Source: a virus
Direction: 5' to 3' (one strand)
Length of the DNA stretch: 39,352 nt
IMG/VR virus record: IMGVR_UViG_3300020596_000058
Location: 1-39,352 of that record
The notes below the pieces were generated by a model. The model searched no databases. It was not told the DNA's origin and was given only the letters and a program-made list of their open reading frames with translations. The position numbers were made by a program, and so were the translations under genes. The stretch's first letter is position 1. Every line of letters starts with the position of its first letter. This document shows, piece after piece, positions 1 through 39,352 of the stretch.

Positions 1-105
1 GCCCTGAACGCCGGAGGGGGCGGGCACGGGCTCGACGGGGGGAGGCACCCCGTCCGACGCCACTTCCGTTGCAGCGGCGGCCGCACCCCCTCCGGCGTTC
101 AGGGC
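1..105. repeat. 20-bp perfect inverted repeat at the window end (1-20 and 86-105)
   Basis: Bases 86-105 are the exact reverse complement of bases 1-20. Both lie in the linker-coding part of the gp3-like gene. Bases 1-10 disagree with the overlapping copy at the other window end, where the frame continues normally. The simplest reading is a fold-back error at the contig end rather than a biological hairpin. Confidence 0.8.
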
Positions 106-840
106 CACCGGGGTCTCCACGGCGGCGGCGGCGGCAGGCAGGGCAGCGACGACCATGCCGCCACCAGCAGCCAGCTCGACCATCGAAGCGTCGACGCCCA
201 ACGTCGGCACCAAGAACTTGCGGGTCTCGCCCGCCAGCGTCTGCTGCCACGGCTTGAGCCACAGAACGCCACGGACGATGCCCTGGTCTTGCAGGTCGCG
301 GATCGTGTCGACCATCGCAGGCAGCTCGGTGGCGGCGTTGTACGACTTGGTGGTGAGGCGCCAGACACCGGTGAGTCTGATCTCGGGCAGGAACAGCGAC
401 AGGTGCGTCGTCACATCACATTCGAGGGTCCCCTTGGCGGCGCAGATGCACTCGACCTGGAACGGCTCGGGGCCGTCGGGGCCTTTCTGCCAGCGTTCGC
501 AGGTGACGCCGTCGCAGCGCCGCTCAGGGCCGCCACCGCCGTACAGCTGGTAGATGGGGGTGCCGCCGAGCGGGTCGGCTGGGAGCGCTACCCGGATCTC
601 GGATGCGTCGGTGCGGACCTGCCACCGGTCCGGCGACTTGGGGTCGTCGAACGGCTGGACGGTGCCGCCGTAGATGGCGGCGACCTGGGCGACGTTCTCC
701 CGTTCGGCGGACGTGAACCGGAACTCGGGGATCGCCTTGGGGAAGCCGCGGGAGGCGTCTTTCTCGCCGGTGCGGATGCGCCCGGCCTCGGGGATGCGCC
801 GTGCGATCTGGCCGATGGGAACTGGCTTGCGCCCGCTCAT
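1..840 (-). CDS. phiC31 gp3-like (recombination directionality factor-like) protein, N-terminal part; gene continues at 39352-38720
   Basis: The gene starts at ATG 840, overlapping the stop of the nuclease gene by ATGA. The first roughly 230 residues match my recollection of the phiC31 gp3 family: an early RIRTG, then FRFTSAERENVAQVAAIYGG, an RRCDGVTCE cysteine site followed by a second CxC-type site (ECICAAKGTLEC), GVWRLTTKSYNAATEL, and TRKFLVP. An Ala/Pro-rich linker follows and the window ends inside it. Bases 33-11 equal 39352-39330. Joining them gives 830 + 610 = 1440 nt, an exact multiple of three and a 479-residue protein. In phiC31, gp3 turns the serine integrase toward excision, but no integrase is seen here, so a role with the neighbouring Cas4-like nuclease in replication or recombination is more likely. 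Bases 1-10 are probably an assembly artefact. Family fairly sure; function unsure. Confidence 0.75.
   Translation of the reverse strand, partial: MSGRKPVPIGQIARRIPEAGRIRTGEKDASRGFPKAIPEFRFTSAERENVAQVAAIYGGTVQPFDDPKSPDRWQVRTDASEIRVALPADPLGGTPIYQLYGGGGPERRCDGVTCERWQKGPDGPEPFQVECICAAKGTLECDVTTHLSLFLPEIRLTGVWRLTTKSYNAATELPAMVDTIRDLQDQGIVRGVLWLKPWQQTLAGETRKFLVPTLGVDASMVELAAGGGMVVAALPAAAAAVETPVALNAGGGAAAAATEVASDGVPPPVEPVPAPSGVQG
11..33. repeat. Terminal overlap, copy 1 (matches 39330-39352)
   Basis: These 23 bases are identical to the last 23 bases of the window. Merging the two copies keeps the reading frame of the gp3-like gene open across the junction, so this is a circularisation overlap and not a biological terminal repeat. 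Circular length without bases 1-10 and one overlap copy is 39319 bp. Confidence 0.85.
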
Positions 841-1799
841 CGGGTCTCGTCTCCGAAGTCGGGCAGACCGTCGAACGGGTCTGCGGTCCAGACCGGCACC
901 TCGGAGATCGGGATGCGCCCCGGTTCCGTCTGAGCGCACAGCGTCTGGTGTGAGCAGTAGTTGCAGAGCCAGACGGAGCCGGTGTCGGTGACCTCGCCGT
1001 CGGCCGAGTGGACCTCCCACCGGCCCGACGACGGGGCCACGATCTCCGCACCGGGCGGCATGTCGTGGGGCAGCACCCGCTTGGGCAGCTCGCCGCCGTC
1101 GACGATGGCAAGGATCCTCGCCACCCGGTCGGCCTCGGCCACCGCTAGCGGCTCGTACTGCTCGCGGCTGAACGTCCACTCGGCGAGGAACCGGTCGCGC
1201 TCGTCGTCGACCCGCATGTTCTTGCTCAGCGCCTCTTTCGCCAGGTAGACGACGACGACCTCGTCCGCGTCGACGGCCAGGCCGTTGAGGGCTGCCTGCA
1301 GGATGTGGTCGGTGCGGGGGCCTTCGGCTTGCTGGCCTTTGCGGGCACGACCGATCGCGTTCTTGAACCCGAACCCGCCGATCGTCTTCAGCTCGATGGC
1401 GACGACGTGCCCGCCGTCCCGGACGACAGCGTCGATGTGGCCGGAGCCGTCAGCGCCGACGGTCGCCACCTTCGGCTCGATCTCGGCGTGCGGGTACCGC
1501 TCGAGGAGCGCCGCCTGCCAGGCGTCGTGGAGCATCGTGCCGATGGAGACGTTCATGACGCCGGACAGGTCCATCGGGTCGGACTTGGGGATGCCGGCGG
1601 CGACGTAGCCGAGCATCCGGGCGCACTTGCCTGCGTTGCTGTGCCGAAACCGGGTGCCCGCGATGGCGTTCGGCTTGTCGTCGTCCATGCCTGCTTGCCA
1701 GGCGTGGACGAGCACGTCGGCGAAGCGGATGAGCACGTCGGGCTGGAGGCCCTGACCGGCACGGGGCAGGTGCGACAGGTCGTTGGCGATGGGGCTCAT
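837..1799 (-). CDS. Cas4/RecB-like PD-(D/E)XK nuclease
   Basis: 320 residues. The PD-(D/E)XK core is visible as H91, D123 in GHIDAVV, and E136-x-K138 in AIELK. A cysteine near residue 59 together with C279, C282 and C288 (CNYCSHQTLC) fits the iron-sulfur cluster of Cas4/AddB-type exonucleases. The family cuts or resects DNA ends in recombination and often sits near recombinases in phages. ATG at 1799 overlaps the upstream stop (ATGA), and the gp3-like gene follows with another ATGA, so the two are translationally coupled. No cas1/cas2 or CRISPR array is present, so this is a phage recombination nuclease and not part of a CRISPR locus. Confidence 0.82.
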   Translation of the reverse strand: MSPIANDLSHLPRAGQGLQPDVLIRFADVLVHAWQAGMDDDKPNAIAGTRFRHSNAGKCARMLGYVAAGIPKSDPMDLSGVMNVSIGTMLHDAWQAALLERYPHAEIEPKVATVGADGSGHIDAVVRDGGHVVAIELKTIGGFGFKNAIGRARKGQQAEGPRTDHILQAALNGLAVDADEVVVVYLAKEALSKNMRVDDERDRFLAEWTFSREQYEPLAVAEADRVARILAIVDGGELPKRVLPHDMPPGAEIVAPSSGRWEVHSADGEVTDTGSVWLCNYCSHQTLCAQTEPGRIPISEVPVWTADPFDGLPDFGDETR

Positions 1800-2539
1800 G
1801 CCTCGCCGCCGTCCCGGTCGAGGGTGGCGGCGTGGCGGGCCTCACGCTGCTCTTCGAGGCCGGCGACCTGTGCCCGGTAGTGGGCCTGCGCCTTCGCGTA
1901 CACCGACTCGGACGGCGCCCCGGACCGCTGCTCGGCGAGGATGGCGGCGACGGCCCACGAGCGGGGGCCGTCCTGCAGGTGGTCACTCGGCAACTCGCCT
2001 GCGGCGATCTCTGCCTCGGACTTCTCAATGGCGGCGCGGAGGTTCCGGAAGTGGGCGGCGACGGCAGCCGAGCGGTGCTGCACGATCTCCTCGTCCTCGG
2101 CTGGCGTCCCGGCGACCTGGCGGCGGACCACCAACCCGGAGCCGGCGTTGGCGAAGATCGTCGACAGCTCCTCGCACCAGACCTTCGTCCTGCCGGGGGA
2201 GGTGATGACCTGGCTGACCGTCGTCCACGGGCCGACGGCCACCGAGGCGTGCTCGTACTGGATGCGGTCGCCGACCTTCAGCTCGTCGAGTCGCGCCCAC
2301 TCCCACACGGGAGGGTCCGTCGGCGCCTCCGCACCCTGCGACTGGTAGGCGGGCAGCGCTTCGATCGTTGCGTCGATGGCCTCATGCAGGACGAAGACAA
2401 CGTCGTCGGGGAGGGGGTCGCCGTCGACGTAGTCGCGTGCCACGTAGGCTGCTCGCCGCATCCGGTCGAGCGCGAGCTTCAGGTCGACGGTGGCCTGCTC
2501 GGCCCGGTCGAGGCCGGGCCGTGCGGAGGGTGCGGTCAT
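1796..2539 (-). CDS. Hypothetical helical protein upstream of the Cas4-like nuclease
   Basis: 247 residues, not recognised. The start is ATG 2539, which overlaps the pentapeptide gene stop; the open frame extends further upstream but that part is a shadow of the pentapeptide gene. The N-terminal third is charged and helical (LDRAEQATVDLKLALDRMRRAAYVARDYVDGD cut into helices). The middle has a compact beta-type stretch (LKVGDRIQYEHASVAVGPWTTVSQV) that resembles a small beta-barrel. The C-terminal third is a long Ala/Glu/Arg helix, likely coiled coil (residues about 165-240). Its place next to the nuclease and gp3-like protein suggests an early DNA-metabolism role, by inference only. Confidence 0.75.
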   Translation of the reverse strand: MTAPSARPGLDRAEQATVDLKLALDRMRRAAYVARDYVDGDPLPDDVVFVLHEAIDATIEALPAYQSQGAEAPTDPPVWEWARLDELKVGDRIQYEHASVAVGPWTTVSQVITSPGRTKVWCEELSTIFANAGSGLVVRRQVAGTPAEDEEIVQHRSAAVAAHFRNLRAAIEKSEAEIAAGELPSDHLQDGPRSWAVAAILAEQRSGAPSESVYAKAQAHYRAQVAGLEEQREARHAATLDRDGGEA

Positions 2540-3129
2540 GCTGCACCGCCGAACGTGGGCACGTTGCGCGCCTTGTCGACGTTGAGAGCGGCGGCGAGCT
2601 TTGCGGCGGTGAGCCCGACGACGCCCCCGAGGTTGGCGTCCCGCAGGTCGGCGTCCGTCAGGTAGGCGTCCGTCAGGTAGGCGCTTCGGAGGTAGGCGCC
2701 CGTCAGGTTGGCGCCTCGGAGGTCGGCGCCCGTCAGGTCGGCGACCCCGAGATTGGCGCCCCCGAGATTGACGCCACGCAGATCGACGTACCGGAAGTTG
2801 GCGGCATGGAGGTTGGCGCCCGTCAGATCGCGGCCCGGAGGTTCCGCGGCGGCGACACATGCCGCCTGCACCTCGCCGACCGTGCGCCCAGTCGTGTCGT
2901 TGTAGACCACGATGCTGCCGACCTGCCGGGTCAGGCGACCCCACACGTACGCCCGCACCACACCGGCCGGGGCCACGTCCAAGAGGGCCCCACGCAGGCA
3001 CGCGGCGCCGACGCCGTCATGGTCGGCGCCCTGGCACCAGCCGTGCTCGTCGAGCAGCGCAGGAATGCGACGCAACGCCACCTTGGCGAGCTCGTCGGCG
3101 GTCGGCTCCGCCATCGTCAGGTCGGTCAT
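2536..3129 (-). CDS. Pentapeptide-repeat protein
   Basis: 197 residues. From about residue 98 to 175 the sequence is a run of A(D/N)LXX repeats (LTGANLHAANFRYVDLRGVN, then GADLRGANLTGAYL and so on), predicting a right-handed quadrilateral beta-helix. Some members of this family (MfpA, Qnr) mimic DNA and bind gyrase, but most have unknown roles. The N-terminal 95 residues include conserved-looking CLRGALLDVAPAG and VGEVQAACVAAAE stretches of unknown fold. The start is ATG 3129 with AGGAG about 12 nt upstream. A GC hairpin (3167-3149) lies between this gene and the preceding one, so it is one of the few genes here not overlapped at its start. Confidence 0.85.
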   Translation of the reverse strand: MTDLTMAEPTADELAKVALRRIPALLDEHGWCQGADHDGVGAACLRGALLDVAPAGVVRAYVWGRLTRQVGSIVVYNDTTGRTVGEVQAACVAAAEPPGRDLTGANLHAANFRYVDLRGVNLGGANLGVADLTGADLRGANLTGAYLRSAYLTDAYLTDADLRDANLGGVVGLTAAKLAAALNVDKARNVPTFGGAA

Positions 3130-3148
3130 GTGTACCTTTGCTCCTGGT

Positions 3149-3167
3149 CCCGGCGTTCGGCGCCGGG
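3149..3167 (-). terminator. Intergenic GC hairpin
   Basis: A 7-bp perfect stem (CCCGGCG/CGCCGGG) with loop TTCGG starts two bases after the TAA stop of the 3645-3169 gene and lies upstream of the pentapeptide-repeat gene. There is no T-tract. It could be an attenuator, a processing site or an mRNA stabiliser inside the early operon. Confidence 0.45.
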
Positions 3168-3168
3168 G

Positions 3169-3645
3169 TTACCGCGGGGACCGGCGTGCAGGCCGGTCCC
3201 CGTCGACGTGTGAGGGGTCTGCGCCCACCGGCCGCACCACCACAGGCGGGCCGGTGGGGACGTTCGACAGGCCGTGCAAGCCGCCGTTCGCCGTGGTCGC
3301 AGAGAACTGGTCGCAGTGGTCGGCGTGGGTCTGGCGGGTCGCGTGGATCCATGCCTGGTCGCCGGATGAGCCCCACCCGCACGGGCAGAGAGCGCTGACG
3401 GTCGGGCCGTCGACATCGGCGATCATCTGCTGGTCGAGCGCTGCGCCGAGGGCGTCGTACGCGGCGAGGGCTGTCACCGGGTCCATTGCGATGGTGGCTG
3501 CCCAGCCGAGGCGGAGCATGAGCCCACCGTCGAACGGTTCGGCGGTCACGTCGGAGCCGTCCCCGTCGACGTGGATCGACGCGGCGATCACGTCGGTAGC
3601 GGGGAGGCCGTCGCGCATCGGCACGGCGGTGCCTTTGGGGGTCAT
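3169..3645 (-). CDS. Hypothetical protein with a CPC...H...HxxHC metal-like motif
   Basis: 158 residues, not recognised. The start is ATG 3645, overlapping the stop of the upstream zinc-motif gene. A middle segment has CPCGWGSSGDQAWIHATRQT followed by HADHCDQF, a plausible zinc site made of two Cys, two or three His and a final Cys. The N-terminal half carries alternating hydrophobic segments (GLMLRLGWAATIAMDPVTAL). The C-terminal 30 residues are Pro/Arg-rich and probably disordered. It sits within the early operon and is followed by a hairpin. No function is assigned. Confidence 0.7.
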   Translation of the reverse strand: MTPKGTAVPMRDGLPATDVIAASIHVDGDGSDVTAEPFDGGLMLRLGWAATIAMDPVTALAAYDALGAALDQQMIADVDGPTVSALCPCGWGSSGDQAWIHATRQTHADHCDQFSATTANGGLHGLSNVPTGPPVVVRPVGADPSHVDGDRPARRSPR

Positions 3646-3932
3646 GTGTTGTCCTTCGGCTTGTAGCCGGGCTTGAGCGCCGCCCGGACCGTCACGACGG
3701 TGCAGCCCATGTCAACGGCAACCTGGTGGGGCGCCTCGAACCGTTGGCGGACACGGCGGCGCACCTCGGCCACCTGGTCGGCCGTCAGAGAAGACGTTGG
3801 GCCGGGGCGGTTGCCGTTGCCGAGCGGGTTGCCGGTCGCGTGCCAGTTGACGTAGTGCTTCTGGCACCAGCCGCGGGCGTAGTGCTTGCGGTCACACCCG
3901 TCGACCTGGCAGATCTTCCGCGTGGAGCTCAC
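3642..3932 (-). CDS. Small zinc-motif plus helix-turn-helix DNA-binding protein
   Basis: 96 residues. GTG 3932 overlaps the upstream stop as GTGA. The N terminus has CxxxGCxxxxxARGWCxxHYxxW (residues about 7-31), a CCCH zinc motif common at the N terminus of phage HNH and DNA-binding proteins. The C-terminal half (LTADQVAEVRRRVRQRFEAP then QVAVDMGCTVVTVRAAL) looks like a helix-turn-helix that reads DNA with the zinc module. No HNH catalytic core is present. A paralogue with the same zinc module and a different C terminus lies at 29413-29078. A regulatory or DNA-binding role is inferred. Confidence 0.75.
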   Translation of the reverse strand: MSSTRKICQVDGCDRKHYARGWCQKHYVNWHATGNPLGNGNRPGPTSSLTADQVAEVRRRVRQRFEAPHQVAVDMGCTVVTVRAALKPGYKPKDNT

Positions 3933-4084
3933 GACCCGTACCGCTTCCACTCGGCGGGCACCGGGGTGGCGCACGGGCAGTCGGCGTGGTGGCGGACGGT
4001 GGACGCCTGCCCGGTGTGCGGGCATCGGCAGTCGCGGACGTTCGCGGCGGCCACCTCGGAGAAGAACGCTTCGAGAGCGCTCAT
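3929..4084 (-). CDS. Small cysteine-rich hypothetical protein (51 aa)
   Basis: Chosen start ATG 4084 overlaps the next upstream stop by ATGA; the open frame continues upstream but over a different coupled gene. The protein is MSALEAFFSEVAAANVRDC followed by RCPHTGQASTVRHHADCPCAT, giving C-x-C...H...HH..C-x-C, a likely small metal-binding knuckle. The gene is linked on both sides by 4-bp overlaps. Function unknown. Confidence 0.6.
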   Translation of the reverse strand: MSALEAFFSEVAAANVRDCRCPHTGQASTVRHHADCPCATPVPAEWKRYGS

Positions 4085-4299
4085 GGTCGCCACCACCTGG
4101 AGGCCACAACGTCCGCCTTCCACAGTTCGGGAGTGCCGTCGACGTAGCCGCGTGCCACGGGCTCCAACTCGACTTCGAGGTCGGTGGTGGCGGGGTCCAA
4201 TCCGATGCAGCGGAGGACACCCCTCGCCCGTTCGCATGCGTCGCCGTAGGTGGTGACGCCGTGCAACTCGAACGATGCGACCCTCACGTAGCGGTTCAT
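4081..4299 (-). CDS. Small hypothetical protein (72 aa)
   Basis: ATG 4299 overlaps the stop of the ribbon-helix-helix gene (ATGA), and its own stop overlaps the next ATG. The sequence begins MNRYVRVASFELHGVTTYGD and has a central CIGLDPATTDLEVELEPVARGYVDG segment, which looks like a small alpha/beta fold. Not recognised. As second gene after the early promoter it should be expressed early. Confidence 0.65.
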   Translation of the reverse strand: MNRYVRVASFELHGVTTYGDACERARGVLRCIGLDPATTDLEVELEPVARGYVDGTPELWKADVVASRWWRP

Positions 4300-4448
4300 G
4301 CCGCGTCGGTCACGTGGAGGCGGCAGGCGTGCCGGATCTCCTGAGAGAGCGTGCGCCCGTTCGCCTCGGCGGCCGCTTCGAGCCGGGCTCGCAGGTCGGC
4401 GGCGAGGCGCACGTTGACCTGCGAGTCGAGGTCTGTGATGTTCGGCAC
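4296..4448 (-). CDS. Ribbon-helix-helix (Arc/CopG-type) DNA-binding protein, first gene of the early operon
   Basis: 50 residues starting at GTG 4448; an in-frame TGA lies just upstream, so the start must be at or after this point. The sequence starts with a beta-strand type segment (ITDLDSQVNVRLAADLRARL) followed by EAAAEANGRTLSQEIRHACR, the classical strand-helix-helix layout with the G-R-T/S-L-S-x-E-I turn seen in Arc/FitA-type antitoxins and repressors. No toxin is adjacent. A TTGACG-N18-CATGGT promoter ends seven bases before the GTG, so the mRNA is likely leaderless. It may repress its own promoter and perhaps the plus-strand promoter at 5156. The fold is fairly sure; targets are inferred. 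Confidence 0.8.
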   Translation of the reverse strand: MPNITDLDSQVNVRLAADLRARLEAAAEANGRTLSQEIRHACRLHVTDAA

Positions 4449-4454
4449 GGACGC

Positions 4455-4484
4455 ACCATGTCACACGATGCGACACGCCGTCAA
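4455..4484 (-). promoter_or_regulatory. Candidate early promoter, leaderless
   Basis: TTGACG at 4484-4479, an 18-bp spacer, and CATGGT at 4460-4455 (A2 and T6 of the TAnnnT consensus). The expected start point is 4448, the first base of the GTG of the ribbon-helix-helix gene. No Shine-Dalgarno is present. The layout repeats in the plus-strand promoter at 5156-5185. Partial GTGTC/TGACA half-sites lie within the spacer. Confidence 0.6.
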
Positions 4485-4520
4485 GGGGGGATGTGAGGAC
4501 CGGCACCTGAGACGCGCAGA

Positions 4521-4548
4521 AGCGCCCCCACCCGAAGGCGAGGGCGCT
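4521..4548 (-). terminator. Hairpin downstream of the lysozyme gene
   Basis: AGCGCCC (4521-4527) pairs with GGGCGCT (4542-4548) around a 14-base loop. It lies about 40 bases after the stop of the minus-strand lysozyme gene and just upstream of the early promoter, where a terminator would separate the two units. There is no T-tract, which is usual for high-GC actinobacterial terminators. Confidence 0.5.
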
Positions 4549-4585
4549 CCTGTGGGCCTGGAAGGGCTCCGCACCGTGAACCAGA

Positions 4586-4987
4586 CTACCGGCAGACTGA
4601 GGCGGCCCAGTGGGATCGGCCAGCACCGCCGTTCCACGTCTGCCCGAAGCGCTCCCACTGCACCCACGGTGGGGCGTGGCGAGCCTTCGCGTAGCCGCGG
4701 TGACCGGCCCACGTCGAGTCGAGGAACTGGAAGCCGCCGGACGCTGTCGAGCTGCGGTTCTGCGCCGTCCAGTTGCCGCCGCTTTCGGCGAAGAAGATCC
4801 CGGTGGGGGTGCAGGTGCCGCGGGTGCCGGTGGTGCGGGCCTGGTGGTCGGCGCCGACGTTCGCGACCGCGACCGCCTGATCCGACGACACGGTGACACC
4901 GCGCCAGAAGAGCCATTGGCCGACCTGGTCGGGGCGGCAGCCGGCGGTGAGCATGACGAGTAGGAGTAGTGCGAGGGCGCGCCGCAA
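4586..4987 (-). CDS. Lipoprotein with lysozyme/transglycosylase (Rpf-like) domain
   Basis: 133 residues. TTG 4987 gives a short signal peptide (MRRALALLLLVM) ending in the lipobox LTAGC, with C17 as lipid anchor. From residue 64 the sequence follows the resuscitation-promoting-factor/transglycosylase pattern: FFAESGGNW with catalytic E68, SGGFQFLDSTW, and a Trp-rich end (PPWVQWERFGQTWNGGAG). It should cut glycan strands at the outer face of the membrane. No good Shine-Dalgarno precedes the TTG; an in-frame stop is only about 50 bases further upstream, so the start cannot move far. The gene is separated from both neighbouring operons. It could aid lysis or exclude superinfecting phage. Confidence 0.78.
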   Translation of the reverse strand: MRRALALLLLVMLTAGCRPDQVGQWLFWRGVTVSSDQAVAVANVGADHQARTTGTRGTCTPTGIFFAESGGNWTAQNRSSTASGGFQFLDSTWAGHRGYAKARHAPPWVQWERFGQTWNGGAGRSHWAASVCR

Positions 4988-5155
4988 GGGGCGAGTCCGA
5001 TCTGTGGGGGTCAGGTCCGCGGCCGGGGCCGCGCTTCGTCAGCCGTGTGGCTGGCGGTGGTGGCGAGATCGGGTGCTGCCCCCGACTGCCGGCTGCATGG
5101 GGGCCGGGCGCACGCTGGTGCTCTCGCAGCGATCCAGATTCTTTCGGTCTCACCC

Positions 5156-5185
5156 TTGACACACGGGTGTCAGATATGAGACTCT
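5156..5185 (+). promoter_or_regulatory. Candidate plus-strand promoter, leaderless
   Basis: TTGACA at 5156-5161, an 18-bp spacer, and GACTCT at 5180-5185 (A2 and T6 conserved). Seven bases further lies the ATG at 5192, which has no ribosome binding site, so the transcript probably starts at the ATG. It has the same geometry as the minus-strand early promoter. It is the only promoter candidate for the three plus-strand genes. Confidence 0.6.
5157..5172. promoter_or_regulatory. Candidate operator palindrome over the -35 box
   Basis: TGACAC-ACGG-GTGTCA is a perfect 6-bp inverted repeat with a 4-bp centre. It overlaps the TTGACA -35 element, so a bound protein would block polymerase. Candidate binders encoded nearby are the ribbon-helix-helix protein (4448-4296) and the HTH protein (5847-6083). 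Confidence 0.55.
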
Positions 5186-5191
5186 ATCTAC

Positions 5192-5413
5192 ATGAACACA
5201 CCAGCCGTAACCGCCAAGCAGTCCTCCTACATCCGTCGCCTCGCCACAGACGCAGGCTACGCAGACCCGTCCGCAGCGGCCCGCAAGCACAGCTGCTACG
5301 GCCCGAAGCGCCAGACCATCACCCACGACGGGATGCTCGGCCGCCTCACCAAGTTCGACGCCAGCCGCCTGATCGACAGCCTGCTCGCCGAGATCGACGA
5401 GCAGGACGACTGA
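5192..5413 (+). CDS. Small DUF3072-like protein
   Basis: 73 residues. The pattern TAKQSSYIRRLATDAGY near the N terminus and LTKFDASRLIDSLL near the C terminus matches the small DUF3072 type (Q-x-x-Y-I-x-x-L ... L-T-K-x-x-A-S-x-x-I-D-x-L), a helical module of unknown role found alone or at the end of phage DNA-metabolism proteins. The ATG follows a -10-like element at the spacing of a leaderless mRNA. It is the first gene of the only plus-strand operon. A related LTKEEGLAVHRLLDQI segment ends the gp3-like protein. Confidence 0.72.
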   Translation: MNTPAVTAKQSSYIRRLATDAGYADPSAAARKHSCYGPKRQTITHDGMLGRLTKFDASRLIDSLLAEIDEQDD

Positions 5414-5454
5414 CGGGCACCCCGCCCGCCGACACCGACACAAGGAGCACAGAC

Positions 5455-5850
5455 ATGAACGACTTCACCGCATTCGTGATGGCCGACGACGGCGAAGGAC
5501 TGGTCGAGGTGGACCTGCTCGCCCCCGACCAGGACCGCCTCGAGCCGCTGCTCGAGGCGCTACGTATCGAGGCCGGGCAGGCGGGCGACAGCAAGATGGT
5601 CGCCACCATCACGGGCATCCTCGGCGACGAGGACCCTCGCATCCTCGGCGACACCACCCGCAACCTGCTGCACGCCGACACCGGCGAGATCATCGGGGAA
5701 GCCACCGCCGAGCAGATCGCAGCCTCAGACGCCGCCGACGCCCAGGGCGGAATCATCCTCGTCGACGACGATGGCGATGTCGTCGCCGACGGCGGGTACG
5801 GCTGGTTCGCCGCCACTCGCGTCTACGTCGAGGGCGAGCAGACCGCATGA
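5455..5850 (+). CDS. Hypothetical acidic protein
   Basis: 131 residues, strongly acidic, not recognised. AAGGAG (5442-5447) lies at good spacing before ATG 5455. The protein has an N-terminal beta-type start (FTAFVMADDGEGLVEVDLLA), a helix with Glu/Ala, then GEIIGEATAEQIAASDAADA and a strand-rich end (GIILVDDDGDVVADGGYGWF). Its stop overlaps the next start as ATGA, so it is coupled to the HTH protein. The high charge would allow a DNA-mimic or regulatory partner role, but this is a guess. Confidence 0.7.
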   Translation: MNDFTAFVMADDGEGLVEVDLLAPDQDRLEPLLEALRIEAGQAGDSKMVATITGILGDEDPRILGDTTRNLLHADTGEIIGEATAEQIAASDAADAQGGIILVDDDGDVVADGGYGWFAATRVYVEGEQTA

Positions 5851-6083
5851 CCGGCCCAGCAGACCAGGAGCGCCCCGCCATCCCGGCGGGGCGCTCCCGC
5901 GTCGTCGATGAGGATGAGTGGCGGGCAACATGGGAAGCGGCGGTGGAAGCCGAACGGGCCGCCCGAGCAGTGCAAGCCGACCTGCTCCGAGAGTGGGTCG
6001 ACGACGGCAGGACCGCCGAGGTGGCGGCGAAGCTGACGGGGCTGTCGCGGGCGACAGTGTTCCGCCGACTCGCAGCGATCTAG
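5847..6083 (+). CDS. Small helix-turn-helix protein
   Basis: 78 residues. ATG 5847 overlaps the previous stop (ATGA). The C-terminal 30 residues, WVDDGRTAEVAAKLTGLSRA then TVFRRLAAI, form a clear helix-turn-helix like those at the end of resolvases. A charged helix (residues 28-50) precedes it. A 13-bp perfect hairpin (5867-5897) covers codons 7-17, so the structure is transcribed within the coding region and may limit translation or stop transcription. The stop TAG shares CTAG with the converging minus-strand gene. It may be a regulator of the switch region. Confidence 0.7.
   Translation: MTGPADQERPAIPAGRSRVVDEDEWRATWEAAVEAERAARAVQADLLREWVDDGRTAEVAAKLTGLSRATVFRRLAAI
5867..5897 (+). terminator. 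Very strong 13-bp hairpin inside the HTH gene
   Basis: GGAGCGCCCCGCC (5867-5879) and GGCGGGGCGCTCC (5885-5897) pair perfectly around the loop ATCCC. It is the strongest simple hairpin noticed in the window and starts just 20 bases after the ATG. It may be an intrinsic terminator or attenuator ending most transcripts after the second plus-strand gene, or an RNA structure governing HTH translation. Confidence 0.6.
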
Positions 6084-6412
6084 TCGGGCACGTCGAGGCC
6101 GGGGGGCAGCTCCACCAGTTCGGTGACCATGTCCCGCAGCTGGTGGACTTCTCGGCGGGTGCTCTCCACGCCGGCTGCAGCGTCGTCGGCCGTCGACTCG
6201 ATCCGGTCGACCACATCTTTCAGGGACGATCCGCGGTTCGGCCTGAACTCCGCGGCGATCTCCGACAGCGTCTCGATGGCTTGGTCGGCACGGCTGACGA
6301 AGCGCATCGCCCGGCGGGCGAACCGGCCGACCTTCCACACGGCCGCGCCGATCAGCCCGAGAGCGACAACCAGAGCGGCCATCCGCAAGATGCCGTCCTC
6401 GAGCGCCGTCAT
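6080..6412 (-). CDS. Membrane-anchored coiled-coil protein near the lysis genes
   Basis: 110 residues. One membrane helix (residues about 10-27, LRMAALVVALGLIGAAVWKV) is followed by a basic stretch (GRFARRAMRF) and a long helical tail with heptads (ADQAIETLSEIAAEF, then VVDRIESTADDAAAGVESTRREVHQLRDMVTEL in pieces). The layout is N-out or N-in single pass with a coiled-coil domain, similar to DUF948-type proteins and to some holin-associated proteins. It lies right after the endolysin gene (gap of 6 bases), so an accessory lysis role is plausible. Its TAG stop overlaps the TAG of the plus-strand HTH gene. Confidence 0.72.
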   Translation of the reverse strand: MTALEDGILRMAALVVALGLIGAAVWKVGRFARRAMRFVSRADQAIETLSEIAAEFRPNRGSSLKDVVDRIESTADDAAAGVESTRREVHQLRDMVTELVELPPGLDVPD

Positions 6413-6418
6413 GTCAGG

Positions 6419-7117
6419 TCAGCGAGCCGGAAGCTTCGACTTGCCGAGCACCTTGACGATCTCGGCGTCGGACACACCCTGCTGGCGCATCGACCAGACC
6501 GTGTACCGGTCGATCTGATCGGTCTGGGCGTCGATGCGCCCCTCGAGGATGGCCCGCTGCTCCTGCATCCACTTGCCGAGCTTCGCTTCCTGGTCCGGTG
6601 TCATCACGTCTCCTTGGTCGGTGGCGATGCGGTGACGCATCTCGTCCATGTTCAGCCCGGCCGGGTCGATCTTCCGCCGAGGGTCGGTCTCCTTGTGGCC
6701 CTTCACCCGGTCGACACCCAGGCCGACACGGCCGAGCAGCGCACGTGTCCCGGTGATGTAGGCGGCGACCTGCACGTCAGGCCACGGCTCACCAACGCCG
6801 TCGTTGTACGCCTCGATGCCGATCGACTGGTTCCCCCACAGGCCGTACCCGTTGTGGTTGCACTTTCCGGCGGCGACGACGTGGAACCGTCCGGTCCGGT
6901 CGAGGCCCAGCTGGGAGAGCGGGCCCGCCAGGTTCGGTCGGCCGTCGCGGAGGAGACGTGCGACGGCCTGGTCAGATGTGCGGGGTCCGGTGACGGTGTG
7001 ATGCCAGACGATCCCCTCGACTGAGCGCAGGTCGGAGCCGCGGTTCTGCCAGCCGCCGACCTCGACGACGGCCAGCCCGGCCGCGCGGAGCACGTCGGCC
7101 AGCCACGGGAGACGCAT
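6419..7117 (-). CDS. Endolysin: N-acetylmuramoyl-L-alanine amidase (Amidase_2/PGRP fold)
   Basis: 232 residues. The zinc amidase motifs are visible: VWHHT (H39/H40), GHKETDP (H141) and KIDPAG (D151), with SIGIEAYND in the expected core strand. This cuts the bond between muramic acid and the peptide stem of peptidoglycan. The C-terminal 65 residues (MTPDQEAKLGKWMQEQRAIL onward) are helical and charged and may help wall binding or oligomer formation. ATG 7117 shares one base with the preceding stop (TGATG); the longer open frame upstream overlaps the zinc-motif gene and is rejected. A holin candidate lies two genes upstream. Confidence 0.88.
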   Translation of the reverse strand: MRLPWLADVLRAAGLAVVEVGGWQNRGSDLRSVEGIVWHHTVTGPRTSDQAVARLLRDGRPNLAGPLSQLGLDRTGRFHVVAAGKCNHNGYGLWGNQSIGIEAYNDGVGEPWPDVQVAAYITGTRALLGRVGLGVDRVKGHKETDPRRKIDPAGLNMDEMRHRIATDQGDVMTPDQEAKLGKWMQEQRAILEGRIDAQTDQIDRYTVWSMRQQGVSDAEIVKVLGKSKLPAR

Positions 7118-7422
7118 CAGGTCGTCACCTTGGCCCCGCGCCGGAGACGCCCACCAATGCCGCCCCTTCGCTTTCGGGACTCCACGACGGGCCGGTCCAC
7201 GATCGGATCGCCGGGGCCGTTGCCGTCGAAGCGCCGAGGGTCGACCCGCAAATGCCATCCGTTCTCGTGTGCGGCATGGCGGTCCGTCAGCCGACGGCAC
7301 GGCGAACACATGACGATGAGCACGTCGGCGTCCTCCGACGACGGCACCACCCTCGTCCGTGCCGGGGCCACGTCAGGCCCGCCAGCGGAACACACCTCAC
7401 AGACTCGCTCCAACACGTTCAC
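7117..7422 (-). CDS. Small CxxC-CxxC zinc-motif protein in the lysis cassette
   Basis: 101 residues. GTG 7422 overlaps the holin stop (GTGA). VCEVCSAGGPDV near the N terminus and MCSPCRRLTDRHAAHENGWH near residue 48 give a four-cysteine zinc site, similar to an HNH zinc scaffold but without a convincing DH or HNH catalytic triad. The C-terminal third is basic (ESRKRRGGIGGRLRRGAK). It sits between the holin and the amidase. It may be a relic of an HNH endonuclease or a small regulator; function unknown. Confidence 0.6.
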   Translation of the reverse strand: MNVLERVCEVCSAGGPDVAPARTRVVPSSEDADVLIVMCSPCRRLTDRHAAHENGWHLRVDPRRFDGNGPGDPIVDRPVVESRKRRGGIGGRLRRGAKVTT

Positions 7423-7658
7423 GCGTCGGGGCCGCGCTGGTAGGAGTCGACGGGGGTGACCTTGGCGCGGGTCGCGGCGGTCACCCCGCCACCCACCACC
7501 AGATACGACCACACCACCTCGGCGTCCAATGCCAGCCCGTAGCGGGCGGCGACCGTCACCACCAGGCCGAGCAGGTAGCGGACCAGCGCCGGTTCACGGC
7601 GGGCGAAGTCGCGGACATCCGACAGGGCGTCGGCGATGCGGGACAAGACGATCTTCAT
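7419..7658 (-). CDS. Candidate holin
   Basis: 79 residues. AGGAG lies ahead of ATG 7658. After a charged N terminus (SRIADALSDVRDFARREP) there are two hydrophobic segments, LVRYLLGLVVTVAARYGLAL and VVWSYLVVGGGVTAAT, ending in the basic RAKVTPVDSYQRG that is typical of small actinophage holins. Its position before the amidase, after the tail genes, supports the call. Holins form the membrane lesion that lets the endolysin reach the wall. Sequence conservation in holins is poor, so the call rests on topology and context. Confidence 0.72.
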   Translation of the reverse strand: MKIVLSRIADALSDVRDFARREPALVRYLLGLVVTVAARYGLALDAEVVWSYLVVGGGVTAATRAKVTPVDSYQRGPDA

Positions 7659-7688
7659 GGGGTGCTCCTGGGGTTGGTCACGGTCGGG

Positions 7689-8888
7689 CTAGGCGTTGAG
7701 GCGTCGGCGGGGTGAGCCGAGCGTCCGGTAGATGTCGCCGATGTCCAGTTCGGCGTCGCGGTCCTCCCACAACACCCATTCGGTCAAATCCAAGAACGCG
7801 AACGTCGCACCCGTCCAGTAGCGGAGATACACGCCCATGCCCTGCTGCACCGGCCAGCGGACCGCCTCGACCCGCATGATCAGCGGGAAGATGATGCGGC
7901 CCCGGTAGAACACCTGCCGGGTCAGGTCGTACAGGTCCTGGTCGGGGTCGAACACGAAGATGCCGTCGCCTGGCCCGACGAAGTTCTGAACGTCGTAGAT
8001 GCTGGTGGTGATGCGAACGTGGCGGCGCGTCTCGTCGAACCGGGCCAGCTGGGTGGCAGCAACGTTGTCCGCCGAGGTGGTCGAGAAGGCAAGTTGGCTG
8101 TCGATCGCCCGTCGGATGGTGAGCGCTGCGCCGGACCAGCCGACGTACGGGTTGACGCCGATCGACGCGGAGCCGAGGGCGTTGGTGGAGGTGGCTCGGA
8201 CGGTGACCGCCGACGAGTAGTCCTCCACGTCGGAGTCGAGGCGGTACACGTTCGCTTCGATGCCGGTGATGGCGCCGTCTCGCCCGCCGTCTTCGGGGAG
8301 GAACGCGACGGTCGGGGTGACGGTCGTCGGGTACATGGTCGCCTTGGCGGCAGCGTCGAGGGTGCCGTTCGGGTTGACCCGCCACTCTTTGGCGAACGTG
8401 GAGCAGGCGTAGTCGAGGAGCTGGCGGGCGGTGTCGCCTGCGTTGACGCGACCGGTTCGGGATGGGCTGGCTGCGCTGTCGACGGAGCCTGTGGTGAGAC
8501 CGTTCCCGCGTGAGAGGACAGCGGTGATGTAGGACGTGTTGGAGGCGTCGCGGAACGGTCGGTTGGTGATGTCGACGCCGACGGCGAAGTTGTCGCCTTT
8601 GCCTTCTTCGTCGCCGAGGAGGACGGCGAGGTGTACGCCTTCGATCTGTACGGGTTCGCCTTCTCGTCTCGAGGCGAGGTTGTTTTTCCGGTAGACGCCT
8701 GTGTATCGGGCGAGGTCGAGTAGGCCGGTGCCGGTGAGGACGTTGGTGTCGATGTGGAGTGGGGTGATGACGAGGTGGGAGTAGCCGTACACGTCGAGGT
8801 CGAGCAGGTCGAGGATTCGGCGGGGGGTGGTGGCGTCGAGGCTGATGTCCCAGGTGCCGAGGGCTTCTCGGACGTGTTGGACGGTCAT
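7689..8888 (-). CDS. Minor tail protein (tail tip/hub)
   Basis: 399 residues. ATG 8888 overlaps the stop of the upstream tail gene by ATGA; the longer open frame (to 9515) is a shadow of that gene. It begins TVQHVREALGTWDISLDATTP and includes ITPLHIDTNVL, a YACSTFAKEWRVNP segment and a long beta-rich second half with GIFVFDPDQDLYDLTRQVFYR. This matches the style of siphovirus baseplate hub or tail-tip proteins that follow the distal tail protein, as in gp27-type folds. It is the last structural gene before the holin, and no separate receptor-binding fibre gene follows, so this or its neighbour may contact the host. Confidence 0.7.
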   Translation of the reverse strand: MTVQHVREALGTWDISLDATTPRRILDLLDLDVYGYSHLVITPLHIDTNVLTGTGLLDLARYTGVYRKNNLASRREGEPVQIEGVHLAVLLGDEEGKGDNFAVGVDITNRPFRDASNTSYITAVLSRGNGLTTGSVDSAASPSRTGRVNAGDTARQLLDYACSTFAKEWRVNPNGTLDAAAKATMYPTTVTPTVAFLPEDGGRDGAITGIEANVYRLDSDVEDYSSAVTVRATSTNALGSASIGVNPYVGWSGAALTIRRAIDSQLAFSTTSADNVAATQLARFDETRRHVRITTSIYDVQNFVGPGDGIFVFDPDQDLYDLTRQVFYRGRIIFPLIMRVEAVRWPVQQGMGVYLRYWTGATFAFLDLTEWVLWEDRDAELDIGDIYRTLGSPRRRLNA

Positions 8889-10129
8889 GGGTTGGCTGCG
8901 TCGACGCGTTCGGAGACGTAGGCGGCGTATTGGTTGGCGAGCGCTTGGGCGGTGTCGATGCCGGTGGAGCTGCTGCCGTTGATCTCGTGGCCGAACCCGA
9001 AGTCGACGAAGCTGCCGCTGTTGTTCGCGACATTCGGGAGAAAGGGCGCGCTCGCGTCGGCGCCGAGGGTCCCACCGGCGGTTGCGAGGACCCACCGGTT
9101 GCCGTCGGCGTCGTTGGCTGTGAGCCTGACCCCTCCGGTGATCGTCTGTGAGGCGCCGCCAGCGAAGACGGAAACCAGCAACGCTGTCGACCCAGGGGCG
9201 GAGTACGTGCCAGAGGCCAGCCGGTCGCCACGGCGGACGGTGAACGTCACCACCGCCCCGGCCCCTTCGATGCGGGCGGCGACGGTCACCTCGCCAGGGT
9301 CGTTGCGGGTCACCGTGACACCGGTGAAGCCGACGTCTGCGAAGCTGAGGACGTTGAGCGACACCCACGCAGTACCGTTCCACGCCTCGACGGCTGCGCC
9401 GGTGCCGCCGAGCACATCGGCCCTCGGGTAGACGCGGACAAGGCCGTTGGAGATCCGCCAGTCGGCGTTCGGGTCCACATCGCCAGGGAAGAACTTCCCG
9501 GTGACGGGCACCCACTGTCCACCGTCGACGCGTCGCTCGATCCTCGCCGCCCCGTCATACCAACCCGACGGCGGCGCCGACCACTCGGCCGACAACTGAG
9601 ACGACGACGCCGCCCACGCGCCCACATACACGGCGCCGCCGTCGGCAACAGACCGAGTCGACAACGACCCCACCACCGACGTGCCACGCCGATACATCGT
9701 CGTCGCAGGCACCAACCCATGCAACGCCGACGCCGACGCCGACGTGACAGCCGAACCCGACCTCAGCGCATGCAACAGCCGAGAATCGAACAGCGGCGAC
9801 GCGTACGACGACACCCGCTCCAACACACAATCCCACGGCACCACCGACGACGAATCCAACTTCATGCGCGGCTCCGTCCCCAACCCCACCGACCGCACCC
9901 GGTAGAACCCGTCGACCGACGAATCCTGAGACCACACCACCGGCACAACCGGCTCGTCCCGATTGTCGACCAACCCAAGCATCTGCTCGCGGACGGCGAC
10001 CAGCGTCTCCATCGACGTGCCGCCACGCAGCCACCCCGACAGCTTCACCTGGTCGCCACCCTCAAATTCGAACCGTGACACCTCCACGATCTGCGGGTTC
10101 AGTCCGGCTCGCCCGATGCTGACCGTCAT
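8885..10129 (-). CDS. Minor tail protein (distal tail-like)
   Basis: 414 residues. ATG 10129 overlaps the tape measure stop (ATGA). Genes just after the tape measure usually encode the distal tail protein, and the N terminus (EVSRFEFEGGDQVKLSGWLRG, METLVAVREQMLGLVDN) fits that fold: a beta-rich domain with a measured residue list of local replacements. A low-complexity Ser/Ala stretch (SGSAVTSASASALHGL) links to a beta-rich C-terminal part with Gly, Thr and Val, possibly a carbohydrate-binding or host-contact domain (residues about 150-400). Confidence 0.7.
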   Translation of the reverse strand: MTVSIGRAGLNPQIVEVSRFEFEGGDQVKLSGWLRGGTSMETLVAVREQMLGLVDNRDEPVVPVVWSQDSSVDGFYRVRSVGLGTEPRMKLDSSSVVPWDCVLERVSSYASPLFDSRLLHALRSGSAVTSASASALHGLVPATTMYRRGTSVVGSLSTRSVADGGAVYVGAWAASSSQLSAEWSAPPSGWYDGAARIERRVDGGQWVPVTGKFFPGDVDPNADWRISNGLVRVYPRADVLGGTGAAVEAWNGTAWVSLNVLSFADVGFTGVTVTRNDPGEVTVAARIEGAGAVVTFTVRRGDRLASGTYSAPGSTALLVSVFAGGASQTITGGVRLTANDADGNRWVLATAGGTLGADASAPFLPNVANNSGSFVDFGFGHEINGSSSTGIDTAQALANQYAAYVSERVDAANP

Positions 10130-12414
10130 GCCGCCACCGCCCTTTCCAGTTTGCGGATCTCGGACAGCACATGGCGGGCGACCTCGTCGCCGTTCCCGAC
10201 GACACCCGACACGTTCACCGTGATCTGGTTACCGCCACCACCGCCAGCCTGATCGCCGTTACCCGTTCCCATGCCGGCGCCACGAGACGACCGACCCGAC
10301 TTGATCCGGTCGACCACATCGGCCGACAGGACGTACTCGCCGCCGTGCAACGTCATCGGCACCGCCTCAGACGACGCACCGGGCACCGGGCCACCGAAGA
10401 ACCGGCCACCGTTGGATGCTTGCGACGCCAGCGCCGTCATCGACGCCGCCACCGCCGAAGCGTTCGCCAACACCAACGAGATTCGCACCTCGCGGCTCAG
10501 ACGGTCCGCCAGCGAATCGATCGTCCGGAACGCGTCGATCGCCGACTGGGCGCCCGGCGTTGTGACCGAAGTCGCCACGGTCGCCCGGATGCCGTCCAAG
10601 ATCCCCGAGTACGAGTCGAACGTCGCCGACGAGATCAACCCCATGTCTCGCGACCGGGCCAACGCCGCACGCTGCTGATCGATGTACGCCGCAGCCTCAG
10701 CCGCAGACCCACCATTCGCAAGGATCGCCTGAGCGGCAGTGCCAACCGACACGGACCACTCGTCGAACGCCGCCCGGTTCTCACGGGCCGCCTCGCCGCT
10801 CCCCAACATGTTCGGACCGTTCGCGATCAGCGCCTCCATCAGCGCCGTCTGTGCGACGGCCACATCGTCGACGGCCCGCTGCACCCCAAACGTCTGACCG
10901 AAGAACTCCTGCATCGCCGCCGACAGCTCGTCCAGCATCTCCGCGCTGAACTGCGCACCCTCACCAAGGCCAGCAAGCGCCTGCTCTGCCTCCGATGCCG
11001 CCGTGGTATCAGACAGCTCGTCGGACAAGAACGACACCGCAGACCGAGTCCGGTCCGCTTCCGACGCCGCAGCATCGAAGTCGCCCTTCAGCACCTCGAA
11101 AGCAGAGAACTCGGACATCTGCTGCATCTGGCTGCGGGTGTCCGCCGAGATTTGGCCCGTCGCCGCCATCCGGTCGATCAGACCATCCAAAGCCCCGCCA
11201 CCAGCCTCGGCGCCGGCCGCAAGATCCTCCATGCTGATCCCAGCAGCAGCCATCGCTGCCCGCAACTCGTCGCCGCTCGCACGGCCCGACTGAGACTCGA
11301 GCGCATCGAGCCCCTCAGCGAGAGCGTCAGCCGATCCGGTGGCACCCTCCATCGCAGCGCTGACCGCGTCGTTCTGTGCCGCCGCCCGAGACTGCCGGTC
11401 CATGTTGCGCTGAATCGCAACGGCGACCACCGCCAGCGCAGCAGCAGCACCCAACGCTGAAGTCGCCATCTGCCCAAGGGACTGCGGAGACGTGCGCACC
11501 CGCAGGTACAGCATGTACGCCGCGTCTGCAGCGACCTTGGCCTGACCAGCGAAACGGACCAGGCCACCGGCCACCAACGACAAAGCGCCAACGGCGATCG
11601 ACCCGACAGACCCGTAGGTGAGGAGCTGCCCCAAGAACGCCTGCCCACCCGACCCGGCACCGTCGAGCGCCCCCGTCACACCCTCAACCGCACCCAACAG
11701 GTTCGAGAACGCGTCGACCGCCCCACCACCCACACCCTCAGCAACCTCGCCGAGCCGGTTCTTCATGATCTCCAGCTGCCCGGTGAACGTCGCGCCCTCA
11801 GCCTCAGCGAACCCCCCGGCGTTCTCCCGCAAGGCGTCCATCACCGCCGAGAACCGGTCGGTGGCATAGGCGTTCTCGTCGATCATCACGCCGTTGCGCT
11901 GCAACGTGCCGATGTTCCCGGCCAACGCCTTACCAACCTGCTTCGCCGCCGAGGTCAGATCGACCCCGAACTTGCGGGCGTAATCGACCACCAGCGGCGT
12001 CGCCGACAGGATCTCCTCCTGCGTCAGATGGAACGTCCCCAACATCGCCTGCATCGACACGACCGCCGCGTCGTCCGCCACCGTCACCTGCTGCATCGCC
12101 GACGCCTGAGACAAGAACGCCGACGTGTTGGCGCCAGCCAACGCAGGGATGTTCTGGATCGTGTTCGCCAACTCCAGCTCGGCGCGGTTCTGCTCCTCGG
12201 CCGCACGGGCAGCCATGAACATGCCCGTCGCCATCACCGCACCGAACCCGATCATCATCGCACCAGCACGGGTCAACTGTGCGCCGACCCGCTGGCTGCC
12301 TTGCTCCATGGTCTTCAGCGACCGCTCAGCCGACCGGCCCACCTTGTTGAACTCGCCCATCGCCTGGGCACCGTTCGCGGTGATGATGATCGCGAGACGT
12401 TCAGTCAGAGCCAC
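10126..12414 (-). CDS. Tape measure protein
   Basis: 762 residues. GTG 12414 has AGGGAGG about six bases ahead. The N terminus (LTERLAIIITANGAQAMGEF, KVGRSAERSLKTMEQGS) and the heavy Ala/Gln/Met helices are typical. Hydrophobic segments occur at about residues 52-70 (AGAMMIGFGAVMATGMFMAA) and 265-290 (LLTYGSVGSIAVGALSLVAG). The C-terminal part includes FGGPVPGASSEAVPMTLHGGEYVLSADVV, a common tape measure end. At roughly 1.5 angstrom per residue the tail would be near 110 nm, short for a siphovirus. It overlaps the frameshifted tail chaperone ORF by 14 bases. Confidence 0.93.
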   Translation of the reverse strand: MALTERLAIIITANGAQAMGEFNKVGRSAERSLKTMEQGSQRVGAQLTRAGAMMIGFGAVMATGMFMAARAAEEQNRAELELANTIQNIPALAGANTSAFLSQASAMQQVTVADDAAVVSMQAMLGTFHLTQEEILSATPLVVDYARKFGVDLTSAAKQVGKALAGNIGTLQRNGVMIDENAYATDRFSAVMDALRENAGGFAEAEGATFTGQLEIMKNRLGEVAEGVGGGAVDAFSNLLGAVEGVTGALDGAGSGGQAFLGQLLTYGSVGSIAVGALSLVAGGLVRFAGQAKVAADAAYMLYLRVRTSPQSLGQMATSALGAAAALAVVAVAIQRNMDRQSRAAAQNDAVSAAMEGATGSADALAEGLDALESQSGRASGDELRAAMAAAGISMEDLAAGAEAGGGALDGLIDRMAATGQISADTRSQMQQMSEFSAFEVLKGDFDAAASEADRTRSAVSFLSDELSDTTAASEAEQALAGLGEGAQFSAEMLDELSAAMQEFFGQTFGVQRAVDDVAVAQTALMEALIANGPNMLGSGEAARENRAAFDEWSVSVGTAAQAILANGGSAAEAAAYIDQQRAALARSRDMGLISSATFDSYSGILDGIRATVATSVTTPGAQSAIDAFRTIDSLADRLSREVRISLVLANASAVAASMTALASQASNGGRFFGGPVPGASSEAVPMTLHGGEYVLSADVVDRIKSGRSSRGAGMGTGNGDQAGGGGGNQITVNVSGVVGNGDEVARHVLSEIRKLERAVAA

Positions 12415-12987
12415 GGTCGCCTCCCTTCAACATCACTTCACGGACCAGCAAGTTCAGATCCCCGATCCGCTCCGGGTACACCTGCGCCGGCGACCAGACG
12501 AACGGCTCACGGGCGAACGTCACGAGGTAGTCGGAGACTCCCCCGACACGCTCGAGCACGAAGGGGGTTCCGTCGTCGAGCTCGACGATTCCCCACTCCC
12601 CAAAGGGGACGGGTTCACCTCGTACTGGTCGAGGGCGCCCATGATCTCGTTGGCGGTGTGCGCGTCGACCCGCTCCTCTGCCGCCTCGACGGTGAGACCG
12701 TCACGATGATGCGCGGCAGCGACCAAGATCGCCGACATGTGCACCGCTGACCGGGTCGGCTCGATCATCACCCACGACAGGCTCGTGATCTTCTCAACCG
12801 TCTTCGCTTCCGCCAACGTCATGTCGTCCTCGGTGATCTCCACGTCGTCGATGCGGAGCCGCCACCGCATCGTCGAGAACCCCGACTGTTGCCGCTTCAC
12901 GATCGAAGCGAGCACGTCGGCCAGATGGCCGTCGAGGTCACCGGAGAGGATTGACGCGCACGTTGACGCAGCCGGGTCGTCTGCCAT
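12401..12987 (-). CDS. Tail assembly chaperones G and G-T (made by programmed -1 frameshift)
   Basis: The 0-frame product runs 12987-12520 (155 residues, MADDPAASTCASILSGDLDG... ). At 12607-12601 the slippery heptamer CCCTTTG lies in the correct C CCT TTG phase. A -1 shift there opens a frame down to TGA at 12403-12401, giving a 195-residue fusion whose tail reads GEWGIVELDDGTPFVLERVG and on to NLLVREVMLKGGDRGSD. After the site the -1 frame has the better amino-acid composition, whereas the 0-frame end (SSSSTTEPPSCSSVSG) looks like low-complexity run-off. G and G-T together guide tape measure and tail tube assembly in siphoviruses, and the position directly ahead of the tape measure fits. Confidence 0.85.
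12601..12607 (-). other. Slippery heptamer CCCTTTG for -1 ribosomal frameshift
   Basis: The minus-strand sequence is C CCT TTG in the zero frame, a canonical X XXY YYZ heptamer. Shifted tRNAs would re-pair on CCC TTT. It is followed by GGGG and a GC-rich stretch that could form stimulating structure. It lies at codon 129 of the chaperone gene. Confidence 0.85.
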
Positions 12988-12997
12988 TTGGGGCCTC

Positions 12998-13474
12998 CTA
13001 GAACACTGAGCGGAGACCGCGGTTCAGTTCCCGGTTGAAGATGACAGGGGTCTGCGCCGCGACCTTGGGTTGGCTTGCCTCGAAGAACTTCTTGCCACGC
13101 GTCGCCCCACCGACCGACGTGGCACGGGCCGAACCGTTGAACGACAGGGCCCGCTTCGCGTTCCGGCCACGCGTCTTCGGCTTGATCTCGTAGCCGCCCT
13201 TGCGGGGGTTGTTCGCAAGGTGCGCCGGGCCCCGATACGAGACGATCGCCGTAGCGTGCAAGCCGCCGCGAACATTGAAGCCGACGCCGATCTTCGCCCC
13301 CGACTTCCCGACACCCGACAGCCGCGAACTGTTCGCCGCGGCCGCCTCGGCGAGCATGACCACCTTCGCCGCCAGGGCCGCCTCGCCGGTCGCCCGACGT
13401 GTGATCGCAGGCATCTTCGTGCCGAAACCTGCGAGCTTCGCGCCGAGCTGACCGGACGAGACTGAGGTGCCCAC
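12998..13474 (-). CDS. gp10-like tail/neck component (tentative)
   Basis: 158 residues, GTG 13474. Basic and Ala/Gly-rich: helical N-terminal half (MPAITRRATGEAALAAKVVM) then a GVGFNVRGGLHATAIVSYRG strand pair and PRKGGYEIKPKTRGRNAKRAL. The RGPAHLANNP and KPKTRGRNAKRAL features resemble HK97 gp10-type tail completion proteins in other actinophages. It lies between the major tail protein and the chaperones; most phages place this type just before the major tail protein, so the order is swapped here if the call is right. It could also be a tail-associated protein with another role. Confidence 0.6.
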   Translation of the reverse strand: MGTSVSSGQLGAKLAGFGTKMPAITRRATGEAALAAKVVMLAEAAAANSSRLSGVGKSGAKIGVGFNVRGGLHATAIVSYRGPAHLANNPRKGGYEIKPKTRGRNAKRALSFNGSARATSVGGATRGKKFFEASQPKVAAQTPVIFNRELNRGLRSVF

Positions 13475-13478
13475 AGGC

Positions 13479-13880
13479 TCAGGTCTTCACCACGTCGGAC
13501 GTGGCGTTGAACCCACCGGAGATCGCGACCGCGCCACCCACGTCGCTCTCCACCTTGAAATCGAACGTCGCCGTCCCGAACCAGTACTGGGCCAGGTTGT
13601 CGGTCGTCGGGTACAGGTAGAAGGACCGGGCCGCACCGTCGACCGCGGCCGTGTAGAGCTGGTTGTTGGCCGTGTCGTAGAACCCGGCGAACGAACCGGA
13701 CGCGTCGGGGAGACCCGACACCATCACCTTGTTCCGGTCGCCGAACACGGTCACGTCGACATCGTCGGTCTCGAACGTGATGTCCCACTTGGAGAGGTTC
13801 GCGACCGCCTCAGCGGAAGCGGTCGAGGATGCGAGACCGACGTAGAGTCGGCCCTTACGTCCGTGGATGGGTCGGGCCAT
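13479..13880 (-). CDS. Major tail (tube) protein
   Basis: 133 residues, ATG 13880 with AGGAGG about nine bases upstream. The sequence (GRKGRLYVGLASSTASAEAV, KWDITFETDDVDVTVFGDRN, GSFAGFYDTANNQLYTAAVD, and an end with GGAVAISGGFNATSDVV) is a textbook small siphovirus tube fold: beta-rich, with a DVTVFGD strand and the final beta-sandwich. It polymerises into the tail tube. The chaperones and tape measure follow directly. Small for the family, but within range. Confidence 0.88.
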   Translation of the reverse strand: MARPIHGRKGRLYVGLASSTASAEAVANLSKWDITFETDDVDVTVFGDRNKVMVSGLPDASGSFAGFYDTANNQLYTAAVDGAARSFYLYPTTDNLAQYWFGTATFDFKVESDVGGAVAISGGFNATSDVVKT

Positions 13881-13934
13881 AGCAGGGTCCTCCTGGTGAG
13901 GGAAGGGCTGCGCCGGGCCCGGATGGGTTGGGAA

Positions 13935-14945
13935 TCAGGCCAGAAGACGAAGAAGCCGTCGGGCATGGTTGTGGAACGTGCGGTCAGCGACCGCCGCCTG
14001 TGCTTCCGCGATGACACGGGCCCGTTCTTCGGGCCGGTCGAGCCACCATCGGATCTTGCGGCCCAGATCGTCGGGGCCGTCGAACGTCGGGACCATCGGC
14101 AACACGGCACGGTTCTCGCCGCGTGCTTCAGTCAGATAGAAGGTGCCGCAGGCGGCCAGCTCGACCTCGCGGGGACCCATCGCCCAGCCATCAGCATGGG
14201 CACGGGCAGTCGCTTCCTGCCGGTAGATGTTCAGAGAAAGCTTCGACCGGCGATACAGGTCGGCGGCCGTGCCGTTGGCGATGCACTCGTCTGGTTTGTG
14301 GACCAGGAACGGGCGGAGAACATGGTCGTCGTCCAGCGGCCAGTTCCCGGCCAACGCCACCGACAACCCCGACCAGTCGACCTGCTCAAGCATCTTGATG
14401 CGGGACGGATAGCCGGTACCCACAAACGACACGTCGAACTCGGCCGGCTCCTCCGTCGGATGGTGCACATCCGGGTCGTAGGCGTGACCGAAGTATTCGG
14501 TGGGGGCAACCTCCCGGAACCGTTCGATGTTCGTCGGGTCGTTCAGCAAGTTCAGGTCAACATGGTGTGCGCGGGCCCATTGCCGGTCGTCCTCATACGG
14601 CGACTCGGTGTGCAACAGAACCACCTTGTGGCCCCGGTCCCGCATCACGTCATAGGTGGCCGGGTCGAAGTAGAACCCGGACACGACGATCACCACATCG
14701 GGCCAGAACCGGTAGCACGCCGCCTCCAAACCTCGGCACGCCAGACGGACCGCTTCTTCCGTTTCGAAACACTTCTCGAACGGGCCGTCGTCGTTGGAGA
14801 CGTGCGACTTCTCGTAGAACTCGAGCCGGTCGTTCAGGTTGAACTCGCCGACATCGCACCCCGCCTGGCGGAGCGCTTTCGCCCAACCGGCCCACACGTC
14901 GGCCACCGAGAACGACGGCCCCGGATGGCAGATGAGAACTCTCAC
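13935..14945 (-). CDS. CgeB-like glycosyltransferase (GT4-type fold)
   Basis: 336 residues; GTG 14945 overlaps the upstream stop as GTGA, and an open frame upstream is a shadow. It starts MRVLICHPGPSFSVADVWAG with a Rossmann-like first strand. The second half carries DVSFVGTGYPSRIKMLEQVD, SKLSLNIYRQEA and PREVELAACGTFYLTEARGE, the pattern of the CgeB/glycosyl-transferase-1_2 family that joins a sugar to a protein or another sugar. It sits in the middle of the neck/tail genes, directly before the major tail protein, so it probably modifies virion proteins or works with the block at 21.5-16.8 kb. Confidence 0.85.
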   Translation of the reverse strand: MRVLICHPGPSFSVADVWAGWAKALRQAGCDVGEFNLNDRLEFYEKSHVSNDDGPFEKCFETEEAVRLACRGLEAACYRFWPDVVIVVSGFYFDPATYDVMRDRGHKVVLLHTESPYEDDRQWARAHHVDLNLLNDPTNIERFREVAPTEYFGHAYDPDVHHPTEEPAEFDVSFVGTGYPSRIKMLEQVDWSGLSVALAGNWPLDDDHVLRPFLVHKPDECIANGTAADLYRRSKLSLNIYRQEATARAHADGWAMGPREVELAACGTFYLTEARGENRAVLPMVPTFDGPDDLGRKIRWWLDRPEERARVIAEAQAAVADRTFHNHARRLLRLLA

Positions 14946-15346
14946 GTGCTCATGTCGTCGCGGAGGAACGGAAGGTCCGACTGGGCGAGGAGCACGTCGA
15001 GGTCGGCGTCGTACCCCCACGACCAGGGCGCCCTCCCGAACTCGTCGTCGGGCAGCAGGTCGATCGCTTCCATTGTCGCTATCAGCGCCGACTGTGCTGT
15101 CTCCGCCCCCAGATCTTTCGACGACGCGTAGACGCGGAGGCGGGCGGTGACCATCGTCGCGTCCATCGCCGGGTCACCCGGCGCGACCGTCACCGCCAAC
15201 GCCGTCGGGAGGCCCTGCGGCCCCGGCTCGTACGCGTACACAGCCTGCACACCCAACGCCGACAGAGCGACGATCGGAACAGTCGACGACGACGTGAGGG
15301 CAAGCGACCTGTGCAGCTGTGTGATCGCCTGCTGAAGCTGGCTCAC
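14942..15346 (-). CDS. Neck protein, tail-terminator-like (tentative)
   Basis: 134 residues. GTG 15346 overlaps the connector stop by four bases. The N terminus is helical (QLQQAITQLHRSLAL) and the rest alternates strands with an acidic C terminus (PWSWGYDADLDVLLAQSDLP). A small protein of this kind follows the head-tail connector in many siphoviruses and closes the tail tube at the head end. No sequence motif proves it; the call is from gene order and size. Confidence 0.55.
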   Translation of the reverse strand: MSQLQQAITQLHRSLALTSSSTVPIVALSALGVQAVYAYEPGPQGLPTALAVTVAPGDPAMDATMVTARLRVYASSKDLGAETAQSALIATMEAIDLLPDDEFGRAPWSWGYDADLDVLLAQSDLPFLRDDMST

Positions 15347-15969
15347 CCGGCCACCACCGGCGCCTCCATCTCACGGAACAGGAGGCCCTTCACCCGGTTC
15401 AGGAGCTCGGGGCCGAGGGTGATGAACGCCCCCGACTCGTCGCCACCGCCGTACGTGTCGGTGCCCATGCCGTTGCCGTTCTGCCAGCAGTCGCGGAGGA
15501 TCAGCGCAGCCGCCTGCTTGAACGTCGCCATGCCGGCGTCGGACGCGGTCGTGTGTGTGTACCGGCCCGCCGTGTACCCAATGACGACGTTGCGGCGCCC
15601 CTCAGGGAAGTAGGAGTCGCCGTTGCCGTTGCGGCGCCACACCTTGCCCTGCTCGTCGAACTGGAACCCGGTCGCCGGCTGCGACGTGTTCGAGGACGAC
15701 GTGAGCGTCGTCGCGGTGGTGGCGGCGTACTCGACCAGCGACGTGACGTTGGCGACGGGGCGTCGTTGCGTCCACACGAAGAACCCGCCGCCGTCGAGGT
15801 TGTCGGACTCGGCGCGCTGGACGACCGCACCGCACAGCCGGTCCAGTTCGTTGGACACGGCGGTGGTGAGCAGGTCGAGACGGCCGAGGGTGTCGGCCGT
15901 CTGCGATGCGGTGGTGAGCCCGAGGGCGCGTGCCGCTTCGGCTTGGGTGAGCACGTCGGTTGTCGCCAT
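15343..15969 (-). CDS. Head-tail connector/adaptor protein
   Basis: 208 residues. ATG 15969 shares a base with the upstream stop (TGATG). The N-terminal helices (VLTQAEAARALGLTTASQTA, LLTTAVSNELDRLCGAVVQR) followed by a beta hairpin region (RRPVANVTSLVEYAATTATT) and a C-terminal helix (TFKQAAALILRDCWQNGNGM) match the gp6/gp15-like adaptor fold: a helical bundle that attaches under the portal. Position between the capsid genes and tail genes supports this. Confidence 0.72.
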   Translation of the reverse strand: MATTDVLTQAEAARALGLTTASQTADTLGRLDLLTTAVSNELDRLCGAVVQRAESDNLDGGGFFVWTQRRPVANVTSLVEYAATTATTLTSSSNTSQPATGFQFDEQGKVWRRNGNGDSYFPEGRRNVVIGYTAGRYTHTTASDAGMATFKQAAALILRDCWQNGNGMGTDTYGGGDESGAFITLGPELLNRVKGLLFREMEAPVVAG

Positions 15970-16478
15970 CAGGCTGCCGCCTCGTAGTCGAACTGGACGG
16001 TCAACGAATCGCCGGCCGCCCACGTGAACGGCACCGTGGCGCCGGTCGGGTTGTTTCCCGCCGACAACTGGGCGCCGCCGCCCAAGAAGAAGAGCGCTTC
16101 GCCGTCGGCGTTGAGAGACGGTGAGATCGCCGCGGCCGTCAGGTAGAAGGCGACACTGTTTGAAATGTCGACCAGATAGCCGGTGCCGATCGGCTGCTGC
16201 CGGCTCACCGGCAGAACCGGCAACACCAACGAATAGGTGCCAGACCCGACCGTCGCCAACGTGCACCCCACGTAACCCCACACGCGACGACCGAGCCGCT
16301 GGTAGTAGCCGGACGACGACACGTCGAGCGTCGGGTTCGACCCGGTGCCCTTCATCACGGGAGTGAACGCGGTGAACGGCACGTTCGGGACCGCCGTCTG
16401 CACGTCCACCGACACAGCCCCCGACGACGCCACCGACACGCCGATCGGCGCAGCGCCCGTCAACGTCACGTCGCTCAT
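15969..16478 (-). CDS. Hypothetical beta-rich structural protein
   Basis: 169 residues, rich in Ser/Thr/Val/Gly with few charges, suggesting a beta-sandwich (SVASSGAVSVDVQTAVPNVP; GTYSLVLPVLPVSRQQPIG). No family recognised. It lies between the BppU-like small protein and the connector, so it is probably a virion protein such as a head decoration or neck-fibre. ATG 16478 overlaps the upstream stop by ATGA. Confidence 0.62.
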   Translation of the reverse strand: MSDVTLTGAAPIGVSVASSGAVSVDVQTAVPNVPFTAFTPVMKGTGSNPTLDVSSSGYYQRLGRRVWGYVGCTLATVGSGTYSLVLPVLPVSRQQPIGTGYLVDISNSVAFYLTAAAISPSLNADGEALFFLGGGAQLSAGNNPTGATVPFTWAAGDSLTVQFDYEAAA

Positions 16479-16816
16479 GTGGTCACATCCCGACGGACCG
16501 TGAAGTCGCCCAACAGGAACGTCCTCGTCATCGACCCCGACCGGTACTGCAGATCCCAGACGAACGTGCCGTCATTCAGCGCCGACATCGACGACGACGA
16601 CAGCGACAAGGTCAGCGCCGTCGTGTTCCCAGCCGTCGTGTACGACAAGCTGCCCGTCGTCAACGCTGTGGCCGGCGTTTCGCCGTAGGCGGGACGGATC
16701 GTCCCCGACCATACGAACGTCTCCCACCGGCCCCCGATCGTCAACGGAACCGACATGGTGTCGCCCCTCGTGAACGTGAAGTTCAGCTCTCCGGGGTTCT
16801 GGTCGTAGTCGGCCAC
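16475..16816 (-). CDS. Small beta-rich protein resembling a BppU-type N-terminal domain
   Basis: 113 residues. GTG 16816; it overlaps the GT gene upstream by 34 bases, the longest overlap in the block. LNFTFTRGDTMSVPLTIGG then WSGTIRPAY and GTFVWDLQYRSGSM resemble the N-terminal domain of BppU-like baseplate proteins and other small virion adhesion domains. It might be a decoration protein carrying the sugar made by the neighbouring glycosyltransferases, but this is inference. Confidence 0.6.
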   Translation of the reverse strand: MADYDQNPGELNFTFTRGDTMSVPLTIGGRWETFVWSGTIRPAYGETPATALTTGSLSYTTAGNTTALTLSLSSSSMSALNDGTFVWDLQYRSGSMTRTFLLGDFTVRRDVTT

Positions 16817-17487
16817 TGGTCACCCCACTTTCCTTGTAGACGGCGAACGTTCTCGGCGACGCCAGCCCACCGTTCCGGACCGGACTGCGACTCGTGATGC
16901 ACCAACATCGACTCGGCGACATAGGCGACGCGGTCCCCAGCCCGAAGGCACAGGTCAACGTCCTCGTAGCCGTTCCAGAACCCTTCGTCGAAACCGCTGT
17001 GGCGGCGGAACCACGGCCCCGCAACGGCGAGACAGGCACCCGTCACCGCTGCCACCGGGCCCGACGGATGTGGCACCGTCCGGTTGCGGGCCACCAACGT
17101 GCCCGCTTCGACGGCGACCGTCACACCGGCATGCTGCGTTCGGCCATCCGGGTACACAAGATGCGGACCGGCGATCAGAGCACCAGCGTCGATGGCGGCG
17201 ACGAGCGGATCCAGCCACCGCGGCTGCGGGACGGTGTCGTCGTTGAGGAACACGTACACGTCGGCGCCGGTGGCCATCTCGGCGCCCCGGTTGCACCCGG
17301 CCGCGAAACCGAGGTTCCGGCCAGCGGTACACCACGCTTTCGGACCGGTGCGGAAGATCGGCGACCCTACGAACCCGTTGTCGACCACCACCCGCACATG
17401 TTCGGGGGTGTGCTCTTCGAGGGCGCTCAGACATGCGGCGAGGAGGTCCGGCCGGTTGAACGTCGGGATCACCACGGCGACAGTCAC
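16783..17487 (-). CDS. Family 2 glycosyltransferase
   Basis: 234 residues; GTG 17487 overlaps the upstream stop as GTGA. The N terminus is a textbook GT2 start (VAVVIPTFNRPDLLAACLSA), followed by AGRNLGFAAGCNRGAEMATG and ADVYVFLNDDT with the DDT acid motif, then FRRHSGFDEGFWNGYEDVDLCLRAGD. This type uses a nucleotide sugar to extend glycans and is like rhamnosyltransferases of wall or capsule synthesis. It is the last enzyme of the sugar block before the neck genes. Confidence 0.9.
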   Translation of the reverse strand: MTVAVVIPTFNRPDLLAACLSALEEHTPEHVRVVVDNGFVGSPIFRTGPKAWCTAGRNLGFAAGCNRGAEMATGADVYVFLNDDTVPQPRWLDPLVAAIDAGALIAGPHLVYPDGRTQHAGVTVAVEAGTLVARNRTVPHPSGPVAAVTGACLAVAGPWFRRHSGFDEGFWNGYEDVDLCLRAGDRVAYVAESMLVHHESQSGPERWAGVAENVRRLQGKWGDQWPTTTRTPES

Positions 17488-18233
17488 CGGCAGCACCAGG
17501 CCGGGACCGGATCGTCGACGAGGTGGGGGGTGCCCATCAGCCCGTCCCACCGGTCCGCCATCTGCACATCGGAGAGCAGGCCACCTTCCCGCCAGTGCGT
17601 CCCGTGCATCGGGTGGATATCCGACGCCTCGTACGCCTCGCGGCCGTTGCGGAGCTTGCGGGCCATCTGCTCGAGGGTCCGGTATTGGAAGTGGCGGAAC
17701 GCCAGCGGCCCGGAGAGGCGGGTGCCGGGACGGTCTACGTCGTGGTTGCCCATGTGGAGGCGAGCATCCGGGTGGGGGCGGAACGCCACCTTCGGCATCT
17801 GCTGGGTCTGTTGGCGGTGCCGGGGCATCGCAGCGAACGGACAGCGCCGGTCGGCGTCGACTGCTGTGCGGATGTGGTCGTAGCCGGGGGCGGCGACCAC
17901 GTCGGCGGTGCATGCGTCGAACGCTTCGGCGAGCGTGCGGTAGCCGACCGGATACCAGACTTCGTCGGCGTCGAACGGGAGCACCCAGTCGGCGCCCATG
18001 TCCGCCGCCTGTGTGGCGAGCCTGGTCATCTTGTCGTCCTGGTAGTAGCCGGGCTCTGCGTCGTAGGCGACGGTGACCCGGTCGCCGAACCCGGAGAGGA
18101 TGGTGGCGGTGGCGTCGGTGGACCGGTTGTCGGCGACGATGACATGATCGACGCCGTGCGCGAGAAGGTGACCGACGGTGTGCGATGCCACGTCGGCTTC
18201 GTCGCGGAACATCGACACGGCGATGACGGTCAC
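17484..18233 (-). CDS. Family 2 glycosyltransferase (Glyco_tranf_2_4 type)
   Basis: 249 residues. GTG 18233 overlaps the upstream stop (GTGA). MFRDEADVASHTVGHLLAHG then DHVIVADNRSTDATATIL and GADWVLPFDADEVW show the family 2 pattern with a DADE acid motif. The C-terminal half includes MGNHDVDRPGTRLSGPLAFR and HFQYRT. Such enzymes attach sugars in wall or exopolysaccharide synthesis. It is coupled by four bases to both neighbours, so the whole block is cotranslated. Confidence 0.85.
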   Translation of the reverse strand: MTVIAVSMFRDEADVASHTVGHLLAHGVDHVIVADNRSTDATATILSGFGDRVTVAYDAEPGYYQDDKMTRLATQAADMGADWVLPFDADEVWYPVGYRTLAEAFDACTADVVAAPGYDHIRTAVDADRRCPFAAMPRHRQQTQQMPKVAFRPHPDARLHMGNHDVDRPGTRLSGPLAFRHFQYRTLEQMARKLRNGREAYEASDIHPMHGTHWREGGLLSDVQMADRWDGLMGTPHLVDDPVPAWCCR

Positions 18234-18802
18234 CGGGTCAGAACCGCCAACGATGCGACCTGCTCGAGCAGCGTCCACCCGTCGGCGACCGCCTCGTCCC
18301 GAACCCGGCCAGGGCCCACGTCGGTCGTGTCGTGCAAGGCGACCACCCCGCCGTCGACAACAAGCTCGGACCATGCGGCAAAGTCGGCTTTGCACGCCTC
18401 GTAGGTGTGCGAGGCGTCTATGAACACGAAGCCGGGTCGGATGCCTGTTTCGGCGAACGTCGCGCCGGACCCGACGACGGGGACAACGACGCCTTCGAGG
18501 CCGTTGTCGCGGACTGCGGCGACTAGCACGTCGAGGCTGCCATGCTCGTGCGCCCACACGTCGGGGTGGTGGCACTCTCGGCCGGCGGCCATCTCAGGGT
18601 TCCCGCGATGCGGGTCGACAGCGAAGACGATGGTCCCGGTGTGTTGGGCGGCTTGGCCGAGCGCACATGCGGACCGGCCGCAGTAGGAGCCGATTTCGAC
18701 CCACGGGCCGGGGCAGCTGGCGGCGTGGGCGGCGAGCGTCTCGAACTCTCCGGGGTGGGACCATCCGGGGATATGGCCGAAGACGAGCGGATCGTCGGGC
18801 AT
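18230..18802 (-). CDS. SAM-dependent methyltransferase (class I, Methyltransf_24 type)
   Basis: 190 residues; ATG 18802. WVEIGSYCGRSACALGQAAQ is the SAM-binding motif I, then VFAVDPHRGN (acidic residue of motif II) and GFVFIDASHTYEACKADFAA followed by DGGVVALHDT, the pattern of sugar and natural-product O-methyltransferases of the Methyltransf_24 family. Between an acyltransferase and a glycosyltransferase, it most likely methylates a sugar in the virion glycan. One base separates it from the acyltransferase stop. Confidence 0.85.
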   Translation of the reverse strand: MPDDPLVFGHIPGWSHPGEFETLAAHAASCPGPWVEIGSYCGRSACALGQAAQHTGTIVFAVDPHRGNPEMAAGRECHHPDVWAHEHGSLDVLVAAVRDNGLEGVVVPVVGSGATFAETGIRPGFVFIDASHTYEACKADFAAWSELVVDGGVVALHDTTDVGPGRVRDEAVADGWTLLEQVASLAVLTR

Positions 18803-18803
18803 G

Positions 18804-19379
18804 TCAGGTTGCCCGTGCTGGGATGCCGACGGCGGTGACCGCGTCGGGAAGGTCGGACAGGACAACAGCACCAGCGCCGACGACGACGTGATCCCCGATG
18901 CGGGTGAGGTTGGTGACGACAGCACCGGCACCGATCACGGTCCGAAGGCCAATGGTCACATCGCCGCAGATCGTCGCGCCGGGACAGATGGTGGTGAAGG
19001 CGCCGATGATGGTGCGGGTGACGGTGACGCCCGTGTGGACGTGCACGTGGTCGCCGAGGTGCACGTCACGGTCGAGGACTGCGCCCGCAGCGACGACACA
19101 CCCGACACCGAACGACACGTTCGGGCCGACGGTCGCCGACGGATGCACCAGAGGCCGACGAGAGGCCCTTCCCGTCTGTGCGAGGCGTTCCCGGTCCGCT
19201 GGGGCGTTCACCCCGACGAACAGATTTCCGTTCACGGCGGGCCGCACAGCGGGAGGGCCGATTACGAGCGGAAGGTCCGCATCGTCGTCGAGGAACCCGA
19301 CGAACCGGTGACCGGCAGCGTCGACGATCGCCTGAAGGTCACGGCCATGGCCGCCAGCACCGACGATCACGACGTTCAC
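18804..19379 (-). CDS. PglD/NeuD-like sugar O/N-acyltransferase (left-handed beta-helix)
   Basis: 191 residues. GTG 19379 (GTGA overlap). The N terminus, NVVIVGAGGHGRDLQAIVDA then FVGFLDDD, is the nucleotide-sugar-binding Rossmann part of PglD/NeuD proteins. The C-terminal half has hexapeptide repeats (VHPSATVGPNVSFGVGCVVA, GAVLDRDVHLGDHVHVH, GAFTTICPGATICGDVTIGL and so on to IGDHVVVGAGAVVLSDLPDA), giving a left-handed beta-helix that carries an acyl-CoA-dependent active site. It probably acylates the sugar used by the nearby glycosyltransferases. Confidence 0.9.
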   Translation of the reverse strand: MNVVIVGAGGHGRDLQAIVDAAGHRFVGFLDDDADLPLVIGPPAVRPAVNGNLFVGVNAPADRERLAQTGRASRRPLVHPSATVGPNVSFGVGCVVAAGAVLDRDVHLGDHVHVHTGVTVTRTIIGAFTTICPGATICGDVTIGLRTVIGAGAVVTNLTRIGDHVVVGAGAVVLSDLPDAVTAVGIPARAT

Positions 19380-20011
19380 GGCTGCCACCCCGGCGAACCC
19401 ATGCCGCCAAGCTCGCCGACATGCAGACAGCGCGGCGGATCGCCACGCTGACCCCACACCCCGAACCCACGATCAGACCACCGTTCGGTCAGCACCGACT
19501 CGACGCCCCCACCACCAGCGACCACATCGGCGGGAATCAGCGAAGGGTTCAACCAGAACCCCTCACGGTGGAACAGGTACTCGTCACGCTGCTCGTAGGC
19601 AGGCGACTGCTGGTAGCCGTCGGCGGCAACCTCGTCCGGCGACCACGGCTGACGCAGCAGGCACATCTGGGCGAGGCCATCACGGTCGACCACATCGGCC
19701 ATGCCGTCGAGATCGACCGGCTCGCACAGCTGGAAGTCTTCCTCCAGGTGGAACACGTAGTCGGCGCCGGAACGGGCTGCGATCGCCCACGCAGTCGAAA
19801 CGGCCTCGGACAGACCGGAACGCCTGTCGAAGTGCAACGTCCAGCAGTCCAACGGGTCCGGGGCGCCGCCAGCGTCGTCGACGACGATGCGAGGCTCCAA
19901 CCGATCCCATGGCAACATCTGACGGGCCAGCTCCAACGTCGCCGGCAGATACGTGGACCCACGGTGCGACGTGACGGTGAGAGCGAACCGACGCTCCCGA
20001 GCAGGGATCAC
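19376..20011 (-). CDS. Glycosyltransferase-like protein (GT-A fold)
   Basis: 211 residues, GTG 20011 (GTGA overlap). FALTVTSHRGSTYLPATLEL starts a GT-A-like fold; GLSEAVSTAWAIAARSGADY followed by VFHLEEDFQL gives the acidic metal motif (EED) at the usual distance. The C-terminal half has FWLNPSLIPADVVAGGGGVE. Distant from the typical family 2 members, so the exact class is unclear, but a sugar-transfer role is likely from the acid motif and block context. Confidence 0.75.
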   Translation of the reverse strand: MIPARERRFALTVTSHRGSTYLPATLELARQMLPWDRLEPRIVVDDAGGAPDPLDCWTLHFDRRSGLSEAVSTAWAIAARSGADYVFHLEEDFQLCEPVDLDGMADVVDRDGLAQMCLLRQPWSPDEVAADGYQQSPAYEQRDEYLFHREGFWLNPSLIPADVVAGGGGVESVLTERWSDRGFGVWGQRGDPPRCLHVGELGGMGSPGWQP

Positions 20012-21495
20012 GCCGCTTCCTCGGCGGGCGCCCACTTGCTCACGAACCGGGCATGGTCCTTCTCGTACGCGGCCCGCATCTTCGGCGACAGCGACTCCAA
20101 CCAGTCGCCGCCGTGGGTGGCGTCGGCCCCGTCGGTCGTTGTCTGCCCGCCACCGTCGACATGCTCCACCGTCGTGCCCGTCACCATCAGCGCAGCGCCA
20201 CCAGAGCGGGCCACGTTCATGACGAGCTCGTTGTCGCCGAAGAACCAGTCGAGGTCCTCGTCGAACGGGGGGAACCCACGGGCGAACATCTCACCGCGAA
20301 CCATGTACGCGAACCCGGCCAGGCCGCCCGTCCCGTCGTAGCGGCCAGCGCAGATCCCCGACAGCGGCACCAACGGCTGGACGGTCGGGCGCATGTCGTA
20401 GTTCGGGCACACCACCAGGCACCGAGGGTCAGACCGCAACCCGGCAGCCAAACCGGGCAGGAACCCGTCGCCCAAGATCAGGTCGTTGTTGAGGATGGCG
20501 ACGTTGCACGGAGCCTGCGCGTGGGCCAACGACCGGCGGATTCCGTCGTTCCACATCTGATGTATGCCCCACCCGGCGGCGTCGATCACCTCGAGGCCCG
20601 GCGTGTCCAACGTCGACAGCCAGTTCTTCGTCGTCCGGTTCGAGCCGTTGTCGAACAGGAACACCCGCTCGTAGCCGCCCTGCGCGGCGAGCTGGTCGAG
20701 TAGGGCGCCGGTGAGGTCTCGGCGGTCCTTGATCGGCACGACGACGTACGTGGCCGCTGGGGGTTCCTGCCCGAACTGGGCGAAGTAGGCGCGGTCGTCG
20801 TAGACGAGCGGCTTCACGTGGCCGACGACGATGCGAGTGTCGACGTGGGTGGGGACGCCTGCCGCAGCGGCCCGGTAGCAGAAGGTGAGGTCTTCGCCCA
20901 TCACGTCGGCGCCCTCGGCCGTCTGCCACGGCGCGAATTCGAACCAGGGGAACGAACGTTCACCGAACGGACGGCTGTCGGGGGTCGGCTGATATGCGGC
21001 GACCGTCTCGAACACGGTGCGGTGCACGAGGAGACACCCGGCGCCCGTCGCCGAGAACTGGTAGACGCCCGCCGGTTCGGGGAGGTGCGTGACCCGCGCC
21101 GGGAGCGGCGGGTCGTCGTCGGTGAGGGCGTACAGGGTGGGGATGACCTCTTGGCCGTGGCCTCGCATGACGGCGAAGCAGAGGGCGCCGAGGATGGGCC
21201 GGGTGTCCGGGTCGGCTTCTTCGATCATCCGGTCCAACGTGTCGGGCCGGAAGCTCATGTCCGAGTCGATGAACCAAAGCCAGTCGCAGTCCGTGTTCAG
21301 GAACTGGTCGACGATCTGGTTGCGGCCGTGGGCGACGTTGGTGGTGCCGAGCATGATGGACGCGCCGCCGGCGACGATGCGTCCGTGGTGTTGGGCGTCA
21401 TGCGCGAGGAGGTGGGTGATGGATTGGACGTAGTGCGGGTCGAACGTGCCGTAGGGGGTGGCGATGGCGACCTTCTCGCCCGTGTGGTCACGCAT
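20008..21495 (-). CDS. Two-domain glycosyltransferase
   Basis: 495 residues. ATG 21495 is inside the end of the upstream gene (8-base overlap). Domain 1 (residues about 8-270): VAIATPYGTFDPHYVQSITH, LNTDCDWLWFIDSDMSFRPD with DSDM acid motif, and GEDLTFCYRAAAAGVPTHVD. Domain 2 (about 275-480): TYVVVPIKDRRDLTGALLDQ, VFLFDNGSNRTTKNW, then CNVAILNNDLILGDGFLPGL with an NND motif and LDWFFGDNELVMNVARSGG. Two GT-A units in one chain often add alternating sugars. It is the first large enzyme of the sugar block after the capsid gene. Confidence 0.88.
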   Translation of the reverse strand: MRDHTGEKVAIATPYGTFDPHYVQSITHLLAHDAQHHGRIVAGGASIMLGTTNVAHGRNQIVDQFLNTDCDWLWFIDSDMSFRPDTLDRMIEEADPDTRPILGALCFAVMRGHGQEVIPTLYALTDDDPPLPARVTHLPEPAGVYQFSATGAGCLLVHRTVFETVAAYQPTPDSRPFGERSFPWFEFAPWQTAEGADVMGEDLTFCYRAAAAGVPTHVDTRIVVGHVKPLVYDDRAYFAQFGQEPPAATYVVVPIKDRRDLTGALLDQLAAQGGYERVFLFDNGSNRTTKNWLSTLDTPGLEVIDAAGWGIHQMWNDGIRRSLAHAQAPCNVAILNNDLILGDGFLPGLAAGLRSDPRCLVVCPNYDMRPTVQPLVPLSGICAGRYDGTGGLAGFAYMVRGEMFARGFPPFDEDLDWFFGDNELVMNVARSGGAALMVTGTTVEHVDGGGQTTTDGADATHGGDWLESLSPKMRAAYEKDHARFVSKWAPAEEAA

Positions 21496-21649
21496 CGTCG
21501 GACGCCTCCACGGCACCACACCGGTTGCACACATACGCGACGGGTATCCCGTAGTTGCGCGCGTAGAGGGGTTCCCGGTCGGCGTGGTCGCACTGTGCGA
21601 CCGTCCGCCGCTCACCTGGGGCAGCAGTCGCCTGCTCGATGTCATCCAT
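21488..21649 (-). CDS. Small zinc-ribbon-like protein (53 aa)
   Basis: ATG 21649 with GGAGG about eight bases upstream. The protein ends CDHADREPLYARNYGIPVAY then VCNRCGAVEASDDA, with four Cys/His ligands (C..H..CxxC). It lies between the capsid-gene hairpin and the first glycosyltransferase and overlaps that gene by eight bases. It is too short to name and may be a translational lead-in for the sugar block. Confidence 0.6.
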   Translation of the reverse strand: MDDIEQATAAPGERRTVAQCDHADREPLYARNYGIPVAYVCNRCGAVEASDDA

Positions 21650-21692
21650 GACGTGTTTCCTCCGTGTAGCGCCATCAGGAAGTGCGGGTAGC

Positions 21693-21723
21693 GACCGGTG
21701 AGGCTGGCGCAGCCCCACCGGTC
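21693..21723 (-). terminator. Hairpin between the major capsid gene and the sugar block
   Basis: GACCGGTG-A-GGCTG pairs with CAGCC-C-CACCGGTC around loop GCG: 13 pairs with one internal mismatch. It sits in the 121-base gap after the capsid stop. No T-tract follows. It would reduce read-through into the glycosyltransferase genes and keep capsid mRNA high. Confidence 0.6.
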
Positions 21724-21770
21724 ACACCCAGAACCCGGCCCCGAAAGGCCAGGCGAACTTGCGGGACCGC

Positions 21771-23237
21771 CTACAGGCGGAGCATCCGGAAGGCGTCGTC
21801 AGCGACGGAGTCGCCACCCGTCCGCCAGAACGCCACCCAGCCGACCTCGCCGGTCGGACGCTGGTTCGCGCCCTTCACCAGCGGCTCGTACATCAGCTCC
21901 ATGCCCATCCGGTCGACGATCACGTACTGGGAGAAGTCGCCCAGGACGATCACGTCGTCGTTCGAGCCGGACACGACGGTCGTGTCCATCGCCGAGGACT
22001 GGTACACCGGGTAGCCGATGAGCTGCGGGGGCAGACCGCCACCGAAGTCGGTCCAGAACGAGTGCGCCGTGGTGCTCGTCCCGAGCTGGCGGGTGTCGTT
22101 CCAGACCTTCTTCGCTCCGACGAACGACGCACTGTCGCGCCAGCGCGGGCCGAGGTCGTTGTCGAGTGCGTAGATGTCCGCAGCCACGAGGGTGGCGGCA
22201 CCAGCAGCACCGGACGAACCGGCGACCCTGCTGGCCGTGGTCAGACCGAGAGCCGTCGCGATCCCGAAGGGCTGACCGGAACCGGAACCGACGGCGAACG
22301 CCGATGCCTCCAGCCGGTCCTTCGCGTCGGCGATCAGCATCGTGATCTCACCGGAGATCGCCGAGTCGGCGACCACCTCGAGCGACGCCTGGATGTAGGC
22401 GTCGGCCTTGTAGACGGTGATCGACGGCTGCACGAACACCGGAGACGCATCAGCCACCTGCGAGGCCTCAGCGATCCACTCGGCGGTCACACCGGCGGAG
22501 GTCACGCCGTTCCAGTCGTCGGTCGTGATCGTCTCGACCCGGCTGATCTGCCGGAACGGGTTCGTGGACCCTGCGTTCGTCAGGATGATGGTCGGGTCCA
22601 GGGTGAACGGGACGAGGAAGCCACCGTTGGCGCCGGACAGGGACAGCGCAGCACGCTGAGCCTCCGGCGACGCCTGCGACAGCGCCATGCTGGCGTTCTG
22701 CGGGCTCCGCATCACAGCCCGGAACGCCTCGTGGTAGGCGGGCGACCCGTGGTCGAGCAGGTAGCGGGCCTTCTCGCCCGACACGCCACGCTGCACATCG
22801 TGCTCGACGTGGAAGGTGGCCTGCTCGCGCTCACCGTCGGTCATGTGCGGTGCCGACTCGATGGCCTTCAGCGCACGGCCACGCATCTCGTCGCGGACGG
22901 CGGCGTCCGAACCGGCGGCCATCACAGCGGACCGGTAGTCGAACGGGTCGGCGTCGGTGCGGGTCTGGATCTGGAAGCCGGCGTCGCGGGTGCTGTCGCC
23001 GGCCTCGACGGTGAACTGGCCGGGCAGGCTCACGAGCTCGCGGAGAGCGGCACGCTGCTCGGCGCGCTTCTCCTCCGCGACGATCTCGGACTGGCGCTGC
23101 TCGAACAGCGCCAGGCCGTCGTCGAGGCGGACCTGCTCGTCTTCGGTGGCGGACCGGTCACCGATCTCCACGTCAAGGTCGCGGAGTGCGGCCTTGAGGA
23201 AGTCGGCGTCGGCCCGGAGGGAGTCGATGTGCTCCAT
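21771..23237 (-). CDS. Major capsid protein, HK97 fold
   Basis: 488 residues, ATG 23237 with GGAG ahead. An N-terminal charged coiled-coil delta domain (residues about 1-80; LRADADFLKAALRDLDVEIG, LFEQRQSEIVAEEKRAEQRA) is followed by a linker and the mature shell domain from about residue 195 (GFLVPFTLDPTIILTNAGST, then SAGVTAEWIAEASQVADASP). The E-loop, spine helix (ITMLIADAKDRLEASAFAVG) and GYPVYQSSAMDT strand match the HK97 fold. The delta domain should be removed by the neighbouring protease. Confidence 0.95.
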   Translation of the reverse strand: MEHIDSLRADADFLKAALRDLDVEIGDRSATEDEQVRLDDGLALFEQRQSEIVAEEKRAEQRAALRELVSLPGQFTVEAGDSTRDAGFQIQTRTDADPFDYRSAVMAAGSDAAVRDEMRGRALKAIESAPHMTDGEREQATFHVEHDVQRGVSGEKARYLLDHGSPAYHEAFRAVMRSPQNASMALSQASPEAQRAALSLSGANGGFLVPFTLDPTIILTNAGSTNPFRQISRVETITTDDWNGVTSAGVTAEWIAEASQVADASPVFVQPSITVYKADAYIQASLEVVADSAISGEITMLIADAKDRLEASAFAVGSGSGQPFGIATALGLTTASRVAGSSGAAGAATLVAADIYALDNDLGPRWRDSASFVGAKKVWNDTRQLGTSTTAHSFWTDFGGGLPPQLIGYPVYQSSAMDTTVVSGSNDDVIVLGDFSQYVIVDRMGMELMYEPLVKGANQRPTGEVGWVAFWRTGGDSVADDAFRMLRL

Positions 23238-23247
23238 TGGGGGCTCC

Positions 23248-23985
23248 TTACGGGAGGTTGATTCGACGGAGAAGCGCGGCGCGCTCTCCGGGGGTCATCC
23301 CGCTAGGTGGCCGTCCGGCCGGGCTGTCGGGGGTGCTGCTGGCTGCCTGCGTGCCCTCAGGGGCGGGGCTGGCAGAGATCGGGTTGCCCTCAGGGTCGAG
23401 CAGTGCTGCCCGGAACGCTGGGGGGGTCGCGAGGAACATCTGGAAACCGGGCGCCGAGCGGATGCCGACCGCTGTCGCCTGATAGGCGGGGAAGGTGACC
23501 GGCCCCGCCTCAGGCACAGCGACCTCATGCAACGACCGTTCGGGGAGACCGTCAGGGTTGTGCTCCGACCGGGGCGGGTGGTCGTCCCACCGGTCGCCGT
23601 CCTTCGGCACCGAGAACCGGAACGACGCACCGTCGATCGCACCGTCGGCCAACAGAGCCCGCAGATCCCGGTTGTAGCTCGTGTCCGACAGCGGAACGGT
23701 CATGTGGAGGCCGTGGTCGTCCTCGTGGAACTCGCCACGCCCCAACGGCTTGTCACCGATCGCCGGGTCCATGCCGTGGTTGAACAGCACCTTCGGCGCG
23801 CCACGATGATCCAAGGACCGCCTGAACGCACCCGGCACGATCCGCTCGAGGAACCGGCCCTCCCACGAGTTGATCTCAGTCCACTCGTCGAACACGGCGA
23901 CGTACCCGAACAGGGTGTTCCCGTCGCCGAGTGCTGGCGCTTCACGGACCTGGGCGCGGATGAGATCGGCGCGGGGAGTGTCCAT
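23248..23985 (-). CDS. Prohead maturation protease (HK97 U35 type)
   Basis: 245 residues. ATG 23985, SD in the GAGGAGGAG of the portal end. FGYVAVFDEWTEINSWEGRF, ERIVPGAFRRSL and VLFNHGMDPAIGDKPLGRGE show the U35 protease pattern with the catalytic His in the FNH motif. DGASFRFSVPKDGDRW and LHEVAVPEAGPVTFPAYQAT give the second half of the fold and the conserved P-A-Y end of the core. The last 50 residues are Pro-rich and flexible. It cleaves the capsid N-terminal domain during head maturation. Confidence 0.92.
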   Translation of the reverse strand: MDTPRADLIRAQVREAPALGDGNTLFGYVAVFDEWTEINSWEGRFLERIVPGAFRRSLDHRGAPKVLFNHGMDPAIGDKPLGRGEFHEDDHGLHMTVPLSDTSYNRDLRALLADGAIDGASFRFSVPKDGDRWDDHPPRSEHNPDGLPERSLHEVAVPEAGPVTFPAYQATAVGIRSAPGFQMFLATPPAFRAALLDPEGNPISASPAPEGTQAASSTPDSPAGRPPSGMTPGERAALLRRINLP

Positions 23986-23987
23986 CG

Positions 23988-25340
23988 TTACTCCTCCTCT
24001 GAGGGCTGCGCCTGCCCGGTATGGGACGGGTCCTGCCCGTCCGGGTACAACGTGGTCGGGATCGCCCCCGTGTGCGGCAACGACGACAGATCACCGGACG
24101 CCACCGCCAAGCCGATCGCATCAGGCTCGAACCCGGCACGGACCAGCAGATCCATCGTGATCGCCTGCGCCTTCGTGACCTCCGCCGAATCGCGGGCATC
24201 GTCACGCAAGAACGGGATGTCTCTCGTGTCGACGATCAGCTTCGAGCCGGGCCGACGAGGGACCAGCGCAGCGATCGCGGTCGCAGCCGCCTTCCACCTC
24301 GGATGGCAGGTGATGTCCGCATACCGGCGGCGAGCCTGGCTGTAGTTCGAGTACGTCGCCGACTGCAGGCCCTCAGCGAACCCGGCGATCACCGGGGGCA
24401 CACCAGCCACCGCCGCCAAACGGGTCTCGCCGGCACCCTGCGTCGCCTTGAACGCGATCTGCTCGAACGACTGGCCGACCACCGTCACATCGGCACCGCC
24501 ACCCAACACGATGTTCTTGTACGCGTTCGCGACGCCCGCATAGTCGTGGTCGAACCGTTCAGCGAACGCCTTTGCGGCGTCCTCGCTCACCGACTTGTCG
24601 AGCGTCACCACCAAATTAGGAGTTGCGGCGTGGTTGAAAAACTCGAGCTTGTGGCGGCTCATCGCCGCGTCGGCCTCCACCTCTCGGAGCACCGGCGTCA
24701 ACCACGACATGCCCCGCCACCGGGCCAACGGATCGGGAATCGGCGAATAGTGGGCGACCTCGTCGGCCGACAACAGCACCGCGTTGTCCGAGTCGCCGTC
24801 CGGGCAATACATGTACCCGACGACCGTCGAATCCAGCTCCGACAGCTGCACACCCTCCACCACACCCTGACGGGCCCCGGAGATCACCGTCACCCAGTCG
24901 GGACGCAGGCGGACGATCTCGTTGCCACGGCGCACCGCATACCAGTTCCCGGCCAGCGCCACGTCCTGCTCCATGCGAGCAAGGAGCTCCTGCGTCGACC
25001 CGCCCGGCCACGGGTCCTCCAACACTGCCAAGTCGGCGGTGCCGTACACCTCGCCGTCGACGTTCTGATATGCGAACCGTCCCTCAGCGATCGTCGACTG
25101 CAACACCAACGCCAAAGCGAACACCGGCCCGTTGGACATGTACGCGCCACGCGCATACCCGGCGAAACTGTTCCCGATCGGCTCGTCGGCCACGTTCCCG
25201 TAGGTGGTCCGCACCGGCTGCGCGTAGTTGTTCCCACCGAAGGACCATGTCGCCATCTGCGACAGCCACCACTCCATCCCGAACCGGGAATCGGAAGCGG
25301 CAGGCTTGCGGCCCACGAAGCGGTCAAGACGGGATGTCAT
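23988..25340 (-). CDS. Portal protein
   Basis: 450 residues, ATG 25340. Motifs typical of HK97-type portals: AYMSNGPVFALALVLQSTIA early on, GNWYAVRRGNEIVRLRPDWV, VAHYSPIPDPLARWRGMSWL (wing region), then PNLVVTLDKSVSEDAAKAFA and GVPPVIAGFAEGLQSATYSN with the clip/crown part behind. It forms the dodecameric DNA gate at one capsid vertex and docks the terminase. Its start overlaps a small membrane-protein gene by 17 bases. Confidence 0.92.
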   Translation of the reverse strand: MTSRLDRFVGRKPAASDSRFGMEWWLSQMATWSFGGNNYAQPVRTTYGNVADEPIGNSFAGYARGAYMSNGPVFALALVLQSTIAEGRFAYQNVDGEVYGTADLAVLEDPWPGGSTQELLARMEQDVALAGNWYAVRRGNEIVRLRPDWVTVISGARQGVVEGVQLSELDSTVVGYMYCPDGDSDNAVLLSADEVAHYSPIPDPLARWRGMSWLTPVLREVEADAAMSRHKLEFFNHAATPNLVVTLDKSVSEDAAKAFAERFDHDYAGVANAYKNIVLGGGADVTVVGQSFEQIAFKATQGAGETRLAAVAGVPPVIAGFAEGLQSATYSNYSQARRRYADITCHPRWKAAATAIAALVPRRPGSKLIVDTRDIPFLRDDARDSAEVTKAQAITMDLLVRAGFEPDAIGLAVASGDLSSLPHTGAIPTTLYPDGQDPSHTGQAQPSEEE

Positions 25341-25482
25341 CGTCGACCTCCTCGAGCGTCAGCCACCACAAACCGGCGAACACGAACCCTGCGAACAGCA
25401 GACCCGCAGCCGGTTCGACGAACAGGCCGAGCGAAGCGGACAGGCAGACGGCAGCGACGTACAGCGGCAGATGGCGGATCAT
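25324..25482 (-). CDS. Small membrane protein between terminase and portal (52 aa)
   Basis: ATG 25482 overlaps the terminase stop (ATGA), and the gene runs into the portal start. The peptide, MIRHLPLYVAAVCLSASLGL then FVEPAAGLLFAGFVFAGLWW and an acidic tail (LEEVDDDIPS), has two hydrophobic segments separated by E23-P24, so two short membrane passes or a hairpin. A membrane peptide in this slot is unusual. It may have a role at the host membrane in assembly, or be a second holin-like peptide; no family recognised. Confidence 0.65.
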   Translation of the reverse strand: MIRHLPLYVAAVCLSASLGLFVEPAAGLLFAGFVFAGLWWLTLEEVDDDIPS

Positions 25483-27143
25483 CCGAGAGACACGAAGAAC
25501 GGCGCCGACGAACGGCCCTCAGCGAAGGTGCGCGCCTCTGCGATCAGGTCATAACCGAACGTCATCGTCACCGCCGCGTCGATCTTCAGAGCGTCCTTCT
25601 CCTTGGCCAGCATCTGCCAGCCGCCCCGGTTCTTCGTCAGCACCGCGTTGTGCACATGGCGGGTCACCACGTCATGTCCGTCGTGGGAGTAGGCGGCCTC
25701 ACGGGTGTCTTCGAGCATGCGCTTGATCGCCTGTTCCATCCGCTTCCCCGAGCTCGTCGGGTAGCCGACCATCAGCCCCGACCCGGTACCGGGCTCCACG
25801 TCGCCGTGCTCGTCGCGCCACTCGTCGTACAGGGAGCTCAGCTCGTGGAACGACGAGTCGAAGGCGAACATCGCCACGTCATGACTCGCCACGAACTCGC
25901 GCACCGCAGCACGAATCTCGCCACGCGGATGCTCGTAATCCTCCGCCGGGTTCGGCGGCCGCTCCCAGGAGGCGACGTGGAAATGATGCGGCCGCACCTC
26001 AAGCGTCCACGCTGTCAGCACCGCCGAGTCGCGGGTGCGGGCCCCGTCGAACATGAGCAGCACCGGAACGTCGTCGGCGACCGGCGAAGGGCCGATCGTC
26101 GCGAACTCGTAGCCCGACGTAGACCAGCCACGAGTCGGCCGACTCTCAGCCAAACCGTCGAACGCCTTACTGGAGAACGCCCGGTTATCGGCCTTGCGGT
26201 TCAACCCCAGGAAGAACCGGAGACCGTCGGCCTCTGTCGTGTCCACGTCGAGGAGGTCGTCGTAGATGCGGTCCACGTCAACCCACGGCACCGGCCTCTT
26301 GCCCGAGCCGTCGTCGTACGCCTGGCGCAACGACCGGACCACCTTCGCCCGGTTCGCCGGATCCTTCAGATCGTCGACCTCGAACCCCGACGCCTGATCG
26401 AACAGCAGACCCGACTGGCCCTTCTCCGCCGCCGCCAAGCTCGCCTCCGCGACCGAGCCTTCACCGAGCGCCGGCGGGTTCGTGAACTCGACCGTCGTAC
26501 CGTTCGTCTTCGAAGCGTTGCGGCGCAACGTCGCCGCCAACTTCACCCCACCGGCGCTCGGGAACCAAAGCCCGGTCTCCTCCATCGCCGCCGCCGTGAT
26601 CGGCTGACCCTCACGGGAACCCGCCGACGCCGACACCGGCTCGATCCGCCCCGGCCGCCCGTCCTTGAACTCGATCCGCGTCTTGCCCAAGTCGACAGGT
26701 CCGCCGTTATCAGCAGACAGATCCGAGTCGGCCAACATCTCCCGCAACGGCCCATACAGGTTGTGGTCCTGCTCCTCCGACACCGCCGCGATCTGCACCC
26801 ACGGATAATCACGAGGCCGACCCACCGGATCACCACTCGCGTCCCACCCGTCGAACTGAACCGGGCCAGCGAACTCGCCGATCACGAACAAGCCACCCTC
26901 CGGCGACTTGCCCTTCCCCTTCGGCCCCACCCTCGACGCACGCCGATACACACGGGCAGCATCCGCACCATCAGGGCGCAGCGCGTACAACCGCACATAG
27001 AACTGCTTCTGATCGTCGGTCAAGCGCAACAGCTGCCCGTACAACGGACCGGCAGGCACCCGCAGAGTCGACTCCCAGAAGTCGATCAGGTCCCAGCCCA
27101 ACGACGGGAACTCGCCCTCGTACTCCGGGCCACGCCACGCCAT
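25479..27143 (-). CDS. terL: Terminase large subunit
   Basis: 554 residues starting at ATG 27143 (TGATG with the small-subunit stop; a TTG three bases upstream is less likely). Walker A-type RRASRVGPKGKGKSPEGG near residue 75, the ATPase core with ETGLWFPSAGG, and LLFDQASGFEVDDL. The nuclease half has VLLMFDGARTRDSAVLTAWT with the first catalytic Asp (FDGA), MFAFDSSFHELSSLYDEWRD as second acid site and DALKIDAAVTMTFGYDLIAE as third. It pumps DNA into the head and cuts it. Confidence 0.93.
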   Translation of the reverse strand: MAWRGPEYEGEFPSLGWDLIDFWESTLRVPAGPLYGQLLRLTDDQKQFYVRLYALRPDGADAARVYRRASRVGPKGKGKSPEGGLFVIGEFAGPVQFDGWDASGDPVGRPRDYPWVQIAAVSEEQDHNLYGPLREMLADSDLSADNGGPVDLGKTRIEFKDGRPGRIEPVSASAGSREGQPITAAAMEETGLWFPSAGGVKLAATLRRNASKTNGTTVEFTNPPALGEGSVAEASLAAAEKGQSGLLFDQASGFEVDDLKDPANRAKVVRSLRQAYDDGSGKRPVPWVDVDRIYDDLLDVDTTEADGLRFFLGLNRKADNRAFSSKAFDGLAESRPTRGWSTSGYEFATIGPSPVADDVPVLLMFDGARTRDSAVLTAWTLEVRPHHFHVASWERPPNPAEDYEHPRGEIRAAVREFVASHDVAMFAFDSSFHELSSLYDEWRDEHGDVEPGTGSGLMVGYPTSSGKRMEQAIKRMLEDTREAAYSHDGHDVVTRHVHNAVLTKNRGGWQMLAKEKDALKIDAAVTMTFGYDLIAEARTFAEGRSSAPFFVSLG

Positions 27144-27565
27144 CAAGACGCCTGCGGATCAACCAGCCGCAACTCCGGCCGCTTCCCCCGCTTCCTGGGA
27201 ACAGCCTTCGCCTGCTCGCCGCCCACAATCCGCCACCGCGCCTCCTTGCGCGCCTTCGGGGTCATGCACAGCATCGACTCGAGATGCCGCATCTCAGCCA
27301 GCAGCCCCAAGTTGCCGTCCTGCCATAGATCCTCGAGCTCAGCCCGACGACCAGCAAGCAGCTTCTCGGAGCCGCCCCACTGCGTGGCCTCCGGCGTCTT
27401 CCACGCCAACGACCACCAGGACTTCCCAGCCTCCCGCAGAGTGACATGCTTCGGTGTGGCCGGCGCCTTGCCCTGCCGACCCGCATGCGGCAGATCGGTC
27501 CAAGGCACATCGCGCCCCGGCCGCTGCTGGCGGTCCGGGCTGTCTGAGGGCGTCGGTCCGGGCAT
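27143..27565 (-). CDS. Terminase small subunit (probable)
   Basis: 140 residues starting at ATG 27565, eight bases after GGGAGG; a TTG six bases upstream is less well spaced. Charged helical protein with SWWSLAWKTPEATQWGGSEK, ELEDLWQDGNLGLLAEMRHL and a basic C terminus (KAVPRKRGKRPELRLVDPQA). Many actinophage small terminases have this W-rich, RHLE-containing helical centre. Directly upstream of the large subunit with one-base overlap. It recognises phage DNA for packaging. Confidence 0.8.
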   Translation of the reverse strand: MPGPTPSDSPDRQQRPGRDVPWTDLPHAGRQGKAPATPKHVTLREAGKSWWSLAWKTPEATQWGGSEKLLAGRRAELEDLWQDGNLGLLAEMRHLESMLCMTPKARKEARWRIVGGEQAKAVPRKRGKRPELRLVDPQAS

Positions 27566-27643
27566 TCGCAACCTCCCAGCCTCAGGTGAGAACCACTTTC
27601 AGGACTGGCACGAGTTGCGAAACGCATGCGGGTGGGTGCTGCT

Positions 27644-27674
27644 GTGGGGGCCGAAGTCGCGTTCGGACCCCCAC
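27644..27674 (-). terminator. Hairpin ahead of the terminase genes
   Basis: GTGGGGG-CCGAA (27644-27655) pairs with TTCGG-A-CCCCCAC (27662-27674), 12 pairs with a one-base bulge and a six-base loop. It starts seven bases after the minus-strand stop of the small membrane-protein gene. It likely separates the early block from the late operon, implying a late promoter between 27643 and 27565; I saw none that is clear. Confidence 0.55.
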
Positions 27675-27680
27675 CCCCGG

Positions 27681-27842
27681 TCATTCTGTTTTCGTGGTGG
27701 TGGCGGTGGGGTCGATGCGTGGGTGGGCGCCGGTGGTGCGGTGTGCCGTGTCCTGTCGCCAGAGCCGCCAGACGGCCACGTAGGCGACGACCATGAGCAC
27801 GGTTGTGGGGACGGCGAGTAGCCACGACAGCAGCTGCAGCAT
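27681..27842 (-). CDS. Small single-pass membrane protein (53 aa)
   Basis: ATG 27842 shares one base with the HNH stop (TGATG). The N-terminal 25 residues (MLQLLSWLLAVPTTVLMVVA) form one membrane helix, then a WRLWRQDTAHRTTG segment and a Thr-rich tail (TATTTKTE). Not recognised. Last gene before the hairpin. Confidence 0.62.
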   Translation of the reverse strand: MLQLLSWLLAVPTTVLMVVAYVAVWRLWRQDTAHRTTGAHPRIDPTATTTKTE

Positions 27843-28135
27843 CAGTGGTCCGCTGGTCCTGCTGCCACGTTGCATGGGCCGCATAGGACGAGGCCGGTGG
27901 TGTGGTCGAGCTGGAGGTGTTGGGCTGGGTGAGCTGGCTTGTTGTAGCCGGGGCAGACGTGCCCGTGTTCAGCTATCCATGCTGCCCGTGTCTGTCGGCT
28001 GTGGCGTTCCCAGTTGCCGTGGTACTGGGTGCGGGTGGCGTTGCGGGTGCGGTCCCATGTGCGTTGGCATGGGGCGCAGCGTGCGCTTCGGGTGAGGGTG
28101 CCGCAGTTGATGCACGGCCTGGTGGCTCGGCGCAT
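27842..28135 (-). CDS. HNH endonuclease
   Basis: 97 residues. Zinc pairs CINCGTLTRSARCAPC at the N terminus, then TRNATRTQYHGNWERHSRQT, HVCPGYNKPAHPAQHLQLDH (the LDH is the HNH catalytic His) and LVLCGPCN, closing the beta-beta-alpha metal finger. HNH proteins beside the terminase often help packaging by nicking or cutting at the pac/cos site. ATG 28135; the gap on its 5-prime side is 113 bases. Confidence 0.85.
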   Translation of the reverse strand: MRRATRPCINCGTLTRSARCAPCQRTWDRTRNATRTQYHGNWERHSRQTRAAWIAEHGHVCPGYNKPAHPAQHLQLDHTTGLVLCGPCNVAAGPADH

Positions 28136-28248
28136 CAGGTGGGCTGCTGGTCGGGGGTGGCGAGTCGACTACGGGTATAGCAGGTCTTGGTGTCGGTTGG
28201 TGGTTTATCCGCATGGTGGTGCTGGACAGGGGTGGGCATGGGTCTGTC

Positions 28249-28827
28249 TCAGGCTTCGGTGAGTGTGCGGCCGTGGCGTCGGGCTTCGATGACGGCGGCT
28301 GGGACTTCTCGTCCGTCGTGGGTGCGGCGCCACTCGAAGCAGGTGGCGCAGTGGCCGGCTTTCACGTCGAGGTCTCCGCATTCGATGGTGCGGCACTTGG
28401 CTTTGTCGGCTTCGGTCTTGGGTGGGGCGGTGGACATGATCCGTTCGGCTTGGCGTTTCGCTTTGCCGGCCATGCCTGTGGCGTCGGTGAGGGAGCGGCG
28501 GAGCTGTTGGCCGGCGGCGGTGAAGTCGTCGGGGATGCCGGGCATGGAGTGGTCGAGGGTGGCGGCGCTTTCGGTGGGTGAGGTGTGTCCGCCTTTGCCT
28601 CGGCCTTCGGCTTGGTTGCCGCCGGCGTAGCCGCGTCCGCCGTAGTCGTGTGCTCGGTGGAGGGCGTCGTCGGCGTCGAAGTAGATGCGGGTTCCGGCGG
28701 CGATGAGTTCGAGGCCTGCGGTCTTGCCGGGGTCGGTGGGGTGGAGGGTTTCGGGGTGGTCGCCGTTGGCTTGCTTCTCGAGGTGGCGGATGAGGCGTTT
28801 GGTGAGGGCGAGCTCGTCGGGGTTCAC
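28249..28827 (-). CDS. Hypothetical protein with zinc ribbon
   Basis: 192 residues with GTG 28827; AAGGA about 13 bases before. The open frame extends further upstream (to 29388) but that part is R/P/G-rich translation of the repeat tract and overlaps another gene, so I reject it. The N-terminal part is helical (NPDELALTKRLIRHLEKQAN), a glycine-rich strip YGGRGYAGGNQAEGRGKGGH lies at about residues 62-82, and the C terminus has CRTIECGDLDVKAGHCATCF, a four-cysteine zinc ribbon. The C-terminal zinc ribbon suggests nucleic acid contact. No name. Confidence 0.68.
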   Translation of the reverse strand: MNPDELALTKRLIRHLEKQANGDHPETLHPTDPGKTAGLELIAAGTRIYFDADDALHRAHDYGGRGYAGGNQAEGRGKGGHTSPTESAATLDHSMPGIPDDFTAAGQQLRRSLTDATGMAGKAKRQAERIMSTAPPKTEADKAKCRTIECGDLDVKAGHCATCFEWRRTHDGREVPAAVIEARRHGRTLTEA

Positions 28828-28907
28828 GGGGTTGGGGTGTCCTTGGTGGGGGGTTGGTGGCTGGTCGTTCTGGTTGCGACCGTGGTGGGTTTCGACCGGT
28901 TGAGTTT

Positions 28908-29032
28908 GGACCCTCGTACGGGACCCCGATCGCCATCGGGGTCCCCCCGTAGGGAGGGGGACCCGGGGACCCCGATGCCGGGACGTATCGCGGGACCCCG
29001 TTGGACCCCGATTTGGACCCCGATTTGGACCC
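28908..29032. repeat. GGACCC-rich repeat tract, origin candidate
   Basis: Eight direct copies of GGACCC and one inverted copy in 125 bases. The right end (29001-29036) is a 12-bp tandem array, TTGGACCCCGAT twice then TTGGACCCTCAG. GGACCCCGAT at 28921-28930 and ATCGGGGTCC at 28935-28944 form a perfect 10-bp hairpin with loop CGCC. The gap 28828-29077 holds no convincing gene. The location near the helicase-like ATPase (29831-31444) makes a replication origin or a regulatory RNA plausible. Confidence 0.6.
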
Positions 29033-29077
29033 TCAGGTGGATACATTGAAAGGGCATGGGGGTGGGTGACTGTGCGG

Positions 29078-29413
29078 TCAGTGTGTGTTGGGGTCGAGGA
29101 GCTGGCGGAGGATGGGTTGGAGGGCGGCTTCGCGTTGGGCCAGGTGGGCGAACGCGCGGGCGGTGTGGTCGGGGTCCATGTGGGCGCGGAGGCTTTGGTA
29201 CGGCACGTCCCATCGGCGTGCGACTTCCGCCCATCCGAGTGTGGCGCGCCCATGTCGGGGGTTCCGCTCGTCGTCCTCGTAGACATCCACCTGTACCTGT
29301 AGCGGGCCGCCTTCCTCGGGGTCGCCGTGGCGTCGCCACCGGTCGTAGTGCGTCTGGCACCAGCCGCGCGCCACGTGCTTCCCGTCACAGCCGTCGATCT
29401 GGCAGACCCGCAA
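29078..29413 (-). CDS. Zinc-motif plus HTH-like protein, paralogue of the 3932-3642 gene
   Basis: 111 residues, probable TTG 29413 with GAGGA about eight bases upstream. Starts with RVCQIDGCDGKHVARGWCQT then HYDRWRRHGDP, the same CCCH zinc module as in the 3932-3642 protein. A linker (PLQVQVDVYEDDERNPRHGR) leads to a LGWAEVARRWDVPYQSLRAH segment that looks like HTH. The C terminus is helical with LREAALQPILRQLLD-type composition. Both paralogues lack the HNH catalytic core. It lies next to the repeat tract and might bind it. Confidence 0.7.
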   Translation of the reverse strand: MRVCQIDGCDGKHVARGWCQTHYDRWRRHGDPEEGGPLQVQVDVYEDDERNPRHGRATLGWAEVARRWDVPYQSLRAHMDPDHTARAFAHLAQREAALQPILRQLLDPNTH

Positions 29414-29416
29414 CGG

Positions 29417-29779
29417 TCAGTCCTCGGAGTGGACGGCGAGCGCCGGCGCAGCCTTCAGCTGCTCGATGGTGCGTTTGCTCTCCTCCTCCGCTACCTCGTA
29501 GGCGATGAGCTGGGCTGCCTGGTTCTGGGCGGTCTGCCGCCACTCGGCGACCGTGACGGCCTCGCCCCGGAGCCTGGCGAGCTCCAGATCCTTGAAGGCG
29601 TCGTCGATGAGCGCTTCCGTGAAGCCGACCTTGGCACGCATCGCCCGGCCCGCTTCGGCGTACATCTTGTGGTGTCGCAGCACACCACCCTTGATGATCT
29701 GCTTCTCCCACTCGGGGATGTTCGGGTCGGCCAGGAATGCGCTCTCGTCGGCCTTGCTGGGCATGTCGGACTTGCTCAT
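29417..29779 (-). CDS. Hypothetical helical protein
   Basis: 120 residues with AAGGAG well placed ahead of ATG 29779. Charged and helical throughout (DMPSKADESAFLADPNIPEW, MRAKVGFTEALIDDAFKDLE, AQNQAAQLIAYEVAEEESKR). No motif recognised. It lies between the ATPase and the zinc-motif protein, next to the origin candidate, so it could be a replication accessory factor. A 9-bp tandem repeat (GTCTTGTAG twice, 29802-29819 region) sits in the short gap to the ATPase gene. Confidence 0.7.
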   Translation of the reverse strand: MSKSDMPSKADESAFLADPNIPEWEKQIIKGGVLRHHKMYAEAGRAMRAKVGFTEALIDDAFKDLELARLRGEAVTVAEWRQTAQNQAAQLIAYEVAEEESKRTIEQLKAAPALAVHSED

Positions 29780-29830
29780 CGGTACTGCTCCTTGGGTTGT
29801 GTCTTGTAGGTCTTGTAGGGGTGGCCCATT

Positions 29831-31444
29831 TCAGGCCACTTCGTCTTCCCGGTCGGCGTCGACAATGCCAAGCTCGTCGTCCTCCCGGTACGGGCGGACA
29901 ACCACATGGCCGTGCGTCTTTCCGCTCAGATCAACCTCGACGTGGCCTTCCTCTATGAGCGTTGCGAGCCCTTCGGCCCGGTACTCTTTCCGCCCTCGGA
30001 TGCCGTCGCCTTTGGTGATGTCGGTGGTCGACGGGTGCCGCCCATACCGGTTCTCGCCTTCGATCCACCGGCTCACCCGTTCCATGTAGATGGTGCGCCG
30101 TGGCGCCCCGCTGTCGGTGGTCGCTTTGGTGGGCGGGTCGAGACGGATGGCAACACGGCCGGTGTCCGGGTCGGGGTCGACGTGGACAGTGGCGACCACC
30201 TGACCGTCGATGCCCACTTCGCCCTCCCGGTCCTTCGCCTGGACAAGTTCGAGGACCCCGCTGGTCTCGCGGTTGAAGGAGCGGCGGGGGCGGAGGAGCC
30301 AGGCGGCGCCGGACACTTCGCCCTGCTTGGCGCCCGACCCTCGAGGCCACAGCCCGCGGGTCTCCTTGTCCTTCGTGACGTGGTCGAGGAGGAGAACGGC
30401 GGCGCCGTCGCCTTGCCGGCTGAACGGGTCGACAGCTGCGTCGAGATAGGTGAGCACAGGCCCGGACTTGTCCTCGTCGTGGCCGCACGCGGCCAAGGCT
30501 TTGGCGAACCCGTCGAAGATGACGAGGCCGACGCCTTCGTGTTCGGCCCACTCTCCGAGCTGGTGACCGCGTGCGGAGTCGAGGGCGCCGGGGCGCAGGT
30601 AGTGGAAGGCGTCGTCGACTTCGTCGTCGGTGATGCCGAGGGCTTGGAGACGTAGCCCGACGAGGCGCCGGTTTCCCTCCCAGTCGAGGTAGACGACGGG
30701 GATCCCTGCGGCGATCGCCTCGGCTGCGGCTTGGAGGGCGACCCACGTCTTGCCGATGCCGGGGACGGAGAACAGCCAGTGGAGGAGGCCGGGGTAGATG
30801 AGCGCTTCGCCGTCTGAGCGTTCGAGGAACGCCCGGACGAGCGGCTTGTAATCGCCTCTGAGGACGGCGCCTACGTCTTCCCATTCGACGGGTCCGACGG
30901 CGGCGGTGTGCTGGTCGAGGGTGGCGAGGAGGTTGTGGGCGGTGGGATGGTCGCCGGCGAGGAGCGCGGCTCGGGCACTGTCGATGCCGGTGAGGAGGCG
31001 TCGTGCTCGTGCATGGGCGGCGACGATGGTGGCGTGGTGGTGGGCTTCGGTGGGGCCGGCGGCGTGGCTTTGGAGGTGGAGGAGGGTGGAGGGTCCGCCG
31101 ATGCTGGCAAGGTTGGCGGGGCCGAGGTGGTGGGCGACGGTGACGGGGTCGACGGGGTGCCCGGCGCAGCGCATTTGGGCGATGGCGTGGTGGATGCGCT
31201 GGTTGGGGGGCCAGTAGTGGTCGGCGGCGTCGAGGTGGGTGAGGAGGGTGTCGGTTTCGGCGGTCCAGAGGATGAGGGCGCCGAGGTAGCCGTCTTCGGC
31301 TGCCCGGTCGTTGGGTGCTGCGCTGGTTGGCCGGTGGCCGTTGGTGGTGGCCTGGTTGGCGTGGTGGAGGGCGTCGAGCTCGTCGGGGCGGAGGTCGCGG
31401 GGTGTGCCCATGGTGACCGTTTCGACTTCGGGGGCATCGGTCAC
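29831..31444 (-). CDS. DnaB-N domain fused to a RepA-like (AAA_25) ATPase
   Basis: 537 residues, GTG 31444 overlapping the methyltransferase stop. Residues about 46-160 resemble the DnaB N-terminal domain (AAEDGYLGALILWTAETDTL, PNQRIHHAIAQMRCAGHPVD, IGGPSTLLHLQSHA). The C-terminal part is a RepA/AAA_25 RecA-fold: Walker A SVPGIGKT at 226-233, EGNRRLVGLRLQALG, VGLVIFDGFAKALAACG as Walker B, and LLLDHVTKDKETRGLWPRGS with the arginine region. A C-terminal winged-helix-like part follows (KGDGIRGRKEYRAEGLATLI). It should be the replicative helicase or initiator ATPase. Confidence 0.85.
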   Translation of the reverse strand: MTDAPEVETVTMGTPRDLRPDELDALHHANQATTNGHRPTSAAPNDRAAEDGYLGALILWTAETDTLLTHLDAADHYWPPNQRIHHAIAQMRCAGHPVDPVTVAHHLGPANLASIGGPSTLLHLQSHAAGPTEAHHHATIVAAHARARRLLTGIDSARAALLAGDHPTAHNLLATLDQHTAAVGPVEWEDVGAVLRGDYKPLVRAFLERSDGEALIYPGLLHWLFSVPGIGKTWVALQAAAEAIAAGIPVVYLDWEGNRRLVGLRLQALGITDDEVDDAFHYLRPGALDSARGHQLGEWAEHEGVGLVIFDGFAKALAACGHDEDKSGPVLTYLDAAVDPFSRQGDGAAVLLLDHVTKDKETRGLWPRGSGAKQGEVSGAAWLLRPRRSFNRETSGVLELVQAKDREGEVGIDGQVVATVHVDPDPDTGRVAIRLDPPTKATTDSGAPRRTIYMERVSRWIEGENRYGRHPSTTDITKGDGIRGRKEYRAEGLATLIEEGHVEVDLSGKTHGHVVVRPYREDDELGIVDADREDEVA

Positions 31445-32178
31445 GTGGTGCCGCCGAGGTCGAGGACGCCTTGGCCGAGACGCTTAGCGGCGATCTCGCA
31501 GTAGCGTTCCTCCACCTCGATGCCGATGGCCTTGTGGCCCAGGTCCTTTGCGGCGCGGAGAGTGGAACCTGAGCCCATGAACGGGTCGAGGATCAGAGCA
31601 GATGGCGGCACGACCTGTAGAACCCAGCGCATGACCTCGGCAGGCTTCTGGGCGATGTGGTCGCGCTCCCCGTCCACAGCACACGAGTAGACGTTCTGCG
31701 GGCTACCCGCCCCGTCGATCACCGGACCGTTCGTGCCATAGATCACGTACTCGGCTGATGCAGAGAAGCGGCCCTTCTGCATCCGGCAGCCAGGCTTCCA
31801 CCATGTAGCGAGGTTTCTCCATACCCACCCTCCCGCCTGGACACCGTCGGTGAGTGCGGGAAGGTTGCGCCAGTCGATGAAGGACGCCAGGACTGCTCCG
31901 GGTTCACAAGCGTTGCGAGCAGCGTTCAACCACAGAGCAGACCATGCCAAGAACGAACGCTGGTCGCGATTGTCCCCGGCGAACTCGGGACGGTAGGCGG
32001 CCGTATCGCTATTGACGTATTTGCTCGTGGTTTGCTGAGCGCGATCGCCACGGAAGGCCCCGCCAGAGGAGTACGGAGGGTCGGTGACTACAGCGCCGAT
32101 ACCGCTGAGGTCGTGCAACAGGTCGAAAGAGTCGCCGTGGTAGATGGTGATGCCGTCCTCCTCGTAATACGGGGTCAC
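31441..32178 (-). CDS. DNA N4/N6 methyltransferase
   Basis: 245 residues, GTG 32178 (GTGA overlap). DPPYSSGG at 33-40 is the catalytic motif IV; ILDPFMGSGSTLRAAKDLGH with GIEVEERYCEIAAKRL near the C terminus is motif I (SAM site), which places it in the beta order of the N6_N4_Mtase group. Middle part holds FLAWSALWLNAARNACEPGA. No restriction endonuclease is adjacent, so it is an orphan that may shield phage DNA from the host or regulate. It lies between the ATPase and the WhiB gene. Confidence 0.9.
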   Translation of the reverse strand: MTPYYEEDGITIYHGDSFDLLHDLSGIGAVVTDPPYSSGGAFRGDRAQQTTSKYVNSDTAAYRPEFAGDNRDQRSFLAWSALWLNAARNACEPGAVLASFIDWRNLPALTDGVQAGGWVWRNLATWWKPGCRMQKGRFSASAEYVIYGTNGPVIDGAGSPQNVYSCAVDGERDHIAQKPAEVMRWVLQVVPPSALILDPFMGSGSTLRAAKDLGHKAIGIEVEERYCEIAAKRLGQGVLDLGGTT

Positions 32179-32537
32179 GTGGCGGTCTGCTCGAGGTCGA
32201 GGGCCAGCTGGACGGCGTGACCGGCGACGGACCAGCCGTTGCCGTCGGTCAACGGTTCGGCTGTCGCGGCGACGGTGAAGGGTGGGATGAGGAGTCGGCA
32301 GCACGGGTCGGACTGCATGGAGCAGGTGCGGCAGGTGTCGGTGTCGGTGTGCCAGGGGGCGGTGCACGGCACCTTCGGGGCGTTGTGGTCGTGGCGGCGG
32401 TTGGTGGCGGTGTTGCGGTTGCGTTCGCGGTCGAGGCGGTCGGCGCAACGTTGGAGAGCGGTCTGTTCGGCGGCCGTGCGGTCGTCGACGAGGAGGGCTA
32501 GGGCCACGACGGTGGCGAGGTCGGCGGCGGCGGTCAC
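32175..32537 (-). CDS. Small cysteine-rich protein next to WhiB
   Basis: 120 residues, GTG 32537 (GTGA overlap). The N-terminal part is a helix (ADLATVVALALLVDDRTAAE), then a charged stretch (RCADRLDRERNRNTATNRRH) and a cysteine cluster (VPCTAPWHTDTDTCRTCSMQ then SDPCCR), likely a zinc or Fe-S site. The last third has FTVAATAEPLTDGNGWSVAG. Not recognised. Coupled to the WhiB-fusion gene. Confidence 0.65.
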   Translation of the reverse strand: MTAAADLATVVALALLVDDRTAAEQTALQRCADRLDRERNRNTATNRRHDHNAPKVPCTAPWHTDTDTCRTCSMQSDPCCRLLIPPFTVAATAEPLTDGNGWSVAGHAVQLALDLEQTAT

Positions 32538-33115
32538 GTCCGGCTCGTCCGGCGGCGCTGACGTTCGGACTCGCCGCCCCAGACGCCGGCATGTTCGATG
32601 CGGCGGGCGTGGGCGGCGCAGGCGACACGGACAGGGCAGGCGGCGCAGATGAGCCGGGCGGGGGCCGTCGACTCGCCCTGACCGGGAAAGAACTGGCCGA
32701 CCCACGCACGGCGGCGGGCCTGGTCGGGGGCGTCGGGCTGCCAGTCGTCGGGCATGTCCTTGCAGGCGGCGTCGGCTTGCCAGCCGGTGGGGGTCACGGG
32801 CGTCTCGTGGGGGTCGAGGGCGACGATCGCCGCGGCGAACGGACGGCTGATGCGGGCGAGGGGGGCTTGGCTGGTGCGGCCGAGGAGGTCGCGGATGGTG
32901 GAGGGTGAGCAGCTGGCGGCGGCGGCGATCTGTTGCTGCTGCCATCCGGAGTCGACGAGGCGGTGGGCGTGGGCGGCGACGGGGGCAGCGTCGACGAGCA
33001 GGGCCGGTGGCGGTGGTGGCCGGTCGGCCGGTTCGGTGTTCCAGTGGCCGCGTAGGCCGCAGTCGGGGGTGAGGGTGTCGACGCCGAGGTCGTCGCCGTA
33101 CACGGGGGCAGTCAC
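32534..33115 (-). CDS. HTH-WhiB fusion transcription factor
   Basis: 193 residues, GTG 33115. The C-terminal 80 residues are WhiB-like: C118, C157, C160, C166 (the C...CxxC...C Fe-S set; ICAACPVRVACAAHA), and GVWGG at 177-181, the WhiB beta-turn that meets the sigma factor. Residues about 49-100 form a helix-turn-helix (HRLVDSGWQQQQIAAAASCS, PSTIRDLLGRTSQAPLARIS), a domain not found in ordinary WhiB proteins. WhiB proteins exist only in actinobacteria and their phages, so this is the best host clue. It may control phage promoters or shut down host septation genes. Confidence 0.88.
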   Translation of the reverse strand: MTAPVYGDDLGVDTLTPDCGLRGHWNTEPADRPPPPPALLVDAAPVAAHAHRLVDSGWQQQQIAAAASCSPSTIRDLLGRTSQAPLARISRPFAAAIVALDPHETPVTPTGWQADAACKDMPDDWQPDAPDQARRRAWVGQFFPGQGESTAPARLICAACPVRVACAAHARRIEHAGVWGGESERQRRRTSRT

Positions 33116-33282
33116 TTGGGCTCGTCCACGGGACGTGGCACGACTGCCAGCCCGGCCGCAGTGAGAGCGGCGATGGCTGCATCGCCTGCCACCTCGTGCT
33201 CAGGGTGGACGTACGTGTCATCGTGGGCGGCGAAATGGCAAGCCAGCACGTTGGCGGCGTTGTCGGACATCTCGTCGCTCAT
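33112..33282 (-). CDS. Small hypothetical protein (56 aa)
   Basis: ATG 33282 sits in the repeated junction sequence GCCATGAGC. The peptide MSDEMSDNAANVLACHFAAH then DDTYVHPEHEVAGDAAIAAL is short and helical. The WhiB-fusion gene follows with GTGA. Not recognised. Confidence 0.6.
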   Translation of the reverse strand: MSDEMSDNAANVLACHFAAHDDTYVHPEHEVAGDAAIAALTAAGLAVVPRPVDEPK

Positions 33283-33749
33283 GGCGTCTGCTCGGGGTAG
33301 CGGACCCCGCGGTCGTACAGCCGCCGCGCCTTCCCCACGTAGTACGCCTTGGTGGCGGTGGATTGGCGCTCCCACGGCATCCCCTGTTCGACGGCCAGCA
33401 GTCGTGCGAGACGGTCCACGTCCGTCGGGGCGGGCGGCGTGACCTGGCGGACGATGTACCGCTTGCCAGCGAACGTGTCGGTTGAGCGCGTAGGCCCGTA
33501 GCGCAGGCGCAGCACGGGCAGCAGCATGACGCGGCCGAAGAGGTCCAACCACCCGTAGTCGTCGTCGGCGGGCGCCCGGAACACGGGCACCCCGTCTACC
33601 TCCACCAGCTCGCACCCGTCAGGGATGTTGGGAACGGCGGGCTGCATGTGCTCCCGCCACCACGCGACGACGGTGCGGGTCTGGTCGGACACGGAAAACC
33701 ACGTCTCCATCACTCGGATGGCGGCTTCGGCTTCTTCGTGGATGGTCAC
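33279..33749 (-). CDS. Hypothetical protein
   Basis: 156 residues, GTG 33749 with AAGGAG seven bases upstream. A helical start (TIHEEAEAAIRVMETWFSVS), a beta region (CELVEVDGVPVFRAPADDDY, LFGRVMLLPVLRLRYG) and a helical end with YYVGKARRLYDRGVRYP. No family recognised. Linked by four bases to both neighbours. Confidence 0.65.
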   Translation of the reverse strand: MTIHEEAEAAIRVMETWFSVSDQTRTVVAWWREHMQPAVPNIPDGCELVEVDGVPVFRAPADDDYGWLDLFGRVMLLPVLRLRYGPTRSTDTFAGKRYIVRQVTPPAPTDVDRLARLLAVEQGMPWERQSTATKAYYVGKARRLYDRGVRYPEQTP

Positions 33750-34093
33750 GGGGTCTCCTTGGTGCAGTCGGGGCAGATGCCGCCGGGGTGGTCGTCGGTC
33801 CAGTCGACCCACGCCGTGCCGCCGCACGTGGGACAGGCGAGAAGGGCTCGCAGGACCCTGGAGTACGCCCGGCCTGCGGCGTCCCAGCCCTTGTCCCACT
33901 GGTGGTTCGAGGCGTCGATGTCCTCGGCCAGTTCGTCGGCTAGGGCGGCGACCCGTGCGCGCAGGTCGGCCAGGTCGGCACGTGCCACGTCACGCTCAGC
34001 ACGGGCGGCGTCACGTTCGGCGTTGAGGTCGTCGTGCTCGCTGAACCACCGCAGCCGCCCCTCGGGCGTGACCCAATCGGGCTCGGCGCTCAA
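33746..34093 (-). CDS. Coiled-coil protein with C-terminal zinc ribbon
   Basis: 115 residues; TTG 34093 overlaps the upstream stop as TTGA and has GGAGG about seven bases ahead. A long Ala/Arg/Asp helix (LNAERDAARAERDVARADLA, DLRARVAALADELAEDIDAS) is followed by CPTCGGTAWVDWTDDHPGG then ICPDCTKETP, a four-cysteine zinc ribbon. The last residues KETP come from the shared junction sequence. Function unknown. Confidence 0.65.
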   Translation of the reverse strand: MSAEPDWVTPEGRLRWFSEHDDLNAERDAARAERDVARADLADLRARVAALADELAEDIDASNHQWDKGWDAAGRAYSRVLRALLACPTCGGTAWVDWTDDHPGGICPDCTKETP

Positions 34094-34401
34094 CGGCTGT
34101 CCTCCTGAGGGAGTGCTTCCAGTGCCGCCAGGTACCGGGCCAGGTCGGGCCGGGCGACGGCCAGCGACCCGTAGTCGCCGCCGGCGTTGCCCCACAGGGA
34201 CGGGCCGAGCGCCCGGAGCAGCAGGTAGTCCCGGCGCTCGGCACGGGCGGCGTCGTCGCTGTACGACCCGGCGATCAGCGCCCGGATCACCTCACGTGCC
34301 AGCAGCAGCTCGTCGGCGGGGTCGATGGCGTCGGGGTGGTAGCCGTCGCCAATCCACCACCGCAGGTCCTCGTTGGACAGCAGGACAGGGGCGCCCGTCA
34401 C
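34090..34401 (-). CDS. Tandem paralogue A (small early protein)
   Basis: 103 residues, GTG 34401. LLSNEDLRWWIGDGYHPDAI, an AAR.EV(I/L)-type helix, and a LARPDLARYLAALEALPQEDS end. The next upstream gene (34691-34398) shares the same start (LLSDEALHSW), helix and end (RPDLAAYLDALEALPKEDS), so the two arose by tandem duplication. Function unknown; probably a small regulator or host-interaction protein. Confidence 0.65.
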   Translation of the reverse strand: MTGAPVLLSNEDLRWWIGDGYHPDAIDPADELLLAREVIRALIAGSYSDDAARAERRDYLLLRALGPSLWGNAGGDYGSLAVARPDLARYLAALEALPQEDSR

Positions 34402-34691
34402 GAGTCCTCCTTGGGGAGCGCTTCCAGTGCGTCGAGGTAGGCGGCCAGATCGGGCCGGATGGCGGCGAGCATCTGCCAGCCCCTCTGGGGGCACCAGATG
34501 GTGCGGGCGAGGCCGGGCACAGAGGGGACGCTGAGGACGCCCGCTTCGAGCAAGGTCAGCACCTCACGTGCCTTCAGCAGTTCGGCTGCCATGCGCGTCG
34601 TGTCATCGACGTAGCCGTCGTCGTCCTCGGCCCACGAGTGCAGGGCCTCATCGGACAGCAGGACGGGTGGGTTGGGGGTCTGCGGGGTCAT
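34398..34691 (-). CDS. Tandem paralogue B (small early protein)
   Basis: 97 residues, ATG 34691. LLSDEALHSWAEDDDGYVDD, MAAELLKAREVLTLLEAGVL, then RTIWCPQRGWQMLAAIRPDL and AAYLDALEALPKEDS. It is the sister of the downstream gene, differing most in the middle, where paralogue A has RRDYLLLRALGPSLWGNAGG. Divergence of the middle with conserved ends suggests old duplication with changed contact surface. Confidence 0.65.
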   Translation of the reverse strand: MTPQTPNPPVLLSDEALHSWAEDDDGYVDDTTRMAAELLKAREVLTLLEAGVLSVPSVPGLARTIWCPQRGWQMLAAIRPDLAAYLDALEALPKEDS

Positions 34692-34798
34692 CGGCGGGTG
34701 CTCCTTGCGATGGCGGCTTGGCGTCGACGGTGGGCGGCGACGGTGTGATGGTCGGGGCCGTGGACCCACGCGGCCCACAGACGCCAGAGGCGGGTCAT
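34688..34798 (-). CDS. Very short basic peptide (36 aa)
   Basis: ATG 34798 overlaps the upstream stop and its stop overlaps the next ATG (ATGA both sides). The peptide MTRLWRLWAAWVHGPDHHTV then AAHRRRQAAIARSTRR is Trp- and Arg-rich. Coupling on both sides supports translation, but the length makes it uncertain whether the peptide itself matters. Confidence 0.45.
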   Translation of the reverse strand: MTRLWRLWAAWVHGPDHHTVAAHRRRQAAIARSTRR

Positions 34799-34965
34799 GT
34801 GGGAACGCTGCGGGGGCTGGAGCGGTGCCAGTCGTGCATCGCCCACCACGCCAAGCCGTCGGGGACCCACACGGTGTAGACCCATCGGCCGTCGGGCGGG
34901 TCGGCGGGCGGGCAGGTGCCGTCGTCTCCGAGCAGCGCAGCCACCGCCCGCCCCGTCGCCGTCAC
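34795..34965 (-). CDS. Small hypothetical protein (56 aa)
   Basis: GTG 34965 overlaps the RuvC-like gene stop (GTGA). The peptide starts TATGRAVAALLGDDGTCPPA and continues GRWVYTVWVPDGLAWWAMHD. It is Trp-rich, and the strand-like DGRWVYTVWVPDGLAWW section looks like a small beta-sheet. Not recognised. Confidence 0.55.
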   Translation of the reverse strand: MTATGRAVAALLGDDGTCPPADPPDGRWVYTVWVPDGLAWWAMHDWHRSSPRSVPT

Positions 34966-35498
34966 GAGGCACCGGGGAGCAGCGCCTCGGGGATCTGCAC
35001 CTTGGCCAGCGCCTCACGGTGAGCGGCCGGCACCGTCACCACCGGCTCGCCGAGGGCGTCGAGCACCAGGGCCCGGAGCCACAGGGCGTCCGCCTGGTTG
35101 TCGTCCGCCCCCTCGTAGCCGAGGCGGCGAATCGCCGCGGCGAGCACCTCGTTCTTCTTGGCGTTGCCTTTTCCGCAGGCGTAGCGCTTCACCTGGCCGG
35201 GCGAGACCTCCACGACGGGCATGGCGTATATCCACATCAGGTGGCGGATGACGCCGCCGAGCTCGCCGAGCTGGTGGGCCTGGTTGGCCCGTCCGTACGC
35301 GTAACCTTCGATGGCGACGAGGCCGACCCGCCAGAAGTGGCCGCCGCCGTCGAGGAGGAGCCGGTCGACCTGTGTGCGGAGGTCGTGGAGTCGTGCGGGG
35401 CCCTTCTCCTTGCTGGCGAGGGTGCGGGTGGTGCCGTCGATGTCGGCGACACCGGTGGCGGTCAGGGACAGGTCGAGGGCGAGAACGGTGGCGACCAT
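34962..35498 (-). CDS. RuvC-like Holliday-junction resolvase
   Basis: 178 residues; ATG 35498 (TGATG with the upstream stop). LALDLSLTATGVADI carries the first catalytic Asp (D9), VAIEGYAYG the Glu (E64), and DDNQADALWLRALVL the C-terminal acids (D132/D133 and D137). The KKNEVLAAAIRRLGYEG helix lies as in RuvC. It resolves four-way junctions and branched DNA before packaging, fitting the Cas4-like nuclease and the helicase in the same operon. Confidence 0.88.
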   Translation of the reverse strand: MVATVLALDLSLTATGVADIDGTTRTLASKEKGPARLHDLRTQVDRLLLDGGGHFWRVGLVAIEGYAYGRANQAHQLGELGGVIRHLMWIYAMPVVEVSPGQVKRYACGKGNAKKNEVLAAAIRRLGYEGADDNQADALWLRALVLDALGEPVVTVPAAHREALAKVQIPEALLPGAS

Positions 35499-35605
35499 CA
35501 GCCGACCGTTCCGACGACGACGGCGGCCAGGGTGAGAACGGTGACCGCCAACGCCACCCCGCCCAGCAGGACCACGGCGGCCAACACCAGCAGCTCGTCG
35601 CTCAT
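35498..35605 (-). CDS. Tiny membrane peptide (35 aa)
   Basis: ATG 35605 in the shared junction sequence. MSDELLVLAAVVLLGGVALA then VTVLTLAAVVVGTVG is a single hydrophobic helix or hairpin with no charged tail, unlike most small membrane proteins. The RuvC-like gene follows with one-base overlap. Could be a signal of membrane localisation, an inhibitor of host transport, or a decaying gene. Confidence 0.5.
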   Translation of the reverse strand: MSDELLVLAAVVLLGGVALAVTVLTLAAVVVGTVG

Positions 35606-35988
35606 AGCGTCTCCTCGTCTGGCATCAGCGAGCGGCTGGCACGCCCCAGCCGTGATCGCACCTGGCGAGGGTTGGCCGGGGGTAGACCCACGTCCGCTCT
35701 CGCAGCGTCCAGCAGCGTCAGGTACTCGTCCACGTGGCGGGCGGCCAGGGCGCTCATGGCCTTGCTGTGAGCCTTCATGGCAGCCCGGTCCTGAGCGCGT
35801 TTCTGCGGGTCGTTGCGCCGCTTCCGTTGGTCGGCGGCTCCTCCTGTCGGGTTCGCCGCCCGCCGTTCCCTCGCTCGAAGCCGGTGGCACATGAGACACC
35901 AGACGCCTTGAGGGGTGTTGGAGGGGAACGCGTCGGTTGCCTTGACCGTCTCGCAGTGCGGGCAGCGGCGGCCGGGCTCGTCGCTCAT
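35602..35988 (-). CDS. Zinc-motif protein (endonuclease-VII-like N terminus)
   Basis: 128 residues, ATG 35988 at the shared junction. RCPHCETVKATDAFPSNTPQ then GVWCLMCHRLRARERRAANP, a CxxC...CxxC site typical at the N terminus of phage recombination endonuclease VII-type and HNH proteins, followed by a basic helical stretch (DQRKRRNDPQKRAQDRAAMK) and a helical C terminus. No catalytic His/Asp pair of the full HNH fold is visible, so DNA binding is more likely than cutting. Confidence 0.65.
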   Translation of the reverse strand: MSDEPGRRCPHCETVKATDAFPSNTPQGVWCLMCHRLRARERRAANPTGGAADQRKRRNDPQKRAQDRAAMKAHSKAMSALAARHVDEYLTLLDAARADVGLPPANPRQVRSRLGRASRSLMPDEETL

Positions 35989-36512
35989 GGCGTCCCCTCG
36001 GCGTCGGTGGCGTTTGTGGCGTCGTTGGCCTCGCGAGCGGCGTAGAACTCGGACAACGGGATCGAGGCCCACACATCAAGGTCGAACCGCTCAGGGGCAT
36101 CCGTGCTGGCGTAGGCCGTGCCGCCGTCGACGAAGAAGCCGGGCAGGCCACCGGGGAAAATCTCGTGCTCGTAGCCGGGCATCGACTCTCGGGGCTCGGC
36201 CATGCTGGGCATGGCCTCGTGGATCGCCTTCTGCGCCTTCGAGCGCCGGTAGGGCTGAATCCACGAGGCGTGCCCGCCGTCCACGATGCGCCACCCTTCG
36301 GGCGGGCCGTCCTCCCGGTCGGAGGGGAGCACCTCGAGACCAGCGACCCCGATCGACCAGCCCGCCAGCACGACGGCCTCACGGCCCATGCCGTACTCGG
36401 CGGCGAAGGCGTCGACCTTGGCGCGGTACTCCTTGCGAGCGATGAGGCTCTGCTCCCACCATTCGATGACGGCGGGGTCGCTGCTGGCAAACGTGGAAGG
36501 GTCCCTGCTCAT
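35985..36512 (-). CDS. Hypothetical protein
   Basis: 175 residues, ATG 36512 with GGAG four bases into the shared junction. SSDPAVIEWWEQSLIARKEY, AAEYGMGREAVVLAGWSIGV, then a proline-linked region (LPSDREDGPPEGWRIVDGG) and a conserved-looking FDLDVWASIPLSEFYAAREA end. Not recognised. Part of the string of small early genes. Confidence 0.62.
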   Translation of the reverse strand: MSRDPSTFASSDPAVIEWWEQSLIARKEYRAKVDAFAAEYGMGREAVVLAGWSIGVAGLEVLPSDREDGPPEGWRIVDGGHASWIQPYRRSKAQKAIHEAMPSMAEPRESMPGYEHEIFPGGLPGFFVDGGTAYASTDAPERFDLDVWASIPLSEFYAAREANDATNATDAEGTP

Positions 36513-36829
36513 GGCGTCTCCTTCGGGTCGGTGGCGTGGACAAGCCGGTACTCGGGCGTCTGCTTGCTGCGCTCCAGATGCCAGACGATGACGGCGGCGC
36601 CGTGCTCACCGTCGAGCGCAGCCTTCAGAATCCAAGGAGAAGGAGCACGAACGGCGGTGTGCGGGCCGACTGTGCGGCCGATCAGATGGGCGTTCGGACA
36701 CCGCTTGCCGCCGCCGCCGCCGGCCTCCTGCTCAGCGAGCACCGGATCGAAGAACGGCCCGAACACGAGCATGTTGGCCTCGGACTCGATGCAGCCGACG
36801 AACAGCGGCACCGACAGCGGCAAGCTCAC
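36509..36829 (-). CDS. Hypothetical protein, shared N terminus with downstream-strand neighbour
   Basis: 106 residues, GTG 36829. Begins SLPLSVPLFVGCIESEANML and has a Gly run (EAGGGGGKRCPNAHLIGRTV), then PWILKAALDGEHGAAVIVWH. The N terminus and preceding bases repeat those of the gene starting at 37107 (SLPLSLLTDDD), suggesting a start copied by recombination. Function unknown. Confidence 0.6.
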   Translation of the reverse strand: MSLPLSVPLFVGCIESEANMLVFGPFFDPVLAEQEAGGGGGKRCPNAHLIGRTVGPHTAVRAPSPWILKAALDGEHGAAVIVWHLERSKQTPEYRLVHATDPKETP

Positions 36830-37107
36830 GGCGCCACCTCGGTGTCGTTGGCGTCGAGCGCCAGCAGGTAGGAGTGGAGCGCCGGGTACACGTCCTCGAC
36901 CGGACGGTCGAGAGTGGTGCGGGACTCGGGGAGGCCGAGGTACCAATGTCCATGGCCCTTCTTCGTGCGGCGCATCCCGACAGCGGCGAGACGGACCGCC
37001 GTGCGAAGGATGACCACCTCGTTGGCCAGGTCTGAGATGTCACGCTCGGCGATGCCCGCCAGAGCCACCAGGTCGTCGTCCGTGAGCAGCGACAGAGGCA
37101 AGCTCAC
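36826..37107 (-). CDS. Hypothetical protein, shared N terminus with the next gene
   Basis: 93 residues, GTG 37107. SLPLSLLTDDDLVALAGIAE then helical RDISDLANEVVILRTAVRLA and TKKGHGHWYLGLPESRTTLD with a VYPALHSYLLALDANDT end. Starts at the same GTGAGCTTGCC sequence as the next gene. Not recognised. Confidence 0.62.
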   Translation of the reverse strand: MSLPLSLLTDDDLVALAGIAERDISDLANEVVILRTAVRLAAVGMRRTKKGHGHWYLGLPESRTTLDRPVEDVYPALHSYLLALDANDTEVAP

Positions 37108-37433
37108 AGCGCCCTCACCTTCGTGGTGCGGTTCTGGTGGTCGCTGAGAGCGACGATCCGCTGGCGCATGTAGTCGGCCGCCTCGCGGGCGTGCTCCCAC
37201 GCCTCGCCCTCTGCCCTGCACGTACCCGCCACGGTGTAAGGGAGAGGATGGCGGTCAGTGCCGCCGGCGGAGTAGCCGACGATTGAGCCCCGGCCGCCGA
37301 AGGTGTACGACGCCTCCCAATACCAGCCCTTGCGATGCGGCTCCACCTGCATCTCGACGCCATACCAGCCCACCCTGCGGGTCGGTCCGGGATGCCATTC
37401 CGGTTCGTGGTTGCGCTGACGGCGAGACCTCAC
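37104..37433 (-). CDS. Hypothetical protein
   Basis: 109 residues, GTG 37433 (GTGA overlap); the open frame upstream is a shadow of the next gene. A basic start (RSRRQRNHEPEWHPGPTRRV) is followed by WYGVEMQVEPHRKGWYWEAS, a beta-rich region with four aromatic residues, and a helical end (EGEAWEHAREAADYMRQRIV). Not recognised. Confidence 0.6.
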   Translation of the reverse strand: MRSRRQRNHEPEWHPGPTRRVGWYGVEMQVEPHRKGWYWEASYTFGGRGSIVGYSAGGTDRHPLPYTVAGTCRAEGEAWEHAREAADYMRQRIVALSDHQNRTTKVRAL

Positions 37434-37777
37434 GGCGTCACCGGCCGCTTTGGGATGATGCCTCGGACCTGGGCGGCGGTAGGGAGGTCGGCGTCCTCGG
37501 GGAGGATGTCGATCGCCTCGACCGCGATGTCGATCGCCTCGACCGCGATGTCGTGGGCCCGCCCGCTCGGTCGGTACCCGACGAGGCCGTAGACCACCGC
37601 TCGACGGCGGAGAGCTCCCTTCACGAGGTCGAGGGAGATCGCAGCGCCGAAGTTGCACCGCACCCTGGTTGTCGTGAGGGAGTCATAGAGGCTGAAGTAG
37701 TGGGTCCGTTGGTGCACGTTGATCGCCTCGACTGTGCCCTCGATCGACCCGTGCACCGTCCGCATCGGGCTCGTCAC
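37430..37777 (-). CDS. Hypothetical protein with an internal 7-codon duplication
   Basis: 115 residues, GTG 37777 (GTGA overlap). HGSIEGTVEAINVHQRTHYF, then CNFGAAISLDLVKGALRRRA and VYGLVGYRPSGRAHDI, which looks like a small beta-rich fold followed by an HTH-type turn. Near the C terminus, a 21-bp tandem duplication (37505-37546) gives (DIAVEAI) twice. Not recognised. Confidence 0.62.
   Translation of the reverse strand: MTSPMRTVHGSIEGTVEAINVHQRTHYFSLYDSLTTTRVRCNFGAAISLDLVKGALRRRAVVYGLVGYRPSGRAHDIAVEAIDIAVEAIDILPEDADLPTAAQVRGIIPKRPVTP
37505..37546. repeat. 21-bp tandem duplication inside a small gene
   Basis: GATGTCGATCGCCTCGACCGC occurs twice in a row (37505-37525 and 37526-37546), with a partial third copy start. 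It is in frame and adds seven residues. The copies are identical, so the duplication is recent. Confidence 0.85.
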
Positions 37778-38295
37778 GGCGTTTCTCCTGCCACGTCGTA
37801 GGCGGCGCCGACCGCTGACAGGAGCGCCCCGTCCGGTGTCCACAGTCCCTGCCGACCCTTAGCGGGAACAGGGTCGATGAGACGCACGTCTCGGAGCAGC
37901 CACGCCCAGCGACGATCCCCGAAGTCGCCGAGCTGGCGCTGACCCTCGACGCTCCACGCCCACGAGCCGTCGGCGGGCGGAGACTCTTCGCCGCTGTCTA
38001 GGTCCACGATGGGCACCACGTCAGCGAGGCTGGCCACGGCCACCACCGCACCCAACGGCAGGACGAGGCCGTCTACGTCGTAGGCGTGGCGGTAGGCGAG
38101 GCTCACCCGCTCGTGGTCCAGATGCTTCTGGGCGAGCGCCCAGCCTGCGCCCTCCCACGAAAGGTCCGGGCTGGCCTTCCCGGCGTGGATCAGCAGGCTG
38201 CCCCGGTACGAGGTCTTCCACGACCGTGTTTCGATCGTCTTCTCGCCGCAAGCGATGAGCGATGCCCACGGCTGACGAACCGTCAACGCCCTCAT
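37774..38295 (-). CDS. ASCH-domain protein
   Basis: 173 residues, ATG 38295 (ATGA with the upstream gene); the longer open frame upstream is a shadow. ALTVRQPWASLIACGEKTIE then TRSWKTSYRGSLLIHAGKAS is the ASCH signature (QPWAxLI.G.KtiE.R.w.t.yRG.l.IHa). It also has LPLGAVVAVASLADVVPIVD. ASCH proteins bind RNA or act as small nucleases or activators, and phages carry them often in early operons; one possibility is degrading host RNA. Confidence 0.85.
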   Translation of the reverse strand: MRALTVRQPWASLIACGEKTIETRSWKTSYRGSLLIHAGKASPDLSWEGAGWALAQKHLDHERVSLAYRHAYDVDGLVLPLGAVVAVASLADVVPIVDLDSGEESPPADGSWAWSVEGQRQLGDFGDRRWAWLLRDVRLIDPVPAKGRQGLWTPDGALLSAVGAAYDVAGETP

Positions 38296-38723
38296 GGCGT
38301 CACCTCGAGGTTGAGCAGTGCGCCCGGATGGCGCTCCGCCCACGCGCACGCCCAACACGACGGGCACAGCACATACGACCGTTCGCCCGACGGATGCCCG
38401 CCGTGGACCAGCCCGGCCGCCGCCCACCCCTCGTTGTCGATCGACCACACCGGGTTCGGGCGACCGCACCAGTCGCACACCATCTCCGTGTGGCACAGCT
38501 CGCGGCTGTGGGGATGGTCGGCCTCGTACTTCTGTGCGACGGCAAGGTCGCGTCCAGCGTCGGCGGCGACCCGCTGCCACCTGGCGCCCGACACGTCCTC
38601 ACCTGCGGCGACGGCGGCGACTAGCGCCGACGGGACGAGCGCGGCTTCCCGCCACAGCACTTCACGGGTCCGGGCCGTCCAGAACTCCCGCTTCCACACT
38701 TTCGCCGTCTCGTCGGGGATCAT
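38292..38723 (-). CDS. Hypothetical zinc-motif protein
   Basis: 143 residues, ATG 38723 overlapping the gp3-like stop (ATGA). N-terminal helix region (MIPDETAKVWKREFWTARTR, LVPSALVAAVAAGEDVSGAR), then MVCDWCGRPNPVWSIDNEGW and YVLCPSCWACAWAERHPGAL, a four-cysteine site with extra Cys. Zinc-binding likely. It is coupled to the gp3-like gene and may work with it. Confidence 0.65.
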   Translation of the reverse strand: MIPDETAKVWKREFWTARTREVLWREAALVPSALVAAVAAGEDVSGARWQRVAADAGRDLAVAQKYEADHPHSRELCHTEMVCDWCGRPNPVWSIDNEGWAAAGLVHGGHPSGERSYVLCPSCWACAWAERHPGALLNLEVTP

Positions 38724-39352
38724 GCCGCGTTCCTGACGGTGCGCAGCTTCCATGCCCCATCGCCGGACAGATGAGGCTCCACGACACCGCTGTCGATCTG
38801 GTCGAGCAGCCGATGCACGGCCAACCCTTCTTCCTTCGTCAGCACAGCCGACGAGGTGGCACGGCCATCCGACGCCAGCGCGCACAGCAGATGGCGGATG
38901 GCGTCGATCGCGGCTCGGGACTTCCCGGCCAACGGTGCGCCGTCCTGCGCCATCGTCGCCATGCGGGCTCGGGCCGCCACTGCGGTCTGCTCGGCGGTGG
39001 CCGGGTCGCCCCCCGACGGCGGGGAGGCACCGTCGGGGGGCTCGCCGTCACCAGCGTCAGGCACGACGCTGGAGGCTGGGGGCGGATCGTCGGGACCGTC
39101 GAGCTCCGCGTACGTCGCGTCGAGCGCTGGGCCGGGGGCGATGCCGTCGAACTTGGCGGCCGCCGGCACACCAAGCCGCGCCGCGTGTTCGTTGTGGACC
39201 CGGCGGACGGTCGCCTTGCCGATGTGCCGTTCGGCCATCAGTGCCGCCAGGTCCTCGAGGTCGGTGGACGTGGCGGCCACGCTCTCCTCCACGATCTCGG
39301 CGTCCACCACCACGTCGAGCGGGAGGGCACCGGAGGGGGCGGGCACGGGCTC
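38720..39352 (-). CDS. phiC31 gp3-like protein, C-terminal part (continues from 840-1)
   Basis: Bases 39352-39330 repeat 33-11, and the frame stays open, so this is the second half of one 479-residue protein; a start at ATG 39346 is not needed. It carries DVVVDAEIVEESVAATSTDL, an HTH-like stretch (DLAALMAERHIGKATVRRVH), a disordered Pro/Gly/Ser linker, and a helical end with VLTKEEGLAVHRLLDQIDSG followed by DGAWKLRTVRNAA. The LTK...LL..I segment resembles the plus-strand 73-residue protein at 5192. phiC31 gp3 itself (about 240 residues) lacks such a C-terminal half, so this is an extended variant. Confidence 0.8.
   Translation of the reverse strand, partial: EPVPAPSGALPLDVVVDAEIVEESVAATSTDLEDLAALMAERHIGKATVRRVHNEHAARLGVPAAAKFDGIAPGPALDATYAELDGPDDPPPASSVVPDAGDGEPPDGASPPSGGDPATAEQTAVAARARMATMAQDGAPLAGKSRAAIDAIRHLLCALASDGRATSSAVLTKEEGLAVHRLLDQIDSGVVEPHLSGDGAWKLRTVRNAA
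39330..39352. repeat. Terminal overlap, copy 2 (matches 11-33)
   Basis: Identical to bases 11-33. Marks the circular closure of the assembly in the gp3-like gene. See copy 1. Confidence 0.85.

Follow-up and report, generated by a model that had tools for sequence, protein, structure and literature searches.

A small number of mycobacteriophages are known to glycosylate their virions, with the capsid and the tail tube as the reported targets (PMC11600133, PMC12619734, PMC12363180, all citing Freeman 2023). In phage Corndog, an O-methyltransferase and three glycosyltransferases are encoded within the structural operon (PMC4351075). Here we describe a set of sugar-modification genes among the structural genes of an environmental virus. 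The window analysed is the entire IMG/VR record IMGVR_UViG_3300020596_000058 (39,352 bases), which is classed as linear and therefore possibly does not represent the whole genome.

Seven open reading frames lie on the minus strand at positions 16783-21649, between the capsid and connector genes, where the first-pass annotation had placed a sugar-modification block. The block follows the gene of an HK97-type major capsid protein (21771..23237, minus strand; Pfam Phage_capsid E 5e-42, phrog_10) and starts with a zinc-ribbon-like protein of 53 amino acids (21488..21649; C..H...CxxC), which has an ATG start with GGAGG upstream and homologues directly ahead of GT1 in the related contigs L010 (51%) and L300. 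It is followed by the two-domain glycosyltransferase GT1 (20008..21495), a GT-A-fold glycosyltransferase (19376..20011), a PglD/VioB/PerB-like left-handed beta-helix acyltransferase homologue (18804..19379), a class I SAM methyltransferase (18230..18802) and the two family 2 glycosyltransferases GT2a (17484..18233) and GT2b (16783..17487). The four-base overlaps described earlier are exact at four junctions, but the zinc-ribbon and GT1 genes overlap by 8 bases and a gap of 1 base separates the PglD-like gene from the methyltransferase gene. GT2b overlaps by 34 bases with the next gene, which encodes a 113-amino-acid protein (16475..16816, minus strand; phrog_1084, a family without assigned function). 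The remaining genes towards the tail, all on the minus strand, encode a Ser/Thr-rich protein of 169 amino acids with no Pfam or PHROG match (15969..16478), which is a speculative candidate for a virion or acceptor protein, a head-tail adaptor (15343..15969; phrog_442 E 7e-11), a probable tail terminator (14942..15346), named for its position and with a homologue at the equivalent place in L300, a CgeB-like glycosyltransferase (13935..14945; PF13524 E 1.5e-16) and the major tail (tube) protein (13479..13880; phrog_10528 and phrog_1407, major tail protein). The separate placement of a CgeB-like enzyme ahead of the major tail gene is confirmed. The block and the CgeB gene together comprise 5.9 kb, or 15% of the record. 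Six glycosyltransferase domains had been counted (the two halves of GT1, the GT-A-like protein, GT2a, GT2b and the CgeB-like protein), and this count agrees with the Pfam and PHROG matches and with an AlphaFold2 model of the GT-A-like protein.

The order capsid-GT1-GTA-PglD-GT2a-GT2b ... CgeB-tail is kept in more than 20 other contigs with capsids of 36-62% identity, and the block genes are under purifying selection (median dN/dS 0.07-0.24). Due to this recurrence and selection, the presence of the genes cannot be put down to chance. The first-pass annotation had called the block "inserted", which is misleading because the neighbourhood is old and conserved. In 59 of 80 IMG/VR loci, which were fetched by the capsid alone, the GT1 N-domain (GT1N) gene stands immediately 3' of the capsid gene; it is absent in 11 loci, and 10 are too short. 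The presence or absence of GT1N requires about 3 changes on the deep capsid tree, compared with 13.1 for shuffled labels. The cultured Gordonia and Mycobacterium relatives compared all lie within one group without the glycosyltransferase on this tree. The IMG/VR loci were retrieved with alignments; single-sequence scans of IMG/VR gave few loci.

The N-half of GT1 is of the GT-A type (motif DSD) and matches phrog_1574, to which no function is assigned, as well as a phage glycosyltransferase PHROG. The C-half belongs to family 2 (NND; PF00535), and residues D77, D79, E201, D202, N336, D338 and D421 are invariant across 16 diverse GT1 sequences, with a dN/dS of 0.13 against the homologue in L002. 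Across 39 dereplicated loci, capsid and GT1N distances are strongly correlated (r 0.88, 0.83-0.93; partial 0.86). The controls are far weaker, with r 0.40 for capsid-protease, r 0.41 for capsid-portal and 0.17-0.19 for the adaptor, although the adaptor gene often lies directly 3' of GT1N. GT1N therefore co-varies specifically with the capsid gene and not with protease, portal or adaptor. A tblastn search of GT1 against 50,697 phage records returned only four weak matches in Streptomyces phages. A class-wide search found the capsid-GT1N neighbourhood in one Acidimicrobiia-class bin, a locus that may be a binned phage contig, and few loci came from the host genome scan.

The CgeB-like gene almost always accompanies the major tail gene: among testable loci, the two adjoin in 77 of 78 seeded with the tail gene and in 80 of 80 seeded with CgeB. 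The distance correlation of the pair (0.51) is no better than those of neighbouring genes (0.49-0.52), so that for the tail only linkage speaks for a functional pairing. No match to CgeB was found by tblastn at 1e-5 in the same 50,697 phage records. The structure prediction of the major tail protein reached a pLDDT of 39.

The GT-A-like protein (EED motif) has no Pfam match, and its AlphaFold2 model (pLDDT 86, pTM 0.87) shows a GT-A fold for which Foldseek gave TarP, B4GALNT1 and GalNAc-T2 at E ~1e-6; viral GT-A proteins give further support. As residues E90 and D92 of its acidic metal motif are invariant, the predicted fold and the motif identify it as a GT-A glycosyltransferase. GT2a (DADE motif; PF13704 E 2e-12, also PF00535) and GT2b (NDD and GYEDVDL motifs; PF00535 E 5e-14) each contain, as does the C-half of GT1, a family 2 domain recognised by Pfam in which the catalytic acidic residues are conserved, and their catalytic motifs are conserved in 22 and 19 sequences, respectively. 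The assignment of the next enzyme as a PglD/NeuD-like acyltransferase holds for its architecture, which consists of a PglD_N domain and hexapeptide repeats with VioB as best PDB match (E 5e-40). It needs a caveat for its activity because, in the PDB alignment, the catalytic His of PglD and VioB is replaced by Arg122. Arg, together with a one-residue deletion, occurs in 26 of 28 phage PglD-like sequences; the contigs L009 and L010 keep His. The methyltransferase gene (Methyltransf_24 E 4.4e-19) had no homologue in the relatives by tblastn, and other methyltransferases occupy the equivalent place in L009 and L010; the enzyme is accessory and missing from most relatives. The enzymes downstream of GT1 are reassorted among relatives, including the GTA and PglD genes, and in these phages the site also carries 4,6-dehydratases, a sugar C-methyltransferase and a UDP-sugar dehydrogenase. 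The earlier claim that the host has to supply the sugar donor agrees with the window record but fails for the group, because some relatives carry donor-sugar genes at the block site.

The capsid-GT1N correlation could also reflect one recombination unit shared for another reason. Since the two genes are adjacent and a distance correlation cannot separate functional coupling from joint transfer, recombination breakpoints might simply spare this junction without any special functional tie to the capsid. We regard this as unlikely, as the equally adjacent pairs protease-capsid (r 0.40) and GT1N-adaptor (r 0.19) are uncoupled and the GTA and PglD genes slightly further on are reassorted. A different acceptor has also to be considered. 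Phage glycosyltransferases of the gtr type modify host surface glycans, and wall and O-antigen clusters typically contain family 2 enzymes together with acyl and methyl transferases. The enzymes might alter a glycan on the surface of the infected or lysogenic host, as in superinfection exclusion or serotype conversion, with their late-gene position being incidental. Host-surface modification has also been suggested for freshwater actinophages (PMC10202952). However, the block lacks genes for membrane proteins, flippases and lipid-carrier transferases (no block protein has a membrane segment, the maximum 19-residue hydropathy being 1.7), its genes lie within the late structural operon, GT1N co-varies with the capsid gene but not with protease, portal or adaptor, and CgeB is linked to the tail gene, so that we consider a host glycan quite improbable as the target.

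Decoration of phage DNA by the glycosyltransferases in the manner of T-even phages, proposed for freshwater actinophage glycosyltransferases in the same report (PMC10202952), is in our view very improbable for this locus. The record does contain a DNA methylase gene (31441-32709), but it is of the N6/N4 type, and no base-hydroxymethylating or modified-base synthesis enzyme was found among the scanned genes of this possibly incomplete record. Moreover, acyl transfer, 4,6-dehydratase and sugar C-methyltransferase suit a complex glycan better than DNA, and the genes adjoin those for capsid and tail.

We therefore consider it probable, judging from gene content and context, that the block belongs to a virion-glycosylation system which the phage encodes and which works in the cytoplasm, and in which GT1 would serve the capsid and the CgeB-like enzyme the tail, with exchangeable elaborating enzymes. 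A decorated capsid or tail glycan, as suggested in the first-pass annotation, is the best-supported reading through the capsid-GT1N co-variation, the CgeB-tail linkage and the lack of membrane segments; capsid and tail proteins without an obvious Ser/Thr-rich C-terminal tail count against it. The first-pass interpretation as a whole is partly supported, and the roles it proposed for the glycan, evasion of host defence or binding to the cell envelope, are speculative. We infer that the virion proteins are the acceptors, and likewise which enzyme acts first and in what order the steps follow. The GT1 N-domain would transfer the first sugar onto the major capsid protein, and the chain might be extended by GT2a, GT2b, the GT-A-like protein and the C-domain of GT1. 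Modification of the sugars would fall to the PglD-like protein and the methyltransferase, this middle part being swapped between phages. The CgeB-like enzyme would play the matching role at the tail, acting on the major tail protein. The window phage would draw its sugar donors from the host, whereas some relatives contribute donor genes of their own.

Enzymes directly behind the capsid gene and one more ahead of the tail-tube gene recur in numerous relatives that are very distant and for the most part uncultured. This suggests that such viruses make sugar coats for themselves. With about even chances of being right, we speculate that, in a large group of tailed phages almost wholly without cultured members, a glycosyltransferase co-evolves with the capsid in nearly all capsid lineages and a CgeB-like one belongs to nearly all tail-tube genes, and that the exchangeable glycan cassette between them is a counterpart of capsule or O-antigen loci, changing the surface sugars while the shell protein stays constant. 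If so, self-glycosylation would be ancient and almost universal in a large group of environmental phages largely missed by culture collections. phrog_1574 would gain a function as capsid glycosyltransferase, and a CgeB-like neighbour would mark tail-tube glycosylation. The group would also be a source of protein-targeting glycosyltransferases matched to particular capsids, each enzyme-target pair being small enough for co-expression.

Compared with Gtr serotype-conversion clusters, the block shares phage-borne glycosyltransferases, but it has no flippase, lipid-linked transferase or membrane segments and sits among late structural genes. The GT-A-like protein has a fold like that of TarP, TarS and other family 2 GT-A enzymes, but with only 10-14% identity, a shorter length and no cell-wall context. 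Like the sugar N-acetyltransferases PglD, VioB and PerB, the acyltransferase homologue combines an N-terminal nucleotide-sugar-binding fold with a hexapeptide helix; those enzymes keep the catalytic His that most of the phage sequences have exchanged. The tail-linked enzyme belongs to the CgeB sequence family (PF13524), its phage subgroup being tied to the major tail gene. With Che8 (cluster F) and Corndog (cluster O), the window phage shares phage-encoded glycosyltransferases, and with Corndog also an accessory methyltransferase among the virion genes. However, its enzymes show no detectable homology to Che8 gp108-110 (hhalign probabilities 0.2-3%), and the Corndog genes lie between portal and protease, whereas the block stands directly 3' of the capsid gene with a separate tail-linked enzyme. 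The window phage differs from both in its acyltransferase-like gene and, in its relatives, in the donor-sugar genes. Mycobacteriophage glycans are reported at C-termini, whereas no Ser/Thr-rich C-terminus is obvious in the window capsid and tail proteins. The principle of virion glycosylation is thus already known from Che8 and Corndog, and what is new here are the enzymes, the breadth of their distribution and the co-variation with the capsid.

The window (39,352 bases, G+C 68.5%) covers a linear IMG/VR virus record from end to end and is, judging from its genes, best read as encoding a real, conserved two-target virion glycosylation system. On the minus strand, the genes of the large terminase (25479-27146), portal (23988-25340), protease (23248-23985) and capsid (21771-23237) are followed by the sugar-modification block from 21649 to 16783. 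Past the block come a phrog_1084 protein, a familyless protein, the head-tail adaptor, a probable terminator, the CgeB-like glycosyltransferase (13935-14945) and the major tail protein, the latter identified by PHROG profiles, with a probable tape measure and an endolysin further downstream. An ORF check upheld, with small corrections, the starts and overlaps that the first-pass annotation had assigned to the block genes, and five of the seven block proteins match curated Pfam families. Between block and adaptor, 15969-16478 encodes a Ser/Thr-rich protein of 169 amino acids without known family, a candidate decoration protein or acceptor of the glycan. Elsewhere the window encodes a phrog_1706 protein of the Cas4-like exonuclease family (837-1799), a protein with DUF6197 and pentapeptide-repeat (2536-3129), an N6/N4 DNA methylase near the DnaB-like helicase (31441-32709) and an ASCH-domain protein (37774-38580). 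Two separate proteins (3642-4220 and 29078-29413) share the motif C-Q-x-D-G-C-D-x-K-H-x-A-R-G-W-C-x-x-H-Y, and a similar motif occurs in a protein directly behind the capsid gene of the related contig L042.

The acidic motifs of the block glycosyltransferases are conserved; the PglD-like protein is an exception among the block enzymes in its catalytic residue. In the two-domain glycosyltransferase GT1, the acidic motifs D77, D79, E201, D202, N336, D338 and D421 are invariant among 16 diverse sequences, and those of GT2a, GT2b and the GT-A-like protein are conserved as well. The GT-A-like protein has no Pfam match; its model, built from 14 relatives (pLDDT 86, pTM 0.87), is closest, among solved structures, to glycosyltransferases of the family 2 type (TarP and B4GALNT1, for example), with viral glycosyltransferases also close. 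Median dN/dS values of the marine group range from 0.07 (GT1N, the N-domain of GT1) to 0.24 (GT2a), and the value for GT1 between the window and the related contig L002 is 0.13. Among solved structures, the PglD-like protein (18804-19379) is nearest to VioB, PerB and a pilin glycosylation protein of Neisseria. Of 28 phage sequences, 26 have arginine in place of its catalytic histidine (residue 122 in the window), and most phage copies combine the change with the deletion of one residue; only L009 and L010 keep the histidine. His113 is invariant. The protein may use another base, as some relatives such as QdtC probably do, or have another role.

We used the families of the capsid, GT1 and GT-A-like proteins to scan IMG/VR and searched the fetched contigs with all window proteins by tblastn. 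The order capsid-GT1-GT-A-like-PglD-like-GT2a-GT2b was found, complete or up to the contig end, in more than 20 contigs (including L029, L090, L093, L097, L098, L101, L102, L105 and L110), whose capsids are 36-62% identical to that of the window and in which the CgeB-like gene again lies further downstream, 5' of the major tail gene. Among 80 loci retrieved by capsid alone, 59 carry a GT1N homologue at most ~1.2 kb behind the capsid gene, 11 show none over at least 2 kb, and the remaining 10 do not extend far enough. Mapped onto a maximum-likelihood tree of 77 capsid sequences, presence or absence of GT1N requires 3 changes, against a mean of 13.1 for shuffled labels. All three cultured phages in the comparison (Eyre, Mcklovin and ridax), with connectors directly after the capsid gene, belong to one GT-less group. 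The counts and the tree thus indicate that the window shows the prevailing state of environmental relatives; the block is not a recent insertion.

After dereplication at 90% capsid identity, 39 loci were used to compare pairwise protein distances. Capsid and GT1N distances correlate with r 0.88 (subsampling range 0.83-0.93), far above capsid and its immediate upstream neighbour, the protease (0.40), capsid and portal (0.41) or GT1N and protease (0.33); given the portal, the partial correlation of capsid and GT1N is 0.86. Saturation does not explain this gap, because the four proteins are alike in mean identity (0.39-0.46). In the 33 loci with a recognisable adaptor, where GT1N stop and adaptor start in many cases lie only a few bases apart, the values are 0.85 (capsid-GT1N), 0.17 (capsid-adaptor) and 0.19 (GT1N-adaptor), a weaker control since adaptors are more diverged. 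Capsid and GT1N thus form a single evolutionary unit, although the operon recombines elsewhere. In functional terms, the simplest interpretation is that GT1N recognises the capsid protein, but the two genes could also have been transferred jointly for some other reason. The N-domain of GT1 (20008-21495) belongs to phrog_1574, listed as of unknown function, for which capsid glycosyltransferase is a probable annotation.

The genes downstream of GT1N are exchanged. Compared with L004, the capsid and GT1N of the window have 38% and 37% identity, but its GT-A-like and PglD-like proteins 66% and 65%; with L087, the values are 63% and 60% but 39% and 50%. Most relatives have no methyltransferase homologue by tblastn, and there GT2a directly follows the PglD-like gene. 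At this site L010 encodes a Methyltransf_23 protein, and L009 a different Methyltransf_24 protein and a UDP-sugar dehydrogenase. The UDP-glucose/GDP-mannose dehydrogenase gene ending the capsid-linked glycan block of L009 (8757-9461) is a phage-borne donor-synthesis gene. Between GT1N and adaptor, L015, L017 and L022 encode GDP-mannose/dTDP-glucose 4,6-dehydratase-type proteins and family 2 glycosyltransferases, and L015 a PF08484 sugar C-methyltransferase. In L015, a 43.8-kb phage contig, ~5 kb of sugar genes (11541-18145), among them this C-methyltransferase, a 4,6-dehydratase-type protein and extra glycosyltransferases, lie between capsid and adaptor. Among 106 proteins of this interval from 36 loci, the non-structural families that could be recognised are mainly those of glycosyltransferases and methyltransferases; the site behaves like a glycan locus of variable content.

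The CgeB-like gene lies upstream of the tail gene in 77 of 78 testable tail-seeded loci, nearly always within 120 bases, and the tail gene downstream in 80 of 80 CgeB-seeded loci. These figures hold for closer kin, as they were drawn from the best 80 of 300 and the best 80 of 437 relatives, respectively, with some contigs in both sets. The distance correlation of the two proteins (r 0.51) is no higher than that of flanking genes, so that the argument is one of linkage only. This pairing and the tight co-variation of capsid and GT1N are the surprising parts of our analysis.

All of the proteins lack membrane segments, which makes a lipid-linked route unlikely. We propose that capsid and tail subunits would be glycosylated in the cytoplasm, before or during assembly. 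GT1N might act first, then the C-domain of GT1, the GT-A-like protein, GT2a and GT2b, before acylation and methylation complete the glycan; this order is a guess, as are the acceptor residues on the two subunits. The genes scanned in the record include none for donor synthesis, in agreement with the first-pass annotation, and the host would therefore supply the sugar donor here. Both the relatives of the capsid and the base composition suggest a host among the Actinomycetota. One genome bin, which shares its class with an Acidimicrobiales MAG, includes a 34-kb contig that carries the genes for portal, capsid, zinc ribbon, GT1N, adaptor, CgeB and tail protein; binning errors are possible.

Between its portal and protease genes, mycobacteriophage Corndog encodes an O-methyltransferase and, next to two glycosyltransferases, an N-acetylglucosaminyltransferase (PMC4351075). 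According to later papers, enzymes of this kind modify capsid and tail tube (PMC11600133), the modification lies at the C-termini (PMC12619734), and Che8 gp110 and Corndog gp38 are required for that of the capsid (PMC12363180). The Che8 enzymes have no detectable relation to those of the window block. The window system would work like the virion glycosylation of Corndog and Che8 but may be a separate one.
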